From: a virus
Strand: one strand, 5' to 3'
Virus record (IMG/VR): IMGVR_UViG_3300035183_001290
Span: 1 to 42,918 of that record
Length of the DNA stretch: 42,918 bases
The notes below the pieces were generated by a model, which saw nothing but the letters and a program-made list of their open reading frames with translations, had not been told where the DNA came from and did no database searches. A program made the translations under genes and the position numbers. Within the stretch, counting starts at the first letter, position 1, and the number at the start of each line of letters is the position of its first letter. This document shows, piece after piece, positions 1 to 42,918 of this stretch.

Positions 1-777
1 CCGTCGATGTTGTCGTTGATAACGTTGTCCAGGTCAGTGGTGTCGCTGAACAACCGGTTCGGGTAGACAACGTTGTTCTGGTCAGTGGTGTCGTTGAGCA
101 ACCGGTTCGGGTAGACAACATTGTTCAAGTCAGTGGTGTCGCTGAGCAACCGGTTCGGGTAGACAACGTTGTCCAGGTCAGTGGTGTCGTTGATTTCGTT
201 CGACCCGTCGATGTTGTCGTTGATAACGTTGTTCAAGTCAGTGGTGTCGCTGAGCAACCTGTTCGGGTAGACAACGTTGTTCAAGTCAGTGGTGTCGTTG
301 ATTTCGTTCGACCTGTCGATGTAGTCGTTGACAACGTTGTCCAGGTCAGTGGTGTCGCTGAGCAACCGGTCCGAGTGGATGGGGTTGTTCAAGTCAGTGG
401 TGTTGCTGAGCAACCGGTCCGAGTGGATGGGGTTGTTCAGGTTAGTGGTGTCGTTGATTTCGTTCGACCTGTAGATGTCGTCGTTGATAACGTTGTCCGG
501 GTCAGTGGTGTTGCTGAACAGCCTGTTCGGGTAGACAACGTTGTCCAGGTCAGTGGTGTCGTTGATTTCGTTCGACCTGTTGATGTCATTGTTCAAAACC
601 CATCTAGCCCGACTATTTCCGGGGTTGTTCAAGTCAGTGGTGTTGCTGAGCAACCGGTCCGAGTGGATGGGGTTGTTCAGGTTAGTGGTGTCGTTGATTT
701 CGTTCGACCTGTAGATGTCGTCGTTGATAACGTTGTCCGGGTCAGTGGTGTTGCTGAACAGCCTGTTCGACTTAGTA
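1..777 (+). repeat. Coding tandem repeat array 1 (48/60-bp units, 108-bp composite)
   Basis: Near-identical in-frame direct repeats: a 48-bp unit (16 codons) alternates with a 60-bp unit (20 codons), with single substitutions between copies. Bases 381-529 and 621-769 are identical over 149 bp at a 240-bp offset, which points to recent duplication. A linker encoding NPSSPTISG (about 594-620) interrupts the array and recurs in array 2. Confidence 0.93.
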
Positions 778-1382
778 ATGTTGCGATTTCTCCTGGTGGA
801 GGTCTCCAAATTGAAGGGCGACCGTTAAATATCAGGGGGGCTTATACTGCGCCGTTTCGAATTATTCTTGGTTCCCAATTAACTTCTGGGGATATACTTT
901 CGTTTAGATATTTGGGACCTTCCGGAGTTTGTGTTGTTACACGCATTTATTTGGGGGTAGTGACGACTGCCGGCTTTGGAACATCATCAACACTTTTTAT
1001 GGCTCTTCGACGTTATACTAACTGGACGACTAACGATTCTGGGTTTGGGGCGGTTAGTACTTATTTGACGAAAAAGTCGCCGTCGTATCCAGGGTCCAAT
1101 GTGTTCACTTTGCATACACAAACAGCAAACACACCGCTTACACAGGGAACTAGTACATTTGTTGGCGATATTTCTCCTGTAGAGGTTGTTATACCTGCCA
1201 GCACGGTAGCCAATCTTTTTCCCTTGTCAGAAGTTTTTGCATCAGGGGGCGCTTCTGGAGATCACCCACTAATTTTTAATCCGAATGAAGGACTTCGCCT
1301 TTTTACTGGTGGTACTAATGGTGGCAGCGGAACATTTGAAGTTTTCGGCGTCATACATTACTTTGAAGCGTCGCAATGGTGA
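1..1382 (+). CDS. Repeat-containing tail fibre / virion surface protein (5' partial)
   Basis: The frame (codons from base 3) is open from the window edge to TGA at 1380-1382, so the gene starts upstream; the GTG at 375 lies inside a repeat and is not a credible start. About 260 residues are a repeat array alternating a 16-residue unit (VVQVSGVAEQPVRVDN) and a 20-residue unit (VVQVSGVVDFVRPVDVVVDN), with 14 VSGV cores visible. A non-repetitive domain of roughly 200 residues follows, rich in G, T, S and aromatics and ending FEVFGVIHYFEASQW. A valine-rich short repeat followed by a globular C-terminus fits a fibrous beta-rich shaft with a terminal head domain. The next gene carries the same repeats. 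The family is not recognised; the fibre role is inferred from architecture and from lying in a phage structural region. Confidence 0.7.
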   Translation, partial: VDVVVDNVVQVSGVAEQPVRVDNVVLVSGVVEQPVRVDNIVQVSGVAEQPVRVDNVVQVSGVVDFVRPVDVVVDNVVQVSGVAEQPVRVDNVVQVSGVVDFVRPVDVVVDNVVQVSGVAEQPVRVDGVVQVSGVAEQPVRVDGVVQVSGVVDFVRPVDVVVDNVVRVSGVAEQPVRVDNVVQVSGVVDFVRPVDVIVQNPSSPTISGVVQVSGVAEQPVRVDGVVQVSGVVDFVRPVDVVVDNVVRVSGVAEQPVRLSNVAISPGGGLQIEGRPLNIRGAYTAPFRIILGSQLTSGDILSFRYLGPSGVCVVTRIYLGVVTTAGFGTSSTLFMALRRYTNWTTNDSGFGAVSTYLTKKSPSYPGSNVFTLHTQTANTPLTQGTSTFVGDISPVEVVIPASTVANLFPLSEVFASGGASGDHPLIFNPNEGLRLFTGGTNGGSGTFEVFGVIHYFEASQW

Positions 1383-1424
1383 TTCCATATTTACTATTAA
1401 TTAGGTCAAATTATTGAAATCATC

Positions 1425-2885
1425 ATGGCTTTTCAACACAAGCTTCCCGCTATTCCGCCTCAGCCATTTTTGGCTAATGGCACGGTTGATGGTCAAGTCA
1501 GCATTGCCCAGCCTGGGTTATTCAAGGTTGGTCAAAATATTGTCATTGGATCATCTTTTTTACCATCGCTCAAAGCAGCAATAAAACGGATCGACTCGGG
1601 CATCATTTTTGTTGGACCTATTGATAATAATCCAGATAGTCGCTTGGATATTTCTGCTTATGGAGCTGGGAGTTCATTTATTTTCGCCAATGAACAACTT
1701 CGACCGTTTATTCCAAAAGACGAATTAATCCCGAATTTTCGTTTAGAAGATTACGAATTTGAAGAAGAACCTGTAGTCGCCCGTCGATCTATCCTTGTCG
1801 ACGCTGAAGGTGAGAAAATTGGTGTGGTTGTGGTGTCTGGTGTTCGGCGTTTGGCAGTCGATACCAGTGTTTCGATCCCCTCAGTCACGATCACACAGAG
1901 TGGTATTCAGAATGTACATGTCGATAATGTTGTCCAGGTCAGTGGTGTCGCTGAACAGCCTGTTCGGGTAGACAACATTGTCCAGGTCAGTGGTATTGTT
2001 GATTTCGTTCGACCTGTTGATGTTGTTGTTCAAAACCCATCTAGTCCGACTATTTCCGGGGTTGTCCAGGTCAGTGGTGTCGCTGAGCAACCGGTCCGAG
2101 TGGATGGGGTTGTCCAGGTCAGTGGCGTCGTTGATTTCGTTCGACCTGTCGATGTCGTCGTTGACAACGTTGTTCAAGTCAGTGGCGTCGCTGAACAGCC
2201 GGTCCGAGTGGATGGGGTTGTTCAGGTCAGTGGTGTCGTTGATTTCGTTCGACCTGTCGATGTCGTCGTTGACAACGTTGTTCAAGTCAGTGGTGTTGCT
2301 GAGCAACCTGTTCGGGTAGACAACATTGTCCAGGTCAGTGGTGTCGTTGATTTCGTTCGACCTGTAGATGTCGTCGTTGACAACGTTGTTCAAGTCAGTG
2401 GTGTTGCTGAACAGCCAGTCCGAGTGGATGGAGTTGTTCATGTCAGTGGTGTCGTTGATTTCGTTCGACCTGTCGATGTTGTTGTTGATAATGTTGTCCA
2501 GGTCAGTGGTGTTGCTGAACAGCCTGTTCGGGTAGACAATATTGTTCAAGTCAGTGGTATCGTTGGTGTCATACAGCCGGTTCAGACGACTGTTAGCGGA
2601 GTAGTAGCTGTTTCTGGTGTTGCTACACAAACAGTATTTTATAATAGGCAATGGTTAGATGTTGAAAGTTTAGAACGGCAAACGTCTATTCGAATTGATT
2701 ATTCAGGAATAAGTCCAATATTTATTGGTGAGGCACCGCCGGGATCGTCGACTTCGGCTCCTGTCTGGCGAATTCGTCAAATTGTATATGTTCCTGGTCC
2801 GAATCCAAGTCAAATAATTTGGGCGGACGGAGACACAAATTTTGACAACATTTGGGATAATCGAGCGTCGCTGAGTTATAGTTAA
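1425..2885 (+). CDS. Repeat-containing tail fibre / virion surface protein
   Basis: 486 residues from ATG 1425 to TAA 2885; the upstream ribosome binding site is weak. Residues 1-140 are non-repetitive and may be the virion-attachment part. Residues about 140-395 are the same valine-rich array as in the preceding gene, with at least 12 VSGV/VSGI cores and one NPSSPTISG linker. The last 75 residues form a small domain with GEAPPGSSTSAPVWRI and a terminal DNIWDNRASLSYS, an ending I associate with small beta-rich phage virion proteins. The stop overlaps the next start by one base. Role (fibre or decoration) is inferred; the partner it attaches to is unknown. The array is open in several other frames on both strands, but those are by-products of the repeat composition. 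Confidence 0.75.
   Translation: MAFQHKLPAIPPQPFLANGTVDGQVSIAQPGLFKVGQNIVIGSSFLPSLKAAIKRIDSGIIFVGPIDNNPDSRLDISAYGAGSSFIFANEQLRPFIPKDELIPNFRLEDYEFEEEPVVARRSILVDAEGEKIGVVVVSGVRRLAVDTSVSIPSVTITQSGIQNVHVDNVVQVSGVAEQPVRVDNIVQVSGIVDFVRPVDVVVQNPSSPTISGVVQVSGVAEQPVRVDGVVQVSGVVDFVRPVDVVVDNVVQVSGVAEQPVRVDGVVQVSGVVDFVRPVDVVVDNVVQVSGVAEQPVRVDNIVQVSGVVDFVRPVDVVVDNVVQVSGVAEQPVRVDGVVHVSGVVDFVRPVDVVVDNVVQVSGVAEQPVRVDNIVQVSGIVGVIQPVQTTVSGVVAVSGVATQTVFYNRQWLDVESLERQTSIRIDYSGISPIFIGEAPPGSSTSAPVWRIRQIVYVPGPNPSQIIWADGDTNFDNIWDNRASLSYS
1920..2566 (+). repeat. Coding tandem repeat array 2, homologous to array 1
   Basis: Same 48/60-bp alternating unit as at 1-777, including the NPSSPTISG linker (about 2031-2057). 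The last units decay toward 2640 (VSGIVGVIQPV, then VSGVATQTV). Two long, highly similar direct arrays only about 1.1 kb apart make a good substrate for recombination that could change fibre length or swap end domains. Confidence 0.92.
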
Positions 2886-4069
2886 TGATGGCGTATACAT
2901 TTAATCCTTTTACCAGTAATCTAGATTTTTTTAAAAGCGAACAAGAGCTAGATCCAACGCTTATTCCTACCGATCCCCGATATTTTCTTCTTGCTGGTCG
3001 TCCTGGAGGTCAAATCGGGGCTGGAGGGACTTCAACGAGTGATTCGCTGACTTTTCAGGCGAACGCGCAGCCCTTTGCGTCCGGGAACACAGGACGGATT
3101 CGGTTCTTAGAACGTATTAAGCCGTTAGATGCTGATATTACATTTGCTACGAACGGGACGGTAAATGCGATTGAGTTTACTGGACGGACATATACTTTAT
3201 CTTCAACCGCGGCATTTATTCGTGGGCTTTCTTTCGAGAATGAGCTTCGGTACACGACTCAGCCAGCTTTTGGTGTCACACCTCCATTGCTCAATTTCTC
3301 CTCAGTAATTCGCGCCGTGGGTTCAATGACACTAACGTCAACGCCGACATTCACAAGCCAGCCAAACTTCACCGCCGACGGTGGGGTCTGGACGATGCCG
3401 AATAGTATCGCGCCGTTTTTTGACAATCCGTCCTTTAGTGTCGCGAATTCCGGCAGTTTCGCCTCGACCTCATCGTATCCAAGCATCCGACTTCAGTGTA
3501 CCGTCAACACGGGCGTCACGCTCAACGAGCGCGTTGGTTTGCTTTTCACCGACGCGGGCGGGGCCGGCGCAATCGCCACGCAGGTCGGCGTAGACATCCA
3601 GGCTCTTACGAAGGGCAGTACCGCCAACATTTCCCTGCGCTCCGTCGGTGCTAGTGTGCAGATGCAGCACGCTGGCCCTGCCGTTTTCGGCGCAACCGGA
3701 AGCCCGAATGCGAATCTCATGATGGATGTAAACGGCGGGCTTGCAGTGCGCGGTACGAGTATCACGTTGGCGAACGGCACCAATACCGCGGTCAACGTCG
3801 GCAATCGCTCGCTGGTCGATGTGACTGGACCGACGGCGGCCTTCACCATTGCTGGCATCGCTGGCGGCGTCAATGGCAAGCTCTTGATCATCGTGAACCG
3901 CACGACGCAGAATATGACTATCGCGCATGAGTCTACGAGCGAGACGACAACGGCGAACAGAATCAACACATCAACGGCAGCGAACGTTACCACAACTGGT
4001 GCCGGATACGTGACGCTGGTCTACTCGGCAGTGGCATCGCGCTGGTTGCTCCTTGCCTCCCAGCTCTGA
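2885..4069 (+). CDS. Phage virion protein, tail fibre-like
   Basis: 394 residues starting ATG ATG at 2885/2888, overlapping the upstream stop (TAATG). The N-terminus MAYTFNPFTSNLDFF is of a kind common at the start of small phage structural proteins and may be a virion-binding peptide. The middle is Thr/Ser/Asn-rich beta-type sequence. The last 65 residues (GKLLIIVNRT to GAGYVTLVYSAVASRWLLLASQL) resemble a C-terminal domain found in many phage fibre or appendage proteins. DNA composition changes inside the gene: the first about 400 bases are like the neighbours, while about 3300-4069 is much richer in G+C (42 of 60 bases at 3541-3600), so the C-terminal part looks separately acquired. Function is inferred. 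Confidence 0.7.
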   Translation: MMAYTFNPFTSNLDFFKSEQELDPTLIPTDPRYFLLAGRPGGQIGAGGTSTSDSLTFQANAQPFASGNTGRIRFLERIKPLDADITFATNGTVNAIEFTGRTYTLSSTAAFIRGLSFENELRYTTQPAFGVTPPLLNFSSVIRAVGSMTLTSTPTFTSQPNFTADGGVWTMPNSIAPFFDNPSFSVANSGSFASTSSYPSIRLQCTVNTGVTLNERVGLLFTDAGGAGAIATQVGVDIQALTKGSTANISLRSVGASVQMQHAGPAVFGATGSPNANLMMDVNGGLAVRGTSITLANGTNTAVNVGNRSLVDVTGPTAAFTIAGIAGGVNGKLLIIVNRTTQNMTIAHESTSETTTANRINTSTAANVTTTGAGYVTLVYSAVASRWLLLASQL

Positions 4070-4120
4070 TGGCGCTTGCTGCGGCACTCTGAACGAATTG
4101 CTCAATAGTGAGGAATTAAT

Positions 4121-4402
4121 ATGGCACAGTTAACGACTTCGCAATTAGTGATTCTTGAACAGGCAATTAGAGGATATTTGCAGGATCATAATCAGGATCC
4201 CGCGCCGATGGCAACATTGCTTACACTTCCCATTTCACAGGTGTCGCAATTGTTACAACCCTATGTCCAGCAACAGGAACAGGCATATCAAAACACAGTC
4301 GCTGCGCTCCCACAAATGCGTGCTCAACAGGACGCTGTCCTTGCCGCCCAAGGCGCAGATATTGCTGCGGTATTGACAGCAATCAGCAATGGAAGCCTTT
4401 AA
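4121..4402 (+). CDS. Small hypothetical protein, Gln/Ala-rich, helical
   Basis: 93 residues from ATG 4121 with a good ribosome binding site (GAGG about 8 bases upstream). The sequence is Gln- and Ala-rich and predicted mostly helical (MAQLTTSQLVILEQAIRG at the start; QQQEQAYQNTVAALPQM in the middle), ending DIAAVLTAISNGSL. No known family recognised. It sits between fibre-like genes and the head module; a small virion component or assembly factor is possible but unsupported beyond position. Confidence 0.65.
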   Translation: MAQLTTSQLVILEQAIRGYLQDHNQDPAPMATLLTLPISQVSQLLQPYVQQQEQAYQNTVAALPQMRAQQDAVLAAQGADIAAVLTAISNGSL

Positions 4403-4442
4403 CGATACAGACATATATGACCTTTGATCAACACGTGCTTTT

Positions 4443-4634
4443 ATGAAAATTGTGGATATTTACAAAAGGAAAGAAGAATTAATAAAAGAGTTGCAGAGCG
4501 TAATGGAACAATTAAACGTGTATACTCAGGCGAAATTTCGTTTGGAAGGGGCGATTGGCATTCTCAATGAAATTATTGACAATGAAGATGTTTCAAAAAA
4601 AGAGCCAAAATCTGGTACAAAAAAGACAGAATAA
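4443..4634 (+). CDS. Small hypothetical coiled-coil protein
   Basis: 63 residues from ATG 4443. Charged heptad-like sequence (KRKEELIKELQSVMEQLNVY) predicts a short coiled coil, followed by a hydrophobic helix (LEGAIGILNEIIDN) and a Lys/Glu-rich tail. No family recognised. Similar small coiled-coil proteins are common next to phage head assembly genes, but no specific role can be assigned. Confidence 0.6.
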   Translation: MKIVDIYKRKEELIKELQSVMEQLNVYTQAKFRLEGAIGILNEIIDNEDVSKKEPKSGTKKTE

Positions 4635-4702
4635 GAATGTTCTCGGGGCAGTAGCGAGTTATAAATTGTTGAAACGGTTTGTTAAAAAGAGTTGATAATA
4701 AT

Positions 4703-4918
4703 ATGTTTACCAAAAGAATCGCCGCAGAACACGCGCATATCGTAGATCCCGAGAAGGGAAAAATTGCTCGAATATTTAAAAAACTAGGAAAATCAGAAGC
4801 TACGGAGCTTGAACTTTTGCGTGCGGCCAAAGACATGGGTCTACAATTAACCGGTCTTCGCACGTATTGTGAAATAGATGCGAATGGTCTTTTGCGTCCG
4901 AAGCAGTGGAGTGAATAA
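4703..4918 (+). CDS. Small hypothetical protein upstream of prohead protease
   Basis: 71 residues. ATG 4703 (MFTKRIAAEHAHI) is preferred over an in-frame TTG at 4679 because AAAGAG lies upstream and the TTG has no clear site. The stop TAA (4916-4918) overlaps the ATG of the protease gene by one base, so translation is probably coupled. The sequence is basic and helical in its first half (EKGKIARIFKKLGKSEATELELLRAAKDMG). No family recognised; its coupling to the protease/scaffold gene suggests a head-assembly role by position only. Confidence 0.6.
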   Translation: MFTKRIAAEHAHIVDPEKGKIARIFKKLGKSEATELELLRAAKDMGLQLTGLRTYCEIDANGLLRPKQWSE

Positions 4919-7101
4919 TGTTTATTAAGACGGCACAAATATCTGTAGAGACTGTTTTGGATAAAAATACATTTGAGAAAAGGCATGCTGCCAAGAAAAT
5001 TGTGGAATACGATCCAGAATTCGTGTATGTCGCCGTGCGCGCATTAACGGCAGACAAACCGAATAGTAACGGTGATTGTTTTCCGCACGACGAATTGATT
5101 CGGATTGATCCGATTTTGCATCGTCCGGTTTATGCATCATTTATTGGGAAAGGTGTGTACATTAATCATCGTCACACGGATGATCCAACACAGGCGAAAG
5201 GAATTGTCCTTGACGCACGGTATGTCACTGCCAACGAAAATGACAAATATGTTGAACTATTACTAGCAATTGATAAGAAGCGTGACCCAGTTTTTGCTTC
5301 GAATGTTGAGCGGGGAATTATTAATAAATTTAGCATGGGGGCGTCCGTGCAATTTACGAAATGTTCCGTGTGTGGAAATGAAGCTCGTCGGAAGGAAGAT
5401 TTCTGTGATCATATTGCGAAATTTAAGATGCGGGAATGTGTCGCGCCGGATGGGACGAAAAAACTCGCTTTTGAGAAATGTTACGGGGTGACATATAACG
5501 AAATTTCCGCAGTATCAGATCCCGCTGATGAAACGGCACAGATTTTGGCAAAAATTGCTTCTACGAAACAGGGAAAAAGCGCTATCGAGAAAGAAAATAG
5601 CGTAAATTTGTCGCATGGAACAGTTGTATTATTGAACGAGATTAATGCTCGCCTAAAGAGCGTGGAGGCTGCCGTAATGCAGAAAGCTGCTCAGAAGAAG
5701 ATTGCTCAACCGCTTGAGCCTGAAAAGCCCCTCGGTGAGGAAACTCCCGATGCGGCTGTCGAAATCGAAGAGTCAATGCCGGAAGGGACGGAGCAACTCA
5801 TCCAAGTCCTTGATGCCATTAAGGAATTTGCTGAGGGCAAGATGCCGGCCGCTGATTTGGTTGAGACTTTGGAAGCATCAGGACTCGGTCCAGAGAAAGC
5901 TCCAGGAGAGCTTCCGCCTGGGGCTCAAGCAGGCGAGCCGCAGCCGCCAGCAACGGACATGGCTCCACAGGCATCTGCTCGCCGAGAATCTTTTAGTGCG
6001 CTCGTGGATAAGTTGGCACAAGAATATGCGAACAAAATGCAGAGGAGAGAAGCAGCAATGGTAACAAAGAACGCGGATAGTAAGAGCCCAAAGGTCGAGA
6101 AGGGGCAGTATCCTCATTATAATGTTCAGGACGATCCACCGCAGAGTGAGTCGAGTGTGTCTAAGTACAAGACACACAAGAGCCGTCCCGCGAGTGATTT
6201 CGATAGTGATGCCAAAGAATATGCAAAGATGTGGAATATTAGTGCGGAGTTTAAGCCACATGCCGACAAGCGGGAAGCGGCATGGGTTGTGTCTGATGGG
6301 GATACGCCACTCTTCAAAGTAACCGGCGCAGGGGCCTGGGAAGACATGCTCGATGAGAAGTGGGCGGAGTTTTCCAGTCGGGAGTACGGTGAAAATCTCG
6401 TCCGCGCTATCTTCGAGGATGGTCTTGAAAAGACTATGGAAGAGGTTAATGCCGAGCCTATTTCTGCACCAGCATCGGCGCCAACGACCGCGAGAGCAGA
6501 ACTCGATGAGAAATTGATTAAGGCGGCTGAGGCGAAGGCTGAGGATTTGGCAAATGAGAAGGTCGCCGAGTTCAAGACGCGGTTCCTTGAAGGCTTGAAA
6601 GTCGCTTTTGAATTGCAGAATAAGAACGTGATTGACAATCCCATTAAGGCGGCGGCGTATGAGGTGTTGACGGCGGCTGGGCATGATGGGTCGCTTGCTG
6701 AGAAGATCGCAGACGCGGAAATTGTCCAGACGCATTTTGATGAGGCGATGAAGGAAGCCCTTCGGTATTCAGAAATGACGCCGGAGGCATTTGAGGAAGT
6801 GAAGGCCCACGTAAAGTCTCTTCCTTCGACGCGGGTAGTCGAAGCTCAGGAGAAAGGGGTAAAGGACGAGGAATTAGCAAATATTGTTGCTGATGTTACG
6901 CGTGAAGCGATGAGCAAGCGTGCGGCAGTAAATGTCGGGGGTCTCCGTCCTTCGACAAGTGACGATATTGTAAAATCTCGTGATGACCGGCTTCGTGCCG
7001 CTGTCCGTTCCGGAATTTCGAAAACGGCAAATACGAGTCCGATTCGACCTCCGGTGTCTACACTCCGACGAGTTCGTGGCGGCGTAGTGGCCAGGATGTA
7101 A
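4918..7101 (+). CDS. Prohead maturation protease fused to a scaffold-like domain
   Basis: 727 residues. The first about 210 residues look like a herpes-assemblin-fold prohead protease: NSNGDCFPHDEL, then candidate catalytic His in YINHRHTDDP (H84/H86), candidate Ser in NKFSMGASV (S139), then NEISAVSDPAD, a pattern I associate with phage prohead proteases. A zinc-finger-like insert (C149, C152, C163, H165) lies just after the candidate serine. Residues about 230-690 are Ala/Glu/Lys-rich and helical, as in internal scaffolds; the C-terminus (about 690-727) is basic, ending RVRGGVVARM. The protein probably both scaffolds the prohead and cleaves head proteins, then releases the scaffold. Decoration and major capsid genes follow directly. 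Protease assignment is fairly firm; the scaffold role is inferred from length, composition and the position before the capsid gene. Confidence 0.83.
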   Translation: MFIKTAQISVETVLDKNTFEKRHAAKKIVEYDPEFVYVAVRALTADKPNSNGDCFPHDELIRIDPILHRPVYASFIGKGVYINHRHTDDPTQAKGIVLDARYVTANENDKYVELLLAIDKKRDPVFASNVERGIINKFSMGASVQFTKCSVCGNEARRKEDFCDHIAKFKMRECVAPDGTKKLAFEKCYGVTYNEISAVSDPADETAQILAKIASTKQGKSAIEKENSVNLSHGTVVLLNEINARLKSVEAAVMQKAAQKKIAQPLEPEKPLGEETPDAAVEIEESMPEGTEQLIQVLDAIKEFAEGKMPAADLVETLEASGLGPEKAPGELPPGAQAGEPQPPATDMAPQASARRESFSALVDKLAQEYANKMQRREAAMVTKNADSKSPKVEKGQYPHYNVQDDPPQSESSVSKYKTHKSRPASDFDSDAKEYAKMWNISAEFKPHADKREAAWVVSDGDTPLFKVTGAGAWEDMLDEKWAEFSSREYGENLVRAIFEDGLEKTMEEVNAEPISAPASAPTTARAELDEKLIKAAEAKAEDLANEKVAEFKTRFLEGLKVAFELQNKNVIDNPIKAAAYEVLTAAGHDGSLAEKIADAEIVQTHFDEAMKEALRYSEMTPEAFEEVKAHVKSLPSTRVVEAQEKGVKDEELANIVADVTREAMSKRAAVNVGGLRPSTSDDIVKSRDDRLRAAVRSGISKTANTSPIRPPVSTLRRVRGGVVARM

Positions 7102-7170
7102 TAAAACAGTGAGTAAATTTTTAAAAGAAAATAGTTTATAGAATAGAGCAACATCAGGAGGATTTGAGAA

Positions 7171-7920
7171 ATGGCACTAAAGGTGATTACACCGAGCTTT
7201 AACACGGGTGGGACGGGGGTCGGTGCGAACGATTACCGTTCCGGCATGGTCGCAGCTCTTGATGCCAACGGGCTTGCGGTACTTGCAGGCACCGAAGCAA
7301 CAGCAACGACCAATGGTCCGATGAATAAGGCTGTTGGAATCTTTGGCGAGGACCGGATTACGCAGACCTTGCAGCAGACCACGCAAGCGTTTGAGGAAGT
7401 TACGGTTACTTCTGGTGTTGCGGTTGCCTTGGCCCACAATGCGATTGTGTCAGGTTCTCAGCTCGTGGTGCGCAAGGACACGGGTCAGCCGCAGGTCGTT
7501 AACGTCAATTACACGATGGATTTCGTCAATGGGACGTTGACGAGCGTGAATATCCCGAGCGGAACTGTAGTCCAGGTCACGTATACCTTCCAGCTCAATG
7601 ATCAGAGTGAGAAGGATTTCCGTGGCGTGAATTTCAAGGGATCCGTTGATGAGACCGCCGGGAGCCACAAGGCAACGATTTGGAAAGGCTACGGTGAGTT
7701 TGATACGGATCAGTTCGTGACTTCGCAGTCGTATGCGGTAGGTGATATCCTCCGCTATACCCATAGCTCGCATCCGATGGGGGCTGGGTTGTTCACGAAT
7801 GAGGCGGCGGGGAGCACGGTCGTGGCGATTGCCGTTGGTCGGTGTCGGAAGGTCCCGACGGCTGCCGATCCATTCCTTGGTGTGGAGTGGCTTGGTCCGA
7901 AGGCGGATGCTACACCGTAA
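7171..7920 (+). CDS. Probable head decoration / structural protein
   Basis: 249 residues from ATG 7171, with a strong ribosome binding site (AGGAGG at 7158-7163). The N-terminus is Gly/Thr/Ala-rich (NTGGTGVGANDYRSGMVAALD). The middle holds a beta-rich segment (VVRKDTGQPQVVNVNYTMD, then a run of V/T strands to VVQVTYTFQLN). The C-terminal half has GYGEFDTDQF and a final GVEWLGPKA. It lies between the prohead protease and the major capsid gene, the usual place for a capsid stabilisation or decoration protein. The family is not firmly recognised; a virion role is very likely, the exact location on the head is inferred. Confidence 0.65.
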   Translation: MALKVITPSFNTGGTGVGANDYRSGMVAALDANGLAVLAGTEATATTNGPMNKAVGIFGEDRITQTLQQTTQAFEEVTVTSGVAVALAHNAIVSGSQLVVRKDTGQPQVVNVNYTMDFVNGTLTSVNIPSGTVVQVTYTFQLNDQSEKDFRGVNFKGSVDETAGSHKATIWKGYGEFDTDQFVTSQSYAVGDILRYTHSSHPMGAGLFTNEAAGSTVVAIAVGRCRKVPTAADPFLGVEWLGPKADATP

Positions 7921-7960
7921 TTAAGAAATTATTAGGACGAGTACGGGAGGTAATTAAGAG

Positions 7961-9124
7961 ATGGCCGCAAACACAAATCCCTATGTAAGGAGCGAGGAAA
8001 CCCGGCAGAAGATTGCTGCCCGCCTAAATCCGGAAACCCCGAGAGCATTTGGTGGACAGACGGCTACCGGAAAGGAACAGAAGAGCGCTGACCGCATGTT
8101 TGACAGTCGGAACACGCTCAATGCATACGATAAGGCCGACGCACTCCGTCAGATTCGCGCTCTACTTGATCGCGTTGCTTCTGGCGAAGAGCGGTTGCTT
8201 CCGGCTCGATCAGTGACTGCGGAGCACATCTCGCCTTCCGAGCGTGCGGATATTTTCCTTTCGGCATTCTCTGATCCAACGGGTCAGGGATTTGCGAAAA
8301 TTGGGCAGGAGCTACTTCTCCCAATTAAGGAAATCATCGACTACGAAGGTTTCGCACGGCGCATCTTGAAGACCTACACCCTCGCACAGGGGCAGGTCAA
8401 CCGTATTGACAAGGATGTGGACGTGGCTTCTTTCGTAGTATCGAAGGATGGTCGGGCAATTGAGACGCGCGTGTCCGATAATTACGTCTTCCCCGAAGAA
8501 TTCGAGGTAACGGCATTCCCCAGTATTCGCGTGAGTGAAGTCTTCCAGAAGCAGTTCGATGTGCTTGATCGTGCGCAGGATCGTGCCAAGCAGGCTATTA
8601 TGCGTGCGGAAGACCAGGGGTTGATGTCTGTGCTCTTGGCCGCAGCCCCGTCATTCAATGATACGGTGTCGTTCCCGAGCTTGAATTTGCAGGCTCTTGA
8701 ATCTATCCGATTCCAGGTTGAGCGGCATCGTTTGGTTACGAGCAAGTTCCTCATCAATCGTCGTGAGGTGTCGGACTTGGTCGTGTTCCTCTCCCAGCAA
8801 GTTGATCCAGTTACGGAGCGGGAGTGGATTATGATGGGATATGTGGGTCGGATTTTGAATGCGGATATTATCGCAACGGCTGGTACTCAGGTTGGTCAGG
8901 GCGGACTAGGTCGGTTGTCGGTGAACTGGGAAATCGTTCCGCCAGGTCGGGTATTCGCGGTTGCTGATCCAGAGTATCTCGGCGTATTCCCAATCCGTGT
9001 TGAGCTGTTTGCGGAGCCGGCAAACAAGTTCGTACTCGGCGAGCCACGGTATGCATGGCTCTTCTACGAGCTTATTAGCCAGGCGGTAATTAACCCGCGC
9101 GGCGTTGCGACGGGATCAAAGTAA
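7961..9124 (+). CDS. Major capsid protein (HK97-fold type)
   Basis: 387 residues from ATG 7961 with ribosome binding site GGGAGG. The N-terminal about 85 residues are charged and helical, as in capsid pro-regions; a protease cut near SVTAEHIS (about residue 85) is possible but not shown. The rest fits an HK97-type capsid: a long segment with SFVVSKDGRAIETRVSDNYV, a helix-rich middle (RAQDRAKQAIMRAEDQGLMS), a KFLINRREVSDLVVFL segment, and a beta-rich C-terminal part (VFAVADPEYLGVFPIRVEL). Size, order after protease and decoration genes, and a strong terminator directly downstream all fit the most highly expressed head gene. Assigned from order and pattern, not from a search. Confidence 0.8.
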   Translation: MAANTNPYVRSEETRQKIAARLNPETPRAFGGQTATGKEQKSADRMFDSRNTLNAYDKADALRQIRALLDRVASGEERLLPARSVTAEHISPSERADIFLSAFSDPTGQGFAKIGQELLLPIKEIIDYEGFARRILKTYTLAQGQVNRIDKDVDVASFVVSKDGRAIETRVSDNYVFPEEFEVTAFPSIRVSEVFQKQFDVLDRAQDRAKQAIMRAEDQGLMSVLLAAAPSFNDTVSFPSLNLQALESIRFQVERHRLVTSKFLINRREVSDLVVFLSQQVDPVTEREWIMMGYVGRILNADIIATAGTQVGQGGLGRLSVNWEIVPPGRVFAVADPEYLGVFPIRVELFAEPANKFVLGEPRYAWLFYELISQAVINPRGVATGSK

Positions 9125-9150
9125 TCCTTAAAGTCGTGAGTCCTTACGAA

Positions 9151-9182
9151 AAGGGATGGTCATTTGACCATCCCTTTTTTAT
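9151..9182 (+). terminator. Strong rho-independent terminator after the capsid gene
   Basis: GGGATGGTCA (9153-9162) pairs perfectly with TGACCATCCC (9165-9174); AA/TT extends the stem at the base, and a run of six T follows. It begins 27 bases after the capsid stop and separates the head operon from the accessory block. Confidence 0.92.
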
Positions 9183-9271
9183 TTTCTGAATTAAATAAAA
9201 TTGTTTTTTTCTCTTGAAAAAGACCTCATTCTCTTCATGCGAAACAGTTGTATGATATTGAGGTCAATCAC

Positions 9272-9520
9272 ATGGTATACCTGGATTGGATTACGGGTTT
9301 TATTACGTTAGTCGGGGTATACTTCACAGGTAAAAAACGGTGGTTTGGGCAAGCAATTCAATTCATTTCGCAAATATTTTGGGCAGGACTTATTGTTCAG
9401 AGACGGCTGTGGGGTCTTATTCCATTGGAACTTACTTTGTTTTATTTATACGCACGAAATGCCTGGCGATGGTATAGAGATGAAATCAATGGACGAAGCG
9501 TCCGTTTGTCCTCTTTGTGA
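9272..9520 (+). CDS. Small integral membrane protein
   Basis: 82 residues. ATG 9272 (MVYLDWITGFITLVGVY) is chosen over TTG 9248 because TGAGGT lies 8 bases upstream of it. Two or three hydrophobic segments: residues about 4-16, 25-40 and 45-60 (LWGLIPLELTLFYLYARN), with basic linkers (TGKKRW, QRR) and a charged tail. The layout resembles small PnuC-like or hypothetical phage inner-membrane proteins; a holin-like role cannot be excluded, but no lysis genes were identified nearby. The 3' end overlaps the next gene by 41 bases. First gene after the capsid terminator. Confidence 0.6.
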   Translation: MVYLDWITGFITLVGVYFTGKKRWFGQAIQFISQIFWAGLIVQRRLWGLIPLELTLFYLYARNAWRWYRDEINGRSVRLSSL

Positions 9521-9722
9521 AAAAGAATTTGTAAACAAAAGAGACAAGTTTCGGCATTTAGATCGTTGGGGGTGTCCTATAGCTTCGAGAGTTCTGGCTA
9601 AAGAATTCGCCCCGTTATGTGCCTGTGGGTGTGGCAATAAGGTTCAATTGAATAAAAGAAATCCAAAATACTATAATAAGTATGTTCAAGGACATAATAA
9701 AAGAGTAAAATTGAATACATAG
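9480..9722 (+). CDS. Small double zinc-binding protein
   Basis: 80 residues from ATG 9480, inside the end of the membrane-protein gene. Two metal-binding-like clusters: C10, C13, H26 and C32, then a cluster around CACGCG (C47, C49, C51) with H72 in YVQGHNKR. The second cluster looks like a zinc motif found near phage HNH or homing-type endonucleases, but no HNH or GIY-YIG catalytic core follows, so this is at most a stand-alone DNA-binding module. The longer open frame (from 9345) is rejected as it overlaps the membrane protein. Exact start is uncertain: M1 or M4 are both possible. Confidence 0.55.
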   Translation: MKSMDEASVCPLCEKEFVNKRDKFRHLDRWGCPIASRVLAKEFAPLCACGCGNKVQLNKRNPKYYNKYVQGHNKRVKLNT

Positions 9723-9730
9723 GAGGGAAT

Positions 9731-10465
9731 ATGGCAATCGTTAATGAAGAAGAGAATCGTCGTCGAGTTGAGGAACGCCTGAAGGAGGCGCTTCGCGATT
9801 TTTACGGCGACGAGAAGGTTTTGATCGTAAAAAATACGACGAAAGGCTGTGTGTCAATTGGGTTTGGGCGTGTCGGCAGTGAATCGGGTCATGTGGGGTA
9901 TTTGATCGAGCGGTCTCGTCTTCCGATCAATTTGACCGAAAAGTACCCCATCGAGTATTGGCGTGATTCTCCGGATTTTCGTCAGGCGCTAGCAAAGGGT
10001 TGGCTCCAAATCGTTAGCAAGGAAGAGTACGAACGCGCCCTCGAAGCCGAGCGGGCGCACGGGGCACGGTTGGCAGCTCTAGCAAAGAACGAGCAGCCGC
10101 GTCAACAGGCACACGATGTCGAGATCAATCCTCTTCAGGAGCAAGTAATTAATGAGCGCACGGCACAACTCGAACCTGCGACCAATGATCCAACTATCGC
10201 GGCGCAGGTTGCTGAATACGAGCGCCGACTAAATGAACCACCTCCGCCGCCGGTCCTCAAGGACGGACGATCCGCGCGTGCTGAAGCTCTCGTTGAGAAA
10301 ACCCGGCGTGGACAGATCACCTCACTCGATGCGCTAAAGGAACTTGATAGTGACGCGGACTTGTATACAGACGATGATTTGCTGTATATTTCGAAGCATG
10401 CGGAATATGAAAGTGTAAAGAGTTTTGCAACGAGCATTCTTACGGCACGGAGGAATCCAAGCTAA
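9731..10465 (+). CDS. Hypothetical phage protein with Glu-rich helical middle
   Basis: 244 residues from ATG 9731, ribosome binding site AGGAGGG. The N-terminal third contains a small alpha/beta segment (KVLIVKNTTKGCVSIGFGRVG) followed by WRDSPDFRQALAKGWLQIVS. The middle is charged and helical, with a proline stretch (NEPPPPPVLKDG), and the end is acidic (DSDADLYTDDDLLYISKHAEYE). No family recognised. Its stop overlaps the ATG of the next gene by one base. Could be a virion or head-tail joining component, but there is no direct sign of it. Confidence 0.6.
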   Translation: MAIVNEEENRRRVEERLKEALRDFYGDEKVLIVKNTTKGCVSIGFGRVGSESGHVGYLIERSRLPINLTEKYPIEYWRDSPDFRQALAKGWLQIVSKEEYERALEAERAHGARLAALAKNEQPRQQAHDVEINPLQEQVINERTAQLEPATNDPTIAAQVAEYERRLNEPPPPPVLKDGRSARAEALVEKTRRGQITSLDALKELDSDADLYTDDDLLYISKHAEYESVKSFATSILTARRNPS

Positions 10466-10719
10466 TGCCGAGTTTTCGTGATGTTCTGTGCCATTCGCGC
10501 CCGACCGTGAAAACGTTTTATCTGCACCGCCTTGAAGATGAATCGGGCGTGAGTGGGACGGGGATTGTTGCGGTAGGCGTCGAATTCCCCTCGGGTCGAT
10601 GTGTTATGGAGTGGGTCTCAAAAAAGACTGACGCGCATTCTCTTGGCATTTACGATGATATGGATGAACTCAAAAAAATTCATGGGCATGACGGAAAAAC
10701 GCGGGTTGAATATGCGTAG
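10465..10719 (+). CDS. Small hypothetical protein
   Basis: 84 residues, ATG 10465 overlapping the previous stop (TAATG). Contains a mixed beta region (TGIVAVGVEFPSGRCVMEW) followed by SLGIYDDMDELKKIHGHDGK, a pattern I recall from small uncharacterised phage proteins. No catalytic motif is visible. Translationally coupled to both neighbours; function unknown. Confidence 0.6.
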   Translation: MPSFRDVLCHSRPTVKTFYLHRLEDESGVSGTGIVAVGVEFPSGRCVMEWVSKKTDAHSLGIYDDMDELKKIHGHDGKTRVEYA

Positions 10720-10912
10720 TCGGAATTCAAAAGTTTCGGCAATTCCGTTTAAAAAAGATGCAGTCCGGGGGTATTTAGACCGGTGTATGAAGGCGTGGCG
10801 AGTCCAAGAACGGCGCGCACAAACATTGGAGGACGCTTTGGTTGCTCATACGTACCACGAAGCACTCCAAAGCGTAAAAGAGGCGTTGTTCGGTAATACA
10901 AAAAAGAGGTGA
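10712..10912 (+). CDS. Small basic hypothetical protein
   Basis: 66 residues if started at ATG 10712, inside the end of the previous gene (upstream in-frame ATGs at 10601 and 10688 are buried deeper). Basic, helical sequence (KKDAVRGYLDRCMKAWRVQERRAQTLEDALVAHTY) ending FGNTKKR. The TGA at 10910-10912 sits inside the AGAGGTGA that serves the iscU gene, so the two are coupled. No family recognised. Confidence 0.5.
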   Translation: MRSRNSKVSAIPFKKDAVRGYLDRCMKAWRVQERRAQTLEDALVAHTYHEALQSVKEALFGNTKKR

Positions 10913-10922
10913 TATTCACACG

Positions 10923-11327
10923 ATGGCGTATTCCGAGGCAGTACTTGATCATTATACCAATCCGCGCAATGTTGGGTCATTGCCAAAGGATGATCCGAAT
11001 GTTGGGACGGGAATTGTCGGCGCTCCAGAATGTGGAGATGTGTTGAAGCTTCAGATTCGCGTGAATCCAGAAACGGGGATTATTGAAGATGCGAAATTTA
11101 AAGCGTTCGGATGTGGTTCAGCTATAGCGAGTTCGTCGCTCACGACTGTATTGATTCTCGGAAAACATATTTCTGTGGCAACAGAAATTAAAAATCGTGA
11201 TATCGCCCGCGAATTATCCTTACCTCCGGTGAAATATCATTGTTCTGTTTTGGCTGAAGATGCAATAAAATCAGCAATTGCTGATTGGCGTAAAAAACAA
11301 GCACATCAGGATAATTTGAATTTATAA
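10923..11327 (+). CDS. iscU: IscU-type iron-sulfur cluster assembly scaffold
   Basis: 134 residues, close in length to bacterial IscU (about 128). From ATG 10923 it opens MAYSEAVLDHYTNPRNVGS and keeps the ligand residues: C37 and D39 in GAPECGDV, C64 in FGCGSAIASSS, H106 and C107 in KYHCSVLAEDAI. The LPPVK motif (100-104), the known docking site for the HscA chaperone, is intact, which separates it from SufU and plain NifU-type proteins. It should assemble [2Fe-2S] clusters with host IscS, HscA/HscB and ferredoxin; no such partner genes are in this window. The coding frame is unbroken and preceded by AGAGGTGA. Very close resemblance to proteobacterial IscU suggests acquisition from a host. 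Confidence 0.95.
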   Translation: MAYSEAVLDHYTNPRNVGSLPKDDPNVGTGIVGAPECGDVLKLQIRVNPETGIIEDAKFKAFGCGSAIASSSLTTVLILGKHISVATEIKNRDIARELSLPPVKYHCSVLAEDAIKSAIADWRKKQAHQDNLNL

Positions 11328-11345
11328 ATAAACTGAGGTGAAAAT

Positions 11346-11705
11346 ATGTGGAAATCTATAAAGACGATGATTTTGGCTCTACTATTGATGGGTAGCCCAG
11401 TCTTCGCCGACACGGTATGTCACACGTATCCTGATGATGCTGGACAAGTTGTAGGACCGCTAATGCCCCGTTGGGGGGGATCGTCGTATTTGAATGCGTC
11501 GTTTTCAGTTGAAATTGTCTCGGGAAGTGGGGCAGTCGGTTCATATCAGTTGCAAAAGGCAGATGGGAACAAGTTTTTCAATGTAGGATCTCCAGTGAAC
11601 GTCGAGGGTATTACGCCGTTTACGCCTGATTCAGACCGCTTTCAGGTCGTAATGATAACAGGTCCCGATCCTGGCACGACTGTTCTTGTGTGCCTTCATT
11701 TATAA
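11346..11705 (+). CDS. Small secreted/periplasmic protein of unknown function
   Basis: 119 residues from ATG 11346, ribosome binding site GAGGTG. A classic signal peptide is visible: basic start (MWKSIK), hydrophobic core (TMILALLLMG) and a cleavage site after SPVFA (about residue 21). The mature part is beta-rich (SFSVEIVSGSGAVGSYQL) and has two cysteines, near each end (C25 and C116), which could form a disulfide in the periplasm. It lies between the IscU gene and the convergent A-type carrier gene; the 11-bp gap to the latter holds no terminator. No family recognised; a cargo gene acting on the host envelope is plausible. Confidence 0.6.
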   Translation: MWKSIKTMILALLLMGSPVFADTVCHTYPDDAGQVVGPLMPRWGGSSYLNASFSVEIVSGSGAVGSYQLQKADGNKFFNVGSPVNVEGITPFTPDSDRFQVVMITGPDPGTTVLVCLHL

Positions 11706-11716
11706 TTTATAATAAA

Positions 11717-12031
11717 CTAGATCGCGAAAGATTGTCCACATCCGCACGTGCGGGAGGATCTGGGGTTTGACACCACAAACCCCGCTGATTGGAGAGTGTC
11801 TTTAAAATCTATTAACGAGCCGTTTAAAAATAGAAAACTTTTTCGATCAATAAAGACCTGCGCACCATTTTTCTCAAAGACTTTATCATCGGGGCGTTGT
11901 TGACCGATTTCCATTTTTAAGGTCAAACCGGCGCATCCCCCTCCTCGGACGGCTATGCGCAATCCGAACCCTTCTCCTTTGGAAGAGGCTAATTCTTGAA
12001 TTTTTGCCGCTGCTGCATCTGAAATTATCAT
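11717..12031 (-). CDS. iscA: A-type Fe-S carrier (IscA/ErpA/HesB family)
   Basis: 104 residues if started at the ATG at 12031-12029 (MIISDAAAAKIQELAS); an in-frame ATG at 12124 would add 31 residues unlike the family and overlap the next gene's start. The three metal-binding cysteines are present: C33 in RGGGCAGL and C96/C98 in SRTCGCGQSF near the C-terminus. Length matches bacterial IscA (about 107). This family carries Fe-S clusters or iron from the scaffold to apo-proteins. It is the only convincing minus-strand gene in the window and ends 11 bp from the secreted-protein gene. IscA and ErpA cannot be separated by eye, so the symbol is provisional. Confidence 0.93.
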   Translation of the reverse strand: MIISDAAAAKIQELASSKGEGFGLRIAVRGGGCAGLTLKMEIGQQRPDDKVFEKNGAQVFIDRKSFLFLNGSLIDFKDTLQSAGFVVSNPRSSRTCGCGQSFAI

Positions 12032-12038
12032 CTCTGTC

Positions 12039-12067
12039 TTTATTTCAACTGTTGACCGTTCTGTCAA
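12039..12067 (-). promoter_or_regulatory. Possible sigma70-like promoter for the iscA gene
   Basis: On the minus strand TTGACA (12067-12062) is followed after 17 bases by AATAAA (12044-12039), 4 of 6 matches to the -10 box. The implied start of transcription would be almost at the ATG (12031), leaving no room for a ribosome binding site, so this is weak support only. A separate promoter is needed because the gene opposes all its neighbours. Confidence 0.25.
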
Positions 12068-12117
12068 TATCCGAATCAGACCCGCTCGAAAAAAGTTGTG
12101 GTAAATAGGAGGGACGG

Positions 12118-13254
12118 ATGGCAATCACTCAAATCCCCGTTACATGCCCGGGAATTGATAGCGGGATTCAAATCACAAAAGGGGATACGAAGAGTATCCA
12201 GGTTTCCCTCGGGATTGATCTTACTGGCAGAACGGTTCAGCTTACGGTCAAAAGAAGCTCGACATCTGTCGATACTTTATTGGTGAAAACCGGAACTGTT
12301 CTCTCCCCGGTCTCATCCGGGAATGTCCAGTTCGATTTTGTTGCGACCGACACGGCGAATATTCCAGCGGGATTTTACTTTTTTTCCATTACGTCCAGTG
12401 TTGCGAACACGAATGTAATAACGCACGTTACGGGTCAGTTTATTCTACAACCTATTAATCAATCTCTTATTGGAAAAATTGAGCCAATTTTGTCATTGGG
12501 AATCACAAATTCCACTGAGCGCGTGAGTCTTGAAATTCACGATAAGGACGGTGTATTAGCAAATCCTTCTGAATTGTCATTACAAATTCTCGATTTTCAA
12601 GATAGTGTTATTACGAGTGTGACTTTTCCTGATCCCGCGATCATGAATCCGCAGGCGGGAATCTTTTTGTATGATTTTACTTCTGACCGCGCTGGGGACT
12701 TTTTGGTAATTTGGACAACGCGATTTCCGGATGAAGAACCTATCAAAACGATCAAGAACATTCGATTTGTTACTCCTGCGATGTTCCGCATGATCCCCGA
12801 AGTCTTGTTGTATATCGACAAGTCGCGGAAAGCAACGAACAAACCGATTGCGTTCAATGCGGTTGATGTCGCGGAGTACATCGCGAATGCGTTGCGCGAT
12901 TTTAATGCGACTCCGCCCACGACGACGATTGCGTTGGAAGAAATTCACGATGTATATAAAGAAGTCTTGATTCAAGGGGCGATTGTGCAAGCGCTTATCG
13001 CCCAGGGACTACTTGCGGTTGATCAAGATTTTCAATACAATGACAACGGGATCGCTCTCACCGTTGATCACAATTCGAAATTGATGGGATGGTATCAAGC
13101 ATTATTACAAGGGTACGTTTCAAAAAAGAAGCTCTACAAATGGAATTACTTTCAGCCGCATCTATACGCACGAACGATTGTGGGATCGACGTTTGCATTG
13201 GGATTTTCGAAACTTCCGGCTGGAGTTGCCAGCCGATTCCGTGGATGGATATGA
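12118..13254 (+). CDS. Virion structural protein with Ig-like N-terminal domains
   Basis: 378 residues from ATG 12118, ribosome binding site TAGGAGG. Residues about 15-115 and 120-220 look like two beta-sandwich domains (GRTVQLTVKRSS, PAGFYFFSITSS; then VSLEIHDKDGVLANPSEL, GIFLYDFTSDRAGDFLVIWT), of the kind seen in phage baseplate and fibre proteins. The last 150 residues are helical and then basic-aromatic (KLMGWYQALLQGYVSKKKLYKWNYFQPHLY). The stop is 6 bases before the next ATG. A neck, whisker or tail-associated role is plausible; the family was not recognised with certainty. Confidence 0.6.
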   Translation: MAITQIPVTCPGIDSGIQITKGDTKSIQVSLGIDLTGRTVQLTVKRSSTSVDTLLVKTGTVLSPVSSGNVQFDFVATDTANIPAGFYFFSITSSVANTNVITHVTGQFILQPINQSLIGKIEPILSLGITNSTERVSLEIHDKDGVLANPSELSLQILDFQDSVITSVTFPDPAIMNPQAGIFLYDFTSDRAGDFLVIWTTRFPDEEPIKTIKNIRFVTPAMFRMIPEVLLYIDKSRKATNKPIAFNAVDVAEYIANALRDFNATPPTTTIALEEIHDVYKEVLIQGAIVQALIAQGLLAVDQDFQYNDNGIALTVDHNSKLMGWYQALLQGYVSKKKLYKWNYFQPHLYARTIVGSTFALGFSKLPAGVASRFRGWI

Positions 13255-13260
13255 TGCGCT

Positions 13261-13539
13261 ATGATATTCGACGTAGACCGACCTATTGTCTTTGAAAAAG
13301 GCAAGTGTGTGTTATGTGGCAAAGAAGATGATGATTGGTTTATCATGCAACTTTTGTCTGATGGGGCGTGGCGGACATTTCCGCGTGGTATGTCGCTGCG
13401 CTCTCAAGGACTGGATGAGATTGATGCGAGTCATCATGTGTATTGTGTTCACAGTTGCTCCGAAAAGATTATGCGGACTTTTACAACAGACCGGGAAGTC
13501 AACGCGTTCCATATGGCGTTGCGTGAACGAGGTGGGTAA
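13261..13539 (+). CDS. Small Cys-rich, probably metal-binding protein
   Basis: 92 residues from ATG 13261; the ribosome binding site is poor, so translation may depend on coupling to the gene ending at 13254. Two cysteine pairs, C16/C19 (KCVLCG) and C62/C66 (YCVHSC, with H64), suggest a zinc-binding fold. The rest is charged. Its stop overlaps the hydrolase start by one base (TAATG). No known family recognised. Confidence 0.55.
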   Translation: MIFDVDRPIVFEKGKCVLCGKEDDDWFIMQLLSDGAWRTFPRGMSLRSQGLDEIDASHHVYCVHSCSEKIMRTFTTDREVNAFHMALRERGG

Positions 13540-14111
13540 TGGTGGGATACATAATTGGTGGATTTGCGAGCCTTAAGTGGTATTATGCGCCTTTTATGTA
13601 TCTCCTTAAAAAGCGAGGATTGACCGTAGAATTATTAAATCCCGGTCCATTGGGATTGAATATTTGGCCATTGTCTGTGTACGAAGCAGAAGTCAAAAAA
13701 GCGTTTGCACATATTGATGCCCCGATTTTTCTTATTGGGCATAGTCTTGGCGGTATTCAAGCCGTGTGGGCAGCGGCGATGTTTCCTCAGTTGGTGAAAA
13801 AAATTTTCGCCATTGGCGCACCGTTATATGGCTCGCCGTGGCCTATATATGAGGACGGAATTCGAACATTGTTGGATGTTACTCCTGAAGTGTATGATAA
13901 ATTTCGGTATGAAATTATTCCCCAATTCGCTTCTCGTCTTATCACGATTTCGTGTCCGCATGATGTAATGGCTCCGGTTGAAAAATGTGTAGTTCTGGGA
14001 GCAAAAAATTATGTTGTAGATGTTCAGGAAACATTTGTTCCGACCTCACATCTTTTGATTCCGTATTTGTCATCGTCATTGAATATTATTCAGAGAGAAC
14101 TTGAGACCTAG
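13539..14111 (+). CDS. Alpha/beta-hydrolase (lipase/esterase-like)
   Basis: 190 residues from ATG 13539, ribosome binding site GAGGTGGG. A nucleophile elbow GHSLGG places Ser69; candidate triad partners are D142 (SCPHDVMAP) and H171 (VPTSHLLIPY), in the expected order and spacing. The N-terminus (MVGYIIGGFASLKWYYAPF) carries the early beta strand and oxyanion segment, and GAPLYGSPWP follows the nucleophile, as in lipase/esterase and PGAP1-like enzymes. No signal peptide or membrane anchor, so the product is cytoplasmic or packaged in the virion. Substrate unknown: host lipid, envelope ester or surface polysaccharide ester are all possible. It is embedded in phage structural genes, which is unusual. 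Confidence 0.85.
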   Translation: MVGYIIGGFASLKWYYAPFMYLLKKRGLTVELLNPGPLGLNIWPLSVYEAEVKKAFAHIDAPIFLIGHSLGGIQAVWAAAMFPQLVKKIFAIGAPLYGSPWPIYEDGIRTLLDVTPEVYDKFRYEIIPQFASRLITISCPHDVMAPVEKCVVLGAKNYVVDVQETFVPTSHLLIPYLSSSLNIIQRELET

Positions 14112-14147
14112 TTGCTTTTCTTCCTTAAAGGAGTTATACGTTCGTAG

Positions 14148-14708
14148 ATGCAAGCGCTCCTGCTCGGATTGGGACATCGCGCTCGTCACGGTAAAGACAC
14201 GTTCGCGATGATGGTTCATGCCCGTCTTCCTCGGGATAGCCGAATTTATTCCTTCGCTGACGATTTAAAAGCGTATTGTCGTGTCTGTTATGGTATGACC
14301 ACGAAAGATTCGGTCTTACTGCAACGAGAAGGTCAACGATTCCGTCGAGAAAAAGACTTAGATTTTTGGATTCGTCTTGTCCAATTAAAAATTGAAGAAC
14401 ATGAAGAGAGTATCCAACGCCCACATGTTGCGATTATTCCGGACATGCGATACGCTAATGAGTGTGCGTGGATTAAATCCAATGGTGGTATTACGGTGAA
14501 AATAAAGCGGCTAAATCCGGACGGGAGTTTGTATATTGATCCGAGTCGTCCATCGGATCATCCATCCGAGACAGAATTAGAGTCTGTGCCGTTCGATTTC
14601 GAAGTTGTAGCAGAATCAGGAGATTTCGCTGCTTTGGAAAATGCGGCCGATCATATTGCTCAACTTTTAAAAGAACGGTTAATTCTTCGACAAAAGGAGT
14701 ATTTGTGA
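14148..14708 (+). CDS. Deoxynucleoside monophosphate kinase
   Basis: 186 residues. P-loop GHRARHGKDT (residues 9-18), followed by a helix and SFADDLK, then PDMRYANECAWIK (about 102-114), the pattern of phage dNMP kinases of the T4 gene 1 type. It should phosphorylate dNMPs to dNDPs for phage DNA synthesis in the cytoplasm. Start ATG 14148; AAGGAG lies unusually far upstream (about 14 bases). The stop overlaps the GTG of the nuclease gene (GTGA), so the two are probably translated together. A nucleotide-metabolism gene inside a structural region is out of the ordinary. Confidence 0.82.
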   Translation: MQALLLGLGHRARHGKDTFAMMVHARLPRDSRIYSFADDLKAYCRVCYGMTTKDSVLLQREGQRFRREKDLDFWIRLVQLKIEEHEESIQRPHVAIIPDMRYANECAWIKSNGGITVKIKRLNPDGSLYIDPSRPSDHPSETELESVPFDFEVVAESGDFAALENAADHIAQLLKERLILRQKEYL

Positions 14709-15445
14709 AACCAGAACAGTCTCGTATCCAAATTGGAAAGAAACCACGAATCATTTTGTGGGATATTGAATGTACCAACCTGAATGCGAATTTTGGGTAT
14801 ATGCTTTGTCTCGGGTACAAGTACCTAGGAGATCCCAAGACCCATGTCATTAGCATTACGGATTTTCCCGCATTCCGTAAAGATCCGACCAACGATTATT
14901 ATATCGTCAAAGCGGCCGGCGAAGTCTTGAGTGCGGCAGATATGTGGATAACGTGGTACGGTTCGCGATTCGATGTTCCGTATATTCAGTCGCGTTTGGT
15001 GTATCACAAACTTCCTATTTTGCCCCCCGTTCCGCATGTGGATGGATGGCGTATTGCGAAATATAAGATGCGCTTGAATAGTAATCGTTTGGCGTCTGTG
15101 ACCGGATTCTTAGAACTCGAAGAGAAAACGCCATTAACCGGTCCTATTTGGATTCGCGCTGCCGCCGGGCATAAGCCCAGTGTGAAGTACGTCGTTGATC
15201 ATTGTCTGCAAGATGTGCGGGTGCTGGAACAGGTGTATAATCGAATCAAACCGTTAATGACGAATCATCCAGGAATGGGTATTCTTGAAGGAAAACTCAT
15301 CGCATGTCCCGTTTGTGGAAGCGACAAGGTCCAACGACGCGGATATCACGTGACCCGAGTCCGGAAATACCACCGATTCCAATGCCAGAAGTGTGGCGCA
15401 TGGTCAAATGATGGGCAGAGCATTGCCTCGACACGATTGCGTTAG
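14705..15445 (+). CDS. DnaQ/RNase H-fold 3'-5' exonuclease with C-terminal zinc ribbon
   Basis: 246 residues from GTG 14705 (overlap GTGA with the upstream stop). DEDD-type nuclease motifs: D20 and E22 in LWDIECTN, D90 in TWYGSRFDVPY, and D165/D170 in YVVDHCLQDVRVLEQ. These match the RNase_H_2 / family B polymerase exonuclease group. A zinc ribbon follows: C201/C204 (CPVCGSDKVQRRG) and C227/C230 (FQCQKCGAWS). The ribbon probably binds nucleic acid. Likely a DNA or RNA 3'-5' exonuclease in phage replication, repair or host nucleic-acid turnover. It is paired with the dNMP kinase, a natural salvage combination. Confidence 0.8.
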   Translation: MKPEQSRIQIGKKPRIILWDIECTNLNANFGYMLCLGYKYLGDPKTHVISITDFPAFRKDPTNDYYIVKAAGEVLSAADMWITWYGSRFDVPYIQSRLVYHKLPILPPVPHVDGWRIAKYKMRLNSNRLASVTGFLELEEKTPLTGPIWIRAAAGHKPSVKYVVDHCLQDVRVLEQVYNRIKPLMTNHPGMGILEGKLIACPVCGSDKVQRRGYHVTRVRKYHRFQCQKCGAWSNDGQSIASTRLR

Positions 15446-15497
15446 GTCCGATTTGCAGAAAACATATTTCTCTCTTTACAATTCCCCAAAAATAGTT

Positions 15498-15530
15498 AAA
15501 TCCTCTAGAGCTACTTTCTAGGGGATTTTT
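15498..15530 (+). terminator. Hairpin acting as terminator and/or ribosome-binding-site lock
   Basis: AAATCCTCTAGA (15498-15509) pairs with TCTAGGGGATTT (15517-15528) over 12 bp (one G-T), loop of 7, followed by TTC, so it resembles an intrinsic terminator closing the accessory block. Its 3' arm contains AGGGGA (15520-15525), the only Shine-Dalgarno in front of ATG 15535 (9 bases away). Formation of the hairpin would therefore hide the start of the next gene. Confidence 0.75.
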
Positions 15531-15534
15531 CATT

Positions 15535-16617
15535 ATGGGTACGCGTTTGATGGGTCAACTAAGCCCGAACGAGTCGGTTCAATCTCCTCGTGTGTCTCCA
15601 ACGAATGATGTGTGGACGACCATGAGCGAGGTAATTAATGATTGGGGGCTCGGCGAAGCTGATTTGTGGGAACGGTTGATCCTTCGCCAAGACGAATTAC
15701 TCAAAACAGGGGCTATTCAGGCCCATCTGTTTCAGCAACTAAATTTTGGTGCTCGATGTACGTGTATTAAAGAAGAAACCGGTCAAGTCAACCAACGGTG
15801 TCCTAGTTGCTACGGAGCATTGTTCACTGGAGGATATGAGCGTTTTGGTTTTCAGACGATTTATTTCACGGGAGATTCGGCGTCAATTGGGGGAGTCCGA
15901 CGAGAAGGACGAATGGGCGCTCTTGTCGTTGATCCGCCAACTTCGACGAATATTACGTTTCTAAAAAAATTTCCTGATCATGCCGTGATCGCTGAGGGGG
16001 CAACTACTGGTGTTATTGTGTCTCCTGTATTTCAAATTACTGATAATCTTGCTTTTGCTGGTTTTCGTTTGGATGGATTCGATGGATTACGGCAGTTGAC
16101 ACAGAACAATATTTTGGTCGAATTTACAACGGATGGGGGGACTACGTGGAGAAATATTTCTGATAATTCGTGTTTTAACAATCCGGCATTTAATGTACAA
16201 TTCCGTGTGACACTGACGCGGGCAAAAGCCACTGATCCAAGCCCATTTTTTCAAATTTTACGTGTTCGATTTCAAATGCAAAAAAACCCCATCGTGCTTA
16301 TTAGCAAGAAAACATTCCCTGAACAGCGTGTTCTCGAAAGTTTTGGCGTTCGTATTGGGACTCCTGGGATTACGTGGTGGACCACACCATCACTTGGAAT
16401 TCCAGGAGGCGACAAAATTTTCGTGCAGGAAAACGATGTCTTTGAATTGATTCAGGGGCAGTATCAAAAAGAAGACCCGGCCAGTGAGGAATTTCCGGTT
16501 TCAGGACGGTTTAAGCCGACGAATGTGATGTATGTTGAGCCGCAAGGGAAATTTTTGTCTCAACGTTTTAATATCCGTCTTCTACAAATCGACGAACCGG
16601 GGAATGCGATTTTCTGA
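15535..16617 (+). CDS. Virion structural protein (neck/connector-like) with Cys4 motif
   Basis: 360 residues from ATG 15535, with its ribosome binding site inside the upstream hairpin. The N-terminal third has a helical region and a probable zinc site, C75/C77 and C89/C92 (ARCTCIKE and RCPSCYG). The rest is beta-rich (FTTDGGTTWRNISDNSC, SFGVRIGTPGITWWTTPS) and ends in NIRLLQIDEPGNAIF. It sits immediately before the next structural protein and the tail sheath, so a head-tail connector or neck role is likely. No specific family recognised; stop and next start overlap (TGATG). Confidence 0.6.
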   Translation: MGTRLMGQLSPNESVQSPRVSPTNDVWTTMSEVINDWGLGEADLWERLILRQDELLKTGAIQAHLFQQLNFGARCTCIKEETGQVNQRCPSCYGALFTGGYERFGFQTIYFTGDSASIGGVRREGRMGALVVDPPTSTNITFLKKFPDHAVIAEGATTGVIVSPVFQITDNLAFAGFRLDGFDGLRQLTQNNILVEFTTDGGTTWRNISDNSCFNNPAFNVQFRVTLTRAKATDPSPFFQILRVRFQMQKNPIVLISKKTFPEQRVLESFGVRIGTPGITWWTTPSLGIPGGDKIFVQENDVFELIQGQYQKEDPASEEFPVSGRFKPTNVMYVEPQGKFLSQRFNIRLLQIDEPGNAIF

Positions 16618-18089
16618 TGGCGACAATAACTGGATTCGCGGCGTGGACTGGTCGAGCGAAGGATATCATTGTTCAGCAGTTACGGGCGCATTTTTCGCTG
16701 TTGTTGGCGAGCGCTTCGACGAACGCTCTCAAAGAACAACCGTTGATTGAAAAGTTCGGTTTGGCTGGGCAAACGTCGGCGGAATCGTTTGTGCAAGTGA
16801 TTCAAGCCATGCCGCACGCGAACCAGCGCATTCCGACGGTCGCCGTTATGTCCGCTCCTGGAACGGAAAAAAAGATGGGGATTGGGCGTCAAGTGATTCA
16901 CACATATCATGATCCCGTTACAGGAAAGCCGATGATTCGCGAAATTGTCGGCGGCGACATGACGGTGGTTATTGAAATTTCCACGACGGATACGAATATT
17001 CGTTCCGAGTTGACCGATATTGTGCATACATTTTTTACTACATATGCAGAGGAAACAGCGTACACTTTTCTCGGCGACACGAATATTGATCCATTTTCCG
17101 GAGTCCCGAATAATTACCAATTAATTTTAAAATCTGAAGCGGTGATTCAAGGCGAGACGCAACAGGCGCGTCCTGACGGCGAAGCATTCGAAATGATTTA
17201 TTTTAATCGGATCACCGTCCCGATCTTGTTCCTGGATTATGCCGATCGCGAAGCATTTGATGTTTCCGTATGCTTTAACCCCAATTTACAGCCCGAAGAT
17301 GATGCAAATTTCCGCGCACGATTTGATGTTGTGCCTCTTGATGAGCCTCGTCAATGGCAATTTGCCAATTCCGATAATTTTGAAATTAATAGTGGTATCG
17401 GGTTTGTGAATGGAATTAATACCCAAAAATGGGATACCATAGTAAATCCGAGCGCTATAGTACGACAAATCGACACAACACTGATGACATCAATAAGTAA
17501 AATTAATGGGAATGGTCTTGTCGCTTTTGAGAGTCTATCCGATGGTAGTGAGGCTGGAGTTTTAGTCAATAAAAACAGCCCCGGTATTGTCTCTGGAAGA
17601 TTGCGAACGAAGTTCCGATTTTCGAATGGAAATTCAGCTTTAGTGATTTGTGCCATGCAACAGGGAAGAAACCCGCTTGAAAGTGAGTGTTATCAACTGC
17701 TCGTCCGACCCGGGTCTCCAGCAAGATTGGCCATTATTAAAGGGAGTGTGTCTACTGGTCCAGTAACGGTTTTAGGAGAAGGGTCGCGCGTTAATATTCC
17801 CATTGGGGTGAATTTGTCCGCACAATTTGAGTGGAAAGTGGACCCGCAAAGGTCAAGAATTCGCTTGCGGGGCTATATTTCGCATTGTGAATCGAGTGAT
17901 TATGGGGCTCTACAAAAACGCTTAGAGATTTTTGATAATACAAACGCCTTTTTAACTTCGGTCGGCGAAAGTGTCGGATTCCGTGAAAATCCCGATACGG
18001 CTGGGGACCCGGGCGCTGTATTTATTGATGATCCCGACGTTATTCAAGAAATTGGTAATTTATTGACTAACCCCGCGAAAGTTGGGTAG
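16617..18089 (+). CDS. Virion structural protein, neck/tail-associated
   Basis: 490 residues, ATG 16617 overlapping the previous stop. Residues 1-220 are mixed alpha/beta with IVQQLRAHFSLLLASASTN near the start and NRITVPILFLDYADREA near the end, of a kind that could join head and tail. Residues about 225-490 look like a separate jelly-roll or concanavalin-type domain (NFEINSGIGFVNGINTQKW, then RLRTKFRFSNGNSALVICAM, and ENPDTAGDPGAVFIDDPDV), so a surface-exposed or carbohydrate-binding domain is possible. Position before the sheath supports a neck or tail-terminator assignment. Family not recognised. Confidence 0.6.
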   Translation: MATITGFAAWTGRAKDIIVQQLRAHFSLLLASASTNALKEQPLIEKFGLAGQTSAESFVQVIQAMPHANQRIPTVAVMSAPGTEKKMGIGRQVIHTYHDPVTGKPMIREIVGGDMTVVIEISTTDTNIRSELTDIVHTFFTTYAEETAYTFLGDTNIDPFSGVPNNYQLILKSEAVIQGETQQARPDGEAFEMIYFNRITVPILFLDYADREAFDVSVCFNPNLQPEDDANFRARFDVVPLDEPRQWQFANSDNFEINSGIGFVNGINTQKWDTIVNPSAIVRQIDTTLMTSISKINGNGLVAFESLSDGSEAGVLVNKNSPGIVSGRLRTKFRFSNGNSALVICAMQQGRNPLESECYQLLVRPGSPARLAIIKGSVSTGPVTVLGEGSRVNIPIGVNLSAQFEWKVDPQRSRIRLRGYISHCESSDYGALQKRLEIFDNTNAFLTSVGESVGFRENPDTAGDPGAVFIDDPDVIQEIGNLLTNPAKVG

Positions 18090-18202
18090 TTTAACGCTTT
18101 AATGAAAAAACGCACGAAAAGACAATGAGAAACAGTTGTATTTGAGGAAGGGAACCCTTTTTAACGAGGTGGGGTAGGACGGTAACTTAGGAGGATTTCT
18201 GA
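18090..18202 (+). other. Intergenic leader before the tail sheath gene
   Basis: 113 bases without a gene. GAAACAGTTGTAT at 18129-18141 is followed by TTGAGG; the same string occurs at 9241-9253 upstream of the first gene after the capsid terminator, and a near copy at 5620-5631 inside a gene. It is a candidate phage promoter or regulator site, but no -35/-10 spacing fits cleanly. A ribosome binding site (TAGGAGG, 18188-18194) serves the sheath gene. No strong terminator seen. Confidence 0.4.
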
Positions 18203-20212
18203 ATGGCAATTCGCGTATCACGGTATGTTCCGCCTGGGGTATATATTCAGGAAGAGGTCGTTCAGCCTATTCCAGCATTTATTGGTCTCCCCCGGCAGCT
18301 CGTGCTGATCGGCGAAGGTGATCCGTGCAAACTCGTGACCGATGAAAGTGTTGTTCGAGCCTATATTAATCAGGAAGCCGTTACCGTCAATCCGAGCACA
18401 CTGCAATTTACTTTGTCCAAAACCAGCGACGGCAAGAAAAGCTCCATGTTTTTGTTCAAAAATGGAGATCAGCAAGTTGCCGACGCTTTTTCTGTTGTAA
18501 ACGCGACGACCATTCAGGTTGCGGCAGCGTTTTTTGATCCGACCGCGACATACACGTTCTCCTATCAAGCTACGACGGCGACACAAACGGTCGACAAGTT
18601 GGCGTTTGATGTGAATGCGCCATGTGGAGCGATTGTCCGTGTTGGATCCTTTCCGGGTACGAGCGATTTCGTGTCTGGGACAGATTATGTTTTGGTGAGT
18701 TCTGGGGTTGCGTGGCTGAGTCCGACTGCGCCGACCATTACGGGATCCACGACCCAAACGTTTAGTGGATTAGTAGGACAGACATTCAAAGTAACGTTGA
18801 ATGGTGGCATCGAACAGTCCGTTACGTTCTCAAATGGCGACTTTGCAAATCCCAATGCTGCGACGGCGACAGAAGTTGTTACGGTTTTGAATACCAATAT
18901 TACCGGCATGGCGGCATTCGCTTCAGGTGGACATGTGGTGTTGAAAACAACGGCGGTTGGAAATAGTGCCACAATTCAAGTCGGCGCCGGGACTTCGAAT
19001 TCCATTCTTGGTTTCTTGAGTGGACAATTTGCTCAAGGCGCTGGCAAGAATCCAGCTCAGGGAGCGAGGTATTTTGTTACGTATCATGCAAACCGTCCTG
19101 CGACGGATTTCAATACGCCCATTTTGAGTACCAGTTTTGATCAGTTTATTGCAAAAGTCGGACCGATTTCGTCAACGAATGCGCTTGCATTGGCAGGACA
19201 AATCGCCTTTGAGCAGCAGCCACCGTTCCTCTATCATATTCAGGTTCAGAATACCGGAACGGGACAGGCAGCTCAAGATATTGACTATATTACCGCGATT
19301 AAAGGCGCCGAATTAAATCCCGATCTGACAGATATTGTTGTACTCGGGCATCCTACGCTTAATGCGGGCGGAGTGAAACCATTGGTTCGTGCTGCATTGC
19401 GGGACCATGTAATCCAACAGTCGAGCTTGATTAATAAGGCGGAACGCATGGGCTGGTTCGGCATGCCCGTTGGAACTGTTGCTGGAGATGGAGAGACGGC
19501 TGGGACGTTCGTCTTTGTCGCCACGCAGGAATTGCAGGTTGCTGCCGACAGTCCGGGTCGAGGTCGGTTTGTGCTCACGGGACCGTCGTTTGTGCAGAAG
19601 ACGTTCCGGTTCCCAGACGGATCAGCAAAGCAACTTAAGTTGGATAGTACCTATCTTGCTACGGCGGTCGCTGCATTGCAGGCTAGTTTCTTGAGCCCGG
19701 CTGAAGGACTATTGCGCAAAGAGCTGGTGGGCTTCGACGCCGTCGAGATTATGAATAAAGGCGATCGCGATTTTATGGCTTCGAATGGGGTGAACTTGGT
19801 GGATACGAAGGGCGGGCGTTTCTTGCTATTTGATCCGGTAACTACGGATCAGTCGAGCGCGGAATTCCGTGAAATCAACGTCATGGCGCAGAAAGACAAT
19901 ATTGTCAAGCGCGTTCGGAATCAGCTCGATGCAACAATCGTGGGACTTGTGCCTGATGATTTGGCTCAATTCATCTTTGAAGTTAAGTCGCAAATTGCGA
20001 CACAGTTGAACGCAGCAATTGCCGATGGAGCGATTGCGCCATTCCAAAACAACGATGGATCTATCCGTAATATTGACTTGGCTACGGATATTATTGTCCA
20101 ACAGCGCAAGAGTGACCCGACAACGTATGATTTCCGATTTTTCTTTTTTGTGAAGTTTATTGCGAAGAGACTGTTTGGAACGTTCAGTGTGACTGTGCCA
20201 TCAGGTGCCTAA
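18203..20212 (+). CDS. Contractile tail sheath protein
   Basis: 669 residues from ATG 18203. Starts MAIRVSRYVPPGVYIQEEV, the PGVYI.E pattern typical of contractile sheath proteins, and ends with a characteristic C-terminal strand region (TYDFRFFFFVKFIAKRLFGTFSVTV) used to link neighbouring subunits. Residues about 175-278 are an inserted beta domain (FKVTLNGGIEQSVTFSNGD, NSILGFLSGQF) resembling segments of the giant baseplate protein, so it is probably a shared surface domain. The sheath polymer surrounds the tube and contracts to drive injection; the tube gene follows directly. This is the most reliable evidence that the phage is a myovirus. Confidence 0.93.
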   Translation: MAIRVSRYVPPGVYIQEEVVQPIPAFIGLPRQLVLIGEGDPCKLVTDESVVRAYINQEAVTVNPSTLQFTLSKTSDGKKSSMFLFKNGDQQVADAFSVVNATTIQVAAAFFDPTATYTFSYQATTATQTVDKLAFDVNAPCGAIVRVGSFPGTSDFVSGTDYVLVSSGVAWLSPTAPTITGSTTQTFSGLVGQTFKVTLNGGIEQSVTFSNGDFANPNAATATEVVTVLNTNITGMAAFASGGHVVLKTTAVGNSATIQVGAGTSNSILGFLSGQFAQGAGKNPAQGARYFVTYHANRPATDFNTPILSTSFDQFIAKVGPISSTNALALAGQIAFEQQPPFLYHIQVQNTGTGQAAQDIDYITAIKGAELNPDLTDIVVLGHPTLNAGGVKPLVRAALRDHVIQQSSLINKAERMGWFGMPVGTVAGDGETAGTFVFVATQELQVAADSPGRGRFVLTGPSFVQKTFRFPDGSAKQLKLDSTYLATAVAALQASFLSPAEGLLRKELVGFDAVEIMNKGDRDFMASNGVNLVDTKGGRFLLFDPVTTDQSSAEFREINVMAQKDNIVKRVRNQLDATIVGLVPDDLAQFIFEVKSQIATQLNAAIADGAIAPFQNNDGSIRNIDLATDIIVQQRKSDPTTYDFRFFFFVKFIAKRLFGTFSVTVPSGA

Positions 20213-20241
20213 ATATAAGTGAATGAAGAGGATTGCTTAAT

Positions 20242-20688
20242 ATGGCTATTCCCAATACACGAGTTGCTAGTCAGCATATCATCTCGATCCGTTTTCGAGG
20301 TGTAACGATCGGTATCATCCAACGATGGGCACCCCGTCAACAGCGGGATATGACGCCGATTTACGAATTGAATTCGTTAACTTCTGGTCGGCGTATTGAT
20401 ATTGTTCCCGGGAACGTGACTCAGCTTCAGATTGATGTTGCTCGGTATGATCTATTTACAAAGCGTATGCACGAAGCATTTGGATTCCCGGCAAGTGCGA
20501 TTCATCTTGCCGATCATACTAACCCATTTGATGTGCAGGAGATTTGGCAACTTCCAAGCGGTTTGATTATTGGAACAATCTATCAAGGGTGTTGGTTTAG
20601 TTCTATTGGTCGAGAGTATAGTGCGACTGGAGAGCGTGTGATCCGAGCAGATGCAACCCTCGAAGTTACCGATATTCTCAATCTGTAA
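20242..20688 (+). CDS. Tail tube protein
   Basis: 148 residues. ATG 20242 (MAIPNTRVASQHIISIRFRG) is preferred to the in-frame TTG at 20233; AAGAGGA sits 9 bases upstream. Beta-rich with long strands (GVTIGIIQRWAPRQQRDMTP, GRRIDIVPGNVTQLQIDVAR) and a final YSATGERVIRADATLEVTDI, as in T4 gp19-type tube proteins. Length is typical. Hexameric rings of this protein form the DNA channel inside the sheath. Position directly after sheath and before the assembly chaperones fits. Confidence 0.87.
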   Translation: MAIPNTRVASQHIISIRFRGVTIGIIQRWAPRQQRDMTPIYELNSLTSGRRIDIVPGNVTQLQIDVARYDLFTKRMHEAFGFPASAIHLADHTNPFDVQEIWQLPSGLIIGTIYQGCWFSSIGREYSATGERVIRADATLEVTDILNL

Positions 20689-20762
20689 TTGATATTTGTA
20701 GTAAAAGTCGTTTCCTTTCCTTTTTTTATCTATATCCTTTCCTTTTTCAAGAGTACAATAAG

Positions 20763-20790
20763 ACAAAACCCTTCGGGGTTTTGTGTATTT
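20763..20790 (+). terminator. Rho-independent terminator with UUCG tetraloop
   Basis: ACAAAACCC (20763-20771) pairs perfectly with GGGTTTTGT (20776-20784) across a TTCG loop, followed by a T-rich run to about 20800. It lies between the tube and chaperone genes and probably limits read-through from the highly expressed sheath/tube unit. Confidence 0.88.
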
Positions 20791-20809
20791 TTAATTTTTT
20801 GGAGGTGTT

Positions 20810-21268
20810 ATGAGCATACCGAAGTCGGCAATTAACCCCCTTGATGATCTGTATGATCTGATCGAAAAGGGGAAAGTCACAAAAACGGTTACGTGTCGTG
20901 GAAAGACATATACGTTTCGGTCGTTGTTCGATGAAGATTATACCTGGAGAGACCAGTTCATTAATATGAATGGTCCAATGGTCATGTTGTCTTCTCAACG
21001 ATCACCCACGTTGGCGGTTGCGACAGTCGCTATTGATGGAGTTCCGGTCGAACAGATCCCGGGTTTGGACGAAGTGGGCGAAGGGATTCCATTGTCAGCA
21101 CGAGAATTTATTGCATCAAATTCAAAATACCTAATCGCATATAATTTGCACACGAAAGTGTACTCGAAGCTGCCTCGGGAATATTTGGAAGAATTGTACG
21201 ATCTGTTTCAAAAGGAAGTTGAATTGCCGACCCGGATCGTTTCGGAGGAAGACATAAAAAACTCCTAA
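20810..21268 (+). CDS. Tail assembly chaperone (gpG-like, upstream frame)
   Basis: 152 residues from ATG 20810, ribosome binding site GGAGGTG. Compact, helical, acidic-basic protein (VTCRGKTYTFRSLFDEDYTWRD, then SKYLIAYNLHTKVYSKLPREYLEELYDLFQKEVEL) with the size and position of lambda gpG-like chaperones, between tube and tape measure. The last codons contain a slippery heptamer and the stop TAA (21266-21268) lies just before a strong stem-loop. The unshifted product should be the major form, with a minority fused to the downstream frame. Chaperone identity comes from position and the frameshift architecture. Confidence 0.85.
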   Translation: MSIPKSAINPLDDLYDLIEKGKVTKTVTCRGKTYTFRSLFDEDYTWRDQFINMNGPMVMLSSQRSPTLAVATVAIDGVPVEQIPGLDEVGEGIPLSAREFIASNSKYLIAYNLHTKVYSKLPREYLEELYDLFQKEVELPTRIVSEEDIKNS

Positions 21269-21308
21269 GCCAATACCCTTTTCTCGCGCTGAAGCAAAGG
21301 GTATTGGC
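21243..21308 (+). promoter_or_regulatory. Programmed -1 ribosomal frameshift signal
   Basis: All three expected elements are visible. An internal Shine-Dalgarno-like GGAGGAAG (21244-21251) precedes the slippery heptamer A AAA AAC (21256-21262), in the correct reading frame (ATA AAA AAC). After 6 bases comes a perfect 13-bp stem: GCCAATACCCTTT (21269-21281) with AAAGGGTATTGGC (21296-21308), loop of 14. A slip of -1 at the heptamer bypasses TAA 21266-21268 and continues in an open frame to 21813. Confidence 0.95.
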
Positions 21309-21813
21309 GGATTGGAATATTCCTCCTACCGATCCTCGGCTCGGAAAGATGAATACAGCGCGGTGGATTATGGCACACCAAATGCAAATTAGCCGGGAAC
21401 GGAGGGAAATGCGTCGTTGGGCTCGATTTGTTGGGACGGATTTATCTATGTTCTCTGAATCGCCTGAATCGCCAGTCAATGCGGATGATCCTGTTCACGC
21501 GATCCCGCTTTCGGCAGTATTAAATCCCGAAGCATATTCAAAATTGGCGAACACACATGTTCGCGTAGAAGAATCAAGCGTTGATGAAAGTATTTATGAA
21601 CGCCAAGCAGAAATGCTCGAAAAAGAGGGGTTGCTGACCGAAATTGATAGTGTTGTTGCACAAGCGGAAGAGAAGGTAAAGGCGAAGAAAATGCGCTTAA
21701 AAAGCAATCCAGACCAGCAACCTCAAAACGAGTCTGGGATTTTGAAAAAAATTGATGCCATAGCAGAAAAAGCCGAAGCACAAAAAAAGCGCCGAATTAA
21801 GATTGTTCGATGA
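21262..21813 (+). CDS. Tail assembly chaperone, C-terminal part expressed by frameshift (gpT-like)
   Basis: Read from the -1 shift, the frame is open through LLSQYPFLALKQRVLADWNI and on to TGA 21811-21813, giving 183 residues after the shift and a fusion of about 334 residues with the upstream chaperone. No good ribosome binding site supports an independent start. The body is charged and helical (QMQISRERREMRRWARF; VVAQAEEKVKAKKMRLKS) and ends KAEAQKKRRIKIVR, as expected for the T part that contacts the tape measure. The end overlaps the first tape-measure gene's ATG at 21810 (ATGA). Confidence 0.9.
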   Translation, partial: LLSQYPFLALKQRVLADWNIPPTDPRLGKMNTARWIMAHQMQISRERREMRRWARFVGTDLSMFSESPESPVNADDPVHAIPLSAVLNPEAYSKLANTHVRVEESSVDESIYERQAEMLEKEGLLTEIDSVVAQAEEKVKAKKMRLKSNPDQQPQNESGILKKIDAIAEKAEAQKKRRIKIVR

Positions 21814-24092
21814 CAGCTGAAGAACTGGAACGACAGCAACAAATTTTTACCGAGACACTGAGAAAGCAGCAAGAGCTTTTTCAGATCTATACAGAATCTG
21901 CGTTGCGATCTCTGAGCGCAATGCAAAAACTCTATGTTCAAACCGTTGAATCTGGAACAAAAAAATATCAAGAAACAAGTGAAAAAAACCTAACGCGATT
22001 CCAATCTTTAAGCCTTCGATTGATGGGGAGTGTGGTTGGTGGGTTTGAAAATGTCTTGCGCGATATGACCAAAATAGTCGGCGAGGGCGGCTTTGGAAGA
22101 CTCGGCGTTGAAGCGGGAAAAGCGATTGGGGCAGCATTAGGGAAAGGGCTAGCACAGAAATTCGGGAAATCTCCGGAACTGGGTCGCCAACTTGGTACAC
22201 TCTTAGGTGGGGGAGTTGTGACTGGAATTCAGGCGCGGGAAGGGATTCGTATGTTGGGGGCCCGGTTAATGCTAGTACTCACGGCCGGACATGAGTTGCG
22301 GACTGATTTTACACGTTCTGGAGCACAAGCACTACGAATTTCGACGGATATTCAAAGAGCAACAGGGGCTTCGCAAGAAGAGATTTTCGGATTAGCCGCG
22401 GAATTGTCGCGTTTGGGTATTCGGTTTGACCAAGCAGGAGAAAAGGCAACACGGTACGCTTTAGCCGCAGAAAAGGTTCTAAACTTGGAATCCGGACTTG
22501 TTGAGGCGTTAGATGCAACGATCATTACCCAATATGGAGAGTCATGGCAAGATGTGGCGAAAATATTGCAAGGTGTTTCTTCAGCGACTGAATATTGGCA
22601 TAACGTGGCACGCCGTACTCACAGCTCTCTTGCTGTTGCCCTTTCGAGCACGAATATGCTCGCACAATTGTATCAGGATGTTGCCAGCGCTGTAAAAGGG
22701 ACGGCGCTCGAAGCAAAAGCAATGAATACTATGCTCCTTGGCATGGTAAATACGATGGGGCAAATGGGACTTCGTCCGGGAATGATGGGAGGTGTGGTAA
22801 GAGAATTCATGCAACGTATGGCTCCAAGTACAACAGGGAGTATGAGACAAAATATTACGCAAGGGATTTGGATTTCCGATATCTTGAGTCGAAGTCCGCG
22901 AGGTCAACAAATCCTCGCAGCGGCACAAGGGTTGGCGGAGATCAATAGGCTTGATCCTGCTTTAATTACGATTCCATTGACGCAGTTAATGGCCACGAAC
23001 CAGGCGCTGACATCGCAGTATTTCATGTCAATTTTGGAAGGGATCTCAGCGATGCGTGCTTCTTTTCCGGGAACAGTCGAACAGCAATCAACAGCGACAC
23101 TCTTGAGGTTGGAAGCAGCGTTTGGACTTGGAGGAATGGCTGGATATGTCGTAATGACGATGGCTGATGAATTTCGCAAAAACCTCGAAAGAGGGATGAA
23201 GCCACAAGAAGCATTTATGGCAATTGGACAGAGTGCCGCATACAAAGAAGCGACGCGAGGCACGGAATATGCTGGAAAAAATCCTGAAGAAGTTATGCGG
23301 CAGGCCGCCCAGTTAACAGCCGGGGCTTTATCGACAAAGGATAAAGCGATGCTCGCTGTGCAAGAAAAATTGGCTTCTGTCGCTGAGGGGTTAGCTGAAC
23401 TGACGAATGGAAAATTCTTTGATGATCTGGCGACGAAGGGATCAATATTGTTTGATCAAGCAATTCGATTACTTGCTCCACGGGAAGCTGCCGCAGCAAC
23501 GCGACCGGAAGCAGTCCCACTTCCGCCCACTCGTCCCGATGTGCCGACGATTCGAGAGGCTCCTCCCGCCGAAGCACCAGTCAAACCCAGTACTTCCTCA
23601 TCGCGTTCTACTCCCGTTTTTTCGTATTCCAAATCTACTTCACGCGGCATCGAACAAACAACGACGTTTGTGGACGAGAGTGCGCTCTTTGGTATTAAAG
23701 AAGCGTTAGCAGCCGTAGAGAGCGGAGGTCGTGGGGGATATCATGCGATTGGACCGGCAATTACTGATCCTTCGTCACGATACTTCGGGCAACGCGCTCT
23801 TGGACGATATCAAGTGATGCCAGCCAATATCCCAGAATGGTCTAAAGAAGCGCTGGGATATGCAATTACTCCGAAAGAGTTTTATGATAATCCTGCTTTG
23901 CAGGAACAGATTGTTGACTATCAATTGGCAAAACTCATGAGACAATATAAGACCGTAGAAGATGTTGCTTCTGTTTGGCATAGTGGAAAACCCCTTGCAC
24001 GGGCTTTGCGGTCACGAGATTTGGCGACTGGATTAAGTACTGTTGATTATGTGCGGAGAGTCATTGCAAATCTCCCGGGGAGAATTGGGTAA
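21810..24092 (+). CDS. Tape-measure-like protein 1 with C-terminal lytic transglycosylase-like domain
   Basis: 760 residues from ATG 21810. N-terminal coiled coil (residues about 1-60), then a long helical/hydrophobic region with Gly/Ala-rich membrane-like segments (GKAIGAALGKGLAQKFG, GTLLGGGVVTG), typical of tape measures. Residues about 140-320 are clearly similar to the same part of the next gene. A Ser/Pro-rich linker (about 560-615) leads to a lysozyme-like end: catalytic Glu candidate E637 in AAVESGGRGG, then ALGRYQVMPANIPEW and the final helices (VEDVASVWHSGKPLA). It probably sets tube length and cuts peptidoglycan on injection. 760 residues is shorter than many tape measures. Confidence 0.82.
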   Translation: MTAEELERQQQIFTETLRKQQELFQIYTESALRSLSAMQKLYVQTVESGTKKYQETSEKNLTRFQSLSLRLMGSVVGGFENVLRDMTKIVGEGGFGRLGVEAGKAIGAALGKGLAQKFGKSPELGRQLGTLLGGGVVTGIQAREGIRMLGARLMLVLTAGHELRTDFTRSGAQALRISTDIQRATGASQEEIFGLAAELSRLGIRFDQAGEKATRYALAAEKVLNLESGLVEALDATIITQYGESWQDVAKILQGVSSATEYWHNVARRTHSSLAVALSSTNMLAQLYQDVASAVKGTALEAKAMNTMLLGMVNTMGQMGLRPGMMGGVVREFMQRMAPSTTGSMRQNITQGIWISDILSRSPRGQQILAAAQGLAEINRLDPALITIPLTQLMATNQALTSQYFMSILEGISAMRASFPGTVEQQSTATLLRLEAAFGLGGMAGYVVMTMADEFRKNLERGMKPQEAFMAIGQSAAYKEATRGTEYAGKNPEEVMRQAAQLTAGALSTKDKAMLAVQEKLASVAEGLAELTNGKFFDDLATKGSILFDQAIRLLAPREAAAATRPEAVPLPPTRPDVPTIREAPPAEAPVKPSTSSSRSTPVFSYSKSTSRGIEQTTTFVDESALFGIKEALAAVESGGRGGYHAIGPAITDPSSRYFGQRALGRYQVMPANIPEWSKEALGYAITPKEFYDNPALQEQIVDYQLAKLMRQYKTVEDVASVWHSGKPLARALRSRDLATGLSTVDYVRRVIANLPGRIG

Positions 24093-26066
24093 ATGCCGGT
24101 ACTATATGATCCATATGGACGACCGCTAACTCCAGAGTCGTCACCACAAGACATCGAACGTCTGTTTGAGGAAAGCCGACGCCAAGTCGAAGAAAACACC
24201 CGCGCGATGATCGAGGGGACGCGGAAAGCGGCCGATGAATTTGAGAAACATTTGTCCAAGATGAGTTCCAAGATGGAACGCACGATGACTCAGTTTTTTG
24301 AAACGTCTCGGGGTAAATCGTTAGAATTCGCGCAGAGTCTGGCAAAAACTGTTCAGCAATCGTTCCAACGTGGGATTCCGACGACGCTTGGGCAAATCTC
24401 TCCTGGTCTTGGGAAAGTCGGCGAAGACTTGGGGTCTTTCGCGGGCAGAGGTTTGATGCGGTTGCTCGGGGTCGGCGGCGTTTGGGCACCTATTGCCGGC
24501 ATGATCGGCGGCCTCGTCATGAAAGAACTGATGTTCCAGTACGAAGGGTTCCGCATGATTGGTGCCCGGGTTGCACCGATTGTGACTGCCGGACACCGTT
24601 TGGATGTCGATTTCGATGATATTGGTGCTCGATATATGCTCGCCGTGCGCGATATTTCACGGGCGACGGGCGCCACGCAGGAACAAGTTGCTGCGTTACT
24701 TGATCAATTGTCTAAAGTTGGCGTCGGTTTTGCTGAGGGGAGCGAACGTGAAGCGCAATTTGCATTGGCGACAGAGCGGATTATGAATTTGAAACCGCAA
24801 ACCGTAGCGGCTTTGCAAATAGATACGGTCACGCATTATGGTGAAAGTCTTAAAAACGCACGCCGAATGGTTTTGGATATGCGGTCGGCTCAACTTGAAT
24901 TCTTGGCGGTGAGTTGGCAGACGAATTCAAGTATTGCAAGGACGTTGTCTTCCGGTCAAACATTGATTGATGTGTTGGGGCAAATTACCGCGGGGGGAAA
25001 AAATAGTGGTGCATCGCTACGTGATATGAATACTATTGCTGAAGCATTAGTAAAAACGATGGCCACAGGTCCGGGCGGACCCATGTTCCGTCCGGGACAA
25101 ATGGGACCTATTGGCGCGGGTATATTTCAAGGCGTTCTTCCAGATGTAACACGTATGGGAACGGCCGAAATTTTCCGACGGAGTCAAATCGAACGTTTGT
25201 TGTTGTCACAAACAGCCGGCGGACGTAACCTCCTAAAGCAATTGCAAGAACGAGCATTGCCGCAGTTCAAAGATCCTCGACTGTTGATGCTGCAAGAGCA
25301 ACAGGCTTTGACACGAGGTCGTCGTGGCTTTGCCGCGCGGATGGCGCTGACAAAATTCATGGGTCTTCATCAATTTTTTGAAAGTTATGGACCCGAACAA
25401 CAAATAGCAGCTTTTGCTGCGGTGGAAAAAACAATGGGGATTCTCCCTACGCAGGCAGCCGCCATCGAACGTTTAATGCATGAATTGACCGAGCGTGCCA
25501 AACTCCGTGGGGTCAGCCCAACGGACCCGGGCGCGATGACAAGAATTTTGAAAGATTATATGCGCGAAGCCCAAAGAGATCCTCACGTTAAAAAGCGGCT
25601 AGAAGAGGCGGGATTACAAAAAGACATGCTGGAGGCGGCGGACAAGCAAGGTCGCGCTATGTTGTCCACTATGGATAGAATCGCTAACACACTGATGGAT
25701 GTACGGTTGTGGGCGCACGGGTATTGGCAGAATTGGGGACGTACAACCATGAGTGTTTTCTCGGCGCTTAAGGGCTTGCCCGGACCAACGTCGCCAGGAC
25801 CTGGTGATCTCGTCTCGGCGGGGACGATGGCTGCGGGACTCTTTTCTACTCCGTTTTTTGGGGCAGCGCGTGTTGCGAACGAATTACCAAACGCCGTTTC
25901 TACAATGGCTGCAAACGTTAACCAGACGGTTGGGGTAGAACCTGGGGCTCGTCCTTCTCGCCCTGCTACGAGTGTTCAAACAACAAACCATGTTTTTAGT
26001 ACGGGGACATTGAAAAAAATGGACGCGGCGAGGAGCGGTATTTATGGTGTTGAACCGACAGAGTAA
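24093..26066 (+). CDS. Tape-measure-like protein 2, paralog of protein 1
   Basis: 657 residues, ATG 24093 directly after the previous stop. The N-terminus has coiled-coil and helical stretches, then MIGARVAPIVTAGHRLDVDF, ISRATGATQEQVAALLDQLS and HYGESLKNARRMV, each matching protein 1 (MLGARLMLVLTAGHELRTDF, IQRATGASQEEIFGLAAELS, QYGESWQDVAKIL) in the same order. The C-terminus is Ser/Pro/Gly-rich with no transglycosylase domain. Tandem paralogs arising by duplication are the likeliest explanation. It may act in the same tail, take over part of the measuring, or form a different internal tail component. Confidence 0.75.
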   Translation: MPVLYDPYGRPLTPESSPQDIERLFEESRRQVEENTRAMIEGTRKAADEFEKHLSKMSSKMERTMTQFFETSRGKSLEFAQSLAKTVQQSFQRGIPTTLGQISPGLGKVGEDLGSFAGRGLMRLLGVGGVWAPIAGMIGGLVMKELMFQYEGFRMIGARVAPIVTAGHRLDVDFDDIGARYMLAVRDISRATGATQEQVAALLDQLSKVGVGFAEGSEREAQFALATERIMNLKPQTVAALQIDTVTHYGESLKNARRMVLDMRSAQLEFLAVSWQTNSSIARTLSSGQTLIDVLGQITAGGKNSGASLRDMNTIAEALVKTMATGPGGPMFRPGQMGPIGAGIFQGVLPDVTRMGTAEIFRRSQIERLLLSQTAGGRNLLKQLQERALPQFKDPRLLMLQEQQALTRGRRGFAARMALTKFMGLHQFFESYGPEQQIAAFAAVEKTMGILPTQAAAIERLMHELTERAKLRGVSPTDPGAMTRILKDYMREAQRDPHVKKRLEEAGLQKDMLEAADKQGRAMLSTMDRIANTLMDVRLWAHGYWQNWGRTTMSVFSALKGLPGPTSPGPGDLVSAGTMAAGLFSTPFFGAARVANELPNAVSTMAANVNQTVGVEPGARPSRPATSVQTTNHVFSTGTLKKMDAARSGIYGVEPTE

Positions 26067-26067
26067 T

Positions 26068-26096
26068 TTGACAAAACAGCGCGATTGTGCTAATAT
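26068..26096 (+). promoter_or_regulatory. Near-consensus sigma70 promoter
   Basis: TTGACA (26068-26073), 17-base spacer, TAATAT (26091-26096). The -35 box is perfect and the -10 matches 5 of 6. It begins just after the tape-measure stop, 24-28 bases ahead of a strong AAAGGGG (26111-26117) and the ATG at 26124. The start of transcription should be about 26103. No other promoter of this quality was seen in the window. Confidence 0.85.
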
Positions 26097-26123
26097 TGTA
26101 TAAAAATATGAAAGGGGTCTTTG

Positions 26124-26582
26124 ATGAACAGCATTGAGAATGCTTTGCGGACTTCTGACACAGCTTGTGCTGGTCTTAGTCTAAATGATAAGGTCGCGCG
26201 GGGGGATATAACCCAATTGCGCGCGGACATGGTGCGTGTCGGAAAGTTTCTTGGGACGTTGACGGTGATTGTTGTAAGCATGGGTCTGTTCACGTTTGTG
26301 GTCGGAACCGGCTTTTTTCTTTTGGATTTTCTACTTGATAATCCTGAAGTAGCACCGCGATTGGTGTGGTTTATTGTAACAAATCACATAGTCCAATCGG
26401 TTGTGCTTGGGGTTTTGTCTATTATCGGATGGCGTCGTTATCGACTCCCGCTTAACAAGCATCTTGCACAAGGAACAGGCACAATGGACCTCGAATGTCC
26501 ACGGTGTCGTAACTTGGACGAAAATAACCGTGTGAACGGTGGATTTATGTGTACTATGTGCGGATGGACACGCGCTGCGTAG
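26124..26582 (+). CDS. Membrane protein with C-terminal zinc ribbon
   Basis: 152 residues. ATG 26124 is preferred to TTG 26121 because AAAGGGG lies 6 bases upstream. Two predicted membrane segments: residues about 41-70 (LTVIVVSMGLFTFVVGTGFF) and 81-103 (VWFIVTNHIVQSVVLGVLS). The C-terminus carries a zinc ribbon: C125/C128 (ECPRC) and C143/C146 (MCTMCGW). It has its own host-type promoter and lies between tape measure and baseplate genes, where a moron (independently expressed cargo gene) would be expected. Function unknown; effects on the host membrane or superinfection are possible but unsupported. Confidence 0.65.
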   Translation: MNSIENALRTSDTACAGLSLNDKVARGDITQLRADMVRVGKFLGTLTVIVVSMGLFTFVVGTGFFLLDFLLDNPEVAPRLVWFIVTNHIVQSVVLGVLSIIGWRRYRLPLNKHLAQGTGTMDLECPRCRNLDENNRVNGGFMCTMCGWTRAA

Positions 26583-26603
26583 TTTATTTGATGGAGGGGG
26601 ATT

Positions 26604-27317
26604 ATGCCGACATTTCCAATTCCGGCGCTTGCTGATGCATTATTCAATAATATTCCAAAAGATAAAGGTCAAGGTGTCGAGATTTTCACAGACGAGGCGT
26701 TACGGACGATTGGTGGAGTTGCAACCGAATCGGTCGATCCGAAAGTAGTTGGGATACGTCTGAAAGTCGCTCCTCAAGACATCGAATTTGTTCAGCGATC
26801 CCGCATTTCCGAACAGATTATTAAAGATGGTCGCGCGTTTTTCTTTTGGCGGAAAGATCGTTCGTCCAATCATCTTGACCTGCTCGAAATTCGTATGCGG
26901 GGAATTACGCGGTCATTGGCGTTCGAACGCCAGACGCCACGCACTGTTCGCGAAGTACTGAGTACGGAAGTTGCAAATATTGAATCGTTGTTTATTCCGA
27001 CTGCTAACACAACTGCTGCCGCCGGACAAAACCCGATTACGCCGAAGCAACGGGATTGGCTACGGTTGTGGCGGATCACCCGAGAGCCGTTTGTCACTGA
27101 GAACGGGATTAACAATCATTATATTCGATTACAAACACCAGCATTACCCACTCCTGTTACATTCGTGGGGCATTTCACGGCTCCGGTTGAGTGGCGTCAT
27201 TCGGCAAGAAACCCGTTCCTCGTTGAATGGAGTTTGGGTCTTATTGTTCATAACACTATTCCGGATCTAGAGACACTGTTTGCTCAAGCCGAACAAATCG
27301 TGACAAATGCTAGCTAA
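26604..27317 (+). CDS. Tail/baseplate protein, hub-adjacent
   Basis: 237 residues from ATG 26604, ribosome binding site GGAGGGGG. Mixed alpha/beta sequence: a helical start (ALADALFNNIPKDKGQG), a strand-rich centre (LDLLEIRMRGITRSLAFERQ) and a C-terminal half ending with NPFLVEWSLGLIVHNT. The arrangement before the gp27/gpD-like hub gene recalls distal tail or hub-adaptor proteins of contractile phages. The stop overlaps the next ATG (TAATG). The role is inferred from order; no family was recognised with confidence. Confidence 0.6.
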   Translation: MPTFPIPALADALFNNIPKDKGQGVEIFTDEALRTIGGVATESVDPKVVGIRLKVAPQDIEFVQRSRISEQIIKDGRAFFFWRKDRSSNHLDLLEIRMRGITRSLAFERQTPRTVREVLSTEVANIESLFIPTANTTAAAGQNPITPKQRDWLRLWRITREPFVTENGINNHYIRLQTPALPTPVTFVGHFTAPVEWRHSARNPFLVEWSLGLIVHNTIPDLETLFAQAEQIVTNAS

Positions 27318-29539
27318 TGGCAGATAAGACAGGGACCATCGGAGATAGCCTGACTGATCGCGTATCGTATCCAGTTGATACGCCACAAAAAGAAAGTCAG
27401 GTTTTTATTGGCGCGCCCGACTATCGTGTATTTGTCTGGGGCATCGAAATTACTGATGATGTGTATGCGGTCCAAGTCAGTCAGCAAATGAATGATAATG
27501 TTGGGACAGCGGAAATTCATATTGTGAATGATAATTTGAAATGGATTGTGCCTACCGCATTAAGCTTAATGCGGTATGATTTTATTCCCGATGAATTGTC
27601 ATTAGGAGACAATGATGGACCGTTATTTAAGAAAGGCGCCATAGGGACGAGTACCCAAACTCGTCGAAAAATTACTCCCGTAAAATTCGCGAAAAAAAAG
27701 ATCGCAAATTTCCGAGCTTCTCTTGGTAAGAATCAATCATTAGGTCAAGCTGGTCAAGCCGTGTTGAATCGTTTCAAAAACGATCGAAATTTCCCGTTTC
27801 TGCCGGGGTCGCCGATGATCCAGATGGGCGATCCTGTTCGTGTGTTCTTTAAAAATCCGTGGAGTATTGCGAATAAATCGCAAACGGCGGGAAGCCAAGA
27901 GGAGTGGTACTTTGCCTTTACGGGATATGTTTCGGCTGTTACTGAAGATTTTGATTCAGAGACGAATCAATCCAAATTACATTTATTCTGTGAAGATATT
28001 CGTCGTTTGTTGCGGTATATGCGGACTACGACAAGTCCGAACGTTTTTAACATTAACGTGACGAATGAGCTGTTCGTTGGGCAAGACGCTGCCGCATTCT
28101 TCAAGCGGATTTCGGGTGATGCAACCCTTGCGACCGGCAACGCGGCGATTCAGGCTGGAATGCGGTTAGTCAATACGAATCCAGACGGTTCTGGTCCGCA
28201 AGGTATTATGGACTTTTTGCTCTTTGGCGACACCGGTCATCGACCATCAAATTTCTTGAATAACCAGACTGAACCCGGCATGCAATTAGTCACAGGATTG
28301 CTCGGATTTAATCCAAACAATAAAGAGCTAGTGATTATCGACGGGTCGGCTGGTGGGGGAGCGATCGAACGAAAAGTCAGCGAGGCGCTGGATAGAATAT
28401 ATCCGATTCTTACAGAAGAGCAAGTAGATAGATATGGTGCTGATTGGTCTCTAGGTGCAGAGCCCAGTATCGCACCAGAGCCTAATACGTTTTGGGTTAT
28501 TCTCCCGGCGAAAACCGCATTCACGAGCGAGTCAACGGATCCCAGCGCGAGTTTCCGGTGGCCGTATGACTGGGCTATGCAGATTACGTACTATTCCGAT
28601 TTTCGCTCACGTCTAGACGTAATCAACGAGTTTGTTACGAAACAAGATAGTGTGTGGTACGCGACGCCGAAGGGCGATATTGTCCTCGAATTTCCTCAAT
28701 ATGACATGATTCCTCAATTACACGCAAAACCGTGGAGAAACATTCTCCAGATCCAGAATGAGTTTTCGAAGTTTTCTATGACGGAGGATGATCGGAATAT
28801 TACTACGTTGACGATTATTGAAGGGTCGCCAATTGCCGATATCAACCCCGAGGGTCTTCCGCCCGTAGCTATTGGTGTAGAATTTAATCCCGAATTAGCA
28901 GCACGATTCGGTGTACGTCAAAAAATCGAAAGGCGTCCATTTAAATATTCACGAGATTATTTAAATTCGTCGTTAAAAGCATTGGCTGCTATGGCTCAGG
29001 AACTTTCGAACTCCGATGCTTTTCGTCTTGAGGGTCTTGAGACTCTACCAAATTTCAGAGCGCCGATTGGACGACCGTATTTCTTTAAATATCGAAATAT
29101 TATTGGGTATTGTGTTGCGATTCATCACCAAATTGTGTGGGGGGCTCTTGCCCAAACAGTATATGAATTACGCTATATTCGGCATTTTGATGTCAAAAAT
29201 GCGACATGGACGAAAATTTCCGGCGATTTTGGATGGTCCTGGGTACGAAATACAAACACGTCTGGGGACTCCCAATTCGGTGCGCGCCCAGTAATTCATT
29301 CTTTGGGCGGTCCGGCGGAGAACAACGTCCGAGATCCTTCGAGTAATATGGCTCGTGATTTATTGTCAGAAATATTACGCGAAGAAGCAGTAACAGGAAA
29401 AGAAATTCTATCGACGACCGACAAGCAGCAACTAGAAAAGATTGCTGATCAATTAGGACAACCGCTTACATTGAATGAAACAAAGCGACAAAAACTGGTC
29501 GAACAATTGAACCAAATTATATCGAGGATGAAAGCATAA
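27317..29539 (+). CDS. Baseplate hub protein (gp27/gpD-like)
   Basis: 740 residues from ATG 27317. The N-terminal part has hub-type beta strands (YRVFVWGIEITDDVYAVQVS, WYFAFTGYVSAVTEDF) and RRLLRYMRTT; the middle contains insert-like loops (VIIDGSAGGGAIERKVSEAL). Towards the C-terminus the sequence continues with KPWRNILQIQNEFSKFSMTE and a helix-rich tail (LLSEILREEAVTGKEILSTT). Hub proteins of this group form the ring that anchors the spike. The downstream spike gene (overlapping stop and start) supports this. It is larger than T4 gp27 (about 390), so several inserts or a fusion are likely. Confidence 0.72.
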   Translation: MADKTGTIGDSLTDRVSYPVDTPQKESQVFIGAPDYRVFVWGIEITDDVYAVQVSQQMNDNVGTAEIHIVNDNLKWIVPTALSLMRYDFIPDELSLGDNDGPLFKKGAIGTSTQTRRKITPVKFAKKKIANFRASLGKNQSLGQAGQAVLNRFKNDRNFPFLPGSPMIQMGDPVRVFFKNPWSIANKSQTAGSQEEWYFAFTGYVSAVTEDFDSETNQSKLHLFCEDIRRLLRYMRTTTSPNVFNINVTNELFVGQDAAAFFKRISGDATLATGNAAIQAGMRLVNTNPDGSGPQGIMDFLLFGDTGHRPSNFLNNQTEPGMQLVTGLLGFNPNNKELVIIDGSAGGGAIERKVSEALDRIYPILTEEQVDRYGADWSLGAEPSIAPEPNTFWVILPAKTAFTSESTDPSASFRWPYDWAMQITYYSDFRSRLDVINEFVTKQDSVWYATPKGDIVLEFPQYDMIPQLHAKPWRNILQIQNEFSKFSMTEDDRNITTLTIIEGSPIADINPEGLPPVAIGVEFNPELAARFGVRQKIERRPFKYSRDYLNSSLKALAAMAQELSNSDAFRLEGLETLPNFRAPIGRPYFFKYRNIIGYCVAIHHQIVWGALAQTVYELRYIRHFDVKNATWTKISGDFGWSWVRNTNTSGDSQFGARPVIHSLGGPAENNVRDPSSNMARDLLSEILREEAVTGKEILSTTDKQQLEKIADQLGQPLTLNETKRQKLVEQLNQIISRMKA

Positions 29540-31080
29540 TGATTTCAGATCCGTATTTGGCCAAAGGAAATTACGACCGAATAATGTTCGCCTTAATTAC
29601 CGCTGTGGATGAAAAAGCGGGTAAGGTGTCTATTCAGTTTTGCGACCACTTTGGATTTCGTGACGGTGTTCCGATGCCGGTTGTCGCAATGAGTCGAGAT
29701 GCATGGATTCGTTTTATCCCCCAAGTTAATGATGTGGTTTTAGTCGGAATTCGTCCTGATGATTCTGCGGCCATTTTAGGTTGGCATCCGTGGGCATATT
29801 CCGCTAGAACCGAGGGTTTTGAAAAAAACGAAAAAAATCGGGCTGGTGGGGATGGTCCAGAAATGGGACAAGCGTTGCGACCCGGGGAGATAGATATTCG
29901 TTCTTCCGGAGGGGGATATCTCCGATTTAACAATATGGGAGATGTCCTGTTAATGGGTTTGTCTGGTCGTATTCATATTTTTGGGATAGAAGGCTTAATT
30001 GAACATAGTCAAACCGCTTTTAAAGTTACTGATGGTCAGAGTTGGTTACGGTTTGGACATGCGTACCGGCTGTTTCCTGGGGTTTCAGCACGCGAACTTC
30101 CGACCGCAGGTTCTGGACAACCGAACAATGGTCCTACGCCAATACGGGAATTTGATGTACGGTTATTTGACGAGCAGGGAAACTTGCTTGTGCAAGAGTC
30201 GCTCGGGGAAGTTGTGAATACGGACGGCGTAGTTGAGTTGAGCGGGACTAGTGGAAATGGAACGACGACGCAACTTCAACTTCCAAACGTCGGCGATGTG
30301 GCGACAAGTTTTTTTAAAGGTGATATCGGTGCTCTCAAAGATCAGTTTGTAAAAAGCCTAGGACAAATCGCCGATCAAGTTGTTAGTTTTGTAAATAGTC
30401 AGATTGATGCAATTTCGACGGCTATTAACACGGTAATTAATGGAATTGGTGGCAGTTTAGACGATATTATATCTACAGCAAGCGATTTAGCGGGCATAAT
30501 AACTGGTATTGGGCCTATTGGGGGAGATGGAGGAAAATTAAGCGGGATTGGTCCAGTCGGAAAATCCTTACGGCATCGGCTACTTATTAATAAAGATGGG
30601 AAACAAGTCTATGCTCATGATATTGATGAGGAGGGGGGTGTAACGATATCTTCGGAGAGTGAAGATGGTGGTCGTCTCAATGCGAATGGGGGTGGATGGA
30701 CGATATACGCAAAGAAAGCAATTCAATTACTCGGAAAAGGCGTATCAATGGTAGCTGACAATATTACGCAGACCGCAAAAAAAGATATTAAACACGTCGC
30801 GGGAGGAAAAATTCGGCGCATCGCTGGGACGGACGTGAAAGATAATGGATTGAACATTACTCGAACGGCAGAAACTATGATAAGAGATCGCGCCGGAGTG
30901 AGTATTACGCAGCAATCGGACGGAACAATTACGATTCAAGCAGCGACATCATTATCAGAGAATGCGACGACGATCTCTGTTTCGGCCAGCGGGAATGTGA
31001 CAATATCGGGTGGGGGAGCAGTAACAATAACGGGTGGAGGAGTTGTAACAATAGTGGGAACACAGGTTCTGATTAATTAG
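29539..31080 (+). CDS. Baseplate spike protein (gpV/gp5-like, beta-helix)
   Basis: 513 residues from ATG 29539. Residues about 10-90 fit an OB-fold (FALITAVDEKAGKVSIQFC, VVLVGIRPDDSAAILGWH). A Gly/Ser-rich and helical middle (ADQVVSFVNSQIDAISTAIN) precedes a repetitive beta-rich C-terminus of short Ile/Val strands (ITIQAATSLSENATTISVSA, GNVTISGGGAVTITGG), as in the three-stranded beta-helix needle of contractile tail spikes. No lysozyme domain is present, unlike T4 gp5. The PAAR-like tip gene follows 10 bases later. Confidence 0.82.
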   Translation: MISDPYLAKGNYDRIMFALITAVDEKAGKVSIQFCDHFGFRDGVPMPVVAMSRDAWIRFIPQVNDVVLVGIRPDDSAAILGWHPWAYSARTEGFEKNEKNRAGGDGPEMGQALRPGEIDIRSSGGGYLRFNNMGDVLLMGLSGRIHIFGIEGLIEHSQTAFKVTDGQSWLRFGHAYRLFPGVSARELPTAGSGQPNNGPTPIREFDVRLFDEQGNLLVQESLGEVVNTDGVVELSGTSGNGTTTQLQLPNVGDVATSFFKGDIGALKDQFVKSLGQIADQVVSFVNSQIDAISTAINTVINGIGGSLDDIISTASDLAGIITGIGPIGGDGGKLSGIGPVGKSLRHRLLINKDGKQVYAHDIDEEGGVTISSESEDGGRLNANGGGWTIYAKKAIQLLGKGVSMVADNITQTAKKDIKHVAGGKIRRIAGTDVKDNGLNITRTAETMIRDRAGVSITQQSDGTITIQAATSLSENATTISVSASGNVTISGGGAVTITGGGVVTIVGTQVLIN

Positions 31081-31090
31081 GAGGACATAT

Positions 31091-31384
31091 ATGGGAGCGC
31101 CAGTGGCAGTTAACGGGGATACAATTGTAGGAGTTCCGATTTCAAGTGCGTCTGCTATAAAAACAAAATCATACGGGCAGGCTTGGATCTTGGATGGTGA
31201 TCCTCTTCCGTCTCATCCTCCAAACACCGGACCACATGTTGCGCCGACAGCAAAAGCGAATCCTAATCAAACAATTATTGTTGAAGGAAAAAAGGCGGTT
31301 CGTGTGAATGTGGACCCGGCAAGTTGTGGGGATGTCATTTCTCCGGGATCTGGGAACGCTCAAACAGTAATTTTAGGTCCATAA
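31091..31384 (+). CDS. PAAR-like spike tip protein
   Basis: 97 residues from ATG 31091, ribosome binding site AGGAGG. Gly/Pro-rich small protein with the PAAR pattern: MGAPVAVNGD at the start, LPSHPPNTGPHVAPTA in the middle and VDPASCGDVISPGSGNAQ at the end. H42, H49 and C79 are candidate metal ligands that hold the pointed tip. Length (about 95) is usual. It should cap the spike needle and be the first part to reach the host membrane. Confidence 0.87.
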   Translation: MGAPVAVNGDTIVGVPISSASAIKTKSYGQAWILDGDPLPSHPPNTGPHVAPTAKANPNQTIIVEGKKAVRVNVDPASCGDVISPGSGNAQTVILGP

Positions 31385-31386
31385 TT

Positions 31387-31926
31387 ATGGCATTTAAATT
31401 CGATCAGTGTTTATTTGAAGTTCTGGGAAAATTCGCGGTCGCTGAATTATCAGCGGTTTGCGATTTTATAAATTCAAAAATAGATATATTGGATAAAGAG
31501 CTGAGTAAGGCTCTGGCTGTTACCGGATCTTTAAATGCCCAATTATCAAATATGGAAAAAATCGTAAAAACAGCAAGTACGTTTTTAGATGATCAAATCG
31601 CGTCAAGTCCTCTATTGAGTATTGCGCGGTCTTTAAGCCCAAACTGCGGTCCTATCGCCGATGTCTTTCAAGGGGCAGTCGATGCCGGGAATATTACGGC
31701 AACTGCGCTTGCGGATGCTACATATATAGCGAGACAGATCTCGACACGAGATGGTTTAATTCAAACAGCAAAGAACGAAGCCGAAGATGCTATATCCGCT
31801 TTAAGAGATTTGTGTACCATTATACAATTAACGATATTAGAAAAGTCCAATCAACCCGGTGCTGCCAATAAGTTAAGTGATTTTGTAGGAAACGTCGTAA
31901 AAAAGACGACGGATTTTATCAAATAA
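31387..31926 (+). CDS. Helical hypothetical tail protein
   Basis: 179 residues from ATG 31387, two bases after the PAAR stop; a longer start at 31324 would read over the PAAR gene and is rejected. Mostly helical: KFAVAELSAVCDFINSKIDI, LSKALAVTGSLNAQLSNMEK, then KNEAEDAISALRDLCTIIQL. Four cysteines, no clear metal motif. The arrangement fits a coiled-coil linker or helical baseplate component near the hub. No family recognised; the next gene starts two bases after its stop. Confidence 0.6.
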   Translation: MAFKFDQCLFEVLGKFAVAELSAVCDFINSKIDILDKELSKALAVTGSLNAQLSNMEKIVKTASTFLDDQIASSPLLSIARSLSPNCGPIADVFQGAVDAGNITATALADATYIARQISTRDGLIQTAKNEAEDAISALRDLCTIIQLTILEKSNQPGAANKLSDFVGNVVKKTTDFIK

Positions 31927-31927
31927 T

Positions 31928-32692
31928 ATGTTGCAAGTGAAAGCATCACCACGAGGTGGCCAATTTATTGAATTTCTGCGGATTGATATTACTGCATTTG
32001 ATGATGGGGTTTCCCCTGTTGTTGGTCCACCTTTCGAAATTTTGTATACGACAGATGGATCAGTCCCGTCGGATACAAATCCCTCCACCAAAATCCGTCG
32101 ATCTCCAATTACACAATTACCAATTAATGGACCAACCACGCTAAAGTTTTTTGCTCGAAATCTGAGTCCTCCGACGACGTTTACCACCAGTATTGTCATT
32201 GAATTTTATGACGTGTTAGAATTGACAGCAAGAAACGAGGTTCCAACTGTTGGTCCTTCGATTCGGAATTATACATTGACAATTAATGATATAGGAGATT
32301 TGGTTCGGACATCACCAGGTCAATATGATGTTGTGTTCGGAATTGAGAAAACAAAACAAGATATCCGTGAGTCTATATTGGTCGAGAATGTGCCACAAAA
32401 TGCCCCTATTGGGGATCGCACGCTCCCAAAATTTGGTTCGGCGTTGAATCGTATCTTAGGGCAAAGTCTTCCTGTTGATTTTGCAGCCAACGAAATACAA
32501 GCATCAATTTTCGATGCGCTGACTACGCTTATGAACTTGCAACAAGACGAGCGGGTACCGTCGGATGAACAGATTCGAAGAATTATTTCGGTGACGGTCG
32601 TTCCGCTTGATCCGACATCATTCCGCTATTACTTCATGGTCGAGACGGTCAGCGGACAAAAAGTGTCCGATTCGGGTACGATCCTAGTATAG
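31928..32692 (+). CDS. Baseplate wedge protein, gp25-like, with N-terminal beta-sandwich domain
   Basis: 254 residues from ATG 31928. Residues about 1-100 contain a beta-sandwich resembling the C-terminal domain of chitobiase/hexosaminidase (FEILYTTDGSVPSDTNPSTK, then TLKFFARNLSPPTTFTTS). From about residue 120 the gp25/GPW-type lysozyme-like wedge domain follows (LVRTSPGQYDVVFGIEKTK, IGDRTLPKFGSALNRILGQS, LMNLQQDERVPSDEQIRRI). The gp25 domain forms an inner wedge ring; the extra N-terminal domain is unusual. The downstream J-like wedge gene fits the usual order. Confidence 0.78.
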   Translation: MLQVKASPRGGQFIEFLRIDITAFDDGVSPVVGPPFEILYTTDGSVPSDTNPSTKIRRSPITQLPINGPTTLKFFARNLSPPTTFTTSIVIEFYDVLELTARNEVPTVGPSIRNYTLTINDIGDLVRTSPGQYDVVFGIEKTKQDIRESILVENVPQNAPIGDRTLPKFGSALNRILGQSLPVDFAANEIQASIFDALTTLMNLQQDERVPSDEQIRRIISVTVVPLDPTSFRYYFMVETVSGQKVSDSGTILV

Positions 32693-32700
32693 GAGTAAAC

Positions 32701-34131
32701 ATGGCGATTACGGTTAAAAGTAGAGCAGACCTTATTCAGGATTTAGCGAATGCGATTAAGAATCGTGATCGCTCAATTGAAACAGGGTTTGGTCCGGTAA
32801 AAGATATCGTTATTGATCCTGTGTCGCTTGTGGCTCGGGATATTTACACTCAAATTCAGCGTGTTTTTGATATTCAGTTTTTGAAAAACGCTGAACTTAT
32901 GACGACTGAAGAATTAGACCTTTTGGGTGAATCACTAGGGATTAAGCGGAAAGGTCCCGTGCGAGCGACAGGTTCGGTATTCTTCTTCACGTCGAGTAAA
33001 CCAACATCGGACATCGTTATCCCTCAAGGAATTCCTGTTTCTACATCATCTGTTGTTGGGATTAAGTCTGTGCAAACATTTGTTACGACACGGACGGTGA
33101 CGTTGTTCGCCGCATCGGCGAACGCGTTCTTTAATCCGACAGCCGGAGTATTTGAAATTGAAGCACCAATTCGGGCGATTACTCCTGGGGATGCCGGTCG
33201 TGTGGCCGCAGGGACGATTACACAAATACAGCGCCAAATCCCGGGTATTTCTTCAGTTGTTAATAAGTCGGCTACCGTAGGGGGGAAAGATGCCGAAACG
33301 AATTTGGAGTATGCGAGACGAATTCGCCTCGCCTTATTGGGCACAGAACGTGGAACAGCGAATGGTGTACGACGGTTTGCGCTCAATGATGATCGGGTGG
33401 TCGATGCTCTTGTAGTGATGGCTGGCGATCCACTGATGAAAAGGGCTGAAAATCTCTCTGGCGCGGTCGATGTGTATATTTTGGGTGAAGAACCTGCCGT
33501 AATTCAACAAAGTGAAGTATTCGATGGGTTAGATATTTCTTTTGATGTTGAACCAATTATTTTTCCTGGTCCCGTAGCGAGTATTACTGGGACAGTGGTC
33601 GGTCCACTTACGGAAAATGTGCATTTCTTCGTCGTTCCCGACACGGCCTTGGGGGGATCGGCGAGAGCGAGAGATTTGATTCGGTGGAACCGTTCGGCAT
33701 CCGGTCTTCCGGCAATTGGAGAACAAATTACAATCGAATATGTGGCGGATAAAGTCATTTCTGATCTTCAAACAAGTATGGATACTTTAGAGAACACGGT
33801 CTTGGCTGATGTGTTGTTCCGTCGAGCAACGCAAGTTGAAATCGCTATTGAGGCTACAATTAAAATATTGCCCGACGCTTCGATTGATACCATTTCGGAT
33901 AAGATTCTATCAGCTATTACGTCATTTGTTAATACACGTGGTCTTGGAGAAAATATTATTCCGTCCGATCTCGATCTTGTTATCCGCAGTGTTCCGGGCG
34001 TGGATTTCGTTATTCTTCCTTTTGATCGTTTGTCGCGGGCAACGGAACAAGGTTCAGACATTGTCGTAATCGCGAAAAATGAATTTGCACACGTTAGTGA
34101 CACCAATATTACACTTCACTTGTCGACATGA
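32701..34131 (+). CDS. Baseplate J-like wedge protein (gp6/gpJ family)
   Basis: 476 residues from ATG 32701, ribosome binding site AGGAG. Starts with a helical segment (RADLIQDLANAIKNRDRSIE), then LMTTEELDLLGESLGIKRK, the classic Baseplate_J opening, followed by beta-rich repeats and VGGKDAETNLEYARRIRLAL (about 197-216), and a C-terminal region with ENTVLADVLFRRATQVEIAIE. It should form part of the baseplate wedge, tying hub to fibre proteins. ATGA overlap with the next gene at 34128-34131. Confidence 0.85.
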   Translation: MAITVKSRADLIQDLANAIKNRDRSIETGFGPVKDIVIDPVSLVARDIYTQIQRVFDIQFLKNAELMTTEELDLLGESLGIKRKGPVRATGSVFFFTSSKPTSDIVIPQGIPVSTSSVVGIKSVQTFVTTRTVTLFAASANAFFNPTAGVFEIEAPIRAITPGDAGRVAAGTITQIQRQIPGISSVVNKSATVGGKDAETNLEYARRIRLALLGTERGTANGVRRFALNDDRVVDALVVMAGDPLMKRAENLSGAVDVYILGEEPAVIQQSEVFDGLDISFDVEPIIFPGPVASITGTVVGPLTENVHFFVVPDTALGGSARARDLIRWNRSASGLPAIGEQITIEYVADKVISDLQTSMDTLENTVLADVLFRRATQVEIAIEATIKILPDASIDTISDKILSAITSFVNTRGLGENIIPSDLDLVIRSVPGVDFVILPFDRLSRATEQGSDIVVIAKNEFAHVSDTNITLHLST

Positions 34132-34730
34132 TGAAAGTTCGAAGTCTATTTTTGCCAGTAAAAGTTGTGGCATCTCCACTTCCATCGCCGTCGTTTGAAG
34201 CGGGCGATGAGGTCGTACTTGATACGAATGTCCCCGCGTTTATTTTGTATACGCTCGATGGAAGTATTCCACAAGATGGAGCATTGGGGACATTTAAACA
34301 GGATGCTCCTGTTACGATAAAAATTTCCACAACAACAGTTTTGAAATTTAAAGCTATTGACAATCGTCTAAATCAAGATTTTAATCAAACAAAAACACAA
34401 ACATTAGTATATACTGTAACGCGTAATAATCCGGCAGAGATTTTTCGTGACAACAAACATTTTTTTAAAAAGCTGGATGAGGCAATTGTGGACCATAATT
34501 TTTATGTGGGGGGCGGTAAGTGGGTAGTTCCGACCTCAAATAAACCATATACTTATCTTTTCAAAAATATTGAAGGATTTCCCGTAATCGTTCGTCTCCT
34601 CCAAAACGGAATCGACGCATTGAATACTTCTTCTTTTCCCCGATTGAACCCTGGTGATACTATTGAATTTCCTGTCGTATCGCGTTCGGGGGATAATAAT
34701 ATTGAAATTCAGACAGAGGAAACTTTCTAA
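34128..34730 (+). CDS. Baseplate-associated protein with chitobiase-like beta-sandwich domain
   Basis: 200 residues; ATG 34128 overlaps the previous stop (ATGA), and a second ATG at 34131 is equally possible. Residues about 20-95 carry a second copy-like version of the beta-sandwich of the gp25-like gene (FILYTLDGSIPQDGALGTFK, VLKFKAIDNRLNQDFNQTKT). The C-terminal half has NHFYV-type strands (DHNFYVGGGKWVVPTSNKPY) and ends NNIEIQTEETF. No enzyme motif visible. Probably a baseplate periphery component; the family is not otherwise recognised. Confidence 0.6.
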   Translation: MMKVRSLFLPVKVVASPLPSPSFEAGDEVVLDTNVPAFILYTLDGSIPQDGALGTFKQDAPVTIKISTTTVLKFKAIDNRLNQDFNQTKTQTLVYTVTRNNPAEIFRDNKHFFKKLDEAIVDHNFYVGGGKWVVPTSNKPYTYLFKNIEGFPVIVRLLQNGIDALNTSSFPRLNPGDTIEFPVVSRSGDNNIEIQTEETF

Positions 34731-35242
34731 TGGAAAAATTTGTAAAAAAACGAATTCTTGACTACCGCCGCCGCAACAGAATTCAGGAAATTCCGCTTAA
34801 AGTCGTGGGACAATTGTCAATTCGTGTTCGTTATCCTGGAGAGAATGAGTGGACAGATCTTGGGGTTGTATCAAAGGCCGTTGTAACTCAAGGGGCAATT
34901 GCGCAAATTGTTTCAGTATTGCAAGGCGGGTCTGCGACGACATTGCAAAATTTCAAATATCATGCTAGCGGAACCGGTACGGCGGCAGAAGCCGGAACGG
35001 ATATCTCTCTTGGATCCGAAGTAGAAACTCGGGCAGTTGGGACTCAAACCAGTACCGGACCCGGAAATTACCGGTCTGTTGCAGCGCACACATACAATGG
35101 GACATTCGCAATTACCGAGCACGGATTATTTTCTGCTGCGACGGGCGGAGTGTTATTTGATCGGAGCAAATTCGCTCCTATTCTTGTTTCCCAGGGCACA
35201 CAAATCCAATTTACTTACGATCTACAAATTATTGGATCATAA
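34730..35242 (+). CDS. Small baseplate/tail structural protein
   Basis: 170 residues, ATG 34730 overlapping the previous stop (TAATG). Basic start (KKRILDYRRRNRIQEIPLK) followed by a beta-rich core with VSKAVVTQGAIAQIVSVLQG, FKYHASGTGTAAEAGTDIS and a terminal ILVSQGTQIQFTYDLQIIGS. The sequence pattern is of a kind seen in several phage tail proteins without known function. It lies just before the 2194-residue protein, so a scaffold or adaptor for it is likely by position. Confidence 0.6.
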   Translation: MEKFVKKRILDYRRRNRIQEIPLKVVGQLSIRVRYPGENEWTDLGVVSKAVVTQGAIAQIVSVLQGGSATTLQNFKYHASGTGTAAEAGTDISLGSEVETRAVGTQTSTGPGNYRSVAAHTYNGTFAITEHGLFSAATGGVLFDRSKFAPILVSQGTQIQFTYDLQIIGS

Positions 35243-35266
35243 AATTGAATTAAGCACAAAATAGAC

Positions 35267-38200
35267 ATGGCGGATTTTACAGATTTCTTTTTTGGCTCCA
35301 ATATCGCAGTTTGGGAAGAAGCGATCGGCGAAATCTTTGAACAAATCGAAGATCAACGCCAGGCTGCATTAGCTGCGATATATTTGAGCACAGCCGCGAT
35401 CAGCGATTTGAGTGATCGGTATGCGGTGCTGACTGGGGGAAAAATTGATCCGGCTTGGCAGTTGGAAGTTTTCCGCGAACATTTGCAAGAAACGATTCAA
35501 GCATTCTTGATGCTCGGGGGGACTGGTGAGGGTATTTCGCAAGTCGTCGCCGCGACGACAATGATCCCTCCCGTTATTCGAGATGTAAGATCACTCTCTC
35601 GGTGGTTGTTGGGCTTTCAGTATCTTCCGAATCGCTTTTTTAAGCGTGGAGACGGTTTTGTTTGTGCTACTGTCGATGGACCGTATACTATTACCCAAGA
35701 TACGAATACCTTAATTGTCACGGTCGATGGTGGTACGCCGCAAACGATTACATTACCAATTGGTGATGCGGTTACTGAACAGGAAGTCATTGACGTTATT
35801 AACTCGCAATTAATTGGTGCTGTGGCGAGTTTATTTGGAAAGCGGTTTTGTATTGAAACGTTACGATCAGATGCTGGTGGATCGGTTCGTATCGAAATCG
35901 CATCGACTGCGGATACGCTGTTTGGGTTGGATAATTTTACTCGACAAAATGCTCCGCCACCGCCTGGATTACAGGGATCACAACCGTTTGATTGGCGTAT
36001 TGAGGCTCCAACAGGGTCTCTGTCGCTGCCGAGGAGCATTGATGCGGCTATTTTTGGAACAGGCAGCGCTGTTGTAAAAGCCACAAAAGACTCTCCGTAT
36101 CCTGGCTTGATCGGGACGAAGCTGTTAGGGAATGGAAGTTTTAATAACGGGTTTACGGAATGGGACACTACCGACGGACCCGATTTCTTTATTACGACGA
36201 GTAAATCTCACAGTGGACATACTTCGTTGGCTGTCCGCACGAGACGAACCTTGGTCGGCACGACCTCTGTTGACGTAGTCAATACTATAAAAACAGAAAA
36301 AAAATCAATACCAAACAGTGGATGTGTATTACAATTGACCGGGTTTCATCAGGCGACGAATGAAGGACCGGTCTATATTAGTCCGCCAAATCCTCCAACA
36401 CTTTTTACTTGGCAGACATCAAACGCCGTTTTTGGTTATGTTGATAAACAAGTAGGAGAGGATCCGATAATTTCGAACCCAGATAAAGTCACAGTAGCCC
36501 TCACAGATTTGAGTGTTAATTTCGTTGATCTGGGTGTTAAAGTCGGAATGGTGGTGCATATTGACGATGGGGTTCATTTATTTGACGGCGTAATTAAAGG
36601 CGTTTTTGTCAGCGTACTAGCTATTGATCTTTGGCGGAAAGGACCTAATGGAACTCCGAAGGATGTTTATGTTTCTGGCGGTGCGTCTCTTGTTCCAGTA
36701 ACATACACATCAAAAGGACTGATAGATCCAACAAAAGACTTTGTCGCCGCTGGTGTTCAAACCGCCCCTTCTCTCAATCCTGGGCTGTTCTTTGTACGGG
36801 ACAAAATCCGAGTTGATACGATTATTAATGGGGTTCATCGGCAGATTGTTCGTGATATTTTGTTTGTAGATCACACCGTAATCGGTGTGGATTGGGGTGG
36901 ATCTCCTACACCAGTCAATAATAGTCGGTATTTTGTTTATCAGAGACCGTTGAATGGCGCGGCTTATACGATTTTTCATTCATTGTCTGAGGCACCGACA
37001 ACAGTTGGCGCCGCTATTTCTCCGGCTGTCTCAGCGCAATTTAAGTATACATTTCAATATTTCGACCAAAATCAAACTTTGTTGGGATCAGACGATACCG
37101 GTATTCTGTTGCCTGCTCCATCGCAAGATTATTCGTCTTTTAGTTTAAAAGCAACACCTCCGCCGACTACAAAATTCGTACAATTATTGATCACGGTTTC
37201 TCCTGATCCGGCCGGTCCGGGCGCTTTAGCCACCATAGATGATTTGGTGTGGGAATGCACCAATAAAACGCTTCTTGAATTCCACGTCGCCAATGATAGT
37301 CGCATGCAAAAAGTCGTTTTTAAGAACGAAACGCAGAGCGCTTCTGGTATTATATCCTACACCGGATATCCTCAAGATGGTGACTTTGTCCATATTGGCA
37401 ATCAAGTTTTTGAATTTGACATTGGTTCTCGTTCTTCCGGCGTACTAACGTACAGCGGACAACCTGCCGATGGGGACACTTTTACTCTCGGTGGAGTTGT
37501 TTTTGAATTTGATTTGAATTGTGCGGTCGCTCCTGGACATATTCAGTCTGTTATCGGTGCTACAGCCGATGAGACTTTCTCGATATTACAGTCAAACGTC
37601 GTTGCATTTTTGGGTTCGATGGTTACTGCGGTACTCGATACAACCGCTAACACGATTACATTTAGAGCAAAAATTATTGGTCCAATAGGCGATACCATAT
37701 CATTCCAAGCAAATTCGGCTGCGATTACGCTAAATCCTTCTGGGGGATTTTTGTCTGGTGGGAGTTTGCCGGCTGTTCAGTCAGGTGCAATCCCGATTCA
37801 TATTCAAGACTTGGATCCGAATAATCCGCCCCCGCAAGACACGATTGATCAGCCGTATATTCAATTAACTCAAACGATCAATATTGAATCCTCATTAGTG
37901 AGTGCAACAATTAATACGGACACCAACCAAATCCTTATTCAAGCACAGGAAGGTCTTTCCGGGAACCAGATTATCTTTTCAGGAAATGCAGCTTCTCCTC
38001 CTGCTTTTACGTTGATTACGGGGAATCCCGGATTTTTGTCTGGCGGAACTGCACTGAACGCTGGTGGATTGATTACGTATAGTGGTCAACCTGCTGATGG
38101 AGATGTGTTGGTTATTGGTTCAGTTGGATATGAATTCGATAGTAATGATTCAGGGATTTGTGGTGGGACGATGCTTGTTCCCATAAATCCTTCTGGTGTT

Positions 38201-41200
38201 GGGTTTACGTATTCGGGGTTAATGGCGCTGGTGAATTCCGTCGGCGAGGCAACAACGACTCTAGATGTTACGTCTAACACGATTACCGTCACGGCGAATA
38301 CTCCAGGCGTCGCAGGAAATACGACACCTTTTCGAAAAGAATCTTCTGTATTGACGATTCTTCCGAACAATGGCGACACCTCAGCGCAGACAGCGACAGG
38401 AACCAATAGTATCAGTCGAAATTATGCGGCCGCATTAGTGACATACGAAACGGCGGCTACACCGCCGACAGTTGCAGTTGCTGGAACATTCCAAACAATT
38501 TCGGGAATTCAGACAGCGACGGTTGGAATTACATCAACAGTTTTTACGGGGAATAAAGTTATCGTCTGTGTTGGTACTGCCTCGACGACTCAAGATCCGA
38601 CACCCCCGACCTGCGTTGATACTCAAGGAGGGACGTACAATCTCGATGCGTCAGTGACTTCAGGAGGCAACGGTCGGGTATATGTCTTTTCACGTGTTCT
38701 CGGAAGTAATTTAACGGCGGGAACGGACACGATTATTGTTTCCGTCAATAATGGGCAACAATTTAATGGGGTAGCGATTAGTGTCCTTAATGCTTCAGTT
38801 TGTATGGCCGATCAGACGGCAACAAATACGGGCGTAGGGACGAGTCTGACTGTCGGGCCGACCTCTACACTGTCTACGAGCGGAGAATTGGTCTTGGCGG
38901 TCTTTAGTATTCTTGGACCATCAAGTGATGTTTTTACTCCGGGGACGGGGTATTCCGTAATCGGCCGTGTCGGAACTGGAGCAGACCCAAATCAAGTCAC
39001 TGTTGTTCCGGAAGTGAAAGTATTAGCTTCTGGGCATTTAGACGGAGCTATCGCTGGCGGATTTGTTGATCCGGACAATCCGACGTGTGGTGAAGTCGCT
39101 GCGTATTTGAATGCCCGATTAAGCGGTATTACCGCATTTTGTGAAGTAGTATCTGGTGTGTTCCCTCATGGTCGATTGGGTCTCAAGACATTGTACTCTG
39201 GAGTCAATAGTTGTCTGGTTATTGGTTTTGGGAGTGCGAATCCCATTTTAGGATTTGCTGATGGTGAGGGCGTTTGTAATGACATTAGTACTCGGCGTCC
39301 AGCATGGGAAGTCGTCTCAGGCGGAAGTGGGGTCGTCTCATTAATTGCCCGGGCGGTTCCTCAAGCGAACAAATTCTTTGGCACGGATTGGCATTTACGG
39401 TTTTGGACTCGCGCTTTTCATCCTTCAGGTATTGCGGTCAGTGGACTCACGGTTAGCGGAATTTTGGGGTATGCGTCTTTACGATTCGATTCGGGAATTC
39501 TCAATACGGGGACTCCGCTCAAAATTACAGAAAGTCCCGCAGTCGTAGAAGTCTTTGCCTCCGATCCGGGTCAGAAGTTTCAAGAGATTGAGGCACGCAT
39601 GACGTTCTCTGGAGTAACGAGTGGTATTCACGTCGTGGCCAGTGAACCCTATTTAATTAACGAGACGGACAAATCGCTGCATCTATTCAGTCATACCATT
39701 CCGCGTAACAAACAGCGAGAATATGGGTTGCACCGATTGACTATTGCGAATCCCGATTCGTTTACGGTTATCGAGGCGGGACTTGTAGGAATTGTCGAGG
39801 AAGTTAATGACGAACCGGTGGTTCTCATTGGTACGCAATTTACAGATTTACAAAACAAGAATATTTTTGAAAATTCAGAATCGGTCTCGCGGCGTGGCGT
39901 CCAAGCGTTTGGGACTATTACGTATACCGGAAATCCTGCTGATGGAGATATTATCCGGCTTGGGGATGATGTATACGAGTTTGACAACAATTTTGTAATC
40001 GGGGCAAATAATATTCAAGTCGTAATTGGATTGACCGCCGACGACACTTTCCAGAATTTTGTTGATCAAGTCTTATCCAATTCATTGACCCATGAAGCGG
40101 AAATTAACACGGAGCTGGGGATTGTCACAGTCCGAGCGATCACTCCCGGCGTTGCTGGTAACAATTTGATCTTTACGGCGCATTCTTCCGTCGTAACGTT
40201 ATCACCGATTACCAGTCAGTTAACCGGCGGAGTTGATCCGCAACCATTTACGCGGAATGTCGATTATATTATTCGATACGATACGGGACAATTAGCCCGA
40301 ACGGGGACGAGTACTATCCCTGATCCATCTCCAAGTGATTTGGTTATTGATTATTCATTTTTCCCGGGCGGAGTAGATCGGGATAGTAGTTATCCACAGA
40401 CGATTAAACCCGTTGGACAAAAAATTGAATCTGATCGTTCTGCTCGATTCTTCTTTTTTGGGACGAGCGGAGATTTCGCGAATAGTAGTGGAATCTCGAC
40501 AAATTTCGTTGTCGTCCCCCGTGTTCCAGACCGCTTCTCGTATCTGAAGCCTGTAGAACGGGGACGGTATGCTCAAGTTGTCGTATTTAGCGGTGTTGGA
40601 TTCTCAGCGCATCTGGATTTTACTGCAAAAACAGATCAAGACACTCTCCTTGTCAAGAACGGCATGCCGATTCCTCGAAGCGCATCCGGATGGCAATTCC
40701 AGAATGAAAATACGATTGTGTTAAATCCCGCAGAAGTTGATCCAACAGCGACATACGAGTTTGAGTATTTCCTCAAATATCAGTATACTACGCCGCCGAT
40801 TTCCGTTCCTGAGCCAGAAACGGCGTATGTATTGTTGCCATATAGTTATAAAGTCCGCAATGTCGAAGAAATCAAGGAAGATGTACAAAAAGTTTTGACG
40901 CTGGATGAAAACCGTATCGCAAAGCTGACTGTCCCAGCGATTATGGATCAAGCATTGGCTACTCTTGAAAAGACCGTAGCTGGTCAAACCCAAGAGGTCG
41001 GCGATGAATTTTGGCAGTTTGTCGATGAAACAACCGTCGAGGTATTCCTTGGTGCATTTGACGATAGTGCAACGTATACACTGACATACAAATCGTTGCG
41101 GGTCGAGTTTGTGTCTCCCGTTAATGAGCAATGGGAATTTGCAACGACAGACGCTAATATGAATTTTGGACCGTTTGTGCCGTTTAATATGGGCGATAAA

Positions 41201-41851
41201 TTCCTATTGGGTGATTTAGTCCGATTCCGTGTTACGGCATATGGAGACTTTGATGTCGATGATTATCGGGTCCGCTCCGTTGCCGGAATTGTCGACAGCC
41301 CGTTTGTATCCAATTGTGGGTTCGGATTTGAGCCCTTTGGAAAGCTTCCCTTCGGGGGATGTGGTCTCCAAGTCTTTGAAGAACCGACCCAGCAACAAAA
41401 AGCTTTGACGGGAGCAATCTCTTTGGGAGGGACATTGACAACCGAAGTATCTGCGGTGGGCAGTGCCGCATTGTTTACTCCTAATACCAATGGAGGATTT
41501 TCTCTAGCTGGTACTTCGTATTGGGCAATCGCGCAAGACAGCTTGGGTGGTTTGAGTTCGACTCCTGGTATTGCAACTGCTATTATTCCTATTGACATTA
41601 CGTTAACATCGTTATTCATAGTATTGCAGGGAAATTTAAGTGCGGCTTCTTTAACGGCGAAGTTCTTTGTAAATGGCGTAGCGCGAAATGAAATTGTTGT
41701 GACGATGACAAGCGGAAGTAAGATCGGGAGTGCTACTGGGTCATTGCCAATTCATGCGGGAGATACTCTGTGTGTTCAAATTACAGTGTCAACACCGACG
41801 ACGACTTTGAGTATGATATCGGCAGGGTATAAAGTGAATTTGTCTTCGTAA
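35267..41851 (+). CDS. Giant multidomain baseplate/fibre protein (gpI-like N-terminus)
   Basis: 2194 residues from ATG 35267. Residues about 1-130 resemble a tail protein I-type wedge (ETIQAFLMLGGTGEGISQVV). The rest is modular: a beta domain at about 140-221 similar to the sheath insert; a carbohydrate-binding-like pair (GSFNNGFTEWDTTDGPDFFI; VQLLITVSPDPAGPGA); four copies of a domain opening ITYSGQPADGD and continuing to a V(Y/F)EFD-type strand, near residues 692, 724, 933 and 1548; another sheath-like insert at about 1274-1333; and a C-terminal receptor-binding-like jelly roll (LFIVLQGNLSAASLTAKFFV). No protease or depolymerase motif was recognised. It probably links wedge to host surface. 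Its last coding bases recur at 42667. Confidence 0.8.
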   Translation: MADFTDFFFGSNIAVWEEAIGEIFEQIEDQRQAALAAIYLSTAAISDLSDRYAVLTGGKIDPAWQLEVFREHLQETIQAFLMLGGTGEGISQVVAATTMIPPVIRDVRSLSRWLLGFQYLPNRFFKRGDGFVCATVDGPYTITQDTNTLIVTVDGGTPQTITLPIGDAVTEQEVIDVINSQLIGAVASLFGKRFCIETLRSDAGGSVRIEIASTADTLFGLDNFTRQNAPPPPGLQGSQPFDWRIEAPTGSLSLPRSIDAAIFGTGSAVVKATKDSPYPGLIGTKLLGNGSFNNGFTEWDTTDGPDFFITTSKSHSGHTSLAVRTRRTLVGTTSVDVVNTIKTEKKSIPNSGCVLQLTGFHQATNEGPVYISPPNPPTLFTWQTSNAVFGYVDKQVGEDPIISNPDKVTVALTDLSVNFVDLGVKVGMVVHIDDGVHLFDGVIKGVFVSVLAIDLWRKGPNGTPKDVYVSGGASLVPVTYTSKGLIDPTKDFVAAGVQTAPSLNPGLFFVRDKIRVDTIINGVHRQIVRDILFVDHTVIGVDWGGSPTPVNNSRYFVYQRPLNGAAYTIFHSLSEAPTTVGAAISPAVSAQFKYTFQYFDQNQTLLGSDDTGILLPAPSQDYSSFSLKATPPPTTKFVQLLITVSPDPAGPGALATIDDLVWECTNKTLLEFHVANDSRMQKVVFKNETQSASGIISYTGYPQDGDFVHIGNQVFEFDIGSRSSGVLTYSGQPADGDTFTLGGVVFEFDLNCAVAPGHIQSVIGATADETFSILQSNVVAFLGSMVTAVLDTTANTITFRAKIIGPIGDTISFQANSAAITLNPSGGFLSGGSLPAVQSGAIPIHIQDLDPNNPPPQDTIDQPYIQLTQTINIESSLVSATINTDTNQILIQAQEGLSGNQIIFSGNAASPPAFTLITGNPGFLSGGTALNAGGLITYSGQPADGDVLVIGSVGYEFDSNDSGICGGTMLVPINPSGVGFTYSGLMALVNSVGEATTTLDVTSNTITVTANTPGVAGNTTPFRKESSVLTILPNNGDTSAQTATGTNSISRNYAAALVTYETAATPPTVAVAGTFQTISGIQTATVGITSTVFTGNKVIVCVGTASTTQDPTPPTCVDTQGGTYNLDASVTSGGNGRVYVFSRVLGSNLTAGTDTIIVSVNNGQQFNGVAISVLNASVCMADQTATNTGVGTSLTVGPTSTLSTSGELVLAVFSILGPSSDVFTPGTGYSVIGRVGTGADPNQVTVVPEVKVLASGHLDGAIAGGFVDPDNPTCGEVAAYLNARLSGITAFCEVVSGVFPHGRLGLKTLYSGVNSCLVIGFGSANPILGFADGEGVCNDISTRRPAWEVVSGGSGVVSLIARAVPQANKFFGTDWHLRFWTRAFHPSGIAVSGLTVSGILGYASLRFDSGILNTGTPLKITESPAVVEVFASDPGQKFQEIEARMTFSGVTSGIHVVASEPYLINETDKSLHLFSHTIPRNKQREYGLHRLTIANPDSFTVIEAGLVGIVEEVNDEPVVLIGTQFTDLQNKNIFENSESVSRRGVQAFGTITYTGNPADGDIIRLGDDVYEFDNNFVIGANNIQVVIGLTADDTFQNFVDQVLSNSLTHEAEINTELGIVTVRAITPGVAGNNLIFTAHSSVVTLSPITSQLTGGVDPQPFTRNVDYIIRYDTGQLARTGTSTIPDPSPSDLVIDYSFFPGGVDRDSSYPQTIKPVGQKIESDRSARFFFFGTSGDFANSSGISTNFVVVPRVPDRFSYLKPVERGRYAQVVVFSGVGFSAHLDFTAKTDQDTLLVKNGMPIPRSASGWQFQNENTIVLNPAEVDPTATYEFEYFLKYQYTTPPISVPEPETAYVLLPYSYKVRNVEEIKEDVQKVLTLDENRIAKLTVPAIMDQALATLEKTVAGQTQEVGDEFWQFVDETTVEVFLGAFDDSATYTLTYKSLRVEFVSPVNEQWEFATTDANMNFGPFVPFNMGDKFLLGDLVRFRVTAYGDFDVDDYRVRSVAGIVDSPFVSNCGFGFEPFGKLPFGGCGLQVFEEPTQQQKALTGAISLGGTLTTEVSAVGSAALFTPNTNGGFSLAGTSYWAIAQDSLGGLSSTPGIATAIIPIDITLTSLFIVLQGNLSAASLTAKFFVNGVARNEIVVTMTSGSKIGSATGSLPIHAGDTLCVQITVSTPTTTLSMISAGYKVNLSS

Positions 41852-41978
41852 GAGAGTTATAAATTATGGCGTTTATTAAATGGAAAAGACTGGTCTTTAC
41901 TACTGGATGGAGCGCGATGTTTAGTTCGAGTGCAGTTGGGGTAGGAGGTTCGGGCGAACAGACGACCCCTACCGCAAC
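41696..41978 (+). repeat. Direct repeat copy A (giant gene 3' end plus adhesin gene start)
   Basis: Matches 42664-42918 over the end of the giant gene, the intergenic junction (identical TAAGAGAGTTATAAATTATG) and the first about 110 bases of the adhesin gene. Copy B has a 30-bp in-frame deletion (bases 41753-41782 are missing), bounded by AATT on both sides, which suggests slipped or homologous recombination. Confidence 0.93.
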
Positions 41979-42666
41979 TAATATACTCCTAGACGAAATT
42001 AAAGTCGTAACTACTGTTGCGGTTGCGCCTACACCGCCAGGCGCAGGCAATGCTGCTTTTTATAGACTTAAATATGATAACAACGCGTCTTTGACTCCCC
42101 CAATTACGATATCCGGATTAAATACTACAGCGAGTTTTACACCAGTTAATGCTGTTATACCGGCTTCGCAGACAAATTATATAACTACGTGGATAAGTGG
42201 GTCCCCCTCAGGTTTTATGCATGTAACAACGGCTTTCGAAGGTACACAGAATAGACTCATAAGTTACTATGCAATTGGTAATACAGATTCACCACAAACA
42301 ACTCTGCTGATTAATTCGTTATCTTCTACTCCTGTTTTTTTCGATATGGGAGGTTTTCCGGCTTTTAATGAAACACAGGCTCAAACACCGTGGCCAGTTA
42401 CTGGGAAATTTAAGAATTTTTTTGTAGCATGGAGTCAGTTTGCAAGCGGAAGCACGGCATCTCTCGTTTTAAGAAAAAACGGTGTGGACACAGCCTTGAC
42501 TTTCAATCTCACAGGAATAGGAGGAATTACACCGCAGAGTATAACCGATTCTACTACACAAATTCCTGTGTCCATTGGAGATTTGTGTAGTTGGAAAATT
42601 GTTAGGACAAGCGGTACGGGCACGTCTATGAGGATTTTTATTTCATTTGGATTTTCCACGGTATAA
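41866..42666 (+). CDS. Putative adhesin / receptor-binding protein
   Basis: 266 residues from ATG 41866, 14 bases after the giant gene. The N-terminus (MAFIKWKRLVFTTGWSAMFSSS) has a twin at the window end (MAFIKWRRVSFSTGWDAMFS), so it looks like an anchor shared by a family of adhesins. The C-terminal part (FFVAWSQFASGSTASLVLRK, then TTQIPVSIGDLCSWKIVRTS and RIFISFGFSTV) resembles the giant protein's C-terminus (LSAASLTAKFFV, SLPIHAGDTLCVQITVSTP). It is thus a probable jelly-roll adhesin binding a host receptor. The start has no strong ribosome binding site (GAGAG about 10 bases upstream). Confidence 0.68.
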   Translation: MAFIKWKRLVFTTGWSAMFSSSAVGVGGSGEQTTPTATNILLDEIKVVTTVAVAPTPPGAGNAAFYRLKYDNNASLTPPITISGLNTTASFTPVNAVIPASQTNYITTWISGSPSGFMHVTTAFEGTQNRLISYYAIGNTDSPQTTLLINSLSSTPVFFDMGGFPAFNETQAQTPWPVTGKFKNFFVAWSQFASGSTASLVLRKNGVDTALTFNLTGIGGITPQSITDSTTQIPVSIGDLCSWKIVRTSGTGTSMRIFISFGFSTV

Positions 42667-42791
42667 TTGTGACGATGACAAGCGGAAGTAGGATCGGGAG
42701 TGCTACTGGGTCATTACCAATTACGGTGTCAACACCGACGACGACTTTGAGTATGATATCGGCAGGGTATAAAGTGAATTTGTCTTCGTAA
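42667..42791 (+). pseudogene. Remnant of the giant protein's C-terminal coding end
   Basis: Directly after the adhesin stop (TAA 42664-42666), the last about 40 codons of the giant gene recur in frame (VTMTSGSRIGSATGSLPI, then VSTPTTTLSMISAGYKVNLS) and end at TAA 42789-42791. The copy lacks a start, has a 30-bp deletion and is not translated on its own, so it is a fossil of duplication of the giant-gene end with the adhesin gene. Confidence 0.85.
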
Positions 42792-42805
42792 GAGAGTTAT
42801 AAATT

Positions 42806-42918
42806 ATGGCGTTTATTAAATGGAGAAGAGTGAGCTTTAGTACTGGATGGGACGCAATGTTTAGTGGCAGTACGAGTGTGATAGGAGGTTCGGGCGAACC
42901 GACGGGTCCTCACCAAAC
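42806..42918 (+). CDS. Second putative adhesin (3' partial)
   Basis: Open from ATG 42806 to the window end (37 codons seen): MAFIKWRRVSFSTGWDAM, then a Gly/Ser-rich stretch ending GGSGEPTGPHQ. The first 35 residues align with the adhesin at 41866 (same MAFIKW..........TGW.AMFS), but the sequence diverges beyond residue 20. Same junction and distance from the duplicated upstream end, so it is probably an alternative or additional receptor-binding protein. Confidence 0.72.
   Translation, partial: MAFIKWRRVSFSTGWDAMFSGSTSVIGGSGEPTGPHQ

What the first reader, a model, noticed from the sequence alone, without database searches (positions are those of the whole stretch)
1..2566. Two adjacent genes share long, near-identical repeat arrays
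Gene 1 (14 cores visible) and gene 2 (at least 12) use the same 16/20-residue units and even the same linker, but differ in N- and C-terminal domains. A 149-bp exact duplication (381-529 = 621-769) shows array growth. Crossing-over between arrays could change shaft length or fuse gene 1 to gene 2, providing another route to surface variation alongside the right-end cassette.
Basis: partly seen in the sequence, partly recalled or inferred. Interest (0 to 1): 0.65.

Follow-up and report, generated by a model that had tools for sequence, protein, structure and literature searches.

The report
Phage fibre genes sharing repeat arrays
Two neighbouring genes of an uncultured contractile-tailed phage carry the same 16- and 20-residue repeats, probably the stalk of virion surface proteins; the repeats are shuffled and duplicated as DNA but conserved as protein, yet whether stalk length varies in nature is unproven because all three available assemblies break inside the arrays.

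Summary
The 149-bp exact duplication, the two unit types, the shared linker and the core counts (14 and 12) all check out. The N-terminus of gene 1 is not in the window, however, because the contig begins inside its array, so the claim of different N-termini is unsupported. The window is a 42.9-kb fragment of a contractile-tailed phage. A sister contig (139.5 kb) is about 97% identical over window 4684-42670. Its surface-gene block differs: it has no gene 1 and no gene 3, its gene 2 is older-diverged (pS 0.30 against 0.05-0.08 for head genes), and its array has a different unit order. Between units, synonymous sites vary and amino acids hardly do (pN/pS about 0.15). Units do not cluster by gene. 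Identical stretches exceed every synonymous-codon shuffle. Recombination-driven, protein-constrained arrays are therefore well supported. Function as a fibre or adhesin shaft is inferred from the repeats, from the location between portal and protease genes, and from a C-terminal domain that elsewhere caps collagen-like phage proteins. Ongoing length switching and gene 1-gene 2 fusion are untested: one near-identical contig has the same gene 2 array, and all three contigs end inside an array. Ordinary in kind; modest interest.

The parts
3..1382 (+). Gene 1 (5' end missing, at least 459 aa visible): repeat array plus a C-terminal domain
   Evidence: Open frame running off the contig start; no Pfam, PHROG or PDB match
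3..770 (+). Gene 1 repeat array: 14 units in the order A A A B A B A A B A B-linker A B A (A = 16 aa, B = 20 aa)
381..529 (+). First copy of the exact 149-bp duplication (units A-B-A')
   Evidence: exceeds all 200 synonymous-codon shuffles
621..769 (+). Second copy of the exact 149-bp duplication; sister assembly G002 ends inside it at 656
492..770 (+). Block A'-B-linker-A-B-A' of gene 1, collinear with 1929-2207 of gene 2 (about 91-96% identical)
600..623 (+). Linker PSSPTISG, gene 1 copy
771..1379 (+). Gene 1 C-terminal domain, about 200 aa, orphan: found only in the identical contig G002
1425..2885 (+). Gene 2, complete, 486 aa: N-terminal domain, repeat array, C-terminal domain
1425..1919 (+). 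Gene 2 N-terminal domain, also present in the sister phage G001 (91% nt identity, pS 0.30, pN 0.027)
1929..2207 (+). Block of gene 2 collinear with the end of the gene 1 array; with 492-770 it flanks 771-1928 as a direct repeat, in frame
1929..2624 (+). Gene 2 repeat array: 12 canonical units, mainly A-B pairs of 108 bp, ending in degenerate units
2037..2060 (+). Linker PSSPTISG, gene 2 copy
2667..2882 (+). Gene 2 C-terminal domain (NFDNIWDNRxSLxYS signature), shared with collagen-like and short proteins of unrelated uncultured phages
   Evidence: best-predicted part of the model, pLDDT about 70-86
2885..4069 (+). Gene 3 (394 aa), neighbour in the same variable block; not found in sister G001
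   Evidence: sub-threshold Phage_depo_C similarity

Best explanation
Genes 1 and 2 encode virion surface proteins of a contractile-tailed phage, built as terminal domain + repetitive beta-rich shaft + C-terminal domain. The shaft arrays share one pool of units that is duplicated and exchanged, within and between the two genes, by homologous recombination. Purifying selection holds the amino-acid sequence of each unit almost constant. The genes sit in a variable surface-gene block between the portal and prohead-protease genes, and that block as a whole is exchanged between related phages. Shown here: the repeats, their DNA-level sharing, the pN/pS contrast, and the turnover of the block between sister phages. 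Inferred: the surface location, the shaft role, trimeric assembly, and any effect on host adsorption.
For: Exact 149-bp repeat and a 53-bp identity between genes, beyond all synonymous-codon shuffles. Collinear 279-bp block with a once-per-gene linker in both genes. Type A pS 0.46 against pN 0.068; type B pS 0.26 against pN 0.037; no clustering by gene (permutation p 0.72 and 0.68). Four gametes in 50 of 78 site pairs among A units; PHI-like p = 0.002 for A units, 0.012 without their last six bases. The sister contig is 96.6-97.5% identical over 4684-42670 but differs in the block; gene 2 N-domain pS 0.30 against 0.05-0.08 in head genes. Sister gene 2 array begins AG-AG-B instead of AN-B'-linker. 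Block position: portal and gene 2 in G001, protease and major head protein downstream. A relative (L037) has other long, fibre-like proteins in the same block, with a conserved 151/186-aa neighbour (44% identity). The gene 2 C-terminal domain follows collagen-like stretches in other phages. Sister phage encodes a RecA/UvsX-type recombinase.
Against: No family, PDB sequence or good structural match for the repeats. Models are low confidence (mean pLDDT 55.5 and 45.6), with no PDB fold hit at E <= 0.001, so solenoid and intertwined trimer cannot be told apart. No direct proof that either protein is on the virion. PHI-like test not significant for type B units (p 0.42) or for the first 21 bases of all units (p 0.81); recurrent synonymous mutation could make some of the four-gamete pairs. 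Only three contigs.
Confidence: 0.62

Rival explanations
1. Contingency or phase-variation locus: recombination between arrays happens often enough in natural populations to give shaft-length variants and gene 1-gene 2 fusions, which are selected for host range or surface variation.
For: In-frame direct repeats 492-770 and 1929-2207 flank the gene 1 C-domain and gene 2 N-domain; exact three-unit duplication; different unit order in the sister phage; all three contigs stop inside an array, as length mixtures would cause.
Against: The only near-identical contig has the identical gene 2 array. Breaks inside arrays are also expected from repeats near or longer than a short read. No fused gene or length variant was found in the viral contigs.
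Confidence: 0.18
2. Inert concerted evolution: the arrays drift by unequal exchange with no benefit from length change; the spacer need only be long enough and correctly folded.
For: Strong conservation of unit sequence but loose order (AAA and AA runs in gene 1, AB pairs in gene 2).
Against: Cannot be separated from the adaptive version with the present data; shared arrays in two adjacent genes could reflect a selected joint use.
Confidence: 0.45
3. The 149-bp duplication (and so the gene 1 array length) is partly an assembly artefact of short reads running round a repeat graph.
For: The duplication is covered in full by one contig only; G002 ends inside it; the window itself starts in the array.
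Against: The two copies have different flanks; the gene 2 array and the last 114 bp of gene 1's second copy are identical in a second assembly; the genes share a 279-bp block whatever the status of the 149-bp repeat.
Confidence: 0.2
4. The products are head fibres or capsid accessory proteins rather than tail fibres (position beside portal, protease and major head protein; compare SPP1 gp12).
For: Gene order; SPP1 gp12 is a trimeric collagen-like capsid accessory protein encoded just upstream of its major capsid gene (PMC6316719).
Against: Relative L037 carries, in the same block, a protein with weak tail and tail-spike matches and a CHB_HEX_C_1 protein whose counterpart in the window lies in the baseplate region, so the block is not purely a head block.
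Confidence: 0.4

Closest known systems
[quoted passage not shown]
   Same: Phage structural protein with a tandem array grown by internal duplications, with diverse configurations among lineages
   Different: BACON units are whole folded domains, described as stable within their lineage, in one gene; here the units are 16/20 aa, have no Pfam match, and are shared at DNA level by two adjacent genes
Collagen-like prophage fibre proteins (PMC3368898)
   Same: N-domain + repetitive shaft whose length differs by multiples of the repeat + C-terminal domain; gene 2's C-terminal domain caps collagen-like stretches in other phages
   Different: The repeat is not Gly-X-Y; the C-terminal domain here is not the Pfam Phage_fiber_C domain (no Pfam hit); trimerisation not shown
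SPP1 gp12, collagen-like capsid accessory protein (PMC6316719)
   Same: Repetitive accessory protein gene located in the head-gene block
   Different: 64 aa, collagen-like, single gene; no shared arrays
Parallel beta-helix or beta-solenoid adhesins and tailspikes (Ag43b, P22 tailspike)
   Same: Beta-rich repetitive models have these as weak top fold matches
   Different: Best E-value 0.08, models low confidence; not evidence of membership

Membership tests
Tandem-repeat phage fibre/adhesin (kind, not sequence family) | Tandem array of near-identical units inside an open reading frame, in frame | tested here: met
Tandem-repeat phage fibre/adhesin (kind, not sequence family) | Protein is on the virion surface | not testable with these tools
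   Only location among structural genes and domain company
Tandem-repeat phage fibre/adhesin (kind, not sequence family) | Array grows or shuffles by DNA recombination | tested here: met
   149-bp and 53-bp identities above synonymous-codon shuffles; units not grouped by gene; PHI-like p 0.002 for A units but not significant for B
Length-variable (contingency) locus | Different array lengths in the same population or species | tested here: inconclusive
   Identical gene 2 array in G002; different unit order in G001 but its contig stops after three units
Collagen-like phage fibre | Gly-X-Y repeat | tested here: not met
   Unit sequences VVQVSGVAEQPVRVDN and VVQVSGVVDFVRPVDVVVDN
BACON-domain array | Match to BACON or any Pfam domain repeat | tested here: not met
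   No Pfam match even at E <= 10 except a chance NYN hit
Diversity-generating retroelement target | Reverse transcriptase in the phage genome | tested here: not met
   No RVT_1 match in the window or in the 139.5-kb sister contig, controls ring; both records may be incomplete
Beta-solenoid or parallel beta-helix protein | Confident fold match | tested here: inconclusive
   Mean pLDDT 45.6-55.5; best PDB E-values 0.08-0.3

The most novel reading that the evidence does not exclude
Two adjacent phage surface-protein genes act as a recombination pair: their shared in-frame arrays exchange units and can delete the 1.4 kb between them, so that the phage population holds switchable shaft lengths and chimeric adhesins without a reverse transcriptase or invertase.
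Probability: 0.12. Interest if true: 0.6.

Novelty: new member of a known kind. Interest (0 to 1): 0.33.

Why it matters
It gives an undescribed repeat type for phage surface proteins, with DNA evidence that protein-conserved units are shuffled between two neighbouring genes, inside a block that turns over while the rest of the genome stays about 97% identical. It is also a warning for metagenomics: such arrays break assemblies, so the most variable surface genes are the ones most often truncated. If length switching were shown by long reads, it would be a simple route to varying adhesins in phages.

Tried and rejected
(1) Known family for the repeats or domains: none in PHROGs, Pfam or PDB sequences. 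(2) Relatives among annotated phages: no tblastn match for gene 2, its C-domain, its array or the gene 1 C-domain; the array query may be masked as low complexity. (3) Relatives in bacterial genomes: none confirmed. (4) Retroelement-driven variation: no reverse transcriptase. RecT also absent; RecA-type present in the sister. (5) Fold: two AlphaFold2 jobs gave low-confidence beta-rich models; no usable PDB match; viral-library hits with E <= 0.001 are mostly long proteins with TM about 0.2, apart from a small uncharacterised phage protein matching the C-domain. (6) Long minus-strand open frames 3-809 and 1881-2651 were taken as a by-product of repeat composition, not genes. (7) Gene 1 N-terminus: no viral contig continues it. 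(8) Baseplate gene in other carriers of the gene 2 C-domain: none found, so that domain does not appear tied to contractile tails (those records may be incomplete).

Full report
What the window is. It is a 42,918-base virus record. PHROG/Pfam matches include prohead protease (4918-7101), major head protein (7961-9124), tail sheath (18203-20212) and Baseplate_J (32701-34131), so it is a fragment of a contractile-tailed phage. The nearest annotated phage by major head protein is Virus Rctr197k, 44% identical.

The observation. Gene 1 is open from the first base of the contig to 1382, so its 5' end is missing. Gene 2 runs 1425-2885. Two unit types alternate: A, 16 residues, VVQVSGVAEQPVRVD(N/G), and B, 20 residues, VVQVSGVVDFVRPVDVVVDN. 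Gene 1 shows 14 cores and gene 2 shows 12, with two degenerate ones at the array edges. Each gene has one PSSPTISG linker after a B unit. The 149-bp exact duplication is at the stated coordinates. Units are conserved as protein, so some DNA identity is expected; but when codons are shuffled among synonymous positions of the two arrays, the longest exact repeat is on average 31 bp and at most 53 bp in 200 trials, against 149 observed, and the longest identity between the genes is at most 47 bp against 53. The one unsupported statement is that the genes differ in N-terminal domain: the gene 1 N-terminus lies outside the window.

How the arrays evolve. Among 15 A units pS is 0.46 and pN 0.068; among 10 B units 0.26 and 0.037, a ratio of about 0.15 in both. 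The protein repeat is thus held by selection while synonymous sites vary. Distances between units of different genes are no larger than within a gene (permutation p 0.72 and 0.68), and one A haplotype is identical in both genes (336 and 2061). Gene 1 492-770 and gene 2 1929-2207 are collinear, including the linker, at about 91-96% identity, and similarity stops sharply on both sides. Synonymous haplotypes of A units are mosaic: 50 of 78 pairs of common sites show all four combinations, and close sites are more compatible than expected in random order (p 0.002; 0.012 without the last six bases). For B units and for the first 21 bases of all units the test is not significant. Recombination, not just mutation, is the best reading for A units. 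The sister phage has a RecA/UvsX-type gene.

Comparison with sister contigs. G002 (IMGVR_UViG_3300036768_001360, 8,675 bp) is 100% identical to window 656-9330 and ends at 656, inside the second 149-bp copy. G001 (IMGVR_UViG_3300009503_000018, 139,527 bp) is 97.5% and 96.6% identical over window 4684-23227 and 23228-42670. Left of 4684 the two differ: G001 has portal (with an intein), a 151-aa and a 166-aa gene, then gene 2, and its contig ends inside the gene 2 array. Gene 3 is not found in it, and gene 1 is not found upstream of gene 2 or elsewhere in the record except for the shared repeats. Its gene 2 array starts AG-AG-B, not AN-B'-linker. The gene 2 N-domain has pS 0.30 between the two phages, while the major head protein and its neighbour have 0.08 and 0.05, so gene 2 has a different, older history: the block is exchanged separately from the backbone. 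A more distant relative (L037, head protein 83% identical) keeps the 151/186-aa gene (44%) but has other long proteins there, one with weak tail and tail-spike matches, and no array.

What the proteins are. No database family matches the arrays or the flanking domains. The last 65-70 residues of gene 2 form a domain with an almost invariant NFDNIWDN motif found in about a dozen other viral contigs, where it ends short proteins or collagen-like (Gly-X-Y) proteins. That company, plus the location among structural genes, supports a surface-fibre reading and makes a trimer plausible (collagen-like prophage fibres are trimers with C-terminal trimerisation domains, PMC3368898). AlphaFold2 gives repetitive strands at unit spacing but at low confidence (mean pLDDT 55.5 and 45.6), and Foldseek finds only weak matches to beta-helical adhesins and tailspikes. 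Whether the array is a solenoid or an intertwined trimer is open.

Is it a variation mechanism? Anatomy allows it: the repeated block flanks 771-1928, and recombination between the blocks would delete 1437 bp in frame. Evidence that it happens at present is lacking. The near-identical contig has the same gene 2 array; no fused gene was found in the viral contigs; and the ends of all three contigs inside arrays can be due to short reads alone. I therefore rate recombination history as well supported, the shaft role as likely, and active switching as possible but unproven.

Novelty. Phage structural proteins with tandem arrays that grow by duplication (crAssphage BACON, PMC6949934) and shafts whose length differs by repeat multiples (PMC3368898) are known. 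What is new is the repeat sequence itself and the DNA-level sharing of one unit pool by two adjacent genes. That makes it a new member of a known kind.

Noticed in passing
window 41697-41964 and 42667-42904: Imperfect direct repeat (81%, with a 99-bp exact core 41786-41884 = 42726-42824) covering the 3' end of the 2194-aa gene and the start of the next gene; the sister phage G001 does not continue with this second copy and has a different gene after 42670.
   Followed up: partly
L005 1634-5023 (sister phage G001): Portal protein gene interrupted by an intein-like insert with a LAGLIDADG domain.
   Followed up: no
L037 1218-6200: In a relative, the same block holds long fibre-like proteins whose N-termini look like secretion signals, and a CHB_HEX_C_1 protein similar in domain to window 34128-34730.
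   Followed up: no
L006-L018, C-termini: A mobile C-terminal domain with an invariant FDNIWDN motif, no Pfam or confident PHROG match, attached to many different phage proteins including collagen-like ones.
   Followed up: partly
L005 5495-5995: The 166-aa gene before gene 2 in G001 itself contains a short exact tandem duplication (IRRPALSKKEVLLT twice) near its start.
   Followed up: no
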